Of a stretch of 45,271 bases of DNA, positions 1-45,271 are shown one piece after another. Source of the stretch: Sedimentimonas flavescens. Its GTDB lineage: Bacteria > Pseudomonadota > Alphaproteobacteria > Rhodobacterales > Rhodobacteraceae. The notes beneath the pieces were generated by a model, which worked only from the letters and a program-made list of their open reading frames with translations, did not search any database and was not told the DNA's origin. The stretch is taken from the NCBI RefSeq assembly GCF_019264375.1, contig NZ_JAHVAI010000016.1:1-45271 (forward strand), given 5' to 3'. Within the stretch, counting starts at the first letter, position 1. Each line of letters begins with the position of its first letter. The translations under genes were made by a program, and so were the position numbers.

Positions 1-1
1 T

Positions 2-181
2 TGCTCCCGCGGCGCAACAGCGCCAAACTCAACCGCGGACTCCGGCGTCAGCTGGATGAATGTCGGGGGTCACAGCAAGATTACCGTTGCGCCGCCTGAG
101 GGCACACCCGCGCGGTTTCCGCAGGGAACCATTCATGTGAGATCCGCGCCCCCTGCGCGTAGCAATCAACGTGACCCGTGA
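2..181 (+). CDS. Possible C-terminal end of an unrecognised protein cut by the window edge
   Basis: The frame starting at base 2 stays open from the window edge to a TGA at 179-181 and would encode about 59 residues. The stretch includes SWMNVGGHSKITVAPPEG and then a Pro/Arg-rich tail. I do not recognise it. It overlaps the start of the decayed frame at 141-570, so it may be chance or the end of a truncated upstream gene. There is no independent support such as a domain motif. Confidence 0.2.
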   Translation, partial: CSRGATAPNSTADSGVSWMNVGGHSKITVAPPEGTPARFPQGTIHVRSAPPARSNQRDP

Positions 182-570
182 CACGCTCAACAGTGTCGAT
201 GCGGACGGCGATGGGGTCTGGGGCGATATGCAGGCCCGGATCCCGTCAAATTACGAGCCGGGATCGGATCGGTAGCTGCGGCAGGTGGCCCGCGCATTGC
301 AGCTTGCAGTTCAGAACGCCGAAAGCGAGGAGATCTCGCTGCGTTTGGCGCACAATGAGGTGCCTTTTGCGGTAGGTAGACCGCCTTTTCTACACTGGTG
401 GCGAAGGCACCATAACGGACCTGAATAAACTACAGGCGTATTTCTTGCGCTCGCCCGCCCGTTCCAATGCGTACCTCATGTTCGAGAGCCACCTGGGTGG
501 ACAGATCTTCCACGGCAATAAAGTCAGCGGTCCCGAGCAGGTTTGCGAAGAAGGTGAGTTGGCTCGATAG
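141..570 (+). pseudogene. Decayed remnant of a conserved hypothetical protein
   Basis: Two adjoining frames read like one protein. From 141 the first gives LRVAINVTRDTL, then VDADGDGVWGDMQARI, an in-frame TAG at 273-275, and continues in the same frame with LRQVARALQLAVQNAESEE. Near 375 the sense moves to another frame that reads VDRLFYTGG, then LNKLQAYFLRSPARSNAYL, then FESHLGGQIFHGN, ending at TAG 568-570. The D-x-D-G-D-G-V-W followed by an RALQ-type helix resembles a secreted or exported hypothetical protein family seen in other Proteobacteria (recalled, not searched). One stop and one frameshift make it a pseudogene, with no evident start codon or signal peptide. It lies immediately upstream of the catabolic operon. 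Confidence 0.45.
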
Positions 571-770
571 CCACGCTGGCAAGATGGCGAGAACGCAGCC
601 TGCGCGCCTTCGGATCACCTTCACCGCGTGAAGAACCTCCGACCCGCACTCTGATTGCGGCGATCGGAGAGCAGGATCTCAAGGGGCCTGAACCTTTACG
701 AAAGTTCCGTCAATCCTCCACTGGCTGGAAGTCAGTCGTCTCTCATTCGCCCTTCCCTGTAGTTGCGCTA
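571..770. other. Non-coding stretch between the pseudogene and the operon promoter
   Basis: About 200 bases without a credible gene. Short open frames on both strands have no ribosome-binding site or recognisable motif. I saw no terminator hairpin, inverted terminal repeat or attachment-like repeat. Confidence 0.5.
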
Positions 771-800
771 TTGACAGCGCTTGGAACGTTCCACTATACG
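771..800 (+). promoter_or_regulatory. Sigma70-like promoter of the catabolic operon
   Basis: A perfect -35 box TTGACA lies at 771-776 and a -10-like box TATACG at 795-800, with an 18-bp spacer. Transcription would start near 807, about 22 bases before the GTG start at 829. The spacer contains the first TGGAACGTTCCA palindrome, and the second palindrome covers the predicted start point, which is classic architecture for repression by a LacI-family protein. Confidence 0.7.
782..793. promoter_or_regulatory. Operator 1: perfect palindrome TGGAACGTTCCA
   Basis: A 12-bp perfect inverted repeat with the central CG typical of LacI-family operators. It lies between the -35 and -10 boxes. An identical copy follows with a centre-to-centre distance of 21 bp, two helical turns, so two dimers would bind the same face of the DNA. 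The likely binder is the LacI-type regulator encoded at the 3' end of the same operon. Confidence 0.75.
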
Positions 801-802
801 AA

Positions 803-814
803 TGGAACGTTCCA
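803..814. promoter_or_regulatory. Operator 2: perfect palindrome TGGAACGTTCCA
   Basis: Second exact copy of the 12-bp palindrome. It covers the predicted transcription start and ends just before the GGAGGG ribosome-binding site at 817-822. I noticed no further exact copy in the window. Confidence 0.75.
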
Positions 815-828
815 ATGGAGGGCAGAAC

Positions 829-1833
829 GTGAAGTGGGCATTGCTCGGCGCCAGCACGATTGCTGGCCAATACATGGTCTCAGCAATACGTGCCCAAACA
901 GATGGCGCCGTGCGCTGGGTCGTGAGCGGCAAGGCCGAACGCGCCAGGGCCTTCGCGCAGGCGCACCGGATTGAGCTCTGGTCGACCTCCGTTGAAGAGG
1001 CGCTCGAGGATCAAGCCGTGCAGGCGGTCTACATCTCGACCACGAATGAAAAGCATTACCCGCTGGCGATGGCCGCGATTGGGGCAGGCAAGCACGTTCT
1101 TTGCGAGAAACCCCTCGCAATGGACGCCGCCGAGGCAGCCGAGATGGTTTCTGCGGCACGCAGCGCTGGCGTCACCTTGGCCGTGAACCATCACCTGCGC
1201 AGTGCGGGCAGTCACAAGGCCATTCGGGCGCTTATCACATCTGGTGCGCTCGGAAGGGTGTTGTCGCTTCGGCTGTTTCACGCCGTCCATCTTCCGGAGC
1301 ATCTTCGTGGCTGGCGTCTGGATAATCCCTCGGCCGGCGGCGGCGTTATCATGGATCTCACCGTTCATAACGCGGATACCGTGCGCTTCCTTCTCCGGGA
1401 AGACCCGGCATCTGTGATTGCGGAAACGGCGACATCCGGCATGGGAGCGGGAGTCGAAGACTCCGCCATGTCGGTTTGGACGATGCCATCCGGCGCCATG
1501 GTCTTCAGCCATGAAAGCTTCACCCATCCGTTCACCGAGTCGGGCATCGAAGTTCACGGCACCCAAGCGTCGGTCTTTGCGCGCGGGGTGATGGCTCAGG
1601 AACCGCTCGGACGGATCGAGTTGGTGTCCAAACAGGGTCGGGGCGAGATCTCGTTCGATGCGGCCGAGATTTACGGGTCCGTCATTGAGGATTTTCAAAG
1701 CGCAGTTGCCCGCCGCGCGTCACCCGCCGCGACCGGAACAGACGGGGCGAAATCGCTGATGGTCGCCCGTGCGGTGCATGACGCCGCCCGGACAGGCGCG
1801 CGCCAAACAATCAATTATGGAGAGATCGAATGA
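829..1833 (+). CDS. Gfo/Idh/MocA family NAD(P)-dependent oxidoreductase
   Basis: Predicted 334-aa cytoplasmic dehydrogenase of the glucose-fructose/inositol dehydrogenase family, which oxidises hydroxyl groups of sugars, cyclitols or related compounds with NAD(P). The N-terminus has a Rossmann fold beginning WALLGASTIAG. The family EKP motif is at residues 93-95 (CEKPLAMDAAEA) with the usual catalytic Lys94, and the substrate-domain D-x3-H-x2-D signature appears as MDLTVHNADTV. GTG at 829 is preferred because GGAGGG sits 6 bases upstream. A longer frame from 781 would run through the promoter and operators and is rejected. It is the first gene of the operon and its stop overlaps the next start by 4 bases. 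The exact substrate cannot be read from sequence. Confidence 0.88.
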   Translation: MKWALLGASTIAGQYMVSAIRAQTDGAVRWVVSGKAERARAFAQAHRIELWSTSVEEALEDQAVQAVYISTTNEKHYPLAMAAIGAGKHVLCEKPLAMDAAEAAEMVSAARSAGVTLAVNHHLRSAGSHKAIRALITSGALGRVLSLRLFHAVHLPEHLRGWRLDNPSAGGGVIMDLTVHNADTVRFLLREDPASVIAETATSGMGAGVEDSAMSVWTMPSGAMVFSHESFTHPFTESGIEVHGTQASVFARGVMAQEPLGRIELVSKQGRGEISFDAAEIYGSVIEDFQSAVARRASPAATGTDGAKSLMVARAVHDAARTGARQTINYGEIE

Positions 1834-3401
1834 GCAAGATCGTCAGCGCGGCGCAAGCGGCCGCTCGCATTGCCGATGGGGCCGTGGTGACGGTGTCTTC
1901 CTCGTCAGCGCTGGGTTGCCCCGACCTAGTCCTCAAAGCAATTGGCGCGCGCTTCGATGCCGAAGGCCATCCGCGGGAGCTGACCTCGATTCATCCTATC
2001 GCCGCGGGTGATATGTATGGCGTCAAAGGTGTCGACCATATCGCCAAGGATGGCTTGTTGTGCCGGATCCTCGGCGGGTCGTACCCATCTGGCCCGTCGT
2101 CCAAACCGATGCCGGAGATCTGGAAGATGATCGTCGAAAACCGGGTCGCCGCCTATAACGTCCCCTCGGGTATCCTCTTTGACATGGCGCGAGAAACGGC
2201 GGCAAATCGTCCCGGCGTGCTCACCAAAGTAGGTATTAACACTTTCGTGGACCCGATCCGCGAGGGCTGCGCGATGAATGACATGGGTGCAGCCGCTCCG
2301 ATCGTGAGACGCGTTGAGTTCGACGGCGACACATGGCTGCATTTCCCCAATATCGTGCCCGATGTCGCGATCCTGCGCGCGACCACGGCGGACGAACACG
2401 GCAATCTCACCTATGAGCACGAAGGGGCCTATCTTGGCGGTCTTGAGCAGGCGATCTGTGTCCGGAACCATGGCGGCCTCGTGATCGCTCAGGTCAGCCG
2501 CGTGACCAAGCGCGGTTCCTTGCGGCCCCATGACGTGCGCGTTCCCGGTCACCTTGTCGATCTGGTCGTGATCGATCCGGACCAGAAACAGACATGCGAA
2601 ACTCCTTACGATCCAGCAATCTCCGGCCAGATCATGCGGCCATGGGACAGCTTTTCACTGGCGGAGCGGGGCGTCGAAAAGATCATCGCGCGCCGCGCGG
2701 CGATGGAGCTTCGCCCCGGAATGACCGCCAACCTGGGTTTCGGTATCAGCGCAATGGTGCCGCGCATCTTGCTTGAGGAAGGCCATCCGGAAGCGGTTAC
2801 CTGGGCGGTCGAACAGGGCGCGGTCGGGGGTATTCCGTTGACGGGTTTCGCATTCGGTTGCTCATCGAACGCTGACGCCTTCGTGCCCTCGCCGCAGCAG
2901 TTCATCTACTTCCAGGGCGGCGGTTTTGACGTGTCGTTCCTGTCCTTCCTCGAAGTGGATGTCGAGGGCAACGTGAACGTTTCCAAGCTCGGGAAGAAGC
3001 CCTACCTCACGGCGGGATGCGGCGGCTTTGTCGACATCACCTCGGGCGCAAAGAAGATCGTCTTTTCGGGCTGGTTCGAGGCGGGTGCCCGGATCGAACT
3101 GACCTCCGAGGGGATCAAGGTTGAAGCTCCGGGCAAGTTTGCCAAGATGGTCGAAGCAGTCGAGCACGTCACCTTTTCCGGACAACGCGCCCGCGAGCTG
3201 GGGCAAGAGGTTCTCTATGTCACGGAGAGATGTGTCATGCGCCTCGCCGAAACGGGCCTCGTAGCAACCGAGATCATGCCCGGCATCGATCCTGAGCGCG
3301 ATATCGTGCAAGCTTCGGGGGGCCGCGTCTCAATCGCTCCGGATGCGATCACGCTGCCGATCTCGCTGCTGGCAGACGGGCCGATGGGGTGGGGCAAGTG
3401 A
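1830..3401 (+). CDS. Fused acyl-CoA:acetate/3-oxoacid CoA-transferase family protein
   Basis: 523 aa, the length of single-chain family I CoA-transferases such as YdiF and propionate CoA-transferase, in which the alpha and beta halves are fused. The alpha half (about 1-280) contains GGSYPSGPSSKP and DEHGNLTYE. The beta half starts near 290 with RRAAMELRPGMTANLGFG. Glu328 in WAVEQGAVGG matches the catalytic glutamate that forms the CoA-thioester intermediate. It would move CoA from acetyl-CoA or succinyl-CoA onto a carboxylic acid. It is translationally coupled to the dehydrogenase (ATGA overlap) and precedes a hydratase, so the likely acceptor is an acid made by the dehydrogenases of this operon. 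The substrate is inference. Confidence 0.88.
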   Translation: MSKIVSAAQAAARIADGAVVTVSSSSALGCPDLVLKAIGARFDAEGHPRELTSIHPIAAGDMYGVKGVDHIAKDGLLCRILGGSYPSGPSSKPMPEIWKMIVENRVAAYNVPSGILFDMARETAANRPGVLTKVGINTFVDPIREGCAMNDMGAAAPIVRRVEFDGDTWLHFPNIVPDVAILRATTADEHGNLTYEHEGAYLGGLEQAICVRNHGGLVIAQVSRVTKRGSLRPHDVRVPGHLVDLVVIDPDQKQTCETPYDPAISGQIMRPWDSFSLAERGVEKIIARRAAMELRPGMTANLGFGISAMVPRILLEEGHPEAVTWAVEQGAVGGIPLTGFAFGCSSNADAFVPSPQQFIYFQGGGFDVSFLSFLEVDVEGNVNVSKLGKKPYLTAGCGGFVDITSGAKKIVFSGWFEAGARIELTSEGIKVEAPGKFAKMVEAVEHVTFSGQRARELGQEVLYVTERCVMRLAETGLVATEIMPGIDPERDIVQASGGRVSIAPDAITLPISLLADGPMGWGK

Positions 3402-4165
3402 GCGCGGTCCATTTTCACCGCCACGGCAAAGTGGCCGAGTTGCGGCTTGATAACCCCGCCAAGATGAATGCTTTCACGGTCGAGATGCTGGTGCAACTTG
3501 CACAACATCTCGAAGCAATCGAGCGGGACGCATCCATCTTGGCGGTGCTTGTCACCGCCGAGGGTGAGAAAGTGTTCTGCACGGGGGCCGATATCAATGC
3601 TTGGGGGGATCTGTCCCCTGCCGCGTTTGCGCGCCACTGGGTGCGCGACGGCCATCGGATATTTGATCGACTGGCCCGCCTGTCCAAACCGACTATCGCG
3701 GTGCTTAACGGGCATGCCTTTGGCGGCGGTCTTGAACTCGCAGCGGCTTGCGACATTCGCGTCATGGCGCCCAAGGCAACCTTGGCTTTGCCCGAGGCAG
3801 GTGTCGGTATCGTTCCGGGCTGGTCGGGCACGCAACGCCTGATGCGTCTCCTGCCCGAACCGATGGTCAAGGAAATGGCTCTGTTCGGAAACCGGATCAA
3901 AGCGGATCGTGCATTGTGCTGCGGATTTGTTGCATCGGTGGACGATGATCCCCGAGCCGCCGCCGATGCCTTGCTCGAACGCGCGATCACCTTGTCGCCG
4001 CGTGCGGTCGAGATCTCCAAGTCCATGATCCACGCCGCTCAAGGCGAGGATCGGGGCGCGATGGTCGAAGCACTCGGCAGCGCCGCGATGGCGGCAACCT
4101 CGGATCGCGAAGAGGGCGTCACCGCCTTTCGCGAAAAACGTAAGCCAGATTTCTCAGGAAGATAA
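3398..4165 (+). CDS. Enoyl-CoA hydratase/isomerase family protein
   Basis: About 255 aa, a crotonase-fold enzyme that hydrates, isomerises or otherwise transforms a CoA thioester. The oxyanion-hole segments are FCTGADINAW and GHAFGGGLELAAACDI. Both catalytic glutamates of classical hydratases are present, Glu113 in GGGLELA and Glu133 in LPEAGVG, with the canonical spacing of 20. GTG at 3398 overlaps the upstream stop (GTGA) and follows a G-rich Shine-Dalgarno-like stretch; GTG at 3389 is an alternative adding three residues. Intact catalytic residues suggest a true hydratase acting on the product of the neighbouring CoA-transferase. The real CoA ester is unknown. Confidence 0.88.
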   Translation: MSAVHFHRHGKVAELRLDNPAKMNAFTVEMLVQLAQHLEAIERDASILAVLVTAEGEKVFCTGADINAWGDLSPAAFARHWVRDGHRIFDRLARLSKPTIAVLNGHAFGGGLELAAACDIRVMAPKATLALPEAGVGIVPGWSGTQRLMRLLPEPMVKEMALFGNRIKADRALCCGFVASVDDDPRAAADALLERAITLSPRAVEISKSMIHAAQGEDRGAMVEALGSAAMAATSDREEGVTAFREKRKPDFSGR

Positions 4166-4168
4166 CTC

Positions 4169-5695
4169 ATGTCCGACCTAAACATCCTCTCGGAACAAAC
4201 CGTCGACATGCCCGACGCGCCCTATCAGGCGCGGCATTTTATCGACGGAGAATTCGCGCAGAGCGCGGATGGGCAAAAATCGGACCGGGTTTCACCTTCG
4301 CATGGTGTGGTCGTGAGTCAGGCCGCGCTGGGGTCGAATGTCGAAACGGAAGCGGCGATCCGCTCTGCGCGCGCCGCGTTTGACGACGGTCGCTGGAGCC
4401 GCCTGCCCGCCAAGGATCGCGCAGCCATTCTGAACAGGATCGCTGACCTGATCGAGGCAAATGTCGAACGCCTCGCGGTGATCGAGACCCTTGAAAGCGG
4501 TAAACCCATCAGCCAGGCAAGGGGCGAGTGCGGCGGCGCGGCGGATCTTTGGCGATATGCGGCTTCGCTCGCGCGGACGGTGCATGGTGACAGCCACAAT
4601 GCCCTTGGCGATGACATGATGGGCGTCGTGTTGAAAGAGCCGATCGGCGTTGTCTCGATCATCACGCCCTGGAACTTCCCGTTCTGGATCCTCAGTCAGA
4701 AGCTTCCGTTCGCTCTTGCTGCCGGGTGTACCTGCGTGGTGAAGCCCTCCGAAGTCACGCCCTCGACAACAGCGATGCTGGGAGAGTTCCTGCAAGAAGC
4801 CGGTCTGCCCGCGGGCGTCTGCAACATTGTTCTGGGCTATGGCAATCCCGTCGGGAGTTTGATGACCACGCATGAGGATGTGGATATGGTCACGTTCACG
4901 GGCTCGACCGCCGTCGGCAAGCTGATCACGAAGTCCGCGGGCGAAACCCTGAAGAAGGTCGCTCTGGAACTGGGCGGCAAGAACCCACAGGTGATCTTCC
5001 CCGATGCGGACCTTGAGCAGGCGGCGGATGCGGTCACTTTCGGGATCTATTTCAACGTTGGCCAATGCTGCAACTCGTCCAGCCGCGTGATCGTGCATGA
5101 GGATGTGGCAGATGCCTTCGTGGCGCGCGTCGTCGCGCTGTCGCGCAAGGTTGTTTTTGGCAACCCGATGAACTCCGACACGCAGGTGGGCGCGATCGTG
5201 ACCACGGATCACCAGGCCAAGATTGATGGATACGTGCGCCAGGCCGTCGCGGCAGGAGCCGAGGTTTGTCTTGGCGGGCATATCATGTCGGTCCCCGGGC
5301 TTGGCACGCAGTTCTACGAACCCACGGTCGTGCGAGGCGTAACGCCCGATATGGCGATTGTGCGCGAAGAGGTTTTCGGGCCGGTTCTGACCGTCTTGAC
5401 GTTCAAGACCCTCGACGAGGCGATCGCGCTGGCAAACGACTCGACCTACGGCCTCTCGGCAGGGGTCTGGAGCGAGAATATCCATACCTGTCTCGAGTTC
5501 TGCCGGCGCGTCCAGGCAGGGACGGTCTGGACCAATACCTGGATGGATGGGTTCCCCGAGCTGACATTCGGCGGAATGAAGCAATCCGGTCAGGGCCGCG
5601 AGATCGGTAAATACGGTTTTGAGGAATTCCTTGAGGTGAAGTCCCTCGTGATGCGCATTGGCCGCAAGCGGGCACCTTGGGTGAGAACGGCATAA
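4169..5695 (+). CDS. NAD(P)-dependent aldehyde dehydrogenase
   Basis: 508-aa member of the ALDH superfamily, oxidising an aldehyde to a carboxylic acid. Visible motifs are the cofactor segment [18 protein letters not shown], the general base Glu267 in LELGGKNP and the catalytic Cys301 in GQCCNSSSR; the spacing equals that of Glu268/Cys302 in human ALDH2. The N-terminus is slightly longer than usual. ATG 4169 lies 3 bases after the hydratase stop, with AGGAAG upstream. In the operon it would follow a GMC alcohol oxidoreductase, turning the aldehyde into the acid used by the CoA-transferase. Betaine-aldehyde or vanillin-type dehydrogenases are close alternatives; specificity is not readable. 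Confidence 0.9.
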
Positions 5696-5748
5696 GCCCG
5701 CGAACCGGGATGCCGAAGAAACCAACGCGACATCAGGAGGAGACATCA

Positions 5749-7002
5749 ATGCGTGGTTATTTTGGAACGAAGACAGCTCTTGTCATGACTCTCATGGCGA
5801 CGACCGGCATGGCACATGCCGAGGACGTCGAAGTGCTGCACTGGTGGACGTCCGGCGGCGAAGCCTCGGCTCTCAACGTGCTGAAAGACGGTCTCGCTGC
5901 CGATGGTATCGGTTGGATCGACATGCCAGTCGCCGGTGGGGGCGGTGAATCGGCCATGACGACGCTGCGCGCACGTGTGACCTCTGGTGACGCGCCGACG
6001 GCAGTTCAGATGCTGGGCTACGACATTCAGGACTGGGCTGAAGAAGGCAAGCTTGCCAACCTCGACGCGGTTGCCGCTGAAGAAGGCTGGGATGCCGTTG
6101 TCCCGGCCGCTCTTCAGGCGTTCTCGAAATACGACGGCCATTGGGTCGCAGCCCCCGTCAATGTCCACTCGACGAACTGGGTCTGGGCGAACAAGGCCGT
6201 CCTTGATGAGCTCGGCATCGCGCAGCCGGCAACCTGGGAGGAATTCGTCGCGGCGATGCAGGCGGTCAAAGACAGCGGCCGCATCGCATTGGCTCATGGC
6301 GGGCAGGCCTGGCAGGATGCAACGATGTTCGATGGCATCGTTCTGTCGGTCGGTGGCGTGGACTTCTACAAGAAGGCTTTCATCGAACTTGACTCGGAAG
6401 CGCTGGGTTCCGAGCAGACGGTCGAAGCCTTCAACCGGATGGCGACCCTCCGCAGCTTTGCGGACGACAACTTCTCTGGCCGCGACTGGAACCTGGCATC
6501 GGCGATGGTCATCAATGGCGATGCCGCTTTCCAGATCATGGGCGATTGGGCGAAGGGTGAATTCCTGAACGCAGGCAAGGTGCCCGGCACCGATTTCCTG
6601 TGCTTCCGTCTTCCGGGCACCCAGGGCGATGTGAGCTTCAACTCCGACCAGTTCGCCATGTTTGCGCAGACCGATACCGCCGCGCAGGCCGCGCAAGCCG
6701 AGATGGCGCGCGCGATCATGTCGCCGGGCTTCCAGTCGGCGTTCAACGTGGTCAAAGGCTCGGTTCCCGCGCGCACCGATGTCCCGAACGACGCGTTTGA
6801 CGCCTGTGGAAAGCAAGGCATGGTGGAGCTTGCGGAAGCTTCGGCAAATGGGACGCTGGTTGGCTCCATCGCCCATGGCCATGCCAATCGCGCAGCGGTC
6901 AAGAATGCGATCTATGACGTCGTGACCGCCCATTTCAACGGCGAGTACGACGCCGCGACCGCCACCAAAGAACTGGTGAACGCGGTCGAAGCCGCTCAGT
7001 AA
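5749..7002 (+). CDS. Sugar-type ABC transporter substrate-binding protein (CUT1 family)
   Basis: 417 aa. A Sec signal peptide [18 protein letters not shown] ends in AHA at about residue 23, giving a periplasmic mature protein starting [14 protein letters not shown]. That opening is typical of extracellular solute-binding proteins family 1 of the glucose/mannose (GtsA-like) type. ATG 5749 has a strong AGGAGGAG ribosome-binding site; a longer frame from 5677 is not needed. It delivers substrate to the two permeases and ATPase encoded next. A strong hairpin (7015-7041) follows, which usually raises expression of the binding protein over the permeases. The ligand is unknown; the family binds mono- and oligosaccharides or polyols. 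Confidence 0.92.
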
Positions 7003-7014
7003 TATGAGTTGCCT

Positions 7015-7041
7015 GCGAAGGCGGCCACCCGCCGCCTTCGC
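7015..7041 (+). terminator. Intercistronic stem-loop after the binding-protein gene
   Basis: Perfect 11-bp stem GCGAAGGCGGC (7015-7025) with GCCGCCTTCGC (7031-7041) and a 5-base CACCC loop. No T-tract follows, so it is more likely an mRNA-stabilising or attenuating hairpin between the binding-protein and permease genes than a full terminator. This is a known arrangement in sugar ABC operons such as malE-malF. Confidence 0.65.
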
Positions 7042-7128
7042 GATCATCGGAATGGTTCAGTGAGTGTTCGGGCCATTGCCGCGAGATAGCAATCAAGATG
7101 GCCGCAACCTCGCGGCGTAGGAGGAACC

Positions 7129-8025
7129 ATGGCGCAACGTGCCCCGGAGGCGGATTTTCGCACTCGCCTGCAAGAATGGATTCCAAAGCTGGTCCTGTCG
7201 CCCTCGCTGGCCGCGATGTTGGTCTTTGTCTATGGTTTCATTGCCCTTACGATTTATCTCAGCGTTTCCGACTCCAAGATGCTGCCCAGCTACGACCTGG
7301 TCGGCTTTGAGAACTACGCAAAACTGTGGAACCTGTCTGCCTGGTGGACAGCGGTCGTCAACCTTCTCATCTTCTCTTCGCTCTACATCGGCATTTGCAC
7401 GGCCATCGGCCTGACGCTTGCGATCTTGCTTGATCAGAAGATCCGCGGCGAAGGCATACTTCGTCCAATCTACCTCTATCCGATGGCGCTGAGCTTTATC
7501 GTGACCGGCACGGCGTGGAAGTGGATCATGGATCCCGGCATCGGAATCGAGAACACGATGCACCTTTGGGGTTGGGCGAGCTTCGAGTTCAACTGGATCA
7601 AGGACCGGGACATGGCGATCTACACCGTCGTTATCGCCGCGGTCTGGCAGACGTCCGGCTTTGTCATGGCGATGTTCCTTGCGGGCTTGCGCGGCATTGA
7701 CAACGAGATCCTCAAAGCGGCCCAGATCGATGGCGCTTCGAACTGGAGCCTCTATCGCCGGATCGTCATCCCTCTGCTCCGTCCGGCCTTTCTCTCGGCC
7801 TTCGTCATTCTCGCCCACCTTGCGGTGAAGTCCTATGACCTGATCATCGCGCTCACCGGAGGCGGACCGGGGCGCGCGACAGAGCTGCCGGCGACTTTCA
7901 TGTATTCCTACACGTTTACGCGCAACTCGATGGGAATTGGCGCCGCTTCGGCCGTGATCATGCTGATGACCATTGCCGCAATCATGACCCCGTATCTCTA
8001 CGCTGAGCTGAAGGAGAAGAAGTGA
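7129..8025 (+). CDS. Sugar ABC transporter permease, first subunit (MalF/GtsB-like)
   Basis: 298-aa inner-membrane protein with about six hydrophobic segments. The first is near residues 25-50 (LVLSPSLAAMLVFVYGF). The cytoplasmic EAA loop that docks the ATPase is visible as EILKAAQIDGASNWSLYRR near residues 199-217, followed by IPLLRP. Length and motif fit the MalF/UgpA/GtsB side of CUT1 importers without the long MalF periplasmic loop. ATG 7129 has AGGAGG at 7119-7124. It ends in a TGATG junction with the second permease. Confidence 0.92.
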   Translation: MAQRAPEADFRTRLQEWIPKLVLSPSLAAMLVFVYGFIALTIYLSVSDSKMLPSYDLVGFENYAKLWNLSAWWTAVVNLLIFSSLYIGICTAIGLTLAILLDQKIRGEGILRPIYLYPMALSFIVTGTAWKWIMDPGIGIENTMHLWGWASFEFNWIKDRDMAIYTVVIAAVWQTSGFVMAMFLAGLRGIDNEILKAAQIDGASNWSLYRRIVIPLLRPAFLSAFVILAHLAVKSYDLIIALTGGGPGRATELPATFMYSYTFTRNSMGIGAASAVIMLMTIAAIMTPYLYAELKEKK

Positions 8026-8903
8026 TGGCCGTAGCTGAACAAGATACCGCCGTCAGGACCGGAGGGATCACCCGCGCCTTCATCTACGGTATCCTGCTTC
8101 TCTTCATGTTCTTCTACCTGATGCCGTTGTTCGTCATGATCGCCAACTCGCTGAAGCCACTGGCCGAGATCACTGGCGGGAACATGATGGCCCTTCCGGA
8201 TACATGGACCGCCGAACCCTGGAGGCAGGCATGGTCTTCGGCGCAGATCGGCGTGGAGCCGACAGGGTTGAAGCCCTACTTCATCAACTCGATCCTGATG
8301 GTGGTGCCATCGGTCGCGATCTCGACGGTTCTTGGCGCACTCAACGGCTACGTGCTGACAAAGTGGAGCTTTCGCGGCGACAAGATCATCTTCGGTCTGC
8401 TGCTGTTTTCGTGCTTCATCCCGTTTCAAATCGTGCTGATCCCGATGGCCACGGTGCTCGGGAAACTGGGTCTGGCGGGCTCCATTCCCGGCCTGATCCT
8501 GGTCCATGTCGTTTACGGCATCGGTTTCTCGACGCTCTACTACCGCAATTACTACGCCGCCTTTCCGACGGAACTGGTGCGGGCCGCCATGATTGACGGT
8601 GCGGGGTTCTTCCGGATTTTCTGGCGGATCATGCTTCCGGTTTCGGGCCCGATCACCGTGGTCTGCGTCATCTGGCAATTCACCAATATCTGGAACGACT
8701 TCCTGTTCGGTGCATCGTTTGGCGGGCAGACACAGCCGATGACCGTTGCGCTCAACAACCTCGTCCAGTCCTCGACGGGCGTCAAAGAATACAACGTTCA
8801 CTTTGCAGGGGCGATCCTCGCCGCGCTGCCAACCCTCCTCGTCTATATCGTCGCAGGTCGCTACTTCGTGCGCGGTCTGATGGCAGGCTCTGTGAAAGGA
8901 TAA
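8025..8903 (+). CDS. Sugar ABC transporter permease, second subunit (MalG/GtsC-like)
   Basis: 292-aa inner-membrane protein with about six transmembrane segments, the first at roughly residues 16-40 (FIYGILLLFMFFYLMPLFV). The EAA loop is ELVRAAMIDGAGFFRIFWRI, then MLPVSGP. ATG 8025 shares one base with the preceding stop (TGATG) and has GGAG 8 bases upstream; a GTG one codon earlier is less likely. It pairs with the preceding permease and the following ATPase. Confidence 0.92.
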   Translation: MAVAEQDTAVRTGGITRAFIYGILLLFMFFYLMPLFVMIANSLKPLAEITGGNMMALPDTWTAEPWRQAWSSAQIGVEPTGLKPYFINSILMVVPSVAISTVLGALNGYVLTKWSFRGDKIIFGLLLFSCFIPFQIVLIPMATVLGKLGLAGSIPGLILVHVVYGIGFSTLYYRNYYAAFPTELVRAAMIDGAGFFRIFWRIMLPVSGPITVVCVIWQFTNIWNDFLFGASFGGQTQPMTVALNNLVQSSTGVKEYNVHFAGAILAALPTLLVYIVAGRYFVRGLMAGSVKG

Positions 8904-8907
8904 AGCC

Positions 8908-10020
8908 ATGGGATTTCTCGATATCCAGAACGTCACCAAGTCATATGGTTCTGTCGAGGTTCTTCATCGCGTGGACATCGAAGTACAGGAGGGCGAGTTC
9001 CTCGTGCTGGTCGGGCCGTCGGGTTGCGGAAAGTCCACCCTGCTCAACATGATCGCGGGATTGGAAAGCATTACCTCGGGCGACATTTCGATCAAGGGCC
9101 GGGTGGTCAATGGTGTGCATCCCTCAAAGCGCAACATTGCCATGGTGTTCCAAAGCTACGCGCTTTACCCGAACATGACCGTCGGGCAGAACATGACATT
9201 CGGGCTCGAAATGCATGGCACCCCGAAAGCGGAGCGCGACCGGGCCCTGAAAGATGTCGCAAAGCTCTTGCAGATCGAGAACTTGCTGGACAGGAAGCCG
9301 GGGCAATTGTCCGGCGGACAGCGGCAGCGCGTCGCCATGGGCCGCGCCCTCGTCCGTGATCCGGACGTCTTCCTGTTCGATGAACCCTTGTCCAACCTTG
9401 ATGCCAAACTGCGCGTCGATATGCGGACAGAGATCAAGAAGCTGCACGAGAAGCTAAAGACGACGATCGTTTATGTGACGCATGACCAGATCGAGGCGAT
9501 GACGCTCTCCACCCGGATTGCGGTCATGTATCAGGGCTATGTGCAGCAGTTGGGCACGCCGAAAGAAATCTACGACACCCCGGCCAATGTCTATGTGGCG
9601 ACATTCATGGGCAGCCCTGCAATGAACGTGCTGCCGGCAAAAGTCGTCATGCATGAGGGGGTGCCCTATGCCCAGATCAAGGATGCGGGCGGTGTGGAGA
9701 AACTCCTGAAGTTCAGTCAGGCCAATATGTCTGACTGGTCTGGCAAGGAAATCCTGCTCGGCATACGCCCCGAGTCGATCACCGACCCGGACGGAGCGGA
9801 TCGGAACTCCAACAATATCGTGCCGTTTCGCAACCGGATCGGCGTTACGGAGCCGGCGGGCGCAGATACGTTCGTCACCATGGAGCTTGGCGGCATCGAC
9901 ATTGTCGCGCGCATGCGCGCCGATGCGAATGTCGGCGCCGGGCAAGAGTTCGATTTCGCGATCAACATGGACAAGGCCGTCGCCTTCGATCCCAAGACCG
10001 AAGAACGCATCAAGCCATGA
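8908..10020 (+). CDS. Sugar ABC transporter ATP-binding protein (UgpC/MalK/GtsD type)
   Basis: 370 aa. The nucleotide-binding domain has Walker A GPSGCGKST near 39-47, the Q-loop VFQSYALYPNM, signature LSGGQRQRVAMGRALVRDP, Walker B VFLFDEPLSNLDAKLR and switch HDQIEAMTL. A C-terminal regulatory TOBE/OB region (about 240-370) is typical of MalK-type subunits that serve CUT1 importers. It energises uptake by the two preceding permeases. The start has AAGGA upstream, 4 bases after the permease stop. The stop overlaps the first GMC gene (ATGA). Confidence 0.93.
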   Translation: MGFLDIQNVTKSYGSVEVLHRVDIEVQEGEFLVLVGPSGCGKSTLLNMIAGLESITSGDISIKGRVVNGVHPSKRNIAMVFQSYALYPNMTVGQNMTFGLEMHGTPKAERDRALKDVAKLLQIENLLDRKPGQLSGGQRQRVAMGRALVRDPDVFLFDEPLSNLDAKLRVDMRTEIKKLHEKLKTTIVYVTHDQIEAMTLSTRIAVMYQGYVQQLGTPKEIYDTPANVYVATFMGSPAMNVLPAKVVMHEGVPYAQIKDAGGVEKLLKFSQANMSDWSGKEILLGIRPESITDPDGADRNSNNIVPFRNRIGVTEPAGADTFVTMELGGIDIVARMRADANVGAGQEFDFAINMDKAVAFDPKTEERIKP

Positions 10021-11507
10021 ATGGCGCGGACGTAATCATCGTCGGGTCCGGAATGGGGGGCGCCACCATGGCGGCGTCTCTTGCCGGATCGGGGCGGCGC
10101 GTCCTGATCCTTGAGCGCGGGGACTATCTGCGCCCCTCCGCGCATGACCGCGATGACAGATCAATCTTTGTCGACGGCCATTACCGGCCCGACGAAGAGT
10201 GGCTGGACGGCGAGGGGCGGCCATTCAACCCGGGCAACTACTACTATGTCGGTGGAAACTCGAAGTTCTACGGCGCGGTTCTCATCCGCTATCGGCGCGA
10301 AGACTTTTCTCCGCGCAAGCATATGGGGGGCACAACGCCCGGATGGCCGATTTCCTATGACGATCTTGAGCCTTTCTATTGCCGTGCCGAGCACTTGTAC
10401 TCTGTCCGCGGAAATCTTGGGGATGACCCGACAGAGCCGCCCCATTCGTCTCCCTATCCGTTCGGGCCGGTTCAGGATGAGCCCGCGATAGCGGATCTGC
10501 GTGCGCGGCTGACCGCTCTCGGGTTGCACCCGAGTCGACTCCCGCTTGGCGTGGATCTTGAGCAATGGCTTTCGCGCGCAAGAACGCCATGGGATGCATT
10601 CCCCGACACCAATGGCGGCAAGCTGGACGCGGAGACCGCAGGCCTGAAGGCTGCGTTGCAGCATGCCAACGTAACCTTGCGGACGCAGGCCCGCGTTCGC
10701 CGCCTGATCTCGGGGGAGGGCAACCGCATCGCCGGGGTTGAACTGACCTCCGGAGAGACCTTGTCGGCTCCGATCGTGGTTCTGGCGGCGGGTGCCGTGC
10801 AAACTGCGGCGCTGCTGCTGGCCTCGGCAAACGAAGCCAACCCCAATGGGCTTGCCAATCGCTCAGACCAGGTCGGCCGCAACTTCATGAACCACAATTG
10901 CTCGGCGATCCTGGCGCTGCACCCGTTTCGACGCAATGACTCGGTCTATCAAAAGACGCTGGCGCTGAATGACTTCTACCTGACGGGCGGGCCGAACGGT
11001 GAACCCTTGGGCAACGCGCAGATGCTTGGCAAGATTTCCGGCGCGATCCTTCAGGCGTCTTCGCCCTTGCCGCGATCCATCGCAAACTGGGTCGCGCGCC
11101 ACTCGCTCGACATCTACGCGATGTCCGAAGATCTGCCGAACCCGGAAAGCCGCGTCACCCTGGAGCACGGGCGGATCAGACTGGATTGGAGACGATCCAA
11201 CTGGGATGCCCACTTGGCACTGGTCTCTCGGCTCAAGAGCGTGCTGCGCAAGGCCGGCTACCCGATAGTTCTGTCCCGCCCGTTTGATCGCCGCACCCCC
11301 TCGCACCAGTGCGGCACGGCGCGCATGGGGTGCGACGGGGCCTCCAGCGTTGTGGATGCCAATTGCCGCAGCCACGACCATTCGAACCTTTACATCACCG
11401 ATGCGTCGGTCCTGCCGACTTCGGCCGCGGTGAACCCCGCATTGACCATCGCGGCCCTGTCGATCCGGGCCGCGGAGCATATCGAACGAAACGCGAAGGC
11501 TGCTTAG
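10017..11507 (+). CDS. GMC family FAD-dependent oxidoreductase, bacterial sugar-oxidase-like subgroup
   Basis: 496-aa flavoprotein. The N-terminal dinucleotide fold is DVIIVGSGMGGATMAASLAG, with LILERGD closing the ADP-binding unit. A conserved segment NYYYVGGNSKFYGAVLIR lies near 75-92. The C-terminal GMC domain has His430 in SHQCGTARMG and Asn473 in NPALTIAAL, the usual His/Asn pair with a spacing of 43. There is no signal peptide, so it is probably cytoplasmic. It oxidises a hydroxyl of an alcohol or sugar; this type resembles pyranose or glycoside 3-oxidase-like proteins (recalled, not searched). It overlaps the ATPase stop and is followed by a second, only distantly similar GMC enzyme. 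Confidence 0.86.
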   Translation: MNGADVIIVGSGMGGATMAASLAGSGRRVLILERGDYLRPSAHDRDDRSIFVDGHYRPDEEWLDGEGRPFNPGNYYYVGGNSKFYGAVLIRYRREDFSPRKHMGGTTPGWPISYDDLEPFYCRAEHLYSVRGNLGDDPTEPPHSSPYPFGPVQDEPAIADLRARLTALGLHPSRLPLGVDLEQWLSRARTPWDAFPDTNGGKLDAETAGLKAALQHANVTLRTQARVRRLISGEGNRIAGVELTSGETLSAPIVVLAAGAVQTAALLLASANEANPNGLANRSDQVGRNFMNHNCSAILALHPFRRNDSVYQKTLALNDFYLTGGPNGEPLGNAQMLGKISGAILQASSPLPRSIANWVARHSLDIYAMSEDLPNPESRVTLEHGRIRLDWRRSNWDAHLALVSRLKSVLRKAGYPIVLSRPFDRRTPSHQCGTARMGCDGASSVVDANCRSHDHSNLYITDASVLPTSAAVNPALTIAALSIRAAEHIERNAKAA

Positions 11508-11552
11508 ACCGCACCTTGCGACAAGGTCGGCCGATTTGAGGAGGGCAACGAA

Positions 11553-13142
11553 ATGTCCAGAGGTTACGATTTCATCATCATCGGCGGCGGTTCTGCCGGC
11601 TCGGTCCTTGCTGGTCGGTTGTCGGAGGACCCGTCGGCACAAGTCCTTTTGCTGGAAGCTGGCGGCAGCGATCGGCATCCGTTTTATCATCTGCCGGCCG
11701 GCTTCGCGAAGATGACGAAGGGCATCGGTTCGTGGGGCTGGGACACGGTTCCACAGAAACACATGCAAAACAAAGTCTTCCGATACACGCAGGCCAAGGT
11801 CATCGGCGGCGGATCGGCCATCAATGCGCAGATCTACACGCGCGGCAATGCGCAGGACTATGACGACTGGCGGCAGATGGGCTGCGATGGCTGGGGGTAT
11901 GAGGACGTTCTGCCCTACTTCAAGAAGGCGGAAGACAACGAGACCTACGAGAACCGCTTCCACGGCAAGGGAGGACCTCTTGGCGTGAGTGAGCCACGCG
12001 CGCCCTTGCCGGTTTGCGAAGCCTATTTTGAGGCAGCGGCCGCGTTGGGTATTCCGCGAAACATGGATATCAACGGCGAAAAGCAGGACGGCGTCTGCTA
12101 TTACCAGCTGACGCAGCGCAATGTCCGCCGTTCGTCAGCCTCCATGGCGTATGTGACCCCCAATCGGCACCGCAAGAACCTCACGGTCAGGTTGGGTGCG
12201 CAGGTCCGCCGTCTGATCGTCGAGAACGGACGTGCTACTGGCGTTGAGCTGATGGACGGTACCCGGCTCTCCGCAGGTTCAGAGGTTCTGCTTGCCTCGG
12301 GCGCGATCGGGTCGCCGCGCCTCTTGCAGTTGTCCGGCATCGGGCCCGCCGACCATCTGCAGGCACTGGGCATTCAGCCCGCATTCGACCAGCCACAAGT
12401 TGGAGAAAACCTCCAGGATCACCTGGACCTGTATTGCATCAGCGAACTGTCCGGACCCTACAGCTATGATCGCTACGCGAAGCCGCATTGGGCGGCGATC
12501 GCGGGCCTGCAGTACATCTTTGGCCGCAAGGGGCCGGTTGCCTCCTCGCTCTTTGAAACCGGCGGCTTCTGGTACGCTGATCCCGAGGCCCGCTCGCCCG
12601 ACATTCAGTTCCACCTCGGGCTGGGCACGGGTATCGAGCACGGTGTCGCAGCGATGCCTCAAGGTGGCATCACGCTCAACTCGTGCTATCTGCGCCCTCG
12701 CTCGCGCGGGACGGTTCGTCTGCAGAGTGCAGATCCGGCGAAAGCGCCCTTGATCGACCCGAACTATCTTCAGGATCCACGGGATCGGGAGATGTCTATC
12801 CGCGGTCTGAAACTGACGCAGGAAATCTCGGCACAGCCAGCGCTATCCAAATACATTCTGGCGGAGCGTTTGCCGGGGCCGGATGTGAAGACCGACGAAG
12901 ACTATTTCGACTTCATTTGCCAGCACTCCAAGACGTCGCACCATTGTGTCGGCACCTGCCGTATGGGTTCCGATGATGCGGCCGTCGTGGATACGTCACT
13001 CCGGTTCAACGGAATTGACGGCCTTCGGATCGTCGACAACTCGATCATGCCGACGGTGATTTCTTCAAACACAAACGCCGCAGCGATCATGATTGGTGAG
13101 AAGGCCGCCGATATGATCAAGGCAGAACACGGAATGGGCTGA
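11553..13142 (+). CDS. GMC family choline dehydrogenase-like flavoprotein
   Basis: 529-aa FAD enzyme of the BetA/AlkJ type. The N-terminus FIIIGGGSAGSVLAGRLSED binds FAD, and KVIGGGSAINAQIYTRG is the GMC signature 1 region near 90-106. The catalytic pair is His464 in SHHCVGTCRMG and Asn508 in SSNTNAAAIMIGEKA, spacing 44 as in choline oxidase. It oxidises a primary alcohol to an aldehyde, probably passing electrons to the respiratory chain. ATG 11553 has GAGGAGGG upstream. The expected aldehyde partner enzyme is encoded in the same operon. True choline activity is doubtful, since no betI or betB-like pairing is evident. Confidence 0.88.
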   Translation: MSRGYDFIIIGGGSAGSVLAGRLSEDPSAQVLLLEAGGSDRHPFYHLPAGFAKMTKGIGSWGWDTVPQKHMQNKVFRYTQAKVIGGGSAINAQIYTRGNAQDYDDWRQMGCDGWGYEDVLPYFKKAEDNETYENRFHGKGGPLGVSEPRAPLPVCEAYFEAAAALGIPRNMDINGEKQDGVCYYQLTQRNVRRSSASMAYVTPNRHRKNLTVRLGAQVRRLIVENGRATGVELMDGTRLSAGSEVLLASGAIGSPRLLQLSGIGPADHLQALGIQPAFDQPQVGENLQDHLDLYCISELSGPYSYDRYAKPHWAAIAGLQYIFGRKGPVASSLFETGGFWYADPEARSPDIQFHLGLGTGIEHGVAAMPQGGITLNSCYLRPRSRGTVRLQSADPAKAPLIDPNYLQDPRDREMSIRGLKLTQEISAQPALSKYILAERLPGPDVKTDEDYFDFICQHSKTSHHCVGTCRMGSDDAAVVDTSLRFNGIDGLRIVDNSIMPTVISSNTNAAAIMIGEKAADMIKAEHGMG

Positions 13143-13145
13143 GCC

Positions 13146-13472
13146 ATGGTACGTCACATCGTTCTGATACGTTTCAAACCAGAGCTGAGCGAGGCGCGCA
13201 TCGCCGAGCTGTTTGCGGAACTGCATGACATCGAGGGCAAGATCCCGGGCCTTCTGAGCGTGACCTCGGGCCGCAGCGAGAGCCCCGAGAAGATGGAGCG
13301 CGGCTACATGCACGGCTTCGTCGTGGATTTCGCGGATTGGGAGGCCCTTCAGGCTTACCAGGACAACGCCGATCATCAGGCGCTGGGCGCAAAGCTGGTA
13401 GAGGGTGCGGTGGGCGGCAAAGAGGGCATTCTGTGCTTTGATCTTCCTACAGTCGCGGCGCAGGCGCTTTGA
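13146..13472 (+). CDS. Dabb (stress-responsive alpha/beta barrel) domain protein
   Basis: 108 aa forming a single Dabb ferredoxin-like domain, recognised by the opening RHIVLIRFKPELSE and the later HGFVVDFADWEALQAYQ followed by H-Q-A-L. Such proteins dimerise; some are cyclases or sugar-modifying accessory enzymes, most are uncharacterised. It starts 3 bases after the GMC stop, so it is clearly part of the operon. Its role could be handling a reactive keto or aldehyde intermediate of the flavoenzymes. That is inference from position only. Confidence 0.8.
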   Translation: MVRHIVLIRFKPELSEARIAELFAELHDIEGKIPGLLSVTSGRSESPEKMERGYMHGFVVDFADWEALQAYQDNADHQALGAKLVEGAVGGKEGILCFDLPTVAAQAL

Positions 13473-13535
13473 TAAGCATTCAAATGCCTTAAAGAGTGCT
13501 ACAAGACCCAATCGAACCTCGAAGGCAGAGACAAG

Positions 13536-14561
13536 GTGACCATGAATCGTAGGCCGACAATCATTGATGTTGCCCGCAAAGCCGGCGTCTCCAAGTCGAC
13601 CGTGAGCCTTGTCTTGCAAAACAGCCCGTCGGTCCGGGAGGACACACGCCAGGCGGTCCGGCAGGCGATGGCCGATATCGGTTATGTCTACAACCGCTCT
13701 GCCGCGAACATGCGCATGTCAAATGCCGGGCTTATCGGTTTGGTCATTAACGATCTGCGCAACCCGTTCTTCACCGAGTTTGCGACCTCGCTTCAGATGG
13801 CTCTGGCCGAGAAGGGCTATTCGACCGTCATCGCCAACGCGGACGAGAATGCAGACCTGCAAGAGCAGGTGGTCAGTTCGATGATCGAGCACGGCGTTTC
13901 GGCGTTGATCATCTGTCCGACATATGGGGACACGAAGGCAACGTTCGATGCGATCGCGCGCGCTGGCATACCGACCATGCAGATGCTGCGCCAGGTTGAT
14001 GACAGGCTTGAGCTGTTCCCCTTCATTGCGCCGGACTACGTGTCAGGCAGCAGGGAGGCGACACGTCACCTGATCGAGATGAAGGCCCATCGGATAGCCT
14101 TCGTCGGCGGGCTTGAGGGCCGCGCGGTCACGGAAGAGCGCAAGGCGGGTTATCTCGAGGTGCTACGAGAGGCCGGGATGAAGCCGGTCGTCATGACGGG
14201 AAAATCAAGCCGTGAGTTCGGTCGAAACGCGGCGAAGAAGCTGACGGAGGAGCATCCCGACATCGATGCGGCGGTCTGCTTCAATGACCTCGTTGCTCTC
14301 GGAATGCTGTCGGGCTTCTACGAGATCGGGCGAAAGGTTGGCGAGGATTTCCTGATCGTCGGATTCGACGACATTCAGGATGTCGCGCAGACCTATCCGG
14401 CTTTGTCTTCAGTGCGTTGCGACATCGCTGCGATTGGGGCGCGGGCCGCGAATACCGTCGTGAACTGGCTCGAACATCAAGAAACCCCGCAGCCCGCGAT
14501 GCGCACGCCGGTTTCACTATCCGTCCGACAATCCAGTCAAATGAAGAAGCGACGCACCTAG
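13536..14561 (+). CDS. LacI-family transcriptional regulator of the catabolic operon
   Basis: About 341 aa. An N-terminal HTH (TIIDVARKAGVSKSTVSLVL) and hinge helix lead into a periplasmic-binding-protein-like effector domain from GLIGLVINDLRNPFFTE to the C-terminus (VGFDDIQDVAQTYPALSSVR). GTG 13536 has GAAGG about 10 bases upstream; ATG 13542, two codons on, is an alternative with AAGGTG. It is the last gene of the operon on the same strand, 63 bases after the Dabb gene. It is the natural candidate to bind the twin TGGAACGTTCCA sites upstream of the first gene, so expression would be feedback-controlled. The inducer is probably the imported substrate or an early intermediate. Confidence 0.9.
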   Translation: MTMNRRPTIIDVARKAGVSKSTVSLVLQNSPSVREDTRQAVRQAMADIGYVYNRSAANMRMSNAGLIGLVINDLRNPFFTEFATSLQMALAEKGYSTVIANADENADLQEQVVSSMIEHGVSALIICPTYGDTKATFDAIARAGIPTMQMLRQVDDRLELFPFIAPDYVSGSREATRHLIEMKAHRIAFVGGLEGRAVTEERKAGYLEVLREAGMKPVVMTGKSSREFGRNAAKKLTEEHPDIDAAVCFNDLVALGMLSGFYEIGRKVGEDFLIVGFDDIQDVAQTYPALSSVRCDIAAIGARAANTVVNWLEHQETPQPAMRTPVSLSVRQSSQMKKRRT

Positions 14562-14764
14562 GGGCGGGCCCGGTTTCTTCTGCGCTAGAGAATGACAGTT
14601 GCGGCTTGATCAATGGCCTCGACAGGTCGTCGGGAGTATTTGGCGCGCGACGCAATCTGTGACGGCGATGCAACATGTGCGCGGGTAGGCCAGCGCCGGC
14701 CGGGAAGTTTTCCTCGAACCTCACGAACCTGTTGCCCTAGGTGAAAGCCTCATGGGAGCCAGGC

Positions 14765-16531
14765 ATGATGAACAGGTGTTTTCGCTATCTGACGGCTGCC
14801 GCCCTTTCGCTTGGCGCGATGGTGCCAGGTTCTGCTTACGCGTTCGGGGGGGGCGGAATCGACGTGCGGGTGAAGCCGGTTGGAGTGTCGGCGACGAACT
14901 GTCCGTTCAACCCGTACAATGAACCCGCTGGCGTCATCGCAGGAAGTGCGGATCTGTTGTTCGCGGGTCTCTCTGATCCGCCATGGTACGTTACCGCGGG
15001 CGGAAGCAGCTGGGTAAACGGGCATCCTTACCACCAGCGGCCACCGCTCGATGACCGCGAGCGACCCTCAGGATGCATGCGGTTTCGTGCCTGGTTCGGT
15101 CGTGATCGTCTCGCAAAACGGGGCCGATGGCGCATCCTATGCAAACGATAGCTATATCGGCCTGACTTTCAGAGCACAGTCCGCCGGAGATCCGCAGACA
15201 TATGAGTACGAAATCGCCATTTCGGGTGCGACGAATACGTCGATAGTCAACACGTGAACGGCCGTCGCGGTGCCAGACACCGAGGCCCCGGTTGTCACAG
15301 TGCCAGAGAATATCGTCGTTCCGACGGATCCGGGGGTGTCGACCGCAGTCGTAAGCTATGCTGCTCCGGGTGCGACCGACAATGTCGCTGTAACTTCGGG
15401 TCCCACCCTGACGGAAGGTCTTGCATCTGGCACCACCTTCCCGCTTGGCACGACGAACGTCACCTACGCGGCATCGGATGCGGCGGGCAACACAGGCAGC
15501 GCGAGTTTCACGGTAACGGTCGTTGATACCGAAGCGCCGATGATTACGCTGAGCACTCCGGCGGGCGAAACGCAGGGGCCCTTCATCGTGACGGCAACGT
15601 TCAACGAGGACGTCGTCGGGTTCGAGATTGACGATGTCGTCGTGGGTAACGGTGTCGCGTCTGGTTTTGTCGCGGACAGCGCGAGCGTTTACCGCTTCAC
15701 GGTGACGCCGACCGCAGAGGGTATTGCGACGATTGATGTCGCCGCGGCCGCAGCACAGGATGCCGCGACGAATGACAGTCTGGCCGCCGATCAGCTCAGT
15801 GTAACCTATGACATCTCTGCCCCGACGGTCTCCCTGAGCGGTCCGACGGGTCCGGTGTCTGGGCCCTTTACAGTGACGGCAACACTCAACGAGGTGGTGA
15901 CCGGTTTCGAACTGGGCGATATTGTGGTCGCAGGCGGCGTGGCTTCGGCGCGAGTGTGGGCGCCTGTGCGGTGACCGAACTGGCGACGAACATTTATCTC
16001 GGCGGGTATCTGTCGTTGGGGATGGGGCGGCATGATCTCGACATGGGCGATGGTATTCTCGACATCGTCGGTGATTACAGTTCCCGCAATCTTGAAACCG
16101 GGCTGACGCTTTCCGGAACGGTGGACGGCAGCGGCTATCAAGTGCGCCCCGCGCTCTCGGCCTCTTATGGCTATGTCGATCTCGGTGATATCGGCATGAC
16201 GGGCACGGCCTATGGGGTGGTCGATGACACGCTGGTTCTCGATGCCGGGCATGTGCCGGTCGCGCGGATCAGCTTTGCACCCGAAGTGCTCTTTCCGCTG
16301 GATGGGCTGAGCGCGGATACTTCGCAATCCACCCTCGGCGTCGTGCCGCGCGTCAGCTGCGAGTGGATCGATGGGGGCGCGGGCGAGGACGACAGCGGTG
16401 GCGGGCTTGGATTCACCCTCCGGCATGTCGACCTGGCAAGTGGCGCGCGTTTCAACGTGGGGTACGACTATGAGAAAGTCGGCGCTCGGGAGACCTCGTC
16501 GGTGAGCATGAATCTCGAAATCCAGTTCTGA
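14765..16531 (+). pseudogene. Broken secreted adhesin with HYR and Bap-like Ig repeats and a C-terminal outer-membrane barrel
   Basis: Pieces of one gene in changing frames. Piece 1 (from 14765) has signal peptide MMNRCFRYLTAAALSLGA ending AYA. Near 15020 the sense shifts frame into DPQDACGFVPGSVVIVSQ and on to a TGA at 15255-15257. In the same frame it continues with an HYR domain (TEAPVVTVPENIVVPTDP ... GTTFPLGTTNVTYAASD) and two Bap-like Ig repeats sharing the pattern GPF-VTATxNE-V-GFE-xD-VV, the second cut short. Near 15950 the frame shifts again to a beta-barrel-like domain (NIYLGGYLSLGMGRHDL ... SVSMNLEIQF) ending in Phe. Two frameshifts and one stop make it non-functional. The last break lies inside a repeat, which suggests deletion between repeats. 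Confidence 0.75.
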
Positions 16532-16555
16532 TCAGGATCTCGGCACAGCTTGTAT

Positions 16556-16592
16556 GAAGGCGCGATCCAAGCGGACCGCGCCTTCACCTTTT
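16556..16592 (+). terminator. Rho-independent terminator after the broken adhesin
   Basis: Nine-bp stem GAAGGCGCG (16556-16564) with CGCGCCTTC (16577-16585). The 12-base loop contains a further TCC/GGA pairing. ACCTTTT follows. It lies 25 bases after the pseudogene stop. Confidence 0.6.
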
Positions 16593-16843
16593 CAGGCGGA
16601 TGCCTATTTCCCCGACAGGTCCAGCCTGATTTTTTCAGGTGTTCAGGCCGTTGCGCAGCCACGGCCAAAGGCGATGGGGCGGGGGCGTCATGGCGTCGAA
16701 CGCGCGGCGGATGGCCCATAACTGACGAAATCGGCGTAAGCGCGCCGTTACGACGCAACTGCCGCAGCCGTGAGGCCGGGTTACGTTGGCAAAGCCCGCA
16801 CAAAGGGATTATATCTGCGCCGACAAGAACAAGAGGATCCGGC
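16593..16843. other. Non-coding stretch before RNase D
   Basis: The RNase D frame is open back to 16550, but that part is Arg/Ala/Gly-rich without family similarity and overlaps the terminator. I see no separate gene, no convincing promoter and no structured RNA here. Confidence 0.5.
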
Positions 16844-17458
16844 GTGGCCATTTACCTGCATCAGAACGACCTGCCCGAGGGGCTGACCCTTGGGCCCGTG
16901 GTTGCCATTGACACCGAAACCATGGGGCTTGACCCGCGCCGCGACCGGTTGTGCCTTGTGCAGCTTTCCTCGGGCGATGGCGACGCGCATCTGGTGCAGA
17001 TCGCCAAGGGCCAGACCGAGGCGCCGCGCCTCTGTGCGATGCTCGCCGATCCGGGGGTGGAGAAGCTGTTCCACTTCGCGCGATTCGACATTGCCGCGCT
17101 TTACAACGCCTTTGGCGTCATCACCGCACCGGTCTTCTGCACCAAGATCGCGTCCAAGATGGTGCGCACCTTCACCGATCGTCACGGGCTGAAATACCTG
17201 CTTCAGGAACTGGCGGGCGTGGATATTTCCAAGCAGCAGCAGACCTCGGACTGGGGCGCGGCGGAACTGACGCAGGCGCAGCTCGAATACGCGGCCTCGG
17301 ACGTGCTCTACCTGCACCGCCTGCGCGAGGTGCTGATTGAGCGTCTGGCGCGCGAGGGCCGCACGGGGCTGGCGAAATCGTGCTTCGACTTCCTGCCCGC
17401 GCGCGCACAGCTTGACCTGATGGGGTGGGAGGAGCCCAATGACATCTTCCACCACTGA
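16844..17458 (+). CDS. rnd: Ribonuclease D (short DEDDy 3'-5' exonuclease)
   Basis: 204-aa exonuclease of the short RNase D form, containing only the DEDDy catalytic domain and no HRDC domain. Exo I is VAIDTETMGLDP (Asp and Glu metal ligands), Exo II is LFHFARFDIAAL, and Exo III is LEYAASDVLYLHRLRE with Tyr and Asp. It trims the 3' ends of structured RNAs such as tRNA precursors. GTG 16844 is chosen because AGAGGA lies just upstream and the protein then begins MAIYLHQNDLPEG, as expected. It overlaps the next gene by 20 bases. Confidence 0.9.
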   Translation: MAIYLHQNDLPEGLTLGPVVAIDTETMGLDPRRDRLCLVQLSSGDGDAHLVQIAKGQTEAPRLCAMLADPGVEKLFHFARFDIAALYNAFGVITAPVFCTKIASKMVRTFTDRHGLKYLLQELAGVDISKQQQTSDWGAAELTQAQLEYAASDVLYLHRLREVLIERLAREGRTGLAKSCFDFLPARAQLDLMGWEEPNDIFHH

Positions 17459-18395
17459 TTACATCGCCACCGCCCGCCGCGTGATCGAGATCGAGGCCGA
17501 GGGGCTGGCGCAACTAGCCGAGGGCCTGAACGGCACCTTCGTTGCAGCGGTCGAGACGATCTTGAAGGCGCGCGGCCGCGTTATCGTGTCAGGCATGGGC
17601 AAATCGGGCCATGTCGGGCGCAAGATCGCGGCGACGCTGGCCTCGACCGGCACGCCCGCGCAATTCGTCCACCCGGCCGAGGCAAGCCACGGCGATCTGG
17701 GCATGGTCACGCCCGACGATGTGGCACTGGTCTTGTCGAACTCGGGCGAGACGCCTGAACTGGCCGACCTGATCGCCCATACCCGGCGCTTCCAGATCCC
17801 GTTGATCGGTGTGGCCAGCCGGCCCGACTCGACCCTTCTGCGTCAGGCCGATGTCGCGCTGGTGTTGCCGCGCGCGACCGAGGCCTGCGGCACCGGCAAT
17901 GTGCCCACCACCTCGACCACCATGACGCTTGCACTGGGCGATGCGCTGGCCGTCGCGCTGATGGAGCATCGTGCGTTCACGCCCGAGCATTTCCGCACCT
18001 TCCATCCGGGCGGCAAGCTGGGAGCGAAGCTGTCCAAGGTCGCCGACCTCATGCATGAGGACATGCCGCTGGTCCCCGAGACCACACCCATGTCCGAGGC
18101 GCTTCTGGTCATCAGCCAGAAAGGCTTTGGCGTCGTCGGGGTCACCGACGCCCAGGGGCATCTGTCGGGCATCATCACCGACGGCGACCTGCGCCGTCAC
18201 ATGGAGGGCCTGCTTGGCCATACCGCCGTCGAGGTGATGACGCGCAACCCGCGCACCATCGCGCCCGGCGTGCTGGCCGAATCCGCCGTGGCCGTGATGA
18301 ACGAGAAAAAGATCACCTGCCTCTTCGCGGTCGATCAGGGGCGCCCGGTCGGCATCCTGCATATCCACGACTGCCTGCGCGCCGGGGTGGTCTGA
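17439..18395 (+). CDS. kdsD: D-arabinose-5-phosphate isomerase (KpsF/GutQ family)
   Basis: 318 aa. An N-terminal SIS sugar-isomerase domain (GRVIVSGMGKSGHVGRK, then HPAEASHGDLGM) is followed by two CBS domains from about residue 205 (LMHEDMPLVPETTPMSEAL and VMTRNPRTIAPG). It converts ribulose-5-phosphate to arabinose-5-phosphate, the first committed step to Kdo for lipopolysaccharide and capsule linkers. ATG 17439 has GGGAGGAG upstream. It is coupled by TGATG to lptC, the common alphaproteobacterial order. Confidence 0.93.
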   Translation: MTSSTTDYIATARRVIEIEAEGLAQLAEGLNGTFVAAVETILKARGRVIVSGMGKSGHVGRKIAATLASTGTPAQFVHPAEASHGDLGMVTPDDVALVLSNSGETPELADLIAHTRRFQIPLIGVASRPDSTLLRQADVALVLPRATEACGTGNVPTTSTTMTLALGDALAVALMEHRAFTPEHFRTFHPGGKLGAKLSKVADLMHEDMPLVPETTPMSEALLVISQKGFGVVGVTDAQGHLSGIITDGDLRRHMEGLLGHTAVEVMTRNPRTIAPGVLAESAVAVMNEKKITCLFAVDQGRPVGILHIHDCLRAGVV

Positions 18396-18994
18396 TGCGC
18401 TATGACAACAGCCATTCGATGATCGTGGCATGGGTCAAGATTGCCCTGCCGCTGGCCGCGCTTGCGCTGTTGTCCACGCTGTTCATGTTCTCGGACAAGG
18501 TCGATCCGCAGCTTGCGCAGTTCTATGCCAAGGTCGATGTGGCCGAACTTGCGCGCGAACAACGCATGACCTCGCCGACCTATGCCGGCATGACTGAGGA
18601 TGGCTCCGCCCTGACGGTGCGCGCCAGCGCCGCGCGGCCCGATCCGAATGGCGGCGCGGGGGCCTCGGCCGAGCGGCTGGTGGCCAAGATCGAAACGCGT
18701 GACGGCATGGTGACCGATCTGACGGCGGCCGCCGGGCTGCTCGATCCCGGCAACGAGGGGATCAGGCTGTCCGACGGGGTTACGGTGCAGACCTCGACGG
18801 GCTATCGCATGGCGACGCCCGTGGTGCAGATCGCCACCGACCGCTCGCGCCTCGAAGCGCCGCAGCCGGTGATGGCCGACGGCCCCTTCGGCACGATCAA
18901 TGCCGATTCGATGTTGATGACGACCAATGCGGCAGGTTCGCAGGATCTGATTTTCAATGGGCATGTAAAGCTGATATATCAGCCGCAAGAGTGA
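18395..18994 (+). CDS. lptC: LPS export ABC transporter periplasmic protein LptC
   Basis: 199 aa. A single N-terminal membrane anchor (MIVAWVKIALPLAALALLSTL, about residues 10-30) precedes a periplasmic LptC beta-jellyroll domain. The segment ADGPFGTINADSM is typical of the C-terminal half. LptC receives LPS from LptB2FG and passes it to LptA across the periplasm. Identity rests mainly on position between kdsD and lptA plus the anchor and size. The start shares one base with the kdsD stop. Confidence 0.88.
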   Translation: MRYDNSHSMIVAWVKIALPLAALALLSTLFMFSDKVDPQLAQFYAKVDVAELAREQRMTSPTYAGMTEDGSALTVRASAARPDPNGGAGASAERLVAKIETRDGMVTDLTAAAGLLDPGNEGIRLSDGVTVQTSTGYRMATPVVQIATDRSRLEAPQPVMADGPFGTINADSMLMTTNAAGSQDLIFNGHVKLIYQPQE

Positions 18995-19001
18995 GGTTTT
19001 C

Positions 19002-19484
19002 ATGTTCTCCCGTTCGCGCATTCTTGCCCTGATTTTTCTGCTCGTACCGGTGGCCGTTTCGGCACAGGAGGTGGCCTTCGCCGGGCTGCGTGCCGATACT
19101 GCGGCCCCGGTCGAGGTGACGGCCGACAGCCTGTCGGTTAACCAGGCGGATGGCACGGCGGTGTTTTCGGGCAATGTCGTGATCGGCCAGGGCGAGATGC
19201 GCCTGCAGGCGGCAACGGTGCAGGTCGAATATGGCGCGGACAATTCCAAGATCGCGCGGCTTCACGCCTCGGGAGGGGTCACGCTGGCCTCGCCGACCGA
19301 GGCCGCCGAGGCCAGCGACGCGGTCTATGATGTGACCACCGGGCGGCTCGTGATGACGGGCGATGTACTGCTGACCCAGGGTGCGAGCGTCATGTCGGGG
19401 CAAAAGCTCGACGTCGATCTGAATACCGGCGTGGGCCGGATGGACGGGCGGGTTCGCACGATCCTGCAACCGGGGGGCAACTGA
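19002..19484 (+). CDS. lptA: LPS transport periplasmic protein LptA
   Basis: 160 aa with a signal peptide (MFSRSRILALIFLLVPVAVS, cut after SA). The OstA/LptA domain starts at PVEVTADSLSVNQADGTAVF and contains the repeated beta pattern FSGNVVIGQGEMRLQA and VMTGDVLLTQGASVMSG. It forms the periplasmic bridge for LPS between LptC and the outer-membrane LptD. It starts 7 bases after lptC and its stop overlaps the lptB start. Confidence 0.92.
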   Translation: MFSRSRILALIFLLVPVAVSAQEVAFAGLRADTAAPVEVTADSLSVNQADGTAVFSGNVVIGQGEMRLQAATVQVEYGADNSKIARLHASGGVTLASPTEAAEASDAVYDVTTGRLVMTGDVLLTQGASVMSGQKLDVDLNTGVGRMDGRVRTILQPGGN

Positions 19485-20242
19485 TGGCCACCCCCGAACT
19501 CAGCCTGGCCGAGGGTGCAGGCGGCCTGCGCGTCACCAACCTGCGCAAGAGCTATCGCAAGCGGCTGGTGATCCGCGATGTCTCGCTGGAGTTGAACCGC
19601 GGCGAGGTCGTGGCGCTTCTGGGCCCGAACGGCTCGGGCAAGACCACCTGCTTTTACAATGTCGCCGGGCTGATCACCCCCGACTCCGGTCAGGTCTCCA
19701 TAGACGGGCGCGATGTGACCACCCTGCCGATGTATCGCCGCGCCAAATTGGGCATCGGCTACCTGCCGCAAGAGGCCTCGATCTTCCGCGGCCTTTCGGT
19801 CGAGAAGAACATCATGGCGGTGCTGGAAATCGCCGAGCACGATCCGCACAAGCGACGGGAAAGACTGGAAGAATTGCTTGGCGAGTTCTCGATTGAGCAT
19901 CTGCGCCACGCCTCGGCGCTGGCGCTGTCGGGGGGCGAGCGGCGGCGGGTGGAGATCGCGCGCTGTCTGGCTGCCGACCCCAAGTATCTGCTGCTCGACG
20001 AACCCTTCGCCGGGGTTGATCCGATCGCCGTGGGCGAGATCCGCGCGTTGGTGTCGCAGCTCAAGGAACGTGGGATCGGTGTGCTCATCACCGACCATAA
20101 CGTGCGCGAAACGCTCGAGATCGTGGACCGCGCCTACATCCTGCACGATGGCAAGGTGCTGATGTCGGGCACCACCGAAGAGGTGGTCCACGATGAAAAT
20201 GTGCGCCGCGTCTATCTGGGGCAAAACTTCCGCATCATCTGA
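19484..20242 (+). CDS. lptB: LPS export ABC transporter ATP-binding protein LptB
   Basis: 252-aa ABC ATPase. Walker A is GPNGSGKTT, Q-loop YLPQEASIFRGLSVEKN, signature LSGGERRRVEIARCLA, Walker B YLLLDEPFAGVDP and H-loop ITDHNVRETLEI, the last two typical of LptB. It powers LPS extraction with LptF and LptG, which are not in the window. In many alphaproteobacteria rpoN follows lptB; here the next gene is hpf, 217 bases downstream. Confidence 0.95.
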   Translation: MATPELSLAEGAGGLRVTNLRKSYRKRLVIRDVSLELNRGEVVALLGPNGSGKTTCFYNVAGLITPDSGQVSIDGRDVTTLPMYRRAKLGIGYLPQEASIFRGLSVEKNIMAVLEIAEHDPHKRRERLEELLGEFSIEHLRHASALALSGGERRRVEIARCLAADPKYLLLDEPFAGVDPIAVGEIRALVSQLKERGIGVLITDHNVRETLEIVDRAYILHDGKVLMSGTTEEVVHDENVRRVYLGQNFRII

Positions 20243-20269
20243 GTGCTGCGGTGCAGCGAAGTTGACCCG

Positions 20270-20298
20270 TTGACACCCCTCGCGATCCGTTCCCAAAT
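20270..20298 (+). promoter_or_regulatory. Candidate promoter upstream of hpf
   Basis: A perfect TTGACA at 20270-20275 is followed after 17 bases by CCAAAT (20293-20298), a weak -10. The C-rich surroundings could also suit a heat-shock-type sigma factor, fitting a stress-induced hibernation factor. Evidence is limited to the -35 match and the location in the 217-base gap after lptB, where I see no gene. Confidence 0.35.
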
Positions 20299-20459
20299 GA
20301 GACAAATGCGTGAACATGGCCCCATTGCCCGAGCACCCTTTTCGACCGATTCCGGTCCGTCTCGGCCATTGCCCTGCGCACAGCCATTCCCCAGATTTAA
20401 CCGGCCCGCCTCCCCGACAATTCCGTCCGGGTTCGGGCCACTGACGTGAAGGAGAAGCC

Positions 20460-21035
20460 ATGCGGTACCAGATCAGCGGCAAACAGCTTGACGTGGGCGA
20501 AGCGCTGCAAACCCATGTAAAGTCCGAACTGGGCGAAACGGTGGACAAGTATATGCAGCGCCCCACGGATGCGACCGTGGTGTTTTCGCGCGATGCGCAT
20601 GAGTATATCTGTGAAGCGACGGTTCATCTGTCGACCGGCCTGACCGCCACGGCGACGGGCCATGCAACCGAGATCTATGCAGCCTTCGAATCTTGCCGTG
20701 AGAAGATGGACAAGCAGCTGCGCCGCCACAAGCGCCGGCTGAAGGATCATCACAAGGAACGTTCGCAGCCTGTTGAATTTGGCGCTGCCGGCCTGTATGT
20801 GCTCGCCGCGGATGAAGAAGAGTCGCACGAGGACGGCGGTGGCCTTGCTCCCGTGATCGTGGCCGAGATGGAGACCAAGGTCCCCACGCTCTCGGTCGGC
20901 GAGGCGGTGATGCAGATGGAACTGGCCAATGCCTCGATGCTGGTCTTCCGCAACGAGAAACATGGCGGGGTCAACGTCGTGCATCGCCGCGATGACGGCA
21001 ATGTGGGCTGGATCGACCCGCGCAACAGCAAATGA
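20460..21035 (+). CDS. hpf: Ribosome hibernation-promoting factor, long form
   Basis: 191 aa. The N-terminal S30AE domain (MRYQISGKQLDVGEALQTHV, about 1-100) binds in the 30S decoding centre. A charged linker leads to a C-terminal dimerisation domain (about 130-185) with SVGEAVMQMELANASMLVF and VVHRRDDGNVGWIDP. Long HPF alone makes 100S ribosome dimers in starvation. AAGGAG precedes the ATG. It is followed by ptsN, the standard pairing in Proteobacteria. Confidence 0.93.
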   Translation: MRYQISGKQLDVGEALQTHVKSELGETVDKYMQRPTDATVVFSRDAHEYICEATVHLSTGLTATATGHATEIYAAFESCREKMDKQLRRHKRRLKDHHKERSQPVEFGAAGLYVLAADEEESHEDGGGLAPVIVAEMETKVPTLSVGEAVMQMELANASMLVFRNEKHGGVNVVHRRDDGNVGWIDPRNSK

Positions 21036-21069
21036 GCGCCTGACGATGGCAGGCGCGGAAAAAGGACAG

Positions 21070-21534
21070 ATGGATCTATCCTCGCTGCTCAAGCCGGGTG
21101 CCGTTAAGGCACTCGTCAACGTTACGAGCAAGAAGCGCCTGTTTCAGGACCTCTCGGAAATCGCGCATTCAGCCTACGGGCTGGATGCGGCTCAGGCGGT
21201 CGACGCCCTGCAGGAACGTGAAAGCCTTGGCCCGACGGGCGTGGGGCATGGCGTTGCCCTGCCGCATGCGCGTCTGCACGGCCTGAAATCGGTCGTGGGC
21301 GTGTTCCTGCGCCTCGAAAAACCGCTCGATTTCGATGCGGTGGACCGGCTGCCGGTCGATCTGGTCTTCGCGCTGTTCGCGCCCAAGGATTCGGGTGTCG
21401 ATCATCTCAAGGCTCTGGCGCTCGTCTCGCGCACCATGCGCAATGGCGAGGTCTGCGCCAAGCTGCGCGCCAATACCGATCCGGCGGCGCTGCACGCCGT
21501 TCTGACGGCCGGGCCGGGTGCGCAAGCCGCCTGA
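21070..21534 (+). CDS. ptsN: Nitrogen-regulatory PTS IIA protein
   Basis: 154 aa starting MDLSSLLKPGAVKALVNVTS, a normal EIIA-Ntr start and length. His66 in GVALPHARLHG is the expected phosphorylation site. It receives phosphate from NPr and regulates metabolism, often K+ uptake or nitrogen and carbon balance. ATG 21070 with AAGGA upstream is preferred; ATG 21046 in the same frame would add 8 residues. The stop abuts the convergent sulfotransferase stop. Confidence 0.9.
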   Translation: MDLSSLLKPGAVKALVNVTSKKRLFQDLSEIAHSAYGLDAAQAVDALQERESLGPTGVGHGVALPHARLHGLKSVVGVFLRLEKPLDFDAVDRLPVDLVFALFAPKDSGVDHLKALALVSRTMRNGEVCAKLRANTDPAALHAVLTAGPGAQAA

Positions 21535-21541
21535 TCAGGCG
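21528..21541. repeat. 14-bp perfect palindrome containing both convergent stop codons
   Basis: CGCCTGATCAGGCG is a perfect palindrome. Its centre TGATCA contains the ptsN stop (TGA, plus strand) and the sulfotransferase stop (TGA, minus strand), with no base between the genes. Folded, it gives a 5-bp stem with a GATC loop and no T-tract, so it is at best a weak bidirectional terminator. Confidence 0.6.
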
Positions 21542-22902
21542 CGCCAATCCCCAAAACCGAATTGCAGGAAGTCGCGCGGATAAGCCTCTCGCGCGGCTTT
21601 TTCCATTTCGGGCTGCCAGATATCGGCCAGCTTGACCGGCCCGCTATCCGGGTCGGGGGCGGTGAAGGCCGGTGTCTCCAACCCCGCGGCGCCCGCCAGA
21701 TAGGCCAGATCCTCGGCCAGCCGATCTTCGCGCGCGAGCAAGTCGGGCGCACCGATCTGCGAGATCGACTGAACCATATTCGATTGGCTCGCCCAAAGCG
21801 GCTGCACCGGCAGCTTGGTCTGCCCGCCCAGATGCGGCTTGAGCCAGCGCAGCCATGCCAGAAACGCCGGGCCGTGATCGTCGAGTTTCATCTTATAGCT
21901 TTTCGTCAGAACCCGGCGCGTCTCTTCAAAACTCGGGGCCTCAAGCAGCGTGCAGAAGGCCTGATGAGCGCGCAAGAGCGGGTGGCGCAGCACGGTGAAG
22001 CTGCGATGGCCGGGGTGACGGCGCTTCCATTGGCGCAGGGTCTTCTGCGAGAAGCCATCCTCGACCTCGCCCAACTGCTCCAGCCACGCGCGGATCGCCG
22101 CGTCCGGCGCAGGGCGGATCGGCATGAACAACAGTCCGCCCCCGCGCAACGCCATGAAACCGGGCACATTCGGCCCCCGGCGCGGTTCAAAATTCGGCGT
22201 GCGCGCCAGGTTGAAATGATCGAGCCGCGAAAGCGCCGCCTCCATCGCCGCCGGGTTGGAAACCTTGTCTTCCAACGGTTCGGGATTCTGTGGCACAAGC
22301 TTGCTGGAAAGCGTGTCCAGACGCGCCTCGACTCCAAGCCATTGCGCCAGCCCGTTCAGCACGGACAGATCGGGCACATCCTCATAATCGAGATAGAAGG
22401 CCGTCTGCCCCGAGGTCTGAAGCGCGTGCAAGACACGCAACTGGAACTGCTGCAAGGTTTCCAGGTGGGCGGCATACTCAGCCGCGTCAAACTTGGCCAG
22501 CGCGGCGATGCGATGGCGCGCATCGGCAAGCCGCCACTGGCCGGTCGCCCGCGCGATCTTGAGGCTGATATAGCTTTCCAGCGGATTGCGGTTCAGAACG
22601 ATCTTGGCGCAGCGCGGATCGTCCAGCATCGCGCCAAGCACGCGCGGATCGTGATCAGGGAAATAGCGGCAGCCGTTCAGACCGGGCTCGGCGCCGATCC
22701 TTTGCCACAGCACCAGCGGGTCGGCATCGCGCTCGGCCAGACTCATTCCCAGAAGCGTGTCGCGCTTGGGGTAGCCGATCAGCGCGGGGTTGAAGGCCTC
22801 GCCATGGCAGGTCACGCCCGCCAGCGCGTTCAGCGCGGCTTCGAGCAGGTTCGAGCCCGTCCGCATCGCCGCAAGGATGACGAAGCTGTCGAAGCGCGCC
22901 AT
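21535..22902 (-). CDS. Sulfotransferase family protein
   Basis: 455 aa. The N-terminal part has the 5'-PAPS-binding P-loop-like start FVILAAMRTGSNLLEAALN and the 3'-phosphate-binding region IVLNRNPLESYISLKIA, as in NodH/NoeE-type carbohydrate sulfotransferases. The second half (about 230-455) has FTVLRHPLLRAHQAFCTLL, which resembles a second, degenerate sulfotransferase-like domain. It would transfer sulfate from PAPS to a glycan. It is the last gene of a minus-strand glycosyltransferase block (3 bases after the GT14 gene), and cysQ, which removes the by-product PAP, is at the upstream end of the block. Confidence 0.82.
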   Translation of the reverse strand: MARFDSFVILAAMRTGSNLLEAALNALAGVTCHGEAFNPALIGYPKRDTLLGMSLAERDADPLVLWQRIGAEPGLNGCRYFPDHDPRVLGAMLDDPRCAKIVLNRNPLESYISLKIARATGQWRLADARHRIAALAKFDAAEYAAHLETLQQFQLRVLHALQTSGQTAFYLDYEDVPDLSVLNGLAQWLGVEARLDTLSSKLVPQNPEPLEDKVSNPAAMEAALSRLDHFNLARTPNFEPRRGPNVPGFMALRGGGLLFMPIRPAPDAAIRAWLEQLGEVEDGFSQKTLRQWKRRHPGHRSFTVLRHPLLRAHQAFCTLLEAPSFEETRRVLTKSYKMKLDDHGPAFLAWLRWLKPHLGGQTKLPVQPLWASQSNMVQSISQIGAPDLLAREDRLAEDLAYLAGAAGLETPAFTAPDPDSGPVKLADIWQPEMEKAAREAYPRDFLQFGFGDWRA

Positions 22903-22905
22903 CGG

Positions 22906-24606
22906 TTACTTCACCACGACATAGGGCCGTGGCCGCGCGGGCGCGTTGGGGCGCTGATCGGCTTCGGTCGGGAAATGGCCGGCCAGCCGCAACTGCATCC
23001 CCTGGTTCTTCAGCGCCTGAAGAAAGCCGCCAAAACCGGTCAGATCGACGATATGCGGCGCCTCGGATAGGCGCCGGGCGTTGCGCGGGGCGATCTCATC
23101 GACGATGGCCTGCAGGTTCTCCATCGGGTGTTCGAGGAATTCCGACATGCTCCAGACCCGGATACGGGCCTTGGCAAGCACGGACTTCAGGATCTCGACC
23201 TGATCGAATTCGATCTGTTGCAGGCGCGCGGCCTCGTTCCGGATCTCGGCGAAGGTCAGGTTTGAGCGGAACAGCGGCACCGCCCAGGCCCCCGTCACGA
23301 CCGAGATCTGCGCGTTGGGGTCGGCGGCGGTGAAGGCGTTCAGGCTTTGCGTGTCGCGCGGGCCAAACATGAAACATTGCCGCTCGCCGCGCGAGTTCCA
23401 GATCAGGCTGGCGAGGAAGGACTGGGGGTCATAGTCGCGCAGGGTCGCGGAATCGGACAGGCAGCCGTTGAAAACCGTCTCTGACCCGGCGAATTCGGCC
23501 CGTTCGGGTCCGAACAGATGGCCATGCACCCGCGCGCCAACCTGCCGCGCCAGCCAGTCGTCGAAATCCTCGAACAGTTCGGTGAAGCCCTGAAAGATCG
23601 AGTAGGGCGCCGATGTCTTTCCATTCTCGCGGCCGCGCAGCGGATAGCGTGACTGCATGTAGAGCCCCGCACGCCCCTTGGTGCGCCGTTCCACCGCCTG
23701 CGCAAAGAGGCGATCGACCTTCGAGGGGTTCGGCTCGGCCTGGCTCGCGGCCATGCGGTTGGGGGCGAGGAAGGTCGTATAGAGCTGGTCGGCCTTGGGC
23801 CAGACCTTGCGCGCCACGAAGCAATCCGAGCGGCGCAGCAGCTCAAGGTGGTCATCGTAGAAGATATGCGGCTTGCCCTGAAAATCGAACTTCGACAGCG
23901 TCAGCGAGCGGCTTTCGAGCGCGCCCGAGTAGCGCCGCACGAGCGTCTGGAAATAGGCCTCGTCCGGGATCCAGACCTTCTTGAAATAACGCTCGTAGAG
24001 CTTGCGTTTGGGGTCTTGCAGGATCGCGCTCAGCGTGCGGCGGGTCAGGCACCACCACTGGCTGCCCAGATGCGGGTCCAGCCCCTCGGGGATGGTGCGC
24101 TTGAAGCCGAGGCGGCGTTGCAGCGCGACGTAGCGGTCAAAGGCCTTGCGCTGCGATTTCCACGAGAAGGGGAAGCGCAGGGTGAATCGCTCCATATCCA
24201 CGCCGCCCATAGTCCAGCCGACATCGGTGGTGGTCACGCTTTCGATGAAGTCGGTGTTGGGCCGCGCGTCGAGATAGTCGATCAACTCCTGCACGGGGCG
24301 CAGCGGCAGGCAGGCGCCTGAGGCCAGATAGACATGCCGCACCTCGGGGTGTCGGGCCAGCATCTGCTCGGCCCCGGCCTGCGAGGCGGCCACCAGCGAC
24401 CAGGTGCCCCAGTCGCACTTGAACCGCTTGCAGAACGAGACAGTATCGAGATCGGCGACGGCGGCTGTCAGTTTCCCGTAATCGGCATCGCTGACCCGGT
24501 GATCGACATGGATCACCACCGGCGTGCCATGCTCGGCCCAGTGCCGCGCGATCTGCGCGGTCCGGTGAAGCGCCGTATGGCACAGAATGATGAAGCCGAC
24601 GGTCAT
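22906..24606 (-). CDS. GT14-type glycosyltransferase (beta-1,6-GlcNAc/xylosyltransferase-like) with large C-terminal domain
   Basis: 566 aa. The N-terminal region (about 1-260) has core-2/I-branching enzyme features: GFIILCHTALHRTAQIARHW, VVIHVDHRVSD, VYLASGACLPLRPVQEL, GSQWWCLTRRTLSAIL and IPDEAYFQTLV. The rest (about 270-566) is a domain I associate with DUF5928 in Rhodobacterales, of unknown function. ATG at 24606 is preferred because AGGA lies 7 bases upstream; ATG 24612 sits too close to it. It likely adds a sugar to a surface glycan. Its neighbours, a GT2 gene 9 bases upstream and the sulfotransferase 3 bases downstream, suggest one pathway. Confidence 0.82.
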   Translation of the reverse strand: MTVGFIILCHTALHRTAQIARHWAEHGTPVVIHVDHRVSDADYGKLTAAVADLDTVSFCKRFKCDWGTWSLVAASQAGAEQMLARHPEVRHVYLASGACLPLRPVQELIDYLDARPNTDFIESVTTTDVGWTMGGVDMERFTLRFPFSWKSQRKAFDRYVALQRRLGFKRTIPEGLDPHLGSQWWCLTRRTLSAILQDPKRKLYERYFKKVWIPDEAYFQTLVRRYSGALESRSLTLSKFDFQGKPHIFYDDHLELLRRSDCFVARKVWPKADQLYTTFLAPNRMAASQAEPNPSKVDRLFAQAVERRTKGRAGLYMQSRYPLRGRENGKTSAPYSIFQGFTELFEDFDDWLARQVGARVHGHLFGPERAEFAGSETVFNGCLSDSATLRDYDPQSFLASLIWNSRGERQCFMFGPRDTQSLNAFTAADPNAQISVVTGAWAVPLFRSNLTFAEIRNEAARLQQIEFDQVEILKSVLAKARIRVWSMSEFLEHPMENLQAIVDEIAPRNARRLSEAPHIVDLTGFGGFLQALKNQGMQLRLAGHFPTEADQRPNAPARPRPYVVVK

Positions 24607-24615
24607 GCCCATGTC

Positions 24616-25626
24616 CTAAGCCCAGTTCCCCTTCGACATCAGGCCAAGGATCTCAAGCTGTCGCCAGTTGATATATTTCTCGGACCATTTGCACCAGAGG
24701 TCCGGTTCTTTCGCCAGCGTTTCGGAATAGGCGCGATATTCGCGTGAGCCGCCGAAATGCTCGCCCCGCTCCATCTCCTCGGTGATCTTCTCGCTCAGCG
24801 GCGAGATGAACTTGGCATGCAGCAAGCAGCCCGAGACCTTCTCGCCGCCCCATTCGTCATAGACGGCGTTTAGCCCGCGCGGCAGCATCATGTGGGTCGA
24901 GGAGATGAAGGCAAAGCCGCGCTGCCAGCGCACCAGCGGCACCTTGTTGAGCGAGGGCGCCTCGGTCGGGCGGTCGGCAAAGAACATCCGTGCGCGCGGC
25001 CCGCCCTGGATCCAGAGGTTGTGATACTCGGGGTTCTTCGAGATCGTGTAATTGCCGCCGTCGAACCAGCAGGCCGTCTCGAACGGGTTATCGCCCGCGC
25101 GGTAGGGCACGGCGTCGATCGGGCCCTTGGGATACATGTCCAGCATCATCGCCGGGAAGGCGCGGATGTCATAGGTATCGAGCCAGTCGGTCAGCGCGTC
25201 GATGGGCCGCGTATCGCAGAAGGGATAGACGAAGAACTCGTCAGGATCGACCGTCAGCGTCCAGTGCCCCGTGCCGTATCTGCGCAAGAGCCAGTTGATC
25301 CAGTCGATCCCGTAGCGCGAGCTTTTGTAGCTGGCCTCGGTGCGCCAGAGCGACACATCGGGCTGGGCCAGCAGATACTCGGTCGAGCCATCGTCCGAGC
25401 CGTTATCCACCATCAGGAAATGCCGCACGCCGAGTTCGCGATAGTAGCGCAGGAAATAGGGCAGGCGGATCTTCTCGTTGCGCAGCGTGGTGAAGACCAG
25501 AACATCCGAGCTCACGATCGCGCCGGTCCGGTCGGCAAGGCAGTTCAGTTCATGGCGCTTGCGGAAGGCCCGGAACAGCAGACGCTTGCGTTTGTAACGC
25601 AGGCGCAGGGTCTCCCGTATGCTCAT
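24616..25626 (-). CDS. Glycosyltransferase family 2 protein
   Basis: 336 aa of the Glyco_tranf_2_4 type. The basic N-terminus (RYKRKRLLFRAFRKRHEL) precedes the GT-A start VLVFTTLRNEKIRLPYFLRY and FLMVDNGSDDGSTEYLL. LTVDPDEFFVYP supplies the metal-binding D-x-D-like site. There is no transmembrane segment. It transfers an unidentified sugar in the surface polysaccharide block. It lies 42 bases after the GT4 gene and 9 bases before the GT14 gene. Confidence 0.85.
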   Translation of the reverse strand: MSIRETLRLRYKRKRLLFRAFRKRHELNCLADRTGAIVSSDVLVFTTLRNEKIRLPYFLRYYRELGVRHFLMVDNGSDDGSTEYLLAQPDVSLWRTEASYKSSRYGIDWINWLLRRYGTGHWTLTVDPDEFFVYPFCDTRPIDALTDWLDTYDIRAFPAMMLDMYPKGPIDAVPYRAGDNPFETACWFDGGNYTISKNPEYHNLWIQGGPRARMFFADRPTEAPSLNKVPLVRWQRGFAFISSTHMMLPRGLNAVYDEWGGEKVSGCLLHAKFISPLSEKITEEMERGEHFGGSREYRAYSETLAKEPDLWCKWSEKYINWRQLEILGLMSKGNWA

Positions 25627-25668
25627 TCCGCCGCTCCGTCCACTTCAGGCGCTGTTCAGCGAAGCCTT

Positions 25669-26904
25669 TCACACCGCGCTTAACACGAGGTTGAAATGCG
25701 CCTCCCAGCTTGGCAGGGCCGGATGATCCTTGTCCGAGGATTCCGCCCGTTCCTGTCCGCGCCCGCCGCCTGTCAGTTCCAGTATCGTGTTAACCCAGTC
25801 ATAGCTGTCGGTCGGGTCTGCGTAAATGACACTGTTGCCCAGGAATTCCCCGTAAACCGGCAAAGGTGCCGCGATCACACGAGTGCCAAGCGCCATCGCC
25901 TCAAGCGGAGGCAGGCCGAACCCTTCCGCGAAAGAGGGCATGAGCAGCGCATGCGCCCCTGCCAGCAATGCGGATACCGCCGCATCGTTCAGGTCGGACA
26001 GCTCATGCACAACCTTTCCCATATAGGGCGCGCTGTCGAGACGGTGGAAAACTGCCTCATTCTTCCAGCCGCGGTGGCCGATGATCAACAGGCGCGGGGC
26101 CGCCTCGGGGCCCATGCGGGCGATGATTTCTTCCCAGGCGTCAAGCAGCAAGGCGTGGTTCTTGCGCGGCTCGATCGTTCCGAGGGTCACGAAATAGTCC
26201 GGCATCAGATCCAGATCGGGCGGGATCGCATGTGCATCGGGGCGCGGCAGATCGACACCTAGGTGGGCAACGAGGCAGGGCGGGTGCTGCGCTCCGGCGT
26301 GGCGCCGGATGTCGGCCATGGTCGCGGCCGAGTTGCACAGGATCAGATCGGCATTGCGCAGGACCGCGTCGAAGGCGGCGCGGAACCGCTCGGGCTCGCC
26401 GATCCCCGCATAGTCGGGAAGATCGAGCGGGATCGTGTCATGCAGCATGACCGTGATCCGTAGCCCCGGCACCCGGCGCAGCCGCTGCAGGTTCTTTTGC
26501 TTGAGCGAGCTTTGCCCGACATTGATATAGCTGATCGGGCGCGGCAGGCGGCGTGAAAGCATCCAGGCCAGCCCGCCACCCGGCACCCGCGCCAGCGCGC
26601 GTGCCCGCAACCCGGCCTCAAGCCGCAGGCGCGGGCTGGTGCGGCCGCGCAGCCGGTTGATCAGGCCGGGTGAGGGCAGTGTCTCGGGCGCGCCCAGTGC
26701 GGCGAAAACATACTCGGCCTCCGAGCCGCGCAGCAGCAAGAACCCGTAGGCGGTGCGGCAAAGCAGGAAGAGCGGCACATCCTCATGCCGCAGCCGGTCG
26801 AGATAGGCAGCCTCAACCCGGTCGATCCCGGTCATCGGGCCACGCCCCACCCGCGACACGAGCCGCGTAATATCCAGAAGTCGGCAGGCGGGCCTATCGC
26901 TCAT
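25669..26904 (-). CDS. Glycosyltransferase family 4 protein
   Basis: About 411 aa, GT-B fold. The C-terminal domain has FVTLGTIEPRKNHALLLDAW, LLIIGHRGW and the E-x7-E nucleotide-sugar motif in SFAEGFGLPPLEAMALG. The N-terminal opening LLDITRLVSRVGRGPMTGID is typical of mannosyl- or rhamnosyl-type GT4 enzymes with short acceptor domains. The start at 26904 (MSDRPACR) overlaps the galE stop by 11 bases; an upstream ATG at 26934 would overlap more. It uses a nucleotide sugar, possibly UDP-galactose or UDP-glucose supplied by the adjacent GalE and GalU. Confidence 0.85.
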   Translation of the reverse strand: MSDRPACRLLDITRLVSRVGRGPMTGIDRVEAAYLDRLRHEDVPLFLLCRTAYGFLLLRGSEAEYVFAALGAPETLPSPGLINRLRGRTSPRLRLEAGLRARALARVPGGGLAWMLSRRLPRPISYINVGQSSLKQKNLQRLRRVPGLRITVMLHDTIPLDLPDYAGIGEPERFRAAFDAVLRNADLILCNSAATMADIRRHAGAQHPPCLVAHLGVDLPRPDAHAIPPDLDLMPDYFVTLGTIEPRKNHALLLDAWEEIIARMGPEAAPRLLIIGHRGWKNEAVFHRLDSAPYMGKVVHELSDLNDAAVSALLAGAHALLMPSFAEGFGLPPLEAMALGTRVIAAPLPVYGEFLGNSVIYADPTDSYDWVNTILELTGGGRGQERAESSDKDHPALPSWEAHFNLVLSAV

Positions 26905-27880
26905 AGTGGCCGCTTTGATGCCAGCGCCAGGCATCGGCGATCATGGTGGACAGATCGGCGCGCCTTGGCGTCCAGCCCAGCTCGCGCATCGCCTTGGTCG
27001 AACCCGAGACCAGCACCGCCGCATCGCCGGGCCGCCGGTCGCCCTCGATGATCGGCACCTCGCGGTTCGTGACGGCGCGGGACTGCGCGATCACCTCGCG
27101 CACCGAAAAGCCCTGACCGGTGCCCAGACAGAACACTTCCGAGCCCTTCCCGGCCTCAAGCCATTGCAGCCCCAGCACATGCGCATCCACCAGATCGCAG
27201 ACATGGACATAATCGCGGATGCAGGTGCCGTCGGGCGTGGGGTAATCCGAGCCGAAGACCGTCAGCGCCGGGCGCTTGCCGTCGATGGCGTCAAGCATCA
27301 GCGGGATCAGATGCGTCTCGGGCCGGTGGAACTCGCCCACCTCGCCCTCGGGGTCCGAACCCGCGACGTTGAAATAGCGGAAGATGACCGCGCGCAACCC
27401 GTGGCTTAGCCCGAAATCGCGCAGAATGTCCTCGATGGCGCGTTTTGAGCCGCCATAGGCGTTGATCGGGCGTTGCGGCGTGGTCTCGTCCAGCACGACA
27501 CCGTCCTGATCGCCATAGGTCGCGCAGGTCGAGGAAAAGACGAAATCGAGGCAACCCGCCGCGCAGGCCGCCTCGATCAGATTGAGCGACGAAAGCACAT
27601 TGGCGCGCCAGTATTTGCCGGGGTCCTGCATCGACTCGCCGACAAGGCTGAGGGCGGCGAAATGCATCACCGCCACCGGCCGCCATTTCGCGAAAACCGC
27701 ATCAAGGCGCGCCCGGTCGGCCAGATCACCCTCTTCGAGCGGACCGAACTTCACCGCGTCGCGCCATCCGGTGACAAAGCTGTCGTAGGTGACGGGCACA
27801 TAGCCTGCGGCCCGCAGGGCCTTGCAGGCGTGGGAGCCGATATAACCGCCCCCACCCGTCACCAGAACATGCTTGGCCAT
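26894..27880 (-). CDS. galE: UDP-glucose 4-epimerase
   Basis: 328-aa short-chain dehydrogenase-type epimerase. The NAD-binding motif is VTGGGGYIGSHACKALRAAG, the catalytic Ser/Thr region FVFSSTCATYGDQ, the YxxxK pair in NAYGGSKRAIEDIL, and the signature FRYFNVAGSDPEGEVGE. It interconverts UDP-glucose and UDP-galactose. It starts 3 bases after galU, so the two make and epimerise UDP-glucose for the downstream glycosyltransferases. Confidence 0.94.
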   Translation of the reverse strand: MAKHVLVTGGGGYIGSHACKALRAAGYVPVTYDSFVTGWRDAVKFGPLEEGDLADRARLDAVFAKWRPVAVMHFAALSLVGESMQDPGKYWRANVLSSLNLIEAACAAGCLDFVFSSTCATYGDQDGVVLDETTPQRPINAYGGSKRAIEDILRDFGLSHGLRAVIFRYFNVAGSDPEGEVGEFHRPETHLIPLMLDAIDGKRPALTVFGSDYPTPDGTCIRDYVHVCDLVDAHVLGLQWLEAGKGSEVFCLGTGQGFSVREVIAQSRAVTNREVPIIEGDRRPGDAAVLVSGSTKAMRELGWTPRRADLSTMIADAWRWHQSGHYER

Positions 27881-27883
27881 GGG

Positions 27884-28777
27884 TTACTCGGCGGCCGAAC
27901 GCATCGCGATGAGGTCGGTCAGGTAGTCCGAGAATTCATCGCGCAGGTCCTCACGCGCGAGGCCGAAGGCCACCGTCGCCTGCAAGAAGCCCGCCTTCGA
28001 GCCGCAGTCGTAACGCTGGCCGCGGAAGCGGTAGCCATAGACCGGGTTGCCCTTGCTGATTTCCTCGGCAATGGCGTCGGTCAGCTGGATCTCGCCACCG
28101 GCGCCCTGCTTCTTGGCGTTGAGGTTGTTCATGATCTCGGGCGTCAGGATGTAGCGACCGATCACGGCGAGGTTCGAGGGCGCCACTTCCGGCTTGGGCT
28201 TTTCGACCATGCCCTTGGCCTTCACTACCGCGCCGTTCTCCTCGGCGATGTCGAGAACGCCGTAGGACGAGGTGCGCTCATGCGGGACCTCCATCGCGGC
28301 GACGATATTGCCGCCGGTTTCCTCATAGGCTTCCATCATCTGCTGCAGACAGGGCTTGTCGGCGGCAATGACGTCGTCGGTCAGGATCACCGCGAAAGGC
28401 TCGTCGCCAACGAGGCGGCGCGCGCACCACACGGCATGGCCCAGACCAAGCGCGCGGTTCTGGCGCACATAGGCGATGGCGCCCGAATCCATGTTGGTCG
28501 ATTCAAGAATATCCAGCAGCTGTGTCTTGCCCGACTTGCGCAGCTGGTTTTCCAGCTCGGGCGCGTCGTCGAAGTAATCCTCAAGCGCCGACTTGCCACG
28601 CGAGGTGACGAAGATGAATTCGGTGATGCCAGCCGCGCGCGCTTCGTCGATGGCATACTGGATCAGCGGGCGATCGACGAGCGTCAGGATCTCTTTCGGG
28701 ATCGACTTGGTGGCGGGAAGAAAGCGCGTTCCGAGACCTGCTACCGGAAAAATCGCTTTGGTAACCTTACGTTTCAT
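27884..28777 (-). CDS. galU: UTP-glucose-1-phosphate uridylyltransferase
   Basis: 297-aa nucleotidyltransferase. The start KAIFPVAGLGTRFLPATKSI is the diagnostic GalU motif, followed by KEILTLVDRPLIQYAIDEA, FAVILTDDVIAA and GYRFRGQRYDCGSKAGFLQA. It makes UDP-glucose. It is the first gene of the downstream half of the minus-strand block and is preceded by a 153-base gap that probably holds its promoter. Confidence 0.95.
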   Translation of the reverse strand: MKRKVTKAIFPVAGLGTRFLPATKSIPKEILTLVDRPLIQYAIDEARAAGITEFIFVTSRGKSALEDYFDDAPELENQLRKSGKTQLLDILESTNMDSGAIAYVRQNRALGLGHAVWCARRLVGDEPFAVILTDDVIAADKPCLQQMMEAYEETGGNIVAAMEVPHERTSSYGVLDIAEENGAVVKAKGMVEKPKPEVAPSNLAVIGRYILTPEIMNNLNAKKQGAGGEIQLTDAIAEEISKGNPVYGYRFRGQRYDCGSKAGFLQATVAFGLAREDLRDEFSDYLTDLIAMRSAAE

Positions 28778-28828
28778 TACTCACCCGATATTTGCAGGCG
28801 GCGCCATGCCGCCCTTGCGGTTGGCGCG

Positions 28829-28858
28829 ATATTAGGCGTTTTCAGGTGCAGAAAACAA
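28829..28858 (-). promoter_or_regulatory. Candidate promoter for the galU-galE-glycosyltransferase operon
   Basis: On the minus strand TTGTTT (28858-28853) and TAATAT (28834-28829) are separated by 18 bases. The -10 matches four of six consensus positions; the -35 is weak. It lies about 50 bases upstream of the galU start in the only sizeable gap (28778-28930) of the block. Confidence 0.3.
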
Positions 28859-28930
28859 GAAGTGCCCCCTGCGGCCGAAACATGCCTCGCGGAAACTTGC
28901 TTGGAGTGAAAGATTTGCGCGAGCGGGGTG

Positions 28931-30151
28931 CTAGAGGCCCCGAAACGGGGCGATCTGCGCGATCTCGTGGCGCAGCCGCGCGGCGAAGCGCCACGGGGCG
29001 AAGGCGGGCTGGTCCCGATCCGATTTCCCCCACAGCCCGCCGCTTTGCTCCCAGTAGCCCTCGGGATGAAACCGGACCCTGTGGCGGCGGATCGACGGGG
29101 CGAAGAGAAAGAGCGAAACCACCGCGCCTTGGGCGACCGCACGCGCGGCCTCTGCGCGTTTGGCGCGGGCCTGCCAGATGCGGCCCGCGATGATGCGGCG
29201 GGGGCGCGGCCCTGCGGGAAACGGCAGGAAGGCGTCGGAGGCCGGGCCGATCCCGGGCAGCGGGTTGATCGGGCGGGCCTCGCCTGCGTCCAGCCCCTCG
29301 GTCAGGCTGAGGATCAGCGGCCCGAGAGCAGCGCGCGGCAGGCGCCCGTCAGCGACATAGTTCTCAAGCCGCATGCGTTGGGCCTCCAACAGGGCCTCGC
29401 GTGCTTTGCGGATTGCATCCGCCGGGGCGTGCTTGCGCCAGAAGACTGCCGAGGAGGCGCCAATTTCATGCAGGTCGGTCGGCGTCCGATCCGCCCTGCG
29501 CCGGGCCGAGGCAGCGAAACCGTGATGCACCTGCGCGCCCGGCACGATGGCGGTCAGCCCGCCACTCGTGGTCAAGCGCAGGTTCAGGTCGGTCTCATCA
29601 AGATAGAAGCGGAACGCCGGATCAAAGCCGCCAAGCGCGGCCACCGCATCACGGCGAAAGGCGCAATTGGTGCCCTCGGTGCGGATCGCGCCCTCGGGCG
29701 GGGGCGGCAGGAGCGTCGCTTGCCCCTCGGCCACGCTCAGCCCACGGCTGACGCCAAGCTGGTCGGTCTGCGAGGCTTTCCACTGATAGGAGATCCCGTT
29801 ACGCCCGCGCACGAACCCGCCTGCGGCCACCACACGCGGATCTGCGAAAGGCGTGGTCAGACGGCAGAGCCAGGTCGGCTCGGGCACGGCGTCGTCGTCG
29901 ATAAACGCAATCACAGGCGCCGCAGCCACGACGATCCCGGCATTGCGGGCGGCCGAGATATTGGCCTCGTCAAAGAGGATGCTCTTGACGGGTAGCGCCT
30001 CGGTTACGGCCAACCCTTCGGGGTCGGCAACCACGATCACTTCGAAATCCGGGTGGTCGAGTTGTGCAAGGCCGCGAAGGCACAGCGACAGATGTTCGGG
30101 CCGGTGGCGCGAGACGACGATAACGCTCGTGCGCACCGGCGCCGGGCTCAT
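28931..30151 (-). CDS. Glycosyltransferase family 2 protein
   Basis: 406 aa. The GT-A domain begins TSVIVVSRHRPEHLSLCL, with the metal-binding DDD in IAFIDDDAVPEPTWLCRL and the ED-like motif in FRFYLDETDLNLRLTTSG. The C-terminal half (about 230-406) is rich in Arg and Ala helices, and an Arg-rich FLFAPSIRRHRVRFHPEGYW segment may be membrane-associated. It is coupled to kdsB (4-base overlap), which suggests a role in Kdo-linked surface sugar synthesis. Donor and acceptor are not readable. Confidence 0.85.
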   Translation of the reverse strand: MSPAPVRTSVIVVSRHRPEHLSLCLRGLAQLDHPDFEVIVVADPEGLAVTEALPVKSILFDEANISAARNAGIVVAAAPVIAFIDDDAVPEPTWLCRLTTPFADPRVVAAGGFVRGRNGISYQWKASQTDQLGVSRGLSVAEGQATLLPPPPEGAIRTEGTNCAFRRDAVAALGGFDPAFRFYLDETDLNLRLTTSGGLTAIVPGAQVHHGFAASARRRADRTPTDLHEIGASSAVFWRKHAPADAIRKAREALLEAQRMRLENYVADGRLPRAALGPLILSLTEGLDAGEARPINPLPGIGPASDAFLPFPAGPRPRRIIAGRIWQARAKRAEAARAVAQGAVVSLFLFAPSIRRHRVRFHPEGYWEQSGGLWGKSDRDQPAFAPWRFAARLRHEIAQIAPFRGL

Positions 30152-30948
30152 TCGAGGCCCATGCCCGCCATCATCGCCTCGATCCGGGCGACGTCAGAGG
30201 GGTTGTTCAATTCCCAGAACTCGCGTCCGCGGGCCTCGACCTCGGTGCATAGCACCGCGCGGCCGTTTTCGAGGAAACGCAACTGCTCCAGCCCTTCGAG
30301 CGTTTCCAGCGGGCCGATGGGCCAGTCGGGGTAGGCGAGCAGCGTCTCGGGGCGGTAAGCATAGACGCCGACATGGTGGAAAACCGGCGTCGGCGCGTCC
30401 GGGGCATAGCTTTCCGAGGTGTAGGGGATGACCTCTTTCGAGAAGTAGATCCCGCGATTGCCCGCGCCGAAGACGGCGGTGGTGCCGCCGACTCGGCCGT
30501 GATGGCGGTCTTCGCGCAGGCTGGCCAGCATCGCGCCCTCGCACCGCAGCACGGGGGTGGCCAGTTCGGCCCAGGGGTTCGCCTCAAGGCCCGCGATCAG
30601 ATCTTCGATGAACCAGGCGGGCGTCAGCGGCGCATCGCCTTGCAGGTTCACCACGATGTCATAGCCGCCACCCAGGTTGCTGTACGCCTCCGCGCAGCGC
30701 TCGGTCCCGTTGCGGCACTCGGTCGAGGTCATCACGACCTCGGCGCCGTGGCGCTCGGCCTCGGCCTTGATGCGCTCGTCATCAGTGGCGACGACGACGC
30801 GATCGACGCCCTTCACGGCCATCGCGGCCTCCCAGCTGCGCTGGATCAGGGTCTTGGACACGCCGCTTGCCCCGGTCAGCGCCACAAGGGGCTTGGCCGG
30901 ATAGCGGGTCGAGGCATAGCGGGCGGGGATGACGATCAGAACGGACAT
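30148..30948 (-). CDS. kdsB: 3-deoxy-manno-octulosonate cytidylyltransferase (CMP-Kdo synthetase)
   Basis: 266 aa. The start VLIVIPARYASTRYPAKPLV is the CMP-Kdo synthetase nucleotide-binding motif, followed by VVVATDDERIKAEAERHG, TERCAEAY and VVNLQGDAPLTP. Classical KdsB has QGDEP; Ala replaces Glu here, so a relative with a variant substrate is possible. It activates Kdo as CMP-Kdo for lipid A core or capsule linkers. KdsD, the start of the same pathway, is encoded 12 kb away in this window. The start shares one base with the cysQ stop (TAATG). Confidence 0.88.
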   Translation of the reverse strand: MSVLIVIPARYASTRYPAKPLVALTGASGVSKTLIQRSWEAAMAVKGVDRVVVATDDERIKAEAERHGAEVVMTSTECRNGTERCAEAYSNLGGGYDIVVNLQGDAPLTPAWFIEDLIAGLEANPWAELATPVLRCEGAMLASLREDRHHGRVGGTTAVFGAGNRGIYFSKEVIPYTSESYAPDAPTPVFHHVGVYAYRPETLLAYPDWPIGPLETLEGLEQLRFLENGRAVLCTEVEARGREFWELNNPSDVARIEAMMAGMGLE

Positions 30949-31745
30949 TATTTCACCAGAAGCACGCCCGGGGCATAGGCGATGAAGAAGGGGTTCTCGA
31001 AACCGGGCTTGCCATAGGTAAAGGGCGTGTGGTCGTCAAATCGCACCATCTCGCCGCCCGCGCCGCGCAGAACTGCATCGCCCGCCGCCGTGTCCCATTC
31101 CATCGTGCGGCCAAGGCGCGGGTAAAGATCTGCCTCACCCGTAGCCACCAGACAGAATTTCAGCGACGATCCTGCCGAGGTCATGTCTTTCACGCCATAT
31201 TGCGCAATGTAATCGTCAGTCGCCTGATCGCGGTGCGATTTTGATGCGACCACCATCAACCCGCGATTGTCGGGCATCGAGACGGTGATCGGCGTCTGCG
31301 CTCCGGGGGTTTCCTTGTCGAACTCGGGCCCGACCTCTTCGACCGAGCGCCCGTCGGCCAGCGTGTAAAACAGCCGCCCCTTGGCGGGCGCATAGACCAC
31401 GCCGCGCACCGGCACGCCTTCGAGCACATAGGCGATGTTGACGGTGAAATCGCCGCGGCGCTGGACGAATTCCTTGGTGCCGTCGAGCGGATCGACGATC
31501 AGGAAGGTGCTGACCTGCTGGCCGTGGCTTGCGGCCTGTTCCTCGGTCACTTGCGCCACCTGCGGGAAAGCCTCGGCCAGACCCTCCGAGATCAGCGCAT
31601 CGGCGGCCTCGTCGGCCTCGGTCACGGGCGAGGCGTCGGACTTCGACTTCACCTCGAACTCGGGCGAGTTGTAGATTTCCATGATCTTGTCGCCGGCTTC
31701 CAACGCCAGGCGGCGCATCACGCTGACGAGTCGTTCATAATCCAT
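30948..31745 (-). CDS. cysQ: 3'(2'),5'-bisphosphate nucleotidase CysQ
   Basis: 265-aa inositol monophosphatase-fold enzyme. Metal-binding motifs are DASPVTEADEAADALI, VTEE, FLIVDPLDGTKEFVQRRGDF and MEWDTAAGDAVLRGAGG. It hydrolyses PAP, the by-product of PAPS-dependent sulfation or sulfate assimilation. ATG 31745 (MDYERL) has GGAG 6 bases upstream; ATG 31757 is not supported. Heading a block that ends with a sulfotransferase gives it an evident role in removing PAP. Confidence 0.93.
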   Translation of the reverse strand: MDYERLVSVMRRLALEAGDKIMEIYNSPEFEVKSKSDASPVTEADEAADALISEGLAEAFPQVAQVTEEQAASHGQQVSTFLIVDPLDGTKEFVQRRGDFTVNIAYVLEGVPVRGVVYAPAKGRLFYTLADGRSVEEVGPEFDKETPGAQTPITVSMPDNRGLMVVASKSHRDQATDDYIAQYGVKDMTSAGSSLKFCLVATGEADLYPRLGRTMEWDTAAGDAVLRGAGGEMVRFDDHTPFTYGKPGFENPFFIAYAPGVLLVK

Positions 31746-31875
31746 CTTGCACTCCATTCCAGATCGCCCGAGGCCCGATTGCTACAGGGCGACACCCACC
31801 TTATGATGCGCCATCAACGGAACGGCAAGTTTTCCCGGCCATGATCGGGGCACGGCAAGGCCAGGATCGCAGGGA

Positions 31876-32703
31876 ATGTTCACGGCAAAGCGCAGCAATT
31901 CAACGCTCGGCTCGACCTTCAGCCTGCTGGAGCTGGTGTTTCACCTGACCGCGCGACGCATTCGCGGATCGAGCGGGAATGCCATCGTCGGGCTTCTGTC
32001 GAACATGGTTCAGGCCGTGGTGATGCTCGCGGTCATGTATGTCTTCATGAACATCGTTGGCCTGCGACGAACTGTCGTGCGCGGCGACTACGTTCTTTAT
32101 CTCTACAGCGGCATCTTCCTGTTCATGACCTATAACAAGACGATGGCGGCGGTTTCGGGCTCTGGCGGGCCGACATCCTCGATGATGAAACACGCCCCGA
32201 TGACCACCGCAGCGGCCATCCTGTCTTCCGCACTTGCGGTTCTCTACAATCAGGTGCTGACGCTGGTGGTGGTGCTCTACCTCTACCACGCCATCGTCAC
32301 TCCGATCGAGATCGACAATTGGCAGGGTGCCTTCGGGATGCTGTTGCTGGCGTGGTTTGTGGGGATGACGGTCGGGCTTGTTTTCCTGGCGGTTACACCT
32401 TGGGCGCCGGGTCTGATCGGAATCGTGCGCCTTGTGTATATGCGGGCGAACTTCATCGCCTCGGGCAAGATGTTTCTGGCCAACTCCCTGCCCCCGAAGA
32501 TGCTGGCCCTGTTCAGCTGGAACCCGCTGTTCCACCTAATCGACCAGTCCCGCGGCTTCACCTTCATCAACTACAACCCGCATTTCACCGACTGGCACTA
32601 TGCGCTCTACGTCGGGCTGGCGCTGTTGATGCTGGGCCTGCTGGGCGAGTTCTACACCCGCCAGCATGCCTCGGTCAGTTGGGGTAAGGGCGGCGTTCTT
32701 TAA
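31876..32703 (+). CDS. ABC-2 type polysaccharide export permease (KpsM/Wzm-like)
   Basis: 275-aa inner-membrane protein. A short N-terminal cytoplasmic helix region (LELVFHLTARRIRGSS) precedes about six transmembrane segments, including GLLSNMVQAVVMLAVMYVFM and WQGAFGMLLLAWFVGMTVGL. The C-terminal motif LFSWNPLFHLIDQSRGFTFI is characteristic of capsule and O-antigen exporter permeases. It would move a lipid-linked polysaccharide outward. No ATP-binding partner (kpsT) lies next to it. It is divergent from cysQ and its stop overlaps the convergent lacI-type gene (TTAA). Confidence 0.85.
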   Translation: MFTAKRSNSTLGSTFSLLELVFHLTARRIRGSSGNAIVGLLSNMVQAVVMLAVMYVFMNIVGLRRTVVRGDYVLYLYSGIFLFMTYNKTMAAVSGSGGPTSSMMKHAPMTTAAAILSSALAVLYNQVLTLVVVLYLYHAIVTPIEIDNWQGAFGMLLLAWFVGMTVGLVFLAVTPWAPGLIGIVRLVYMRANFIASGKMFLANSLPPKMLALFSWNPLFHLIDQSRGFTFINYNPHFTDWHYALYVGLALLMLGLLGEFYTRQHASVSWGKGGVL

Positions 32704-33731
32704 GCGCGGCGGATCGTGTCGCCATATTGGATGACCGGCTCCAGCTCGACCACCTCGCCGCCGATCAGCCCTTGATGCGGACGCCCGGCGATGATCTGCG
32801 CGGCGGTGCGGCCGATCTCGCGACGGCAGGCGTCCATCGTGGCCAGACGCACCGGAAGACCGTCGAGCAGATCGACCCCATTGAAGCCCGCCAGCCCCAG
32901 TTTGCCCGGCACGTCATAGCCGTTCTCAAGGCACCACAGCAGGCCGCCCGCGCCGATCATGTCGTTCGAGTAATAGAGGAAGTCGATGTCCGGGGTGCGC
33001 TTCAGCATCGCCTCGGTCATCTCGCGACCTTTCAGCAGCGCCGACCCGCCCGAATAGAACTCGGTATCGGCGAGCGTGACACCCGCCTTCGCCAGCCCCT
33101 CCTCGAAACCTTCAAGGCGTTTACGCGCACGGTGGTCCTCGGGCATCTTGGTGCCAAGGAAACCGATGCGCCGGTAACCTGCCGCCAGGATCGCCTCGGC
33201 CATGTGCAGGCCCGCGCGGCGATGCGAGATACCGACGACCGAATCGACGCCGCGCCCGTCCACATCCATGATCTCGACAACCGGCGCGCCGGCGTTCTCA
33301 AGCATGGCCCGTGCGGCGGGGGTATGTTCGATCCCCGCGATGATCAGCCCGGAAGGCCGCCACGAGAGCATCTCGTAAAGCACGCTCTCTTCTTTCTCGG
33401 GGGAGTAGTTCGTGACGCCGAAGACCGGTTGCAGCCCGGTATCCTCCAGCTCCTGGGAAATGCCTGAAAGCACCTCGGGGAACACCAGATTCGAGAGCGA
33501 AGGCACGATCACCCCCACAAGATTGACCCGCTGCGAGGCCAGCGCCCCGGCGATCTTGTTGGGCACATAGCCAAGCTCCTTGGCGGCCTCGAGCACCTTC
33601 TCGCGCGTCGAGTCGGACACATCTCCTCGGTTTCGCAGAACCCTGCTCACCGTCATTTCCGAGACGCCGGAAGCCTCAGAGACATCGCGCAGAGTCAGCG
33701 GGCGGCGGGGTTCGACAGGAGGTCTGGACAC
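32700..33731 (-). CDS. LacI-family transcriptional regulator (GntR-like)
   Basis: 343 aa. HTH TLRDVSEASGVSEMTVSRVL (residues about 13-32), hinge helix YVPNKIAGALASQRVN, then a sugar-binding-like effector domain with GVIVPSLSNLVFPEVLSGIS and LGLAGFNGVDLLDGLPVRLA. The sequence is closest in appearance to gluconate-type repressors. GTG 33731 has GAAAGG upstream. No sugar catabolic gene adjoins it, so its target is elsewhere or is the plus-strand transcription unit at 33782-33935. Palindromic sites in its own upstream region suggest autoregulation. Confidence 0.9.
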   Translation of the reverse strand: MSRPPVEPRRPLTLRDVSEASGVSEMTVSRVLRNRGDVSDSTREKVLEAAKELGYVPNKIAGALASQRVNLVGVIVPSLSNLVFPEVLSGISQELEDTGLQPVFGVTNYSPEKEESVLYEMLSWRPSGLIIAGIEHTPAARAMLENAGAPVVEIMDVDGRGVDSVVGISHRRAGLHMAEAILAAGYRRIGFLGTKMPEDHRARKRLEGFEEGLAKAGVTLADTEFYSGGSALLKGREMTEAMLKRTPDIDFLYYSNDMIGAGGLLWCLENGYDVPGKLGLAGFNGVDLLDGLPVRLATMDACRREIGRTAAQIIAGRPHQGLIGGEVVELEPVIQYGDTIRRA

Positions 33732-33762
33732 GCAATTGGCCTTTCGTTGGGGATGTACCTTG

Positions 33763-33819
33763 TTAGCGCCAAATATTTCTCTTGCGCAAGCGTCTCGCGC
33801 TGGATATGTTAGCGATAAC
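33763..33819. promoter_or_regulatory. Cluster of three LacI-operator-like palindromes
   Basis: TTAGCGCCAA at 33763-33772 (one mismatched pair), CTTGCGCAAG at 33781-33790 (perfect) and GTTAGCGATAAC at 33808-33819 (five of six pairs) lie just upstream of the lacI-type gene. The first and last share the arm GTTAGCG. Central CG or GCGC and TTA/TAA arms fit LacI-family sites. They could control both the minus-strand regulator gene and a plus-strand promoter. Confidence 0.5.
33782..33810 (+). promoter_or_regulatory. Candidate plus-strand promoter overlapping the operator cluster
   Basis: TTGCGC (33782-33787) and TATGTT (33805-33810) are separated by 17 bases. The match is moderate. GTTAGCGATAAC overlaps the -10 box, so a repressor there would block it. 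It would start transcription near 33817 and lead to the terminator ending at 33935. Confidence 0.35.
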
Positions 33820-33935
33820 GGCAGAGGGCTAGAATCCGAACAATCCGAAGCCGGCTATACCAGCAAGCGTGTAGACTCCGATCGCTGAGCTGGGTTGAAA
33901 AGGGGGAGCGGTGGGCCAATACGCTCCCCCTTTTT
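33817..33935 (+). ncRNA. Putative small RNA of about 120 nt
   Basis: No protein gene is visible on the plus strand between the divergent regulator and tRNA-Arg, yet the stretch ends in a textbook intrinsic terminator. With the candidate promoter upstream this makes a transcript of about 119 nt. No known RNA family is recognised. The region could instead be a leader or leftover sequence, since evidence is architecture only. Confidence 0.35.
33898..33935 (+). terminator. Strong intrinsic terminator with no annotated gene before it
   Basis: Stem AAAAGGGGGAGCG (33898-33910) pairs with CGCTCCCCCTTTT (33922-33934) around an 11-base loop, and five T residues end the structure at 33935. It has T-tracts on both strands, but no minus-strand gene ends here either. 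Confidence 0.75.
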
Positions 33936-33986
33936 GCATCTTCGCTCCCTTGCACGAGAACCGATTGCCCGCGATAAGGGGGCGAT

Positions 33987-34063
33987 GGCCCCGTGGCTCA
34001 ACTGGATAGAGCAGCCCCCTCCTAAGGGGCAGGTTACAGGTTCAAATCCTGTCGGGGTCACCA
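33987..34063 (+). tRNA. tRNA-Arg (anticodon CCT)
   Basis: 77 nt including an encoded CCA. The acceptor stem GGCCCCG (33987-33993) pairs with CGGGGTC (34053-34059) with one G-T pair. The D-arm is GCTC/GAGC, the anticodon stem GCCCC/GGGGC with loop CTCCTAA and anticodon CCT at 34021-34023, and the T-arm loop TTCAAAT. It reads the AGG codon, rare in a genome of this composition. The hotdog thioesterase gene follows. Confidence 0.96.
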
Positions 34064-34123
34064 TCTTTTCCTCCCTCCGCCGCGATGATTGACAGCGCGG
34101 GGCAGCCGCCCTTAGCGTTCGGC

Positions 34124-34567
34124 ATGACCGATCGCCTCGATCCCCAGATCATGGACGCCGTCCGCGCAAGCTTCGCGCGTCAGAACGCCATGGGCTTGAT
34201 CCGCGCCGAGCTGCTGGTGATCGCGCCGGGGCGCACCGAGATCCACTTGCCGCATTGGCAAGGGGTCGAACAGCAGCATGGCTTCGTGCATGGTGGTGTC
34301 GTTGGCATGATCGCCGATTCGGCGGCGGGCTATGCCGCGATGACAACCGTGCCGCAGGGGGCTTCGGTCCTGACGGTGGAATACAAGATCAACCTTGTGG
34401 CGCCGGCGGTCGGATCGAAGCTGATTGCGCGCGGCACCGTGCTGCGGCCCGGCCGCACGCTGATCCTGACCAAGGCCGAGGTCTTCGGCATCGACGAGGG
34501 GCGCGAAAAACTTTGCGCCGTGATGCAGCAGACCATAATGGTCATGTACGGCAAAGACGAAAAGTAG
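34124..34567 (+). CDS. PaaI-family hotdog thioesterase
   Basis: About 147 aa with a single hotdog domain. The diagnostic stretch HGFVHGGVVGMIADSAAGYA contains the catalytic-region H-G-G and Asp, followed by LTVEYKINLVAPAVGSKL. Such enzymes hydrolyse aromatic or medium-chain acyl-CoA. ATG 34124 (MTDRLDPQIM) gives the normal family start; ATG 34085 would add 13 unlike residues. A strong bidirectional terminator follows. Confidence 0.87.
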   Translation: MTDRLDPQIMDAVRASFARQNAMGLIRAELLVIAPGRTEIHLPHWQGVEQQHGFVHGGVVGMIADSAAGYAAMTTVPQGASVLTVEYKINLVAPAVGSKLIARGTVLRPGRTLILTKAEVFGIDEGREKLCAVMQQTIMVMYGKDEK

Positions 34568-34587
34568 ATCCCGGCCCCGGCAAATCA

Positions 34588-34611
34588 AAAGGCCCGCCGA
34601 AGCGGGCCTTT
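34588..34611. terminator. Bidirectional intrinsic terminator
   Basis: AAAGGCCCGC (34588-34597), loop CGAA, GCGGGCCTTT (34602-34611): a perfect 10-bp stem with A- and T-tracts on either side. It lies between the convergent thioesterase and carboxynorspermidine dehydrogenase genes and serves both. Confidence 0.85.
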
Positions 34612-34630
34612 GGTCTGTGTCGGCGCAGGA

Positions 34631-35878
34631 TCAGGCGTTCCAGGCCTTGTCCTTGCCGCCAAGGCCGCCTTCCAGAACGCGGGTCGGCAGGCCGATGCGG
34701 TCGAGGATGGTGAAGAAGGGCTTGGGGTCCAGCTCTTCGACGTTCTTCATGGTCTTGGCGTCCCACTCGCCGGTTGCAACCAGCATCGCGGCGGCCACCG
34801 GGGGCACGCCCGCAGTGTAGGAAATCCCCTGCGAGCCGACCTCGAGATAGGCTTCCTTGTGATCGGCGACGTTATAGACGAAGACCTCGACGTCCTTGCC
34901 GTCCTTGGTGCCTTTCACCAGATCGCCGATGCAGGTCTTGCCGGTGTAATCGGGCGCGAGGCTTGCCGGGTCGGGCAGCACGGCCTTGACCACCTTGAGC
35001 GGCACGACCTCCTGGCCCTCGGCGGTCTTGACGGGCTGCTCGGACAGCAGGCCGAGGTTCTTCAGCACGGTGAAGACGTTGATGTAATGCTCGCCAAAGC
35101 CCATCCAGAAGCGCACATCGGCGTTGGGGTAGTTGGCAGCCAGCGAATGCACCTCATCGTGGCCCGACTGATAGGCGCGGCAGGTGCCCACGACCGGCAG
35201 ATCCCAGTCACGGCCCGATGCGAACATCGAGGTTTCCTTCCACTGCTGGTCTTCCCAGTAATAGACCGTGCCGGTGAACTCGCGGAAGTTGATCTCGGGG
35301 TCGAAGTTGGTGGCGAAATACTTGCCGTGCGAACCCGCGTTGATGTCGACGATGTCGATGGACTTCACCTCGTCCATGTATTCGTCGATGGCAAAGCGCG
35401 CGAAGGCGTTCACGACGCCCGGGTCAAAGCCCGCGCCGAGGATGGCGGTCACGCCCTTTTGGGCGCAGAGGTCGCGCTTTTTCCATTCGTAATTGCCATA
35501 CCACGGCGGGGCCTCGCAGATCTTGGCGGGGTCTTCGTGGATGGCGGTGTCGATATAGGCCGCGCCCGTCTCGATGCAGGCGTCAAGCACGGTCATGTTC
35601 ACGAAGGCCGAGCCCACGTTTATCACGATTTCCGCGCCGGTCTTGCGGATCAGTGCGGCCACGGCGGCCGTGTCCATCGCGTCAACCGCATGTGCCTCGA
35701 ACGTGCCCGGCACTTTCATCGCGTTCTTCGCATGAACGCTTGCGATGACCGCATCGCATTTCGCCTTCGTGCGCGAGGCGATGTGCAGGGCGCCCAGAAC
35801 GTCATTGTTCTGCGCGCATTTATGGGCGACGACTTGCGCCACGCCACCGGCACCGATGATGAGCACGTTACGTTTCAC
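34631..35878 (-). CDS. Carboxynorspermidine/carboxyspermidine dehydrogenase (saccharopine dehydrogenase family)
   Basis: 415 aa. The N-terminal Rossmann fold NVLIIGAGGVAQVVAHKCAQ binds NADPH, and the middle carries AILGAGFDPGVVNAFARFA and DINAGSHGKYFATNFDPEIN, typical of the Lys1/CANSDH group. The enzyme condenses aspartate semialdehyde with putrescine (or diaminopropane) to give carboxyspermidine (or carboxynorspermidine). The decarboxylase gene lies directly upstream on the same strand (71-base gap), together making the S-adenosylmethionine-independent spermidine pathway. The product is likely spermidine, inferred from the lineage. Confidence 0.92.
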   Translation of the reverse strand: MKRNVLIIGAGGVAQVVAHKCAQNNDVLGALHIASRTKAKCDAVIASVHAKNAMKVPGTFEAHAVDAMDTAAVAALIRKTGAEIVINVGSAFVNMTVLDACIETGAAYIDTAIHEDPAKICEAPPWYGNYEWKKRDLCAQKGVTAILGAGFDPGVVNAFARFAIDEYMDEVKSIDIVDINAGSHGKYFATNFDPEINFREFTGTVYYWEDQQWKETSMFASGRDWDLPVVGTCRAYQSGHDEVHSLAANYPNADVRFWMGFGEHYINVFTVLKNLGLLSEQPVKTAEGQEVVPLKVVKAVLPDPASLAPDYTGKTCIGDLVKGTKDGKDVEVFVYNVADHKEAYLEVGSQGISYTAGVPPVAAAMLVATGEWDAKTMKNVEELDPKPFFTILDRIGLPTRVLEGGLGGKDKAWNA

Positions 35879-35949
35879 TTCGGCTGTCTCCTTAAGTCTG
35901 ACAGGACAGGGGAAGGGGGCTTTTCAGGCCCGTGAATGAGGCCGGGGCC

Positions 35950-37050
35950 TCAGGACAATGAGGAAGCGTAATCCTCGTAGGTGAATTCGCGGATCAACTC
36001 GACGGTGCCGTTGCCATCCGCGCGGCGGATCGCAATCGCGGGCATGTTGACGCCGTTGAACCAGTTCTTCTTGACCATGGTATAGCCGGCCGCGTCCTGA
36101 ACCGAAATCCGGTCGCCGACCTGCAAGGGCGCGGCAAAGCGCGCCTCGCCGAAGATATCGCCCGCAAGGCAGGTCTTGCCCGCCACCTGATAGGGGTAGT
36201 CGCCCTCTTGCGGCAGCTTCGCGGTTTCGCGGTAGATCAGCAGATCAAGCATATGCGCCTCGATCGAGCTATCGACGATGGCCACCTTCTTACCGTTGTC
36301 GACGATGTCGAGAACGCTGACCTCAAGCGTGGTCGATTGCGTGATCGAGGCCTCGCCGGGCTCCAGATAAACCTGCACGCCGAGCCGCTCCGAGAACGCA
36401 CGCAGCCGCGCGGCGAGTTTCTCCAGCGGGTAGCCCTCGCCGGTGAAATGGATGCCGCCACCCAGGCTGACCCATTTCAGCTTCTTCAGGAAATCGCCGA
36501 ACTCGGACTCAATCCGGGTCAGCTGCTGGTCGAACAGGTCGAAATCGCGGTTCTCGCAGTTGTAATGGATCATCACGCCCGAGATGCGCGGCAGCGCGGC
36601 CTCAAGGCGCGCGATGTCCCATTCGCCAAGCCGCGAGAAGGGGCGTGCCGGGTCGGCAAGATCGAAGCCCGAGGTCGAGAAGCGCGGATTGAGGCGCAGG
36701 CCGATCTCGATATGGCTGGCCTTGTCGGCGAAACGATCCAGCTGCGAGAGCGAGTTGAAGATGATCTTGTCGGCGTAGGAAATCGCCTCGTCGATTTCGG
36801 CATCGGACCAGGCGACGGAATAGGCATGGGTCTCGCCGCCGAACTTCTCGCGCCCCAGACGCAGCTCGAACAGCGAGGACGAGGTCGTGCCGTCCATATG
36901 CGGCTTCATCGCCTCAAACGCGCCCCAGGTCGCGAAGCATTTCAGTGCCAGAAGCGCCTTGGCGCCCGACAGCTCGCGCAGCCGCGCGATCTTGTGCATG
37001 TTTTCGAGAAGGCGGGCTTCGTCGATCAGGTAGTAGGGCGTCGGAATCAT
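35950..37050 (-). CDS. nspC: Carboxynorspermidine/carboxyspermidine decarboxylase
   Basis: 366-aa PLP-dependent enzyme with the alanine racemase-type fold III barrel. IPTPYYLIDEARLLENMHKI is the family start, and Lys37 in ALLALKCFATWGAFEA is the expected PLP lysine. Further motifs are IGLRLNPRFSTSGFDLAD, WVSLGGGIHFTGEGYP, LEPGEAS and AGKTCLAGDIFGE with the C-terminal active-site Cys. It removes the carboxyl group to give spermidine or norspermidine. ATG 37050 follows GGGGGAG; an upstream start at 37071 is unneeded. First gene of the two-gene unit. Confidence 0.93.
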   Translation of the reverse strand: MIPTPYYLIDEARLLENMHKIARLRELSGAKALLALKCFATWGAFEAMKPHMDGTTSSSLFELRLGREKFGGETHAYSVAWSDAEIDEAISYADKIIFNSLSQLDRFADKASHIEIGLRLNPRFSTSGFDLADPARPFSRLGEWDIARLEAALPRISGVMIHYNCENRDFDLFDQQLTRIESEFGDFLKKLKWVSLGGGIHFTGEGYPLEKLAARLRAFSERLGVQVYLEPGEASITQSTTLEVSVLDIVDNGKKVAIVDSSIEAHMLDLLIYRETAKLPQEGDYPYQVAGKTCLAGDIFGEARFAAPLQVGDRISVQDAAGYTMVKKNWFNGVNMPAIAIRRADGNGTVELIREFTYEDYASSLS

Positions 37051-37128
37051 GAACTCCCCCCGGGGCGGCAAAGTGAAGCCGCGATATAGGGCCCCGGCCC
37101 CCCCTCTGCAAGGAAAATAGGGGGCGCG

Positions 37129-37833
37129 TCAGTCCACGCGGATTGCCTCTTTGGCTACGGTGAGAGTGTAACCCTTGCGTGAAATGTTGCGCACCAGAAG
37201 CTCGGCCACGAGCTGATTTCCAAGCGCATCGCGCAGCCGCTTGATGCGGGTGGCACCGGCGGCCTCGTCGCAATCGGCCTCGGGGCGGCCCGAGATTACA
37301 GCCTCGATCTGCGCGCCGGTCAGGATGTCGTCATCCATCCGCGCCTCTGCCAGAACGGCCAGCGTCTCGATCGCGGCGGGCGTGAGGGTAAAGGCCATGT
37401 CGTTGAGCATCACCGCATTCTCGCCGCGCAGGATGCGCAGGCGCTGCACCTCGATCCCGGCGCGCTGGATCTCGGACATGCGGCGATTGAGGCTGACGAA
37501 AATGACCAGCAGAACCAGTGCGGCAATCATCAGCGCGGTCGCGAAGACCAGCAGAATGAAGATGATCACGCGGTAGGACGAGAGCACCTCGGCGAAGGCG
37601 GTGCCCGACTGGGCCAGAACCTCAAGCAGCTTGATCTCGCCAGGCGAGGTCAGCGCGTCGTTCTCGACAAAGATCCGCTCGACCCGTGTGTTGAAGGCAT
37701 TGGCATCGGGCAGCGACAGGAACAAAAGCGCCGCCGCGACCGCCAGAATCATGGCGATCGCCGCGATCCCCCAGATCACCGCGCGGTTGCCTGTGCGCAG
37801 GCCCTCAGTAACGGAGGAAATATTGTCCGGCAC
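37129..37833 (-). CDS. Membrane protein with C-terminal winged-helix-like domain
   Basis: 234 aa, function unknown. There are two transmembrane segments (about residues 19-40, VIWGIAAIAMILAVAAALLF, and 89-111, IIFILLVFATALMIAALVLL) with a roughly 50-residue loop between them. After a basic helix (RRMSEIQRAGIEVQRLRILR) comes a domain that reads like an OmpR/PhoB winged helix: MAFTLTPAAIETLAVLAEAR, LTGAQIEAVISG, TRIKRLRDALGNQ and LLVRNISRKGYTLTV. Both termini would be cytoplasmic, so it could be a membrane-anchored regulator with inverted order relative to ToxR/CadC. GTG 37833 with AGAGGAAGG upstream; it overlaps the preceding gene by 29 bases. Confidence 0.75.
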   Translation of the reverse strand: MPDNISSVTEGLRTGNRAVIWGIAAIAMILAVAAALLFLSLPDANAFNTRVERIFVENDALTSPGEIKLLEVLAQSGTAFAEVLSSYRVIIFILLVFATALMIAALVLLVIFVSLNRRMSEIQRAGIEVQRLRILRGENAVMLNDMAFTLTPAAIETLAVLAEARMDDDILTGAQIEAVISGRPEADCDEAAGATRIKRLRDALGNQLVAELLVRNISRKGYTLTVAKEAIRVD

Positions 37834-38089
37834 TGGCCTTCCTCTGCTCCAACCCCTCCGGGCCGAAAATGGAGAGAATGTTCAGCAGCGTCCATCCCCC
37901 ACGTTCGAGGCGTTTGGACAATGCGCGCGCTGCCGCCTGCTTCGAGCAGGCATTGTCGGGCAGTTCCGCGACGCCGTAATGCAGCCGCAAGGGATTGTCC
38001 TGCTTGGCCTTGTAATCGGCATAGCAGGCGGCCTGCGCGGGGGCGGCAGCGACCAACAGGGCAAGGGCAAGAAGGGTGTGTTTCATCAT
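37805..38089 (-). CDS. Small secreted protein of unknown function
   Basis: 94 aa with a signal peptide (MMKHTLLALALLVAAAPAQA) and a mature part of about 74 residues starting ACYADYKAKQDNPLRLHYG, with two Cys in the mature chain. I recognise no family. It overlaps the downstream membrane/winged-helix gene by 29 bases, so the pair is probably translated together. It could act in the periplasm with the loop of that membrane protein (speculation). Confidence 0.7.
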   Translation of the reverse strand: MMKHTLLALALLVAAAPAQAACYADYKAKQDNPLRLHYGVAELPDNACSKQAAARALSKRLERGGWTLLNILSIFGPEGLEQRKASAGQYFLRY

Positions 38090-38249
38090 GCGCTCAGGCT
38101 GCGATGGGCGGCGGCGCTATGCAATAGCCAAGCGGGTTATTGCCGGTGTTATCGGATAGCAGGGGGCTGTTATTGCGTGTCGAACGGCGCTGGCGCAATG
38201 GTCGGCCATCCCTAATCGCGGGGCAACCCGCCTAGACGAGGACCTGACC

Positions 38250-38759
38250 ATGATCCGCTTCTCCTTCAAGGCCATCACCGCCGCCACCGCCGCTGCTGCC
38301 TTTGCGCTGACCGCCGTTGCCCCCACGCCCGCCGCCGCCCTTGACGACAAGGAGGCGCTTGGCCTGATCCTTGGTCTCGGTGCCGCAGCCATCATCATGG
38401 ACAACATGAAAGACAACGCGCGCCCTTCGACCAAGAGCAACACCCAGAACTGGTATCCCTATGCCGAGCGCGTGGATGACCCCTGGGATGCGCGCCGCGG
38501 CTACGACTACCGTTATCAGGATCGCAACCGTCAGCGCGTGCGCCTTGATGTGCCCTCGCGCTGCATGATCACCGTCGAGCGTCGCGGCCAGCGTAGCCAG
38601 ATGGTCGAGGGACGCTGCCTCGAAAAGATCGCGCGGAAAGAGCATGTCCGCCTGCCGAAATCCTGTGCCTTCGACATTCGTGGCGATCGCGGTTTCCGCG
38701 AAGAGGTCTATGGCACGAACTGCCTTGAGGATCGCGGCTTCCGCATCAGCCGCCGCTAA
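38250..38759 (+). CDS. Secreted hypothetical protein with four cysteines
   Basis: 169 aa. A signal peptide (FKAITAATAAAAFALTAVAP, cut near AAA) is followed by a short hydrophobic stretch LGLILGLGAAAIIMDN and an Arg/Tyr-rich C-terminal region. Four Cys occur in SRCMITVE, EGRCLEK, PKSCAFDI and GTNCLEDR, which suggests two disulfides in a small beta fold. GAGGA lies 7 bases before ATG 38250. No function is recognised. A strong terminator follows, so it is a single-gene unit. Confidence 0.75.
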   Translation: MIRFSFKAITAATAAAAFALTAVAPTPAAALDDKEALGLILGLGAAAIIMDNMKDNARPSTKSNTQNWYPYAERVDDPWDARRGYDYRYQDRNRQRVRLDVPSRCMITVERRGQRSQMVEGRCLEKIARKEHVRLPKSCAFDIRGDRGFREEVYGTNCLEDRGFRISRR

Positions 38760-38782
38760 CCGCGACATGAGGCACGAGCAGG

Positions 38783-38811
38783 ACGCGGGGGCCACTGGCC
38801 CTCGCGTTTTT
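38783..38811 (+). terminator. Intrinsic terminator after the secreted hypothetical gene
   Basis: ACGCGGGGGCC (38783-38793), loop ACT, GGCCCTCGCGT (38797-38807), with one G-T pair, then TTTT to 38811. Confidence 0.8.
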
Positions 38812-38848
38812 CGTTGCGCGGGGCCGGCGGAGCGGGCAGGACTCACGC

Positions 38849-39482
38849 ATGGCACAGGCACCCGATTACAGTTTCGAGTTGGCCGCGCAGGCGCGCGGTC
38901 TGATCCGCATCGCCGGCGTCGATGAGGTAGGGCGGGGCCCGCTTTGCGGCCCGGTCACGGCGGCGGCAGTGGTGCTGGATCCGGCGCGCATCCCGCAGGG
39001 TCTGAACGATTCCAAGAAGCTCAGCGCCCGGCGCCGCGCCGAACTGGTGGCCGAGATCACCGCCAGCGCCGACTGGTGCGTGGCCCATGCGAGCGTTGAG
39101 GAGATCGACAGCCTCAACATCCTGCAAGCCTCGCATCTGGCGATGTGCCGCGCCATCGCCGGGCTGCAAGGCGCGCCCGACCATGTGCTTGTCGATGGCA
39201 ACCGCATCCCGCGCGATCTGTCGCTATCGGCCGAGGCGCTGGTGAAAGGTGACGCAAGGTCAGTCTCGATTGCGGCGGCGTCGATCCTGGCGAAAGAGGC
39301 GCGCGACGCGCTGATGGTGGATTTGGCGCAACAATACCCCGGCTACGGCTGGGAGAAGAACGCAGGCTACCCCACCAAGGACCATCTGCAGGCCCTTCTA
39401 GATCTTGGGGTTACCCCCGTTCATAGACGTTCGTTCAAACCCGTCCACAACATCTTGTGCCAAGCAAAATCTGTAAGTGCTT

Positions 39483-39484
<2 letters not shown>
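38849..39484 (+). CDS. rnhB: Ribonuclease HII
   Basis: 211 aa. The metal-binding Asp-Glu is in [20 protein letters not shown] and the later acidic region in [31 protein letters not shown] and the C-terminal [20 protein letters not shown] complete the family signature. It removes ribonucleotides from DNA-RNA hybrids. ATG 38849 has GGCAGGA upstream. It directly precedes ccrM, a common alphaproteobacterial neighbour. Confidence 0.94.
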
Positions 39485-40699
<1,215 letters not shown>

Positions 40700-40770
40700 T
40701 CGGGCGCCCGCTTTCCCCTGACATTTTAGGTTACCGCCAGTGCCCGTGGTCCGCCCGCGGTCACAGCCTT

Positions 40771-40799
40771 GCCCCGCCGTTCGCTCGGCGGGGCCTTTT
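40771..40799 (+). terminator. Intrinsic terminator after ccrM
   Basis: GCCCCGCCG (40771-40779), loop TTCGCT, CGGCGGGGC (40786-40794), then CTTTT. It is 71 bases after the ccrM stop and directly before the convergent marR stop. Confidence 0.8.
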
Positions 40800-40806
40800 C
40801 ATGGGC

Positions 40807-41250
40807 TTAGGGATCCAGTTCCAGCTGCTTGCGCAATTCGCGCAGCACCGGCAGGGCGGCGCGCACCCGCTCGGTTCCGATCGAGCGCACGACATCCGCG
40901 ATCACCGGCATGAAGGCCGCCAGCGCCGCATCGCGCGCCTGCCGCCCGGCGGGCGAGATCGAGACGAACTTGCGCCGCGCATCGTCCCAATCGGGGCGGA
41001 TATGGATGTGGCCGGCCCATTCGAGCTTGGAAAGCGTGTTGGTCATCGCCCCGCGCGTGACATGGAACGTCGCCGCCAGTTGGGCGGGGGTGCGCTCTTC
41101 GCCGATATGGGCAAGATGGTTCAGCACCGAGAAATGCGAGATCTCCATCCCCTTGGGCAGCGCACGGCTGACCACGTTGCGGGCCAGCTGGTCCACGGTG
41201 AAGACCTCTGCGAAGAGGGTTGCGGCGAGGGGATCGGTTGTATCGTTCAT
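40807..41250 (-). CDS. MarR-family transcriptional regulator
   Basis: 147-aa winged-helix dimeric regulator. The recognition region is TPAQLAATFHVTRGAMTNTLSKLEWAG, followed by the wing DWDDARRKFVSISPAGRQ, both standard for MarR. It is the last gene of comF-grxC-nitrilase-marR; its start overlaps the nitrilase stop by 4 bases. Ligand and targets are unknown; the operon itself may be a target. Confidence 0.9.
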   Translation of the reverse strand: MNDTTDPLAATLFAEVFTVDQLARNVVSRALPKGMEISHFSVLNHLAHIGEERTPAQLAATFHVTRGAMTNTLSKLEWAGHIHIRPDWDDARRKFVSISPAGRQARDAALAAFMPVIADVVRSIGTERVRAALPVLRELRKQLELDP

Positions 41251-42077
41251 GGTCCCTCGAAGTCCCGGTCATGCGCTAACGAGGGCACCCTTACCCTTGC
41301 TTGCGCAACGCGCGCAAGGTCGATCTCGACCAGGGTGACGCCGGGTTCTGTGCCGCCATCGGCCAGAACCTCACCCCAAGGCGCAACGGCAAGGCTGTGG
41401 CCCCAGGTCCGGCGCGGGCGACCGCCATGGGCCGCGTGGGTGCCGCATTGCGCGGGTGCGAGCATGAAACAGGTATTCTCGATCGCGCGCGCGCGGATCA
41501 GGCTTTCCCAATGCGCAGCGCCCGTTGTGTCGTTGAAAGCCGCGGGCAGCGTCAGGATCTGCGCGCCGCCCTGCGCCAGCTTGCGGAACAGATGCGGGAA
41601 ACGCAGATCGTAGCAGATCGCCATGCCAAGGGGTGTTCCGGCAACCTCGGTCAGCACGGCGCGGGTTCCGGGGCGGTAGGCCTCGGATTCGCGATACCGC
41701 TCGGTTTCCGAGACATCCACGTCGAACATGTGGATCTTGTCGTAGCGCGCGACGATCTGGCCCTGCGGCCCGATCAGGAGGGAGCGGTTGGCAAACCGCC
41801 CGTCGGCGTCATGGGTCTTGAGCCCGAGCGAGCCGATCAAGAGCCAGATGCCTAGCGCCTCGGCCTCGGCCCGCAGGGCGGCAAGCGTCAGGTCGTCCTC
41901 TTCAAGGCGCAGCACGGCGTTTTGATGGGCGCGGTTCGACGACAGCAGGTTGGTGCACTCCGGCGTCAGAACGAAATCTGCGCCCGCGCCCGCCGCCTCG
42001 CGGATGAAGCCGAGGGTGACCGGCAGGTTCGCTGCCGGATCGTCGGTCACCGAGAGTTGGACGAGCGCCGCTTTCAT
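41247..42077 (-). CDS. Carbon-nitrogen hydrolase (Nit1/omega-amidase type)
   Basis: 276-aa nitrilase-superfamily amidase with the complete triad Glu40 (VLTPECTN), Lys114 (RYDKIHMFD) and Cys155 (MAICYDLRFP). The motifs YDKIHMFDVD and AICYDLRFP match deaminated glutathione amidase (Nit1/YbeM) and omega-amidase. It repairs or degrades small amides such as deaminated glutathione. It is adjacent to glutaredoxin (1-base overlap), fitting glutathione housekeeping. Confidence 0.9.
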   Translation of the reverse strand: MKAALVQLSVTDDPAANLPVTLGFIREAAGAGADFVLTPECTNLLSSNRAHQNAVLRLEEDDLTLAALRAEAEALGIWLLIGSLGLKTHDADGRFANRSLLIGPQGQIVARYDKIHMFDVDVSETERYRESEAYRPGTRAVLTEVAGTPLGMAICYDLRFPHLFRKLAQGGAQILTLPAAFNDTTGAAHWESLIRARAIENTCFMLAPAQCGTHAAHGGRPRRTWGHSLAVAPWGEVLADGGTEPGVTLVEIDLARVAQARVRVPSLAHDRDFEGP

Positions 42078-42334
42078 CAGGCCGCCAGCATCGGGTCAAG
42101 CTTGCCCGCCGCATCGAGCGCATGGAGATCGTCGCAGCCGCCGACGTGTTGGCCGCCGATGAAGATCTGCGGAACCGAGCGGCGACCGTTCGCGCGTTCG
42201 GTCATCGCGATGCGCAGTGCCGGGTCGGTGCCGACGTCGGTTTCCTCGAAGGGGATACCCTTGCGGGTCAGCAGCGCCTTGGCGGCGATGCAATAGGGGC
42301 AGGTGCGGGTGGTGTAAATCTCAACGCGTTTCAT
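42077..42334 (-). CDS. grxC: Glutaredoxin 3
   Basis: 85 aa with the dithiol active site TRTCPYCIAAKALL, the cis-Pro loop RRSVPQIFIGGQHVGGCDDL and no extra domain. It reduces protein disulfides and glutathione mixed disulfides in the cytoplasm. It lies 36 bases after comF and overlaps the nitrilase start. Confidence 0.95.
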   Translation of the reverse strand: MKRVEIYTTRTCPYCIAAKALLTRKGIPFEETDVGTDPALRIAMTERANGRRSVPQIFIGGQHVGGCDDLHALDAAGKLDPMLAA

Positions 42335-42370
42335 GGGTTCCCTCGGATCTGGGGCGAAGACTATAGGGAT

Positions 42371-43144
42371 TTAGGGATGCTTCGCAACGCGCGCCAGTGC
42401 CGCAACACACACCTTATGTGCGCCTGCGGCATAGGCCGCCTCGGTCGCGGCGCTCAGCGTGGCGCCCGACGTCATCACATCATCCACGATCAGTAGCGCC
42501 TTGCCGTGCAATGCCTGCCTGTGTCGCGGGCGGATGGCGATGGCGCCCGAGAGGTTCTCGAACCGCTCCTCGCGGCTGCGACCCTCCTGGCTGGGGGTGG
42601 CGCGGCTGCGCAGGAAAAGATCGGGCAGGCAGGTCAGCCCCGTGCGCCGCGCCAGCGCCTGCGCAAGCAGGGCGGACTGGTTGAAACGGCGTTTTATCAA
42701 GCGTTTGCGGTGCAGCGGGATGGGCGCGATCAGCATTCCGTCTTCGATGACGTCTTGGCAGGCGCGCGCCAGCCAGACCGCCATCGGCCGCACCAGATCC
42801 TGCCGGTCGCCATGTTTGAGGCCCAGCACCATGCGCCGCGCCGCGCCGGAATAGAGCATCGCCGAGCGCCCCTGTTGCCATGGCCGCGGGTGGCGCAGGC
42901 AGTAATCGCACAGGACCGCTGCCGGGTCGTCGCCCGGAAGCGGCGCGCCGCAGTGATCGCAACACAATCCGGTGATGAAGGGCGTCTCGGCCCAGCAGGC
43001 GCCGCACAGGCCGAAGTCGCTGGCCACCGCCTCGCCGCAGGCGATGCAGCGCGGGGGAAAGACCGTGTGCATCAGGCCGCGCCCCAAGCTGCCGATCCCG
43101 GCTAGAATCCCGTCACGAAGCGCACTAATCTCTCGCCCCATCAT
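42371..43144 (-). CDS. comF: ComF family protein (amidophosphoribosyltransferase-like)
   Basis: About 257 aa. N-terminal zinc-finger cysteines occur in FPPRCIACGE, GLCGACW, CCDHCGAPLP and LCDYCLRHP. A PRTase-type fold follows with IPLHRKRLIKRRFNQSALLA and the PRPP-binding motif ALLIVDDVMTSGATLSAATE. In naturally competent bacteria ComF helps process incoming single-stranded DNA; elsewhere its role is unclear. Start at 43144 or 43141 (tandem ATGs). The first ATG shares its CATG with the ATG of the divergent gene. First gene of the comF-grxC-nitrilase-marR operon. Confidence 0.88.
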   Translation of the reverse strand: MMGREISALRDGILAGIGSLGRGLMHTVFPPRCIACGEAVASDFGLCGACWAETPFITGLCCDHCGAPLPGDDPAAVLCDYCLRHPRPWQQGRSAMLYSGAARRMVLGLKHGDRQDLVRPMAVWLARACQDVIEDGMLIAPIPLHRKRLIKRRFNQSALLAQALARRTGLTCLPDLFLRSRATPSQEGRSREERFENLSGAIAIRPRHRQALHGKALLIVDDVMTSGATLSAATEAAYAAGAHKVCVAALARVAKHP

Positions 43145-43979
43145 GAGCACCCCGCCCAAACTCACCGACCGAGCCGCGCTGTTGCGCAACCGTGACCGCG
43201 CCAAGCGGCAGGGACCCGAGCTGTTCCTGCACGAAGATGCCGCGATCGAGCTTGAGGAGAGGCTCAACGAGGTTAACAGAACCTTTACGCAGCCCGCCAT
43301 CGTGACGAATTTTCCCGATCCGTGGCTTGCCGTCCTGCCCGGCGCCAAGGTCGTGGCCGATGACGAGATGCTGGATCTGGAGCCGGGCGGTCATGATCTG
43401 GTGGTGCATGCGATGTGCCTGCATTGGGCCAACGACCCGGTCGGGCAGATCGTGCAGGCGGCGCGCGCGCTGCGCCCCGACGGGCTCTTCATCGCCGTGG
43501 CGTTCGGCGGCCAAACCCTGCACGAGCTGCGCGCCGTGCTGGCGGAGGCCGAGGCGTCGGTCAGCGGTGGCCTCAGCCCGCGCGTACTGCCAATGGGCGA
43601 GATCCGCGATCTGGGCGCCTTGCTGCAACGCTCGGGTCTGGCCCTGCCGGTGGCCGACAGCGTGCAGCGCAAGGTTAGCTACGCCGACCCGCTGCGGCTG
43701 CTGCATGATCTGCGCGCCATGGGCGAGGGCAATGCGCTTGACGCCCGGCTGCGCCGCTTCACCCCGCGCGGTGTAATCGTCGAGGCGCTGCGCCGCTATG
43801 CCGAGAGTTTTACCGAGCCCGAGGGTCGGGTGCATGCCACCTTCGACATGGTCTGGCTGACCGGCTGGAAGCCGCATGAAAGCCAGCAAAAGCCGCTGCG
43901 CCCCGGTTCGGCCATTCAGCGGTTGGCCGATGCGCTGAACACCCGCGAGCTGCCAGCCGGCGAGAAACCCCCGAAATAG
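43143..43979 (+). CDS. Methyltransferase-like protein with degenerate SAM-binding loop
   Basis: 278 aa resembling the BioC/NDUFAF5-type class I methyltransferases: DLVVHAMCLHWANDPVGQIV and VQAARALRPDGLFIAVAFGG correspond to motifs II-III of that fold. Where motif I should give a glycine-rich GxGxG loop, the sequence reads PAIVTNFPDPWLAVLPGAKV, so SAM binding looks lost or altered. ATG 43143 shares CATG with the divergent comF start, and no Shine-Dalgarno site is visible. A longer frame from 42972 runs through comF and is rejected. Function is uncertain. Confidence 0.8.
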   Translation: MSTPPKLTDRAALLRNRDRAKRQGPELFLHEDAAIELEERLNEVNRTFTQPAIVTNFPDPWLAVLPGAKVVADDEMLDLEPGGHDLVVHAMCLHWANDPVGQIVQAARALRPDGLFIAVAFGGQTLHELRAVLAEAEASVSGGLSPRVLPMGEIRDLGALLQRSGLALPVADSVQRKVSYADPLRLLHDLRAMGEGNALDARLRRFTPRGVIVEALRRYAESFTEPEGRVHATFDMVWLTGWKPHESQQKPLRPGSAIQRLADALNTRELPAGEKPPK

Positions 43980-44108
43980 ACCCTGTTCCGGCGCAAAAGG
44001 CCCGCTCAGGTTGTTCGCGCTGAGTGCTTCGTGAAAGGTCGCATTGACCCGCGCTCAAAAGGCTTTAAGTCGGGAGAGGTTCCGAGAAGAGAGAGACAGG
44101 ACAGGAAG

Positions 44109-45158
44109 ATGAGCACCAATCCGCGCCTTGCCCATGCCCCCGCCGACCACCCGCCGGTGCCCGATGCGAAGATCGGTCTGCTGGTGGCCAACCTCGGCAC
44201 GCCGGATGCAACGGACTACTGGTCGATGCGGCGCTATCTGAACGAGTTCCTCTCGGACAAGCGGGTCATCGACTATCCGGCGTGGAAGTGGCAACCGCTG
44301 TTGCAGCTGATCATCCTGTCGAAGCGGCCTTTTACCTCGGGCGCGAATTACAAGCTGATCTGGAATAAAGAGGCCGACGAAAGCCCTCTGATGACAATCA
44401 CCAAGCAGCAGGTGGCCAAGCTGCGCGAGGCTGTCGCCGTGCGCTATGGCGCCGAGGTGGTGGTGGATTACTGCATGCGCTACGGCAACCCCTCGACCCA
44501 CGACGTTGTGGATCGGATGGTGAAGCAGGGCTGCGAGAAGATCCTGTTCCTACCGCTTTACCCGCAATATGCGGGCGCGACCTCGGCCACGGCGAACGAT
44601 CAGTTCTTCCGCGCGCTGATGACGCAAAAGCGCCAGCCCGCGGCCCGCGTCGCGCCCGAGTATTTCGACCGCCCGAGCTATATCGAGGCGCTGGCGGCTT
44701 CGGTCGAGCGGGTCTATACGACGTTGCCCGCCCGCCCCGATGTGCTTGTGGCCTCGTATCACGGGATGCCCAAGCGTTACCTGATGGAAGGCGACCCCTA
44801 CCATTGCCAGTGCCAGAAGACCTCGCGCCTGTTGATGGAACGGCTCGGCTGGCAGAAGGGCGATATCGACACGACCTTCCAGTCGGTCTTCGGCTCCGAG
44901 GAATGGCTCAAGCCTTACACAGTCGAGCATGTGGCGGAACTCGCCAAGGCTGGCAAAAAGAATATCGCGGTGATCTCGCCCGCATTCAGTGCCGATTGCA
45001 TCGAGACGCTCGAGGAGATCAACGGCGAGATCCGCGAGGCCTTCGAGCACGCGGGTGGCGAGACCTTTACCTATATCCCCTGTCTTAACGACGACGATCT
45101 GCACATCACGGCGCTGATGGAAGTGGTTGAGGAGAACCTGGCGGGGTGGATTGCCTGA
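44109..45158 (+). CDS. hemH: Ferrochelatase
   Basis: 349 aa. Iron-ligand and catalytic His218 is in VASYHGMPKRYLMEGDPYHC and Glu299 in SPAFSADCIETLEEINGE, both in the standard places. It inserts Fe2+ into protoporphyrin IX to make heme at the inner membrane. ATG 44109 has AGGA 7 bases upstream; a GTG frame start at 44031 is unnecessary. It is preceded by a 129-base gap with a TTGACC element but no clear -10 box. Confidence 0.94.
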   Translation: MSTNPRLAHAPADHPPVPDAKIGLLVANLGTPDATDYWSMRRYLNEFLSDKRVIDYPAWKWQPLLQLIILSKRPFTSGANYKLIWNKEADESPLMTITKQQVAKLREAVAVRYGAEVVVDYCMRYGNPSTHDVVDRMVKQGCEKILFLPLYPQYAGATSATANDQFFRALMTQKRQPAARVAPEYFDRPSYIEALAASVERVYTTLPARPDVLVASYHGMPKRYLMEGDPYHCQCQKTSRLLMERLGWQKGDIDTTFQSVFGSEEWLKPYTVEHVAELAKAGKKNIAVISPAFSADCIETLEEINGEIREAFEHAGGETFTYIPCLNDDDLHITALMEVVEENLAGWIA

Positions 45159-45167
45159 GGGGTTTGC

Positions 45168-45194
45168 GGGGGGGGGGGGGGCCCCCCCCCCCCC
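45168..45194. repeat. G14C13 homopolymer inverted repeat
   Basis: Fourteen G residues (45168-45181) run directly into thirteen C residues (45182-45194), flanked by TGC and GCCGCA. It begins 10 bases after the hemH stop. It could be the distorted remains of a GC-rich terminator, but such a perfect homopolymer junction is typical of a sequencing or assembly error. No gene is visible in the remaining 77 bases. Confidence 0.7.
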
Positions 45195-45271
45195 GCCGCA
45201 CCATCCCACCGAAGGTGACGATTTCGCATTGCGCCCCGTCGCACATGGGCTTTGCCCCGCGCTCGCTTCGG

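What the first reader, a model, noticed from the sequence alone, without database searches (positions are those of the whole stretch)
771..14561. A self-contained, LacI-regulated oxidative operon for an unknown sugar-like substrate
Seen: 12 genes in one direction with overlaps or short gaps. They are a Gfo/Idh/MocA dehydrogenase, fused CoA-transferase, enoyl-CoA hydratase, aldehyde dehydrogenase, four CUT1 ABC importer genes, two GMC flavoenzymes, a Dabb protein and LacI. Sugar importers normally sit with kinases, isomerases or aldolases; none is present. Inference: the substrate is imported unphosphorylated, its alcohol groups are oxidised by GMC and Gfo enzymes, the aldehyde becomes an acid (ALDH), CoA is transferred and the CoA ester is hydrated before entering central metabolism. 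I know no described pathway with this exact set.
Basis: partly seen in the sequence, partly recalled or inferred. Interest (0 to 1): 0.75.

Follow-up and report, generated by a model that had tools for sequence, protein, structure and literature searches.

The report
CoA-dependent operon for 1,5-anhydro sugars
This is a conserved bacterial gene cluster that most likely imports 1,5-anhydro sugars (glucose look-alikes such as 1,5-anhydroglucitol), oxidises them and opens their ring through a coenzyme-A step; it matters because the aerobic breakdown route for these compounds is still described as unknown.

Summary
The 12-gene operon is real, with two start sites corrected. It is neither unique nor without a substrate. 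Homologous operons recur in alphaproteobacteria and at least one Paraburkholderia. In Sinorhizobium meliloti the operon carries the gene for 1,5-anhydro-D-fructose reductase (PDB 4koa). The window's first gene is 49% identical to it. The binding protein's nearest structure is 4r2b, with bound glucose. Two palindromes, TGGAACGTTCCA, lie across the promoter. The genome's only other exact tandem pair precedes Gfo2, a flavoprotein and a 2-keto-3-deoxygluconate (KDG) kinase-like gene. In 21 of 390 sampled genomes of the order the exact pair occurs, in 21 of 21 before this operon. Six related loci carry the kinase directly upstream of the CoA-transferase.

Best model: 1,5-anhydroglucitol/fructose is brought to 1,5-anhydromannitol, oxidised at C6 to an acid, activated by CoA transfer, dehydrated by the crotonase and ring-opened to D-KDG for the Entner-Doudoroff pathway. 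Inverting C2 is exactly what gives D-KDG. KDG was noted as the product before the kinase was seen. Substrate class is well supported; the chemistry after the acid is inferred. A 2025 review calls the aerobic route unidentified and names C1-hydroxylation to mannose, one of the rivals.

The parts
771..800 (+). putative sigma-70-type promoter: TTGACA 771-776, 18-bp spacer, TATACG 795-800
   Evidence: sequence; -35-like hexamer with at most 1 mismatch starting 10-13 bp upstream of the first palindrome in 75 of 84 pairs (some loci give two overlapping pairs), against 5.7% of 5000 random 20-mers with such a hexamer anywhere in them
782..793 (.). LacI operator candidate 1 (TGGAACGTTCCA), inside the promoter spacer
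803..814 (.). LacI operator candidate 2 (TGGAACGTTCCA), just after the -10
829..1833 (+). Gfo/Idh/MocA oxidoreductase, 1,5-anhydro-D-fructose reductase-like (start corrected to GTG 829)
   Evidence: PDB 2glx 322 bits, 4koa 317 bits; 49% identity to S. meliloti AFR
1830..3401 (+). fused class I CoA-transferase (YdiF/FadX-like)
   Evidence: PF01144; PDB 2ahu YdiF 332 bits
3389..4165 (+). crotonase (enoyl-CoA hydratase/dehydratase) with both catalytic glutamates
   Evidence: PF00378; E116 and E136 invariant in 10 of 10 aligned homologues; their catalytic role is recalled
4169..5695 (+). aldehyde dehydrogenase, sorbosone-dehydrogenase-like
   Evidence: PDB 3u4j 548 bits, L-sorbosone dehydrogenase 7w5l 506 bits
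5749..7002 (+). periplasmic binding protein of a CUT1 importer, glucose-binding type
   Evidence: 4r2b 583 bits; AF2 model pLDDT 86; Foldseek top hit 4r2b 'with bound glucose', 65% identity
7129..8025 (+). CUT1 permease 1
   Evidence: PF00528
8022..8903 (+). CUT1 permease 2
   Evidence: PF00528
8908..10020 (+). CUT1 ATPase (MalK/UgpC-like)
   Evidence: PF00005, OB_MalK
10017..11507 (+). GMC oxidoreductase 1, ring-alcohol oxidising type
   Evidence: FAD glucose dehydrogenase, fructose dehydrogenase and pyranose oxidase among PDB hits
11553..13142 (+). GMC oxidoreductase 2, choline-dehydrogenase/alcohol-oxidase-like (primary alcohol)
   Evidence: NCBIfam NF002550 555.6 bits, cut-off 605 not met
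13146..13472 (+). Dabb (stress-responsive A/B barrel) protein, role unknown
   Evidence: PF07876
13536..14561 (+). LacI-family regulator
   Evidence: PF00356, PF00532

Best explanation
The operon is a LacI-controlled, aerobic catabolic operon for 1,5-anhydrohexitols: 1,5-anhydro-D-glucitol (AG), 1,5-anhydro-D-fructose (AF) and 1,5-anhydro-D-mannitol (AM). The glucose-type ABC importer takes up the compound unphosphorylated. GMC1 oxidises AG at C2 to AF, and the first gene reduces AF to AM (together a C2 epimerisation). GMC2 and the ALDH oxidise C6 to a carboxylate. The CoA-transferase makes its CoA thioester, which acidifies H5; the crotonase eliminates the 4-OH, much as a polysaccharide lyase does with a uronate, and as CaiB/CaiD pair a CoA-transferase with a crotonase. 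Hydration of the resulting 4,5-enol ether opens the ring and gives 2-keto-3-deoxy-D-gluconate (KDG). In this genome a KDG kinase is encoded by a second operon (contig C13) under the same tandem operator, and KDPG aldolase completes an Entner-Doudoroff ending; in other lineages SDR, DUF993 and sometimes glycerate kinase form an alternative ending. SHOWN here: gene order, conservation, the shared operator sequences, AFR in the homologous operon, the KDG-kinase-like gene behind the shared operator and in relatives' operons. INFERRED: every enzymatic step and the repressor-operator contact; the ring-opening enzyme is not identified.
For: (1) S. [quoted passage not shown] the window's first gene is 49% identical with 2glx and 4koa as clear top PDB hits (322 and 317 bits, next 97). 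(2) Binding protein: top structure 4r2b with bound glucose, 65% identity; the next eight rows are structures of glucose- or glucose/galactose-binding proteins. (3) Exact tandem operators occur in 21 of 390 genomes; in 21 of 21 a pair stands directly before this operon, and the only other site, in the own genome, stands before Gfo2-FAD700-KdgK. (4) KDG was written down as the product, on stereochemistry and after seeing aldolase-like and glycerate-kinase genes in rhizobial operons, before the kinase was found. KdgK lies directly upstream of CoAT in 6 of 85 loci; the own genome's other hits to it are only 30% identical. (5) FAD700 occurs in 9 of 292 genomes, all 9 with the CoAT of this operon, 8 of 9 within 15 kb of it. 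(6) Fischer bookkeeping: AM gives D-erythro, AG gives L-threo. (7) Crotonase glutamates intact in 10 of 10. (8) KDPG aldolase present in the genome.
Against: A 2025 review (PMC12441222, passages read) reports that in S. morelense AM is hydroxylated at C1 to mannose by an unidentified P450-like enzyme (Kuhn 2006, not held). KdgK scores 261.8 bits against NCBIfam's 400-bit cut-off, so its specificity is not certified. No enzyme for hydration of the enol ether is assigned. The second operon's Gfo2 and FAD700 have no place in the scheme. Of 15 loci with FAD700 among the 97 examined, 5 show no KdgK (L044, L164, L166, L167, L173). In 9 of 21 genomes with the exact operator pair no AFR-type gene stands between operator and CoAT, and 17 of 85 loci show none (some are truncated there). 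The S. meliloti locus has the alternative SDR/DUF993/glycerate-kinase set rather than KdgK in the 29 kb seen. The glucose-type binding protein does not discriminate AG from glucose.
Confidence: 0.5

Rival explanations
1. The substrate is 1,5-anhydrofructose/mannitol, but catabolism goes by C1 hydroxylation of AM to mannose by a P450-like enzyme encoded elsewhere; the CoA, ALDH and GMC genes serve another or a side route.
For: Reported for S. morelense S-30.7.5 in a 2025 review that cites Kuhn et al. 2006 (passages only). The own genome has P450 genes at two places, on contig C45.
Against: No P450 was found in 99 sequences (window, 97 loci, C13 region) by tblastn with the own genome's two P450 proteins or by a haem-motif scan (divergent P450s could be missed). 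None is annotated in four annotated stretches around AFR-type genes (PLSDB gene tables are incomplete). The route leaves CoAT and crotonase, together in 85 of 85 loci, unexplained, and likewise the KDG-kinase-like gene.
Confidence: 0.12
2. The same operon chemistry acts on another glucose-like pyranose (for example levoglucosan, another anhydro- or deoxy-sugar, or a glycoside), and the AFR-like enzyme handles a related keto sugar.
For: At 49% identity the specificity of gene 1 may differ. The binding protein's relatives bind glucose or galactose. Gfo2's best NCBIfam model is levoglucosan dehydrogenase (297.7 bits, cut-off 650 not met). Nine of 85 loci show a second binding-protein match between permease 2 and ATPase, which suggests more than one ligand.
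Against: AFR-type genes sit in the same operon position in Rhodobacteraceae, Rhizobiaceae and one Paraburkholderia examined. D-KDG follows by stereochemistry from AM.
Confidence: 0.25
3. One reading: the CoA ester is hydrated and cleaved by beta-oxidation-like chemistry straight to central metabolites.
For: CoA-transferase and crotonase pair.
Against: No thiolase or hydroxyacyl-CoA dehydrogenase among the 12 genes. The kinase found behind the shared operator is of the KDG type.
Confidence: 0.08

Closest known systems
1,5-anhydro-D-fructose reductase of Sinorhizobium morelense/meliloti (PDB 2glx, 4koa) and the anhydrofructose catabolism reported for S. morelense
   Same: Gene 1 is a homologue (49% identity to the S. 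meliloti protein); in S. meliloti the enzyme's gene lies in the homologous operon.
   Different: Reported route after AM is C1 hydroxylation to mannose by an unidentified enzyme (review); the operon instead encodes an ALDH, GMC enzymes, a CoA-transferase and a crotonase.
Anaerobic 1,5-AG/1,5-AM degradation of gut bacteria (PTS plus glycyl-radical enzymes YbiW/PflD), as told in PMC12441222
   Same: Same substrate class.
   Different: Here an ABC importer, no phosphorylation on entry, flavin and NAD(P) oxidoreductases and CoA chemistry.
CaiB/CaiD carnitine system (recalled)
   Same: Pairs a CoA-transferase with a crotonase-family dehydratase and needs no thiolase, so CoA can be used catalytically.
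   Different: The CoA-transferase here is the class I YdiF type, not class III; the substrate would be a cyclic sugar acid.
Non-phosphorylative and Entner-Doudoroff KDG pathways; uronate lyase routes to KDG (recalled)
   Same: Ends in a KDG-kinase-like gene and KDPG aldolase.
   Different: The entry into KDG would be CoA-activated elimination from an alpha-alkoxy acid rather than an enolase/IlvD-type dehydratase or polysaccharide lyase.
Glucose ABC importers (GtsA-type binding proteins; 4r2b, 8hqq, 5dvf)
   Same: Same fold and family; 45-65% identity.
   Different: Operon context is anhydrohexitol catabolism, not glucose uptake.

Membership tests
1,5-anhydro-D-fructose reductase | Closest relative of known structure and name is AFR | tested here: met
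   2glx 322 bits and 4koa 317 bits, next PDB hit 97 bits; 49% identity
1,5-anhydro-D-fructose reductase | Catalytic Lys/Asp/His and the NADPH-type Ser/Arg (roles and positions recalled from the AFR literature) | tested here: met
   K110, D192, H196, S49, R54 of P0001 align with the same residues in the S. meliloti enzyme
1,5-anhydro-D-fructose reductase | Reduces AF to AM | not testable with these tools
   needs enzyme assay
glucose-type CUT1 binding protein | Sequence and fold match to glucose-bound structures | tested here: met
   4r2b 583 bits; TM-score 0.90, 65% identity
class I CoA-transferase, YdiF type | Fused A+B architecture with PF01144 match and YdiF as nearest structure | tested here: met
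   PF01144 87 bits; 2ahu over residues 4-521
crotonase acting as hydratase/dehydratase | Two catalytic glutamates (recalled) | tested here: met
   E116 and E136 invariant in 10 of 10
2-keto-3-deoxygluconate kinase (C13 gene) | NCBIfam NF052444 cut-off of 400 bits | tested here: not met
   261.8 bits, best model by 150 bits; so filed as KdgK-like only
levoglucosan dehydrogenase (Gfo2) | NCBIfam NF052479 cut-off of 650 bits | tested here: not met
   297.7 bits over the full length
LacI regulon with tandem palindromic operators | Palindromes in the promoters of the operon, conserved among homologues | tested here: met
   72 of 85 loci with a pair (3 or fewer mismatches), none in three sets of block-shuffled loci; 21 of 21 genomes with exact pairs
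LacI regulon with tandem palindromic operators | The LacI protein of the operon binds these palindromes | not testable with these tools
   needs DNA-binding assay
anaerobic PTS/glycyl-radical 1,5-AG pathway | PTS importer and glycyl-radical enzyme in the operon | tested here: not met
   operon contents

The most novel reading that the evidence does not exclude
The operon encodes an undescribed aerobic pathway in which a 1,5-anhydrohexitol is carried as a CoA thioester of its C6 acid, so that a crotonase can eliminate the 4-OH and the ring ether is opened to D-KDG. It comes with two exchangeable endings (FAD700/KDG kinase, or SDR/DUF993/glycerate kinase), and its flavin-reductase pair inverts C2 precisely to give the D-KDG stereochemistry.
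Probability: 0.42. Interest if true: 0.82.

Novelty: new variant of a known kind. Interest (0 to 1): 0.7.

Why it matters
1,5-anhydroglucitol is one of the main polyols of the human body, and its 6-phosphate accumulates in the neutropenia of two inherited diseases (PMC12441222). That review says the known bacterial degradation needs strict anaerobiosis, that a probiotic is unlikely to work unless an enzyme acting on 1,5-AG aerobically is found, and that the step beyond anhydromannitol in aerobic bacteria is unidentified. This operon gives a full set of candidate genes for such a route, in soil and marine bacteria, and a stereochemical prediction that can be tested. It would also be an unusual case of a sugar ring opened through CoA chemistry.

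Tried and rejected
Rejected: a polyethylene-glycol or terpenoid operon (considered from recall only; the importer is of the glucose type). Rejected as decisive: KdgK presence alone, since many alphaproteobacteria have the Entner-Doudoroff pathway (recalled); the shared operator and the in-operon position carry the weight. DUF993 as KDG aldolase: its only strong PDB match is the uncharacterised 4dnh, dihydrodipicolinate synthase hits are at E 0.33 and worse, and no paper in the library holds the word DUF993; left open. FAD700 structure: AF2 mean pLDDT 48, not used for a fold search. DUF993 is not found in the own genome (where no control genome rang either, so absence is not proved). The 'levoglucosan' reading of Gfo2 fails the family cut-off. 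The H20 plasmid locus (Bradyrhizobium, L120) shows Gfo and one GMC only in its gene table and was left out of the 85-locus count. Of the loci counted, several are not independent: L052 and L164, and L077 and L174, are views of the same contigs; L048/L050, L108/L112 and, less, L076/L079, L094/L100, L095/L104 share long exact stretches.
Full report
WHAT IS THERE. The twelve genes are real and in the order given. Pfam confirms each family. Overlaps and gaps are -4, -13, 3, 53, 126, -4, 4, -4, 45, 3 and 63 bp with the corrected starts: gene 1 at GTG 829 and the binding protein at ATG 5749. After LacI the window goes on to genes of other kinds: an Ig-like protein, an exonuclease, a SIS-CBS protein and Lpt-type genes.

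PROMOTER AND OPERATOR. TTGACA (771-776) and TATACG (795-800) frame an 18-bp spacer. The palindrome TGGAACGTTCCA lies in that spacer (782-793) and again after the -10 (803-814). In the window alone, two matches with up to 2 mismatches are not above chance (52 of 100 shuffles reached two); the meaning comes from exactness, pairing and conservation. In the whole genome the exact palindrome occurs four times, as two pairs: here and at contig C13 29057/29079; two more places have one mismatch. Searching for exact tandem pairs in 390 genomes of the order gave 21 genomes and 22 sites; in 21 of 21 a pair lies directly before this operon (Gfo first in 12, CoAT first in 9), and the 22nd site is the C13 pair. 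The reversed control pattern rang in 5 of 390 genomes (G167 8, G244 10, G345 1, G352 1, G389 36 places), none of which has the exact pair. Allowing up to 3 mismatches per pair, 72 of 85 homologous loci have a pair, each beside Gfo/AFR, CoAT or Gfo2; 13 have none; none arose in three sets of block-shuffled loci. A -35-like hexamer with at most one mismatch starts 10-13 bp upstream in 75 of 84 pairs (5.7% of random 20-mers hold one anywhere).

THE SECOND OPERON. Behind the C13 operator lie Gfo2, a 697-residue FAD protein (FAD700) and a PfkB kinase. The kinase's best NCBIfam model is 2-dehydro-3-deoxygluconokinase, 261.8 bits, next best 109.9; the 400-bit cut-off is not met. The own genome's only other hits to it are 30% identical. 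FAD700 is found at E <= 1e-150 in 9 of 292 genomes of the order; all 9 are among the 44 that carry the CoA-transferase at 77% identity or more (one of the 44, G156, by a partial match), and in 8 of 9 it lies within 15 kb of it. The wider operon was seen in stretches for G010, G032, G053, G096, G099 and G158; for G002 and G136 only operator and CoAT were seen. The hypergeometric figure for 9 of 9 is 1.9e-8, without correction for shared ancestry.

DISTRIBUTION AND VARIANTS. Of 309 relatives of the CoA-transferase in genome contigs the best 80 were kept. With 5 plasmid regions this gives 85 loci: CoAT and crotonase 85, ALDH 80, SBP 76, GMC1 75, permeases 75 each, ATPase 74, Gfo or AFR type 68, GMC2 67, SDR 46, Dabb 20, LacI 10, FAD700 7, KdgK 6, Gfo2 5, DUF993 5, glycerate kinase 2 (identity of 38% or more; many loci end before the operon does). 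In six loci (L060, L064, L069, L071, L090, L113) KdgK is directly upstream of CoAT, and five of these (all but L064, whose contig starts too late) show a second operator pair before Gfo2. Over 97 loci (these 85 and 12 longer stretches) the K set (Gfo2/FAD700/KdgK) and SDR rarely meet: K only 14, SDR only 39, SDR with DUF993 9, K and SDR 1 (L090), neither 34, many of them truncated. Leaving out the two loci that repeat a contig gives 14, 38, 9, 1 and 33. DUF993 was not seen with K. Five of the 15 loci with FAD700 show no KdgK (L044, L164, L166, L167, L173).

WHICH SUBSTRATE. S. meliloti Ak57 pSymB carries LacI-AFR-CoAT-ECH-ALDH-SBP-two permeases-ATPase-GMC1-SDR-GMC2-glycerate kinase with DUF993 divergent. 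Its AFR aligns over all 333 residues with PDB 4koa, one difference visible in the printed alignment, and at 625 bits with 2glx. Rhizobium ACO-34A, Roseibium and Peteryoungia have closely similar arrangements (the Roseibium view ends after GMC1); one Paraburkholderia too by tblastn, without a GMC1 match. The window's gene 1 is 49% identical to the S. meliloti AFR and shares the catalytic and NADPH-type residues, whose roles I recall from the literature. The modelled binding protein (pLDDT 86.4) matches 4r2b, 'with bound glucose', at 65% identity, TM 0.90; the next eight rows are glucose- or glucose/galactose-binding proteins. AG is glucose without the anomeric hydroxyl.

HOW IT MAY WORK. An alpha-alkoxy acid cannot be dehydrated by the usual sugar-acid dehydratases, which bind an alpha-hydroxy acid (established enzymology, recalled). 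A CoA thioester would acidify H5 and let a crotonase eliminate O4; H5 and O4 are gauche in gluco and manno rings, which fits the syn course of crotonases (recalled). Hydration of the enol ether then yields a 3-deoxy-2-ulosonate. Fischer bookkeeping gives D-erythro (D-KDG) from AM, and L-threo from AG. So the AG-to-AF-to-AM detour has a reason. I wrote this prediction down, after the rhizobial loci had shown an aldolase-like and a glycerate-kinase gene; the KDG-kinase-like gene under the same operator appeared. Steps not shown: all activities, the repressor-operator contact, the hydration step, the parts of Dabb, Gfo2, FAD700 and SDR.

WHAT IS IN PRINT. A 2025 review (PMC12441222; passages read) states that anaerobic 1,5-AG/AM degradation uses PTS uptake and glycyl-radical enzymes; that in Rhizobiaceae AF is reduced to AM, followed by C1 hydroxylation by an unidentified P450-like enzyme to mannose; [quoted passage not shown] Kuhn et al. 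2006 is not held. S. meliloti SMc04396, which I first recalled as possibly related, is said to be induced by dextrin (PMC4960864, one passage); I do not use it. My searches listed no paper that I could recognise as describing this operon as a pathway: 20 of 49 listed; 20 of 244; 20 of 71; 0; 1 of 1; 20 of 153; 5 of 5; 10 of 283. I saw titles and abstract starts in those listings, and passages of PMC12441222, PMC13259140 and PMC4960864 only.

VERDICT. The likeliest reading is a CoA-dependent 1,5-anhydrohexitol-to-KDG pathway. Confidence about 0.75 for the substrate class, 0.5 for the whole scheme.

Noticed in passing
L062, L115, L116, L118, L119; also L168, L169, L174, L175: DUF993 (PF06187), a family of unknown function with one uncharacterised structure (4dnh), is tied to the SDR-type version of this operon (9 loci) and was not seen with the KDG-kinase version in the 97 loci.
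   Followed up: partly
L127 12301-14394: A 697-residue flavoprotein of the fumarate-reductase/aspartate-oxidase type (FAD700) shares the operator and, in relatives, the neighbourhood of the operon; no function can be assigned.
   Followed up: partly
L042, L047, L048, L049, L061, L066, L074, L107, L108: A second binding-protein match (47-51% identical) lies between permease 2 and the ATPase in these loci, which suggests more than one ligand for one importer.
   Followed up: no
window 22760-22831 (+): ARAGORN calls a 72-base tRNA-Phe inside long open frames on both strands; it may be a false call.
   Followed up: no
window 21535-31757 (-): A glycan/capsule-like gene run: glycosyltransferases, a DUF5927 branching-type enzyme, epimerase, nucleotidyl- and cytidylyltransferase, inositol-phosphatase-like gene.
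   Followed up: no
window 1-770: No complete ORF of 90 aa or more is listed in the first 770 bases (frames running off the end are not listed).
   Followed up: no
G158:C81:206070-208142 (L156): The FAD700 match of this relative has one in-frame TAG and no KdgK match beside it.
   Followed up: no
L119 8756-9190: PLSDB's resistance prediction marks a VIM-type beta-lactamase on a Paraburkholderia largidicola plasmid, the only annotation in that stretch; not examined.
   Followed up: no
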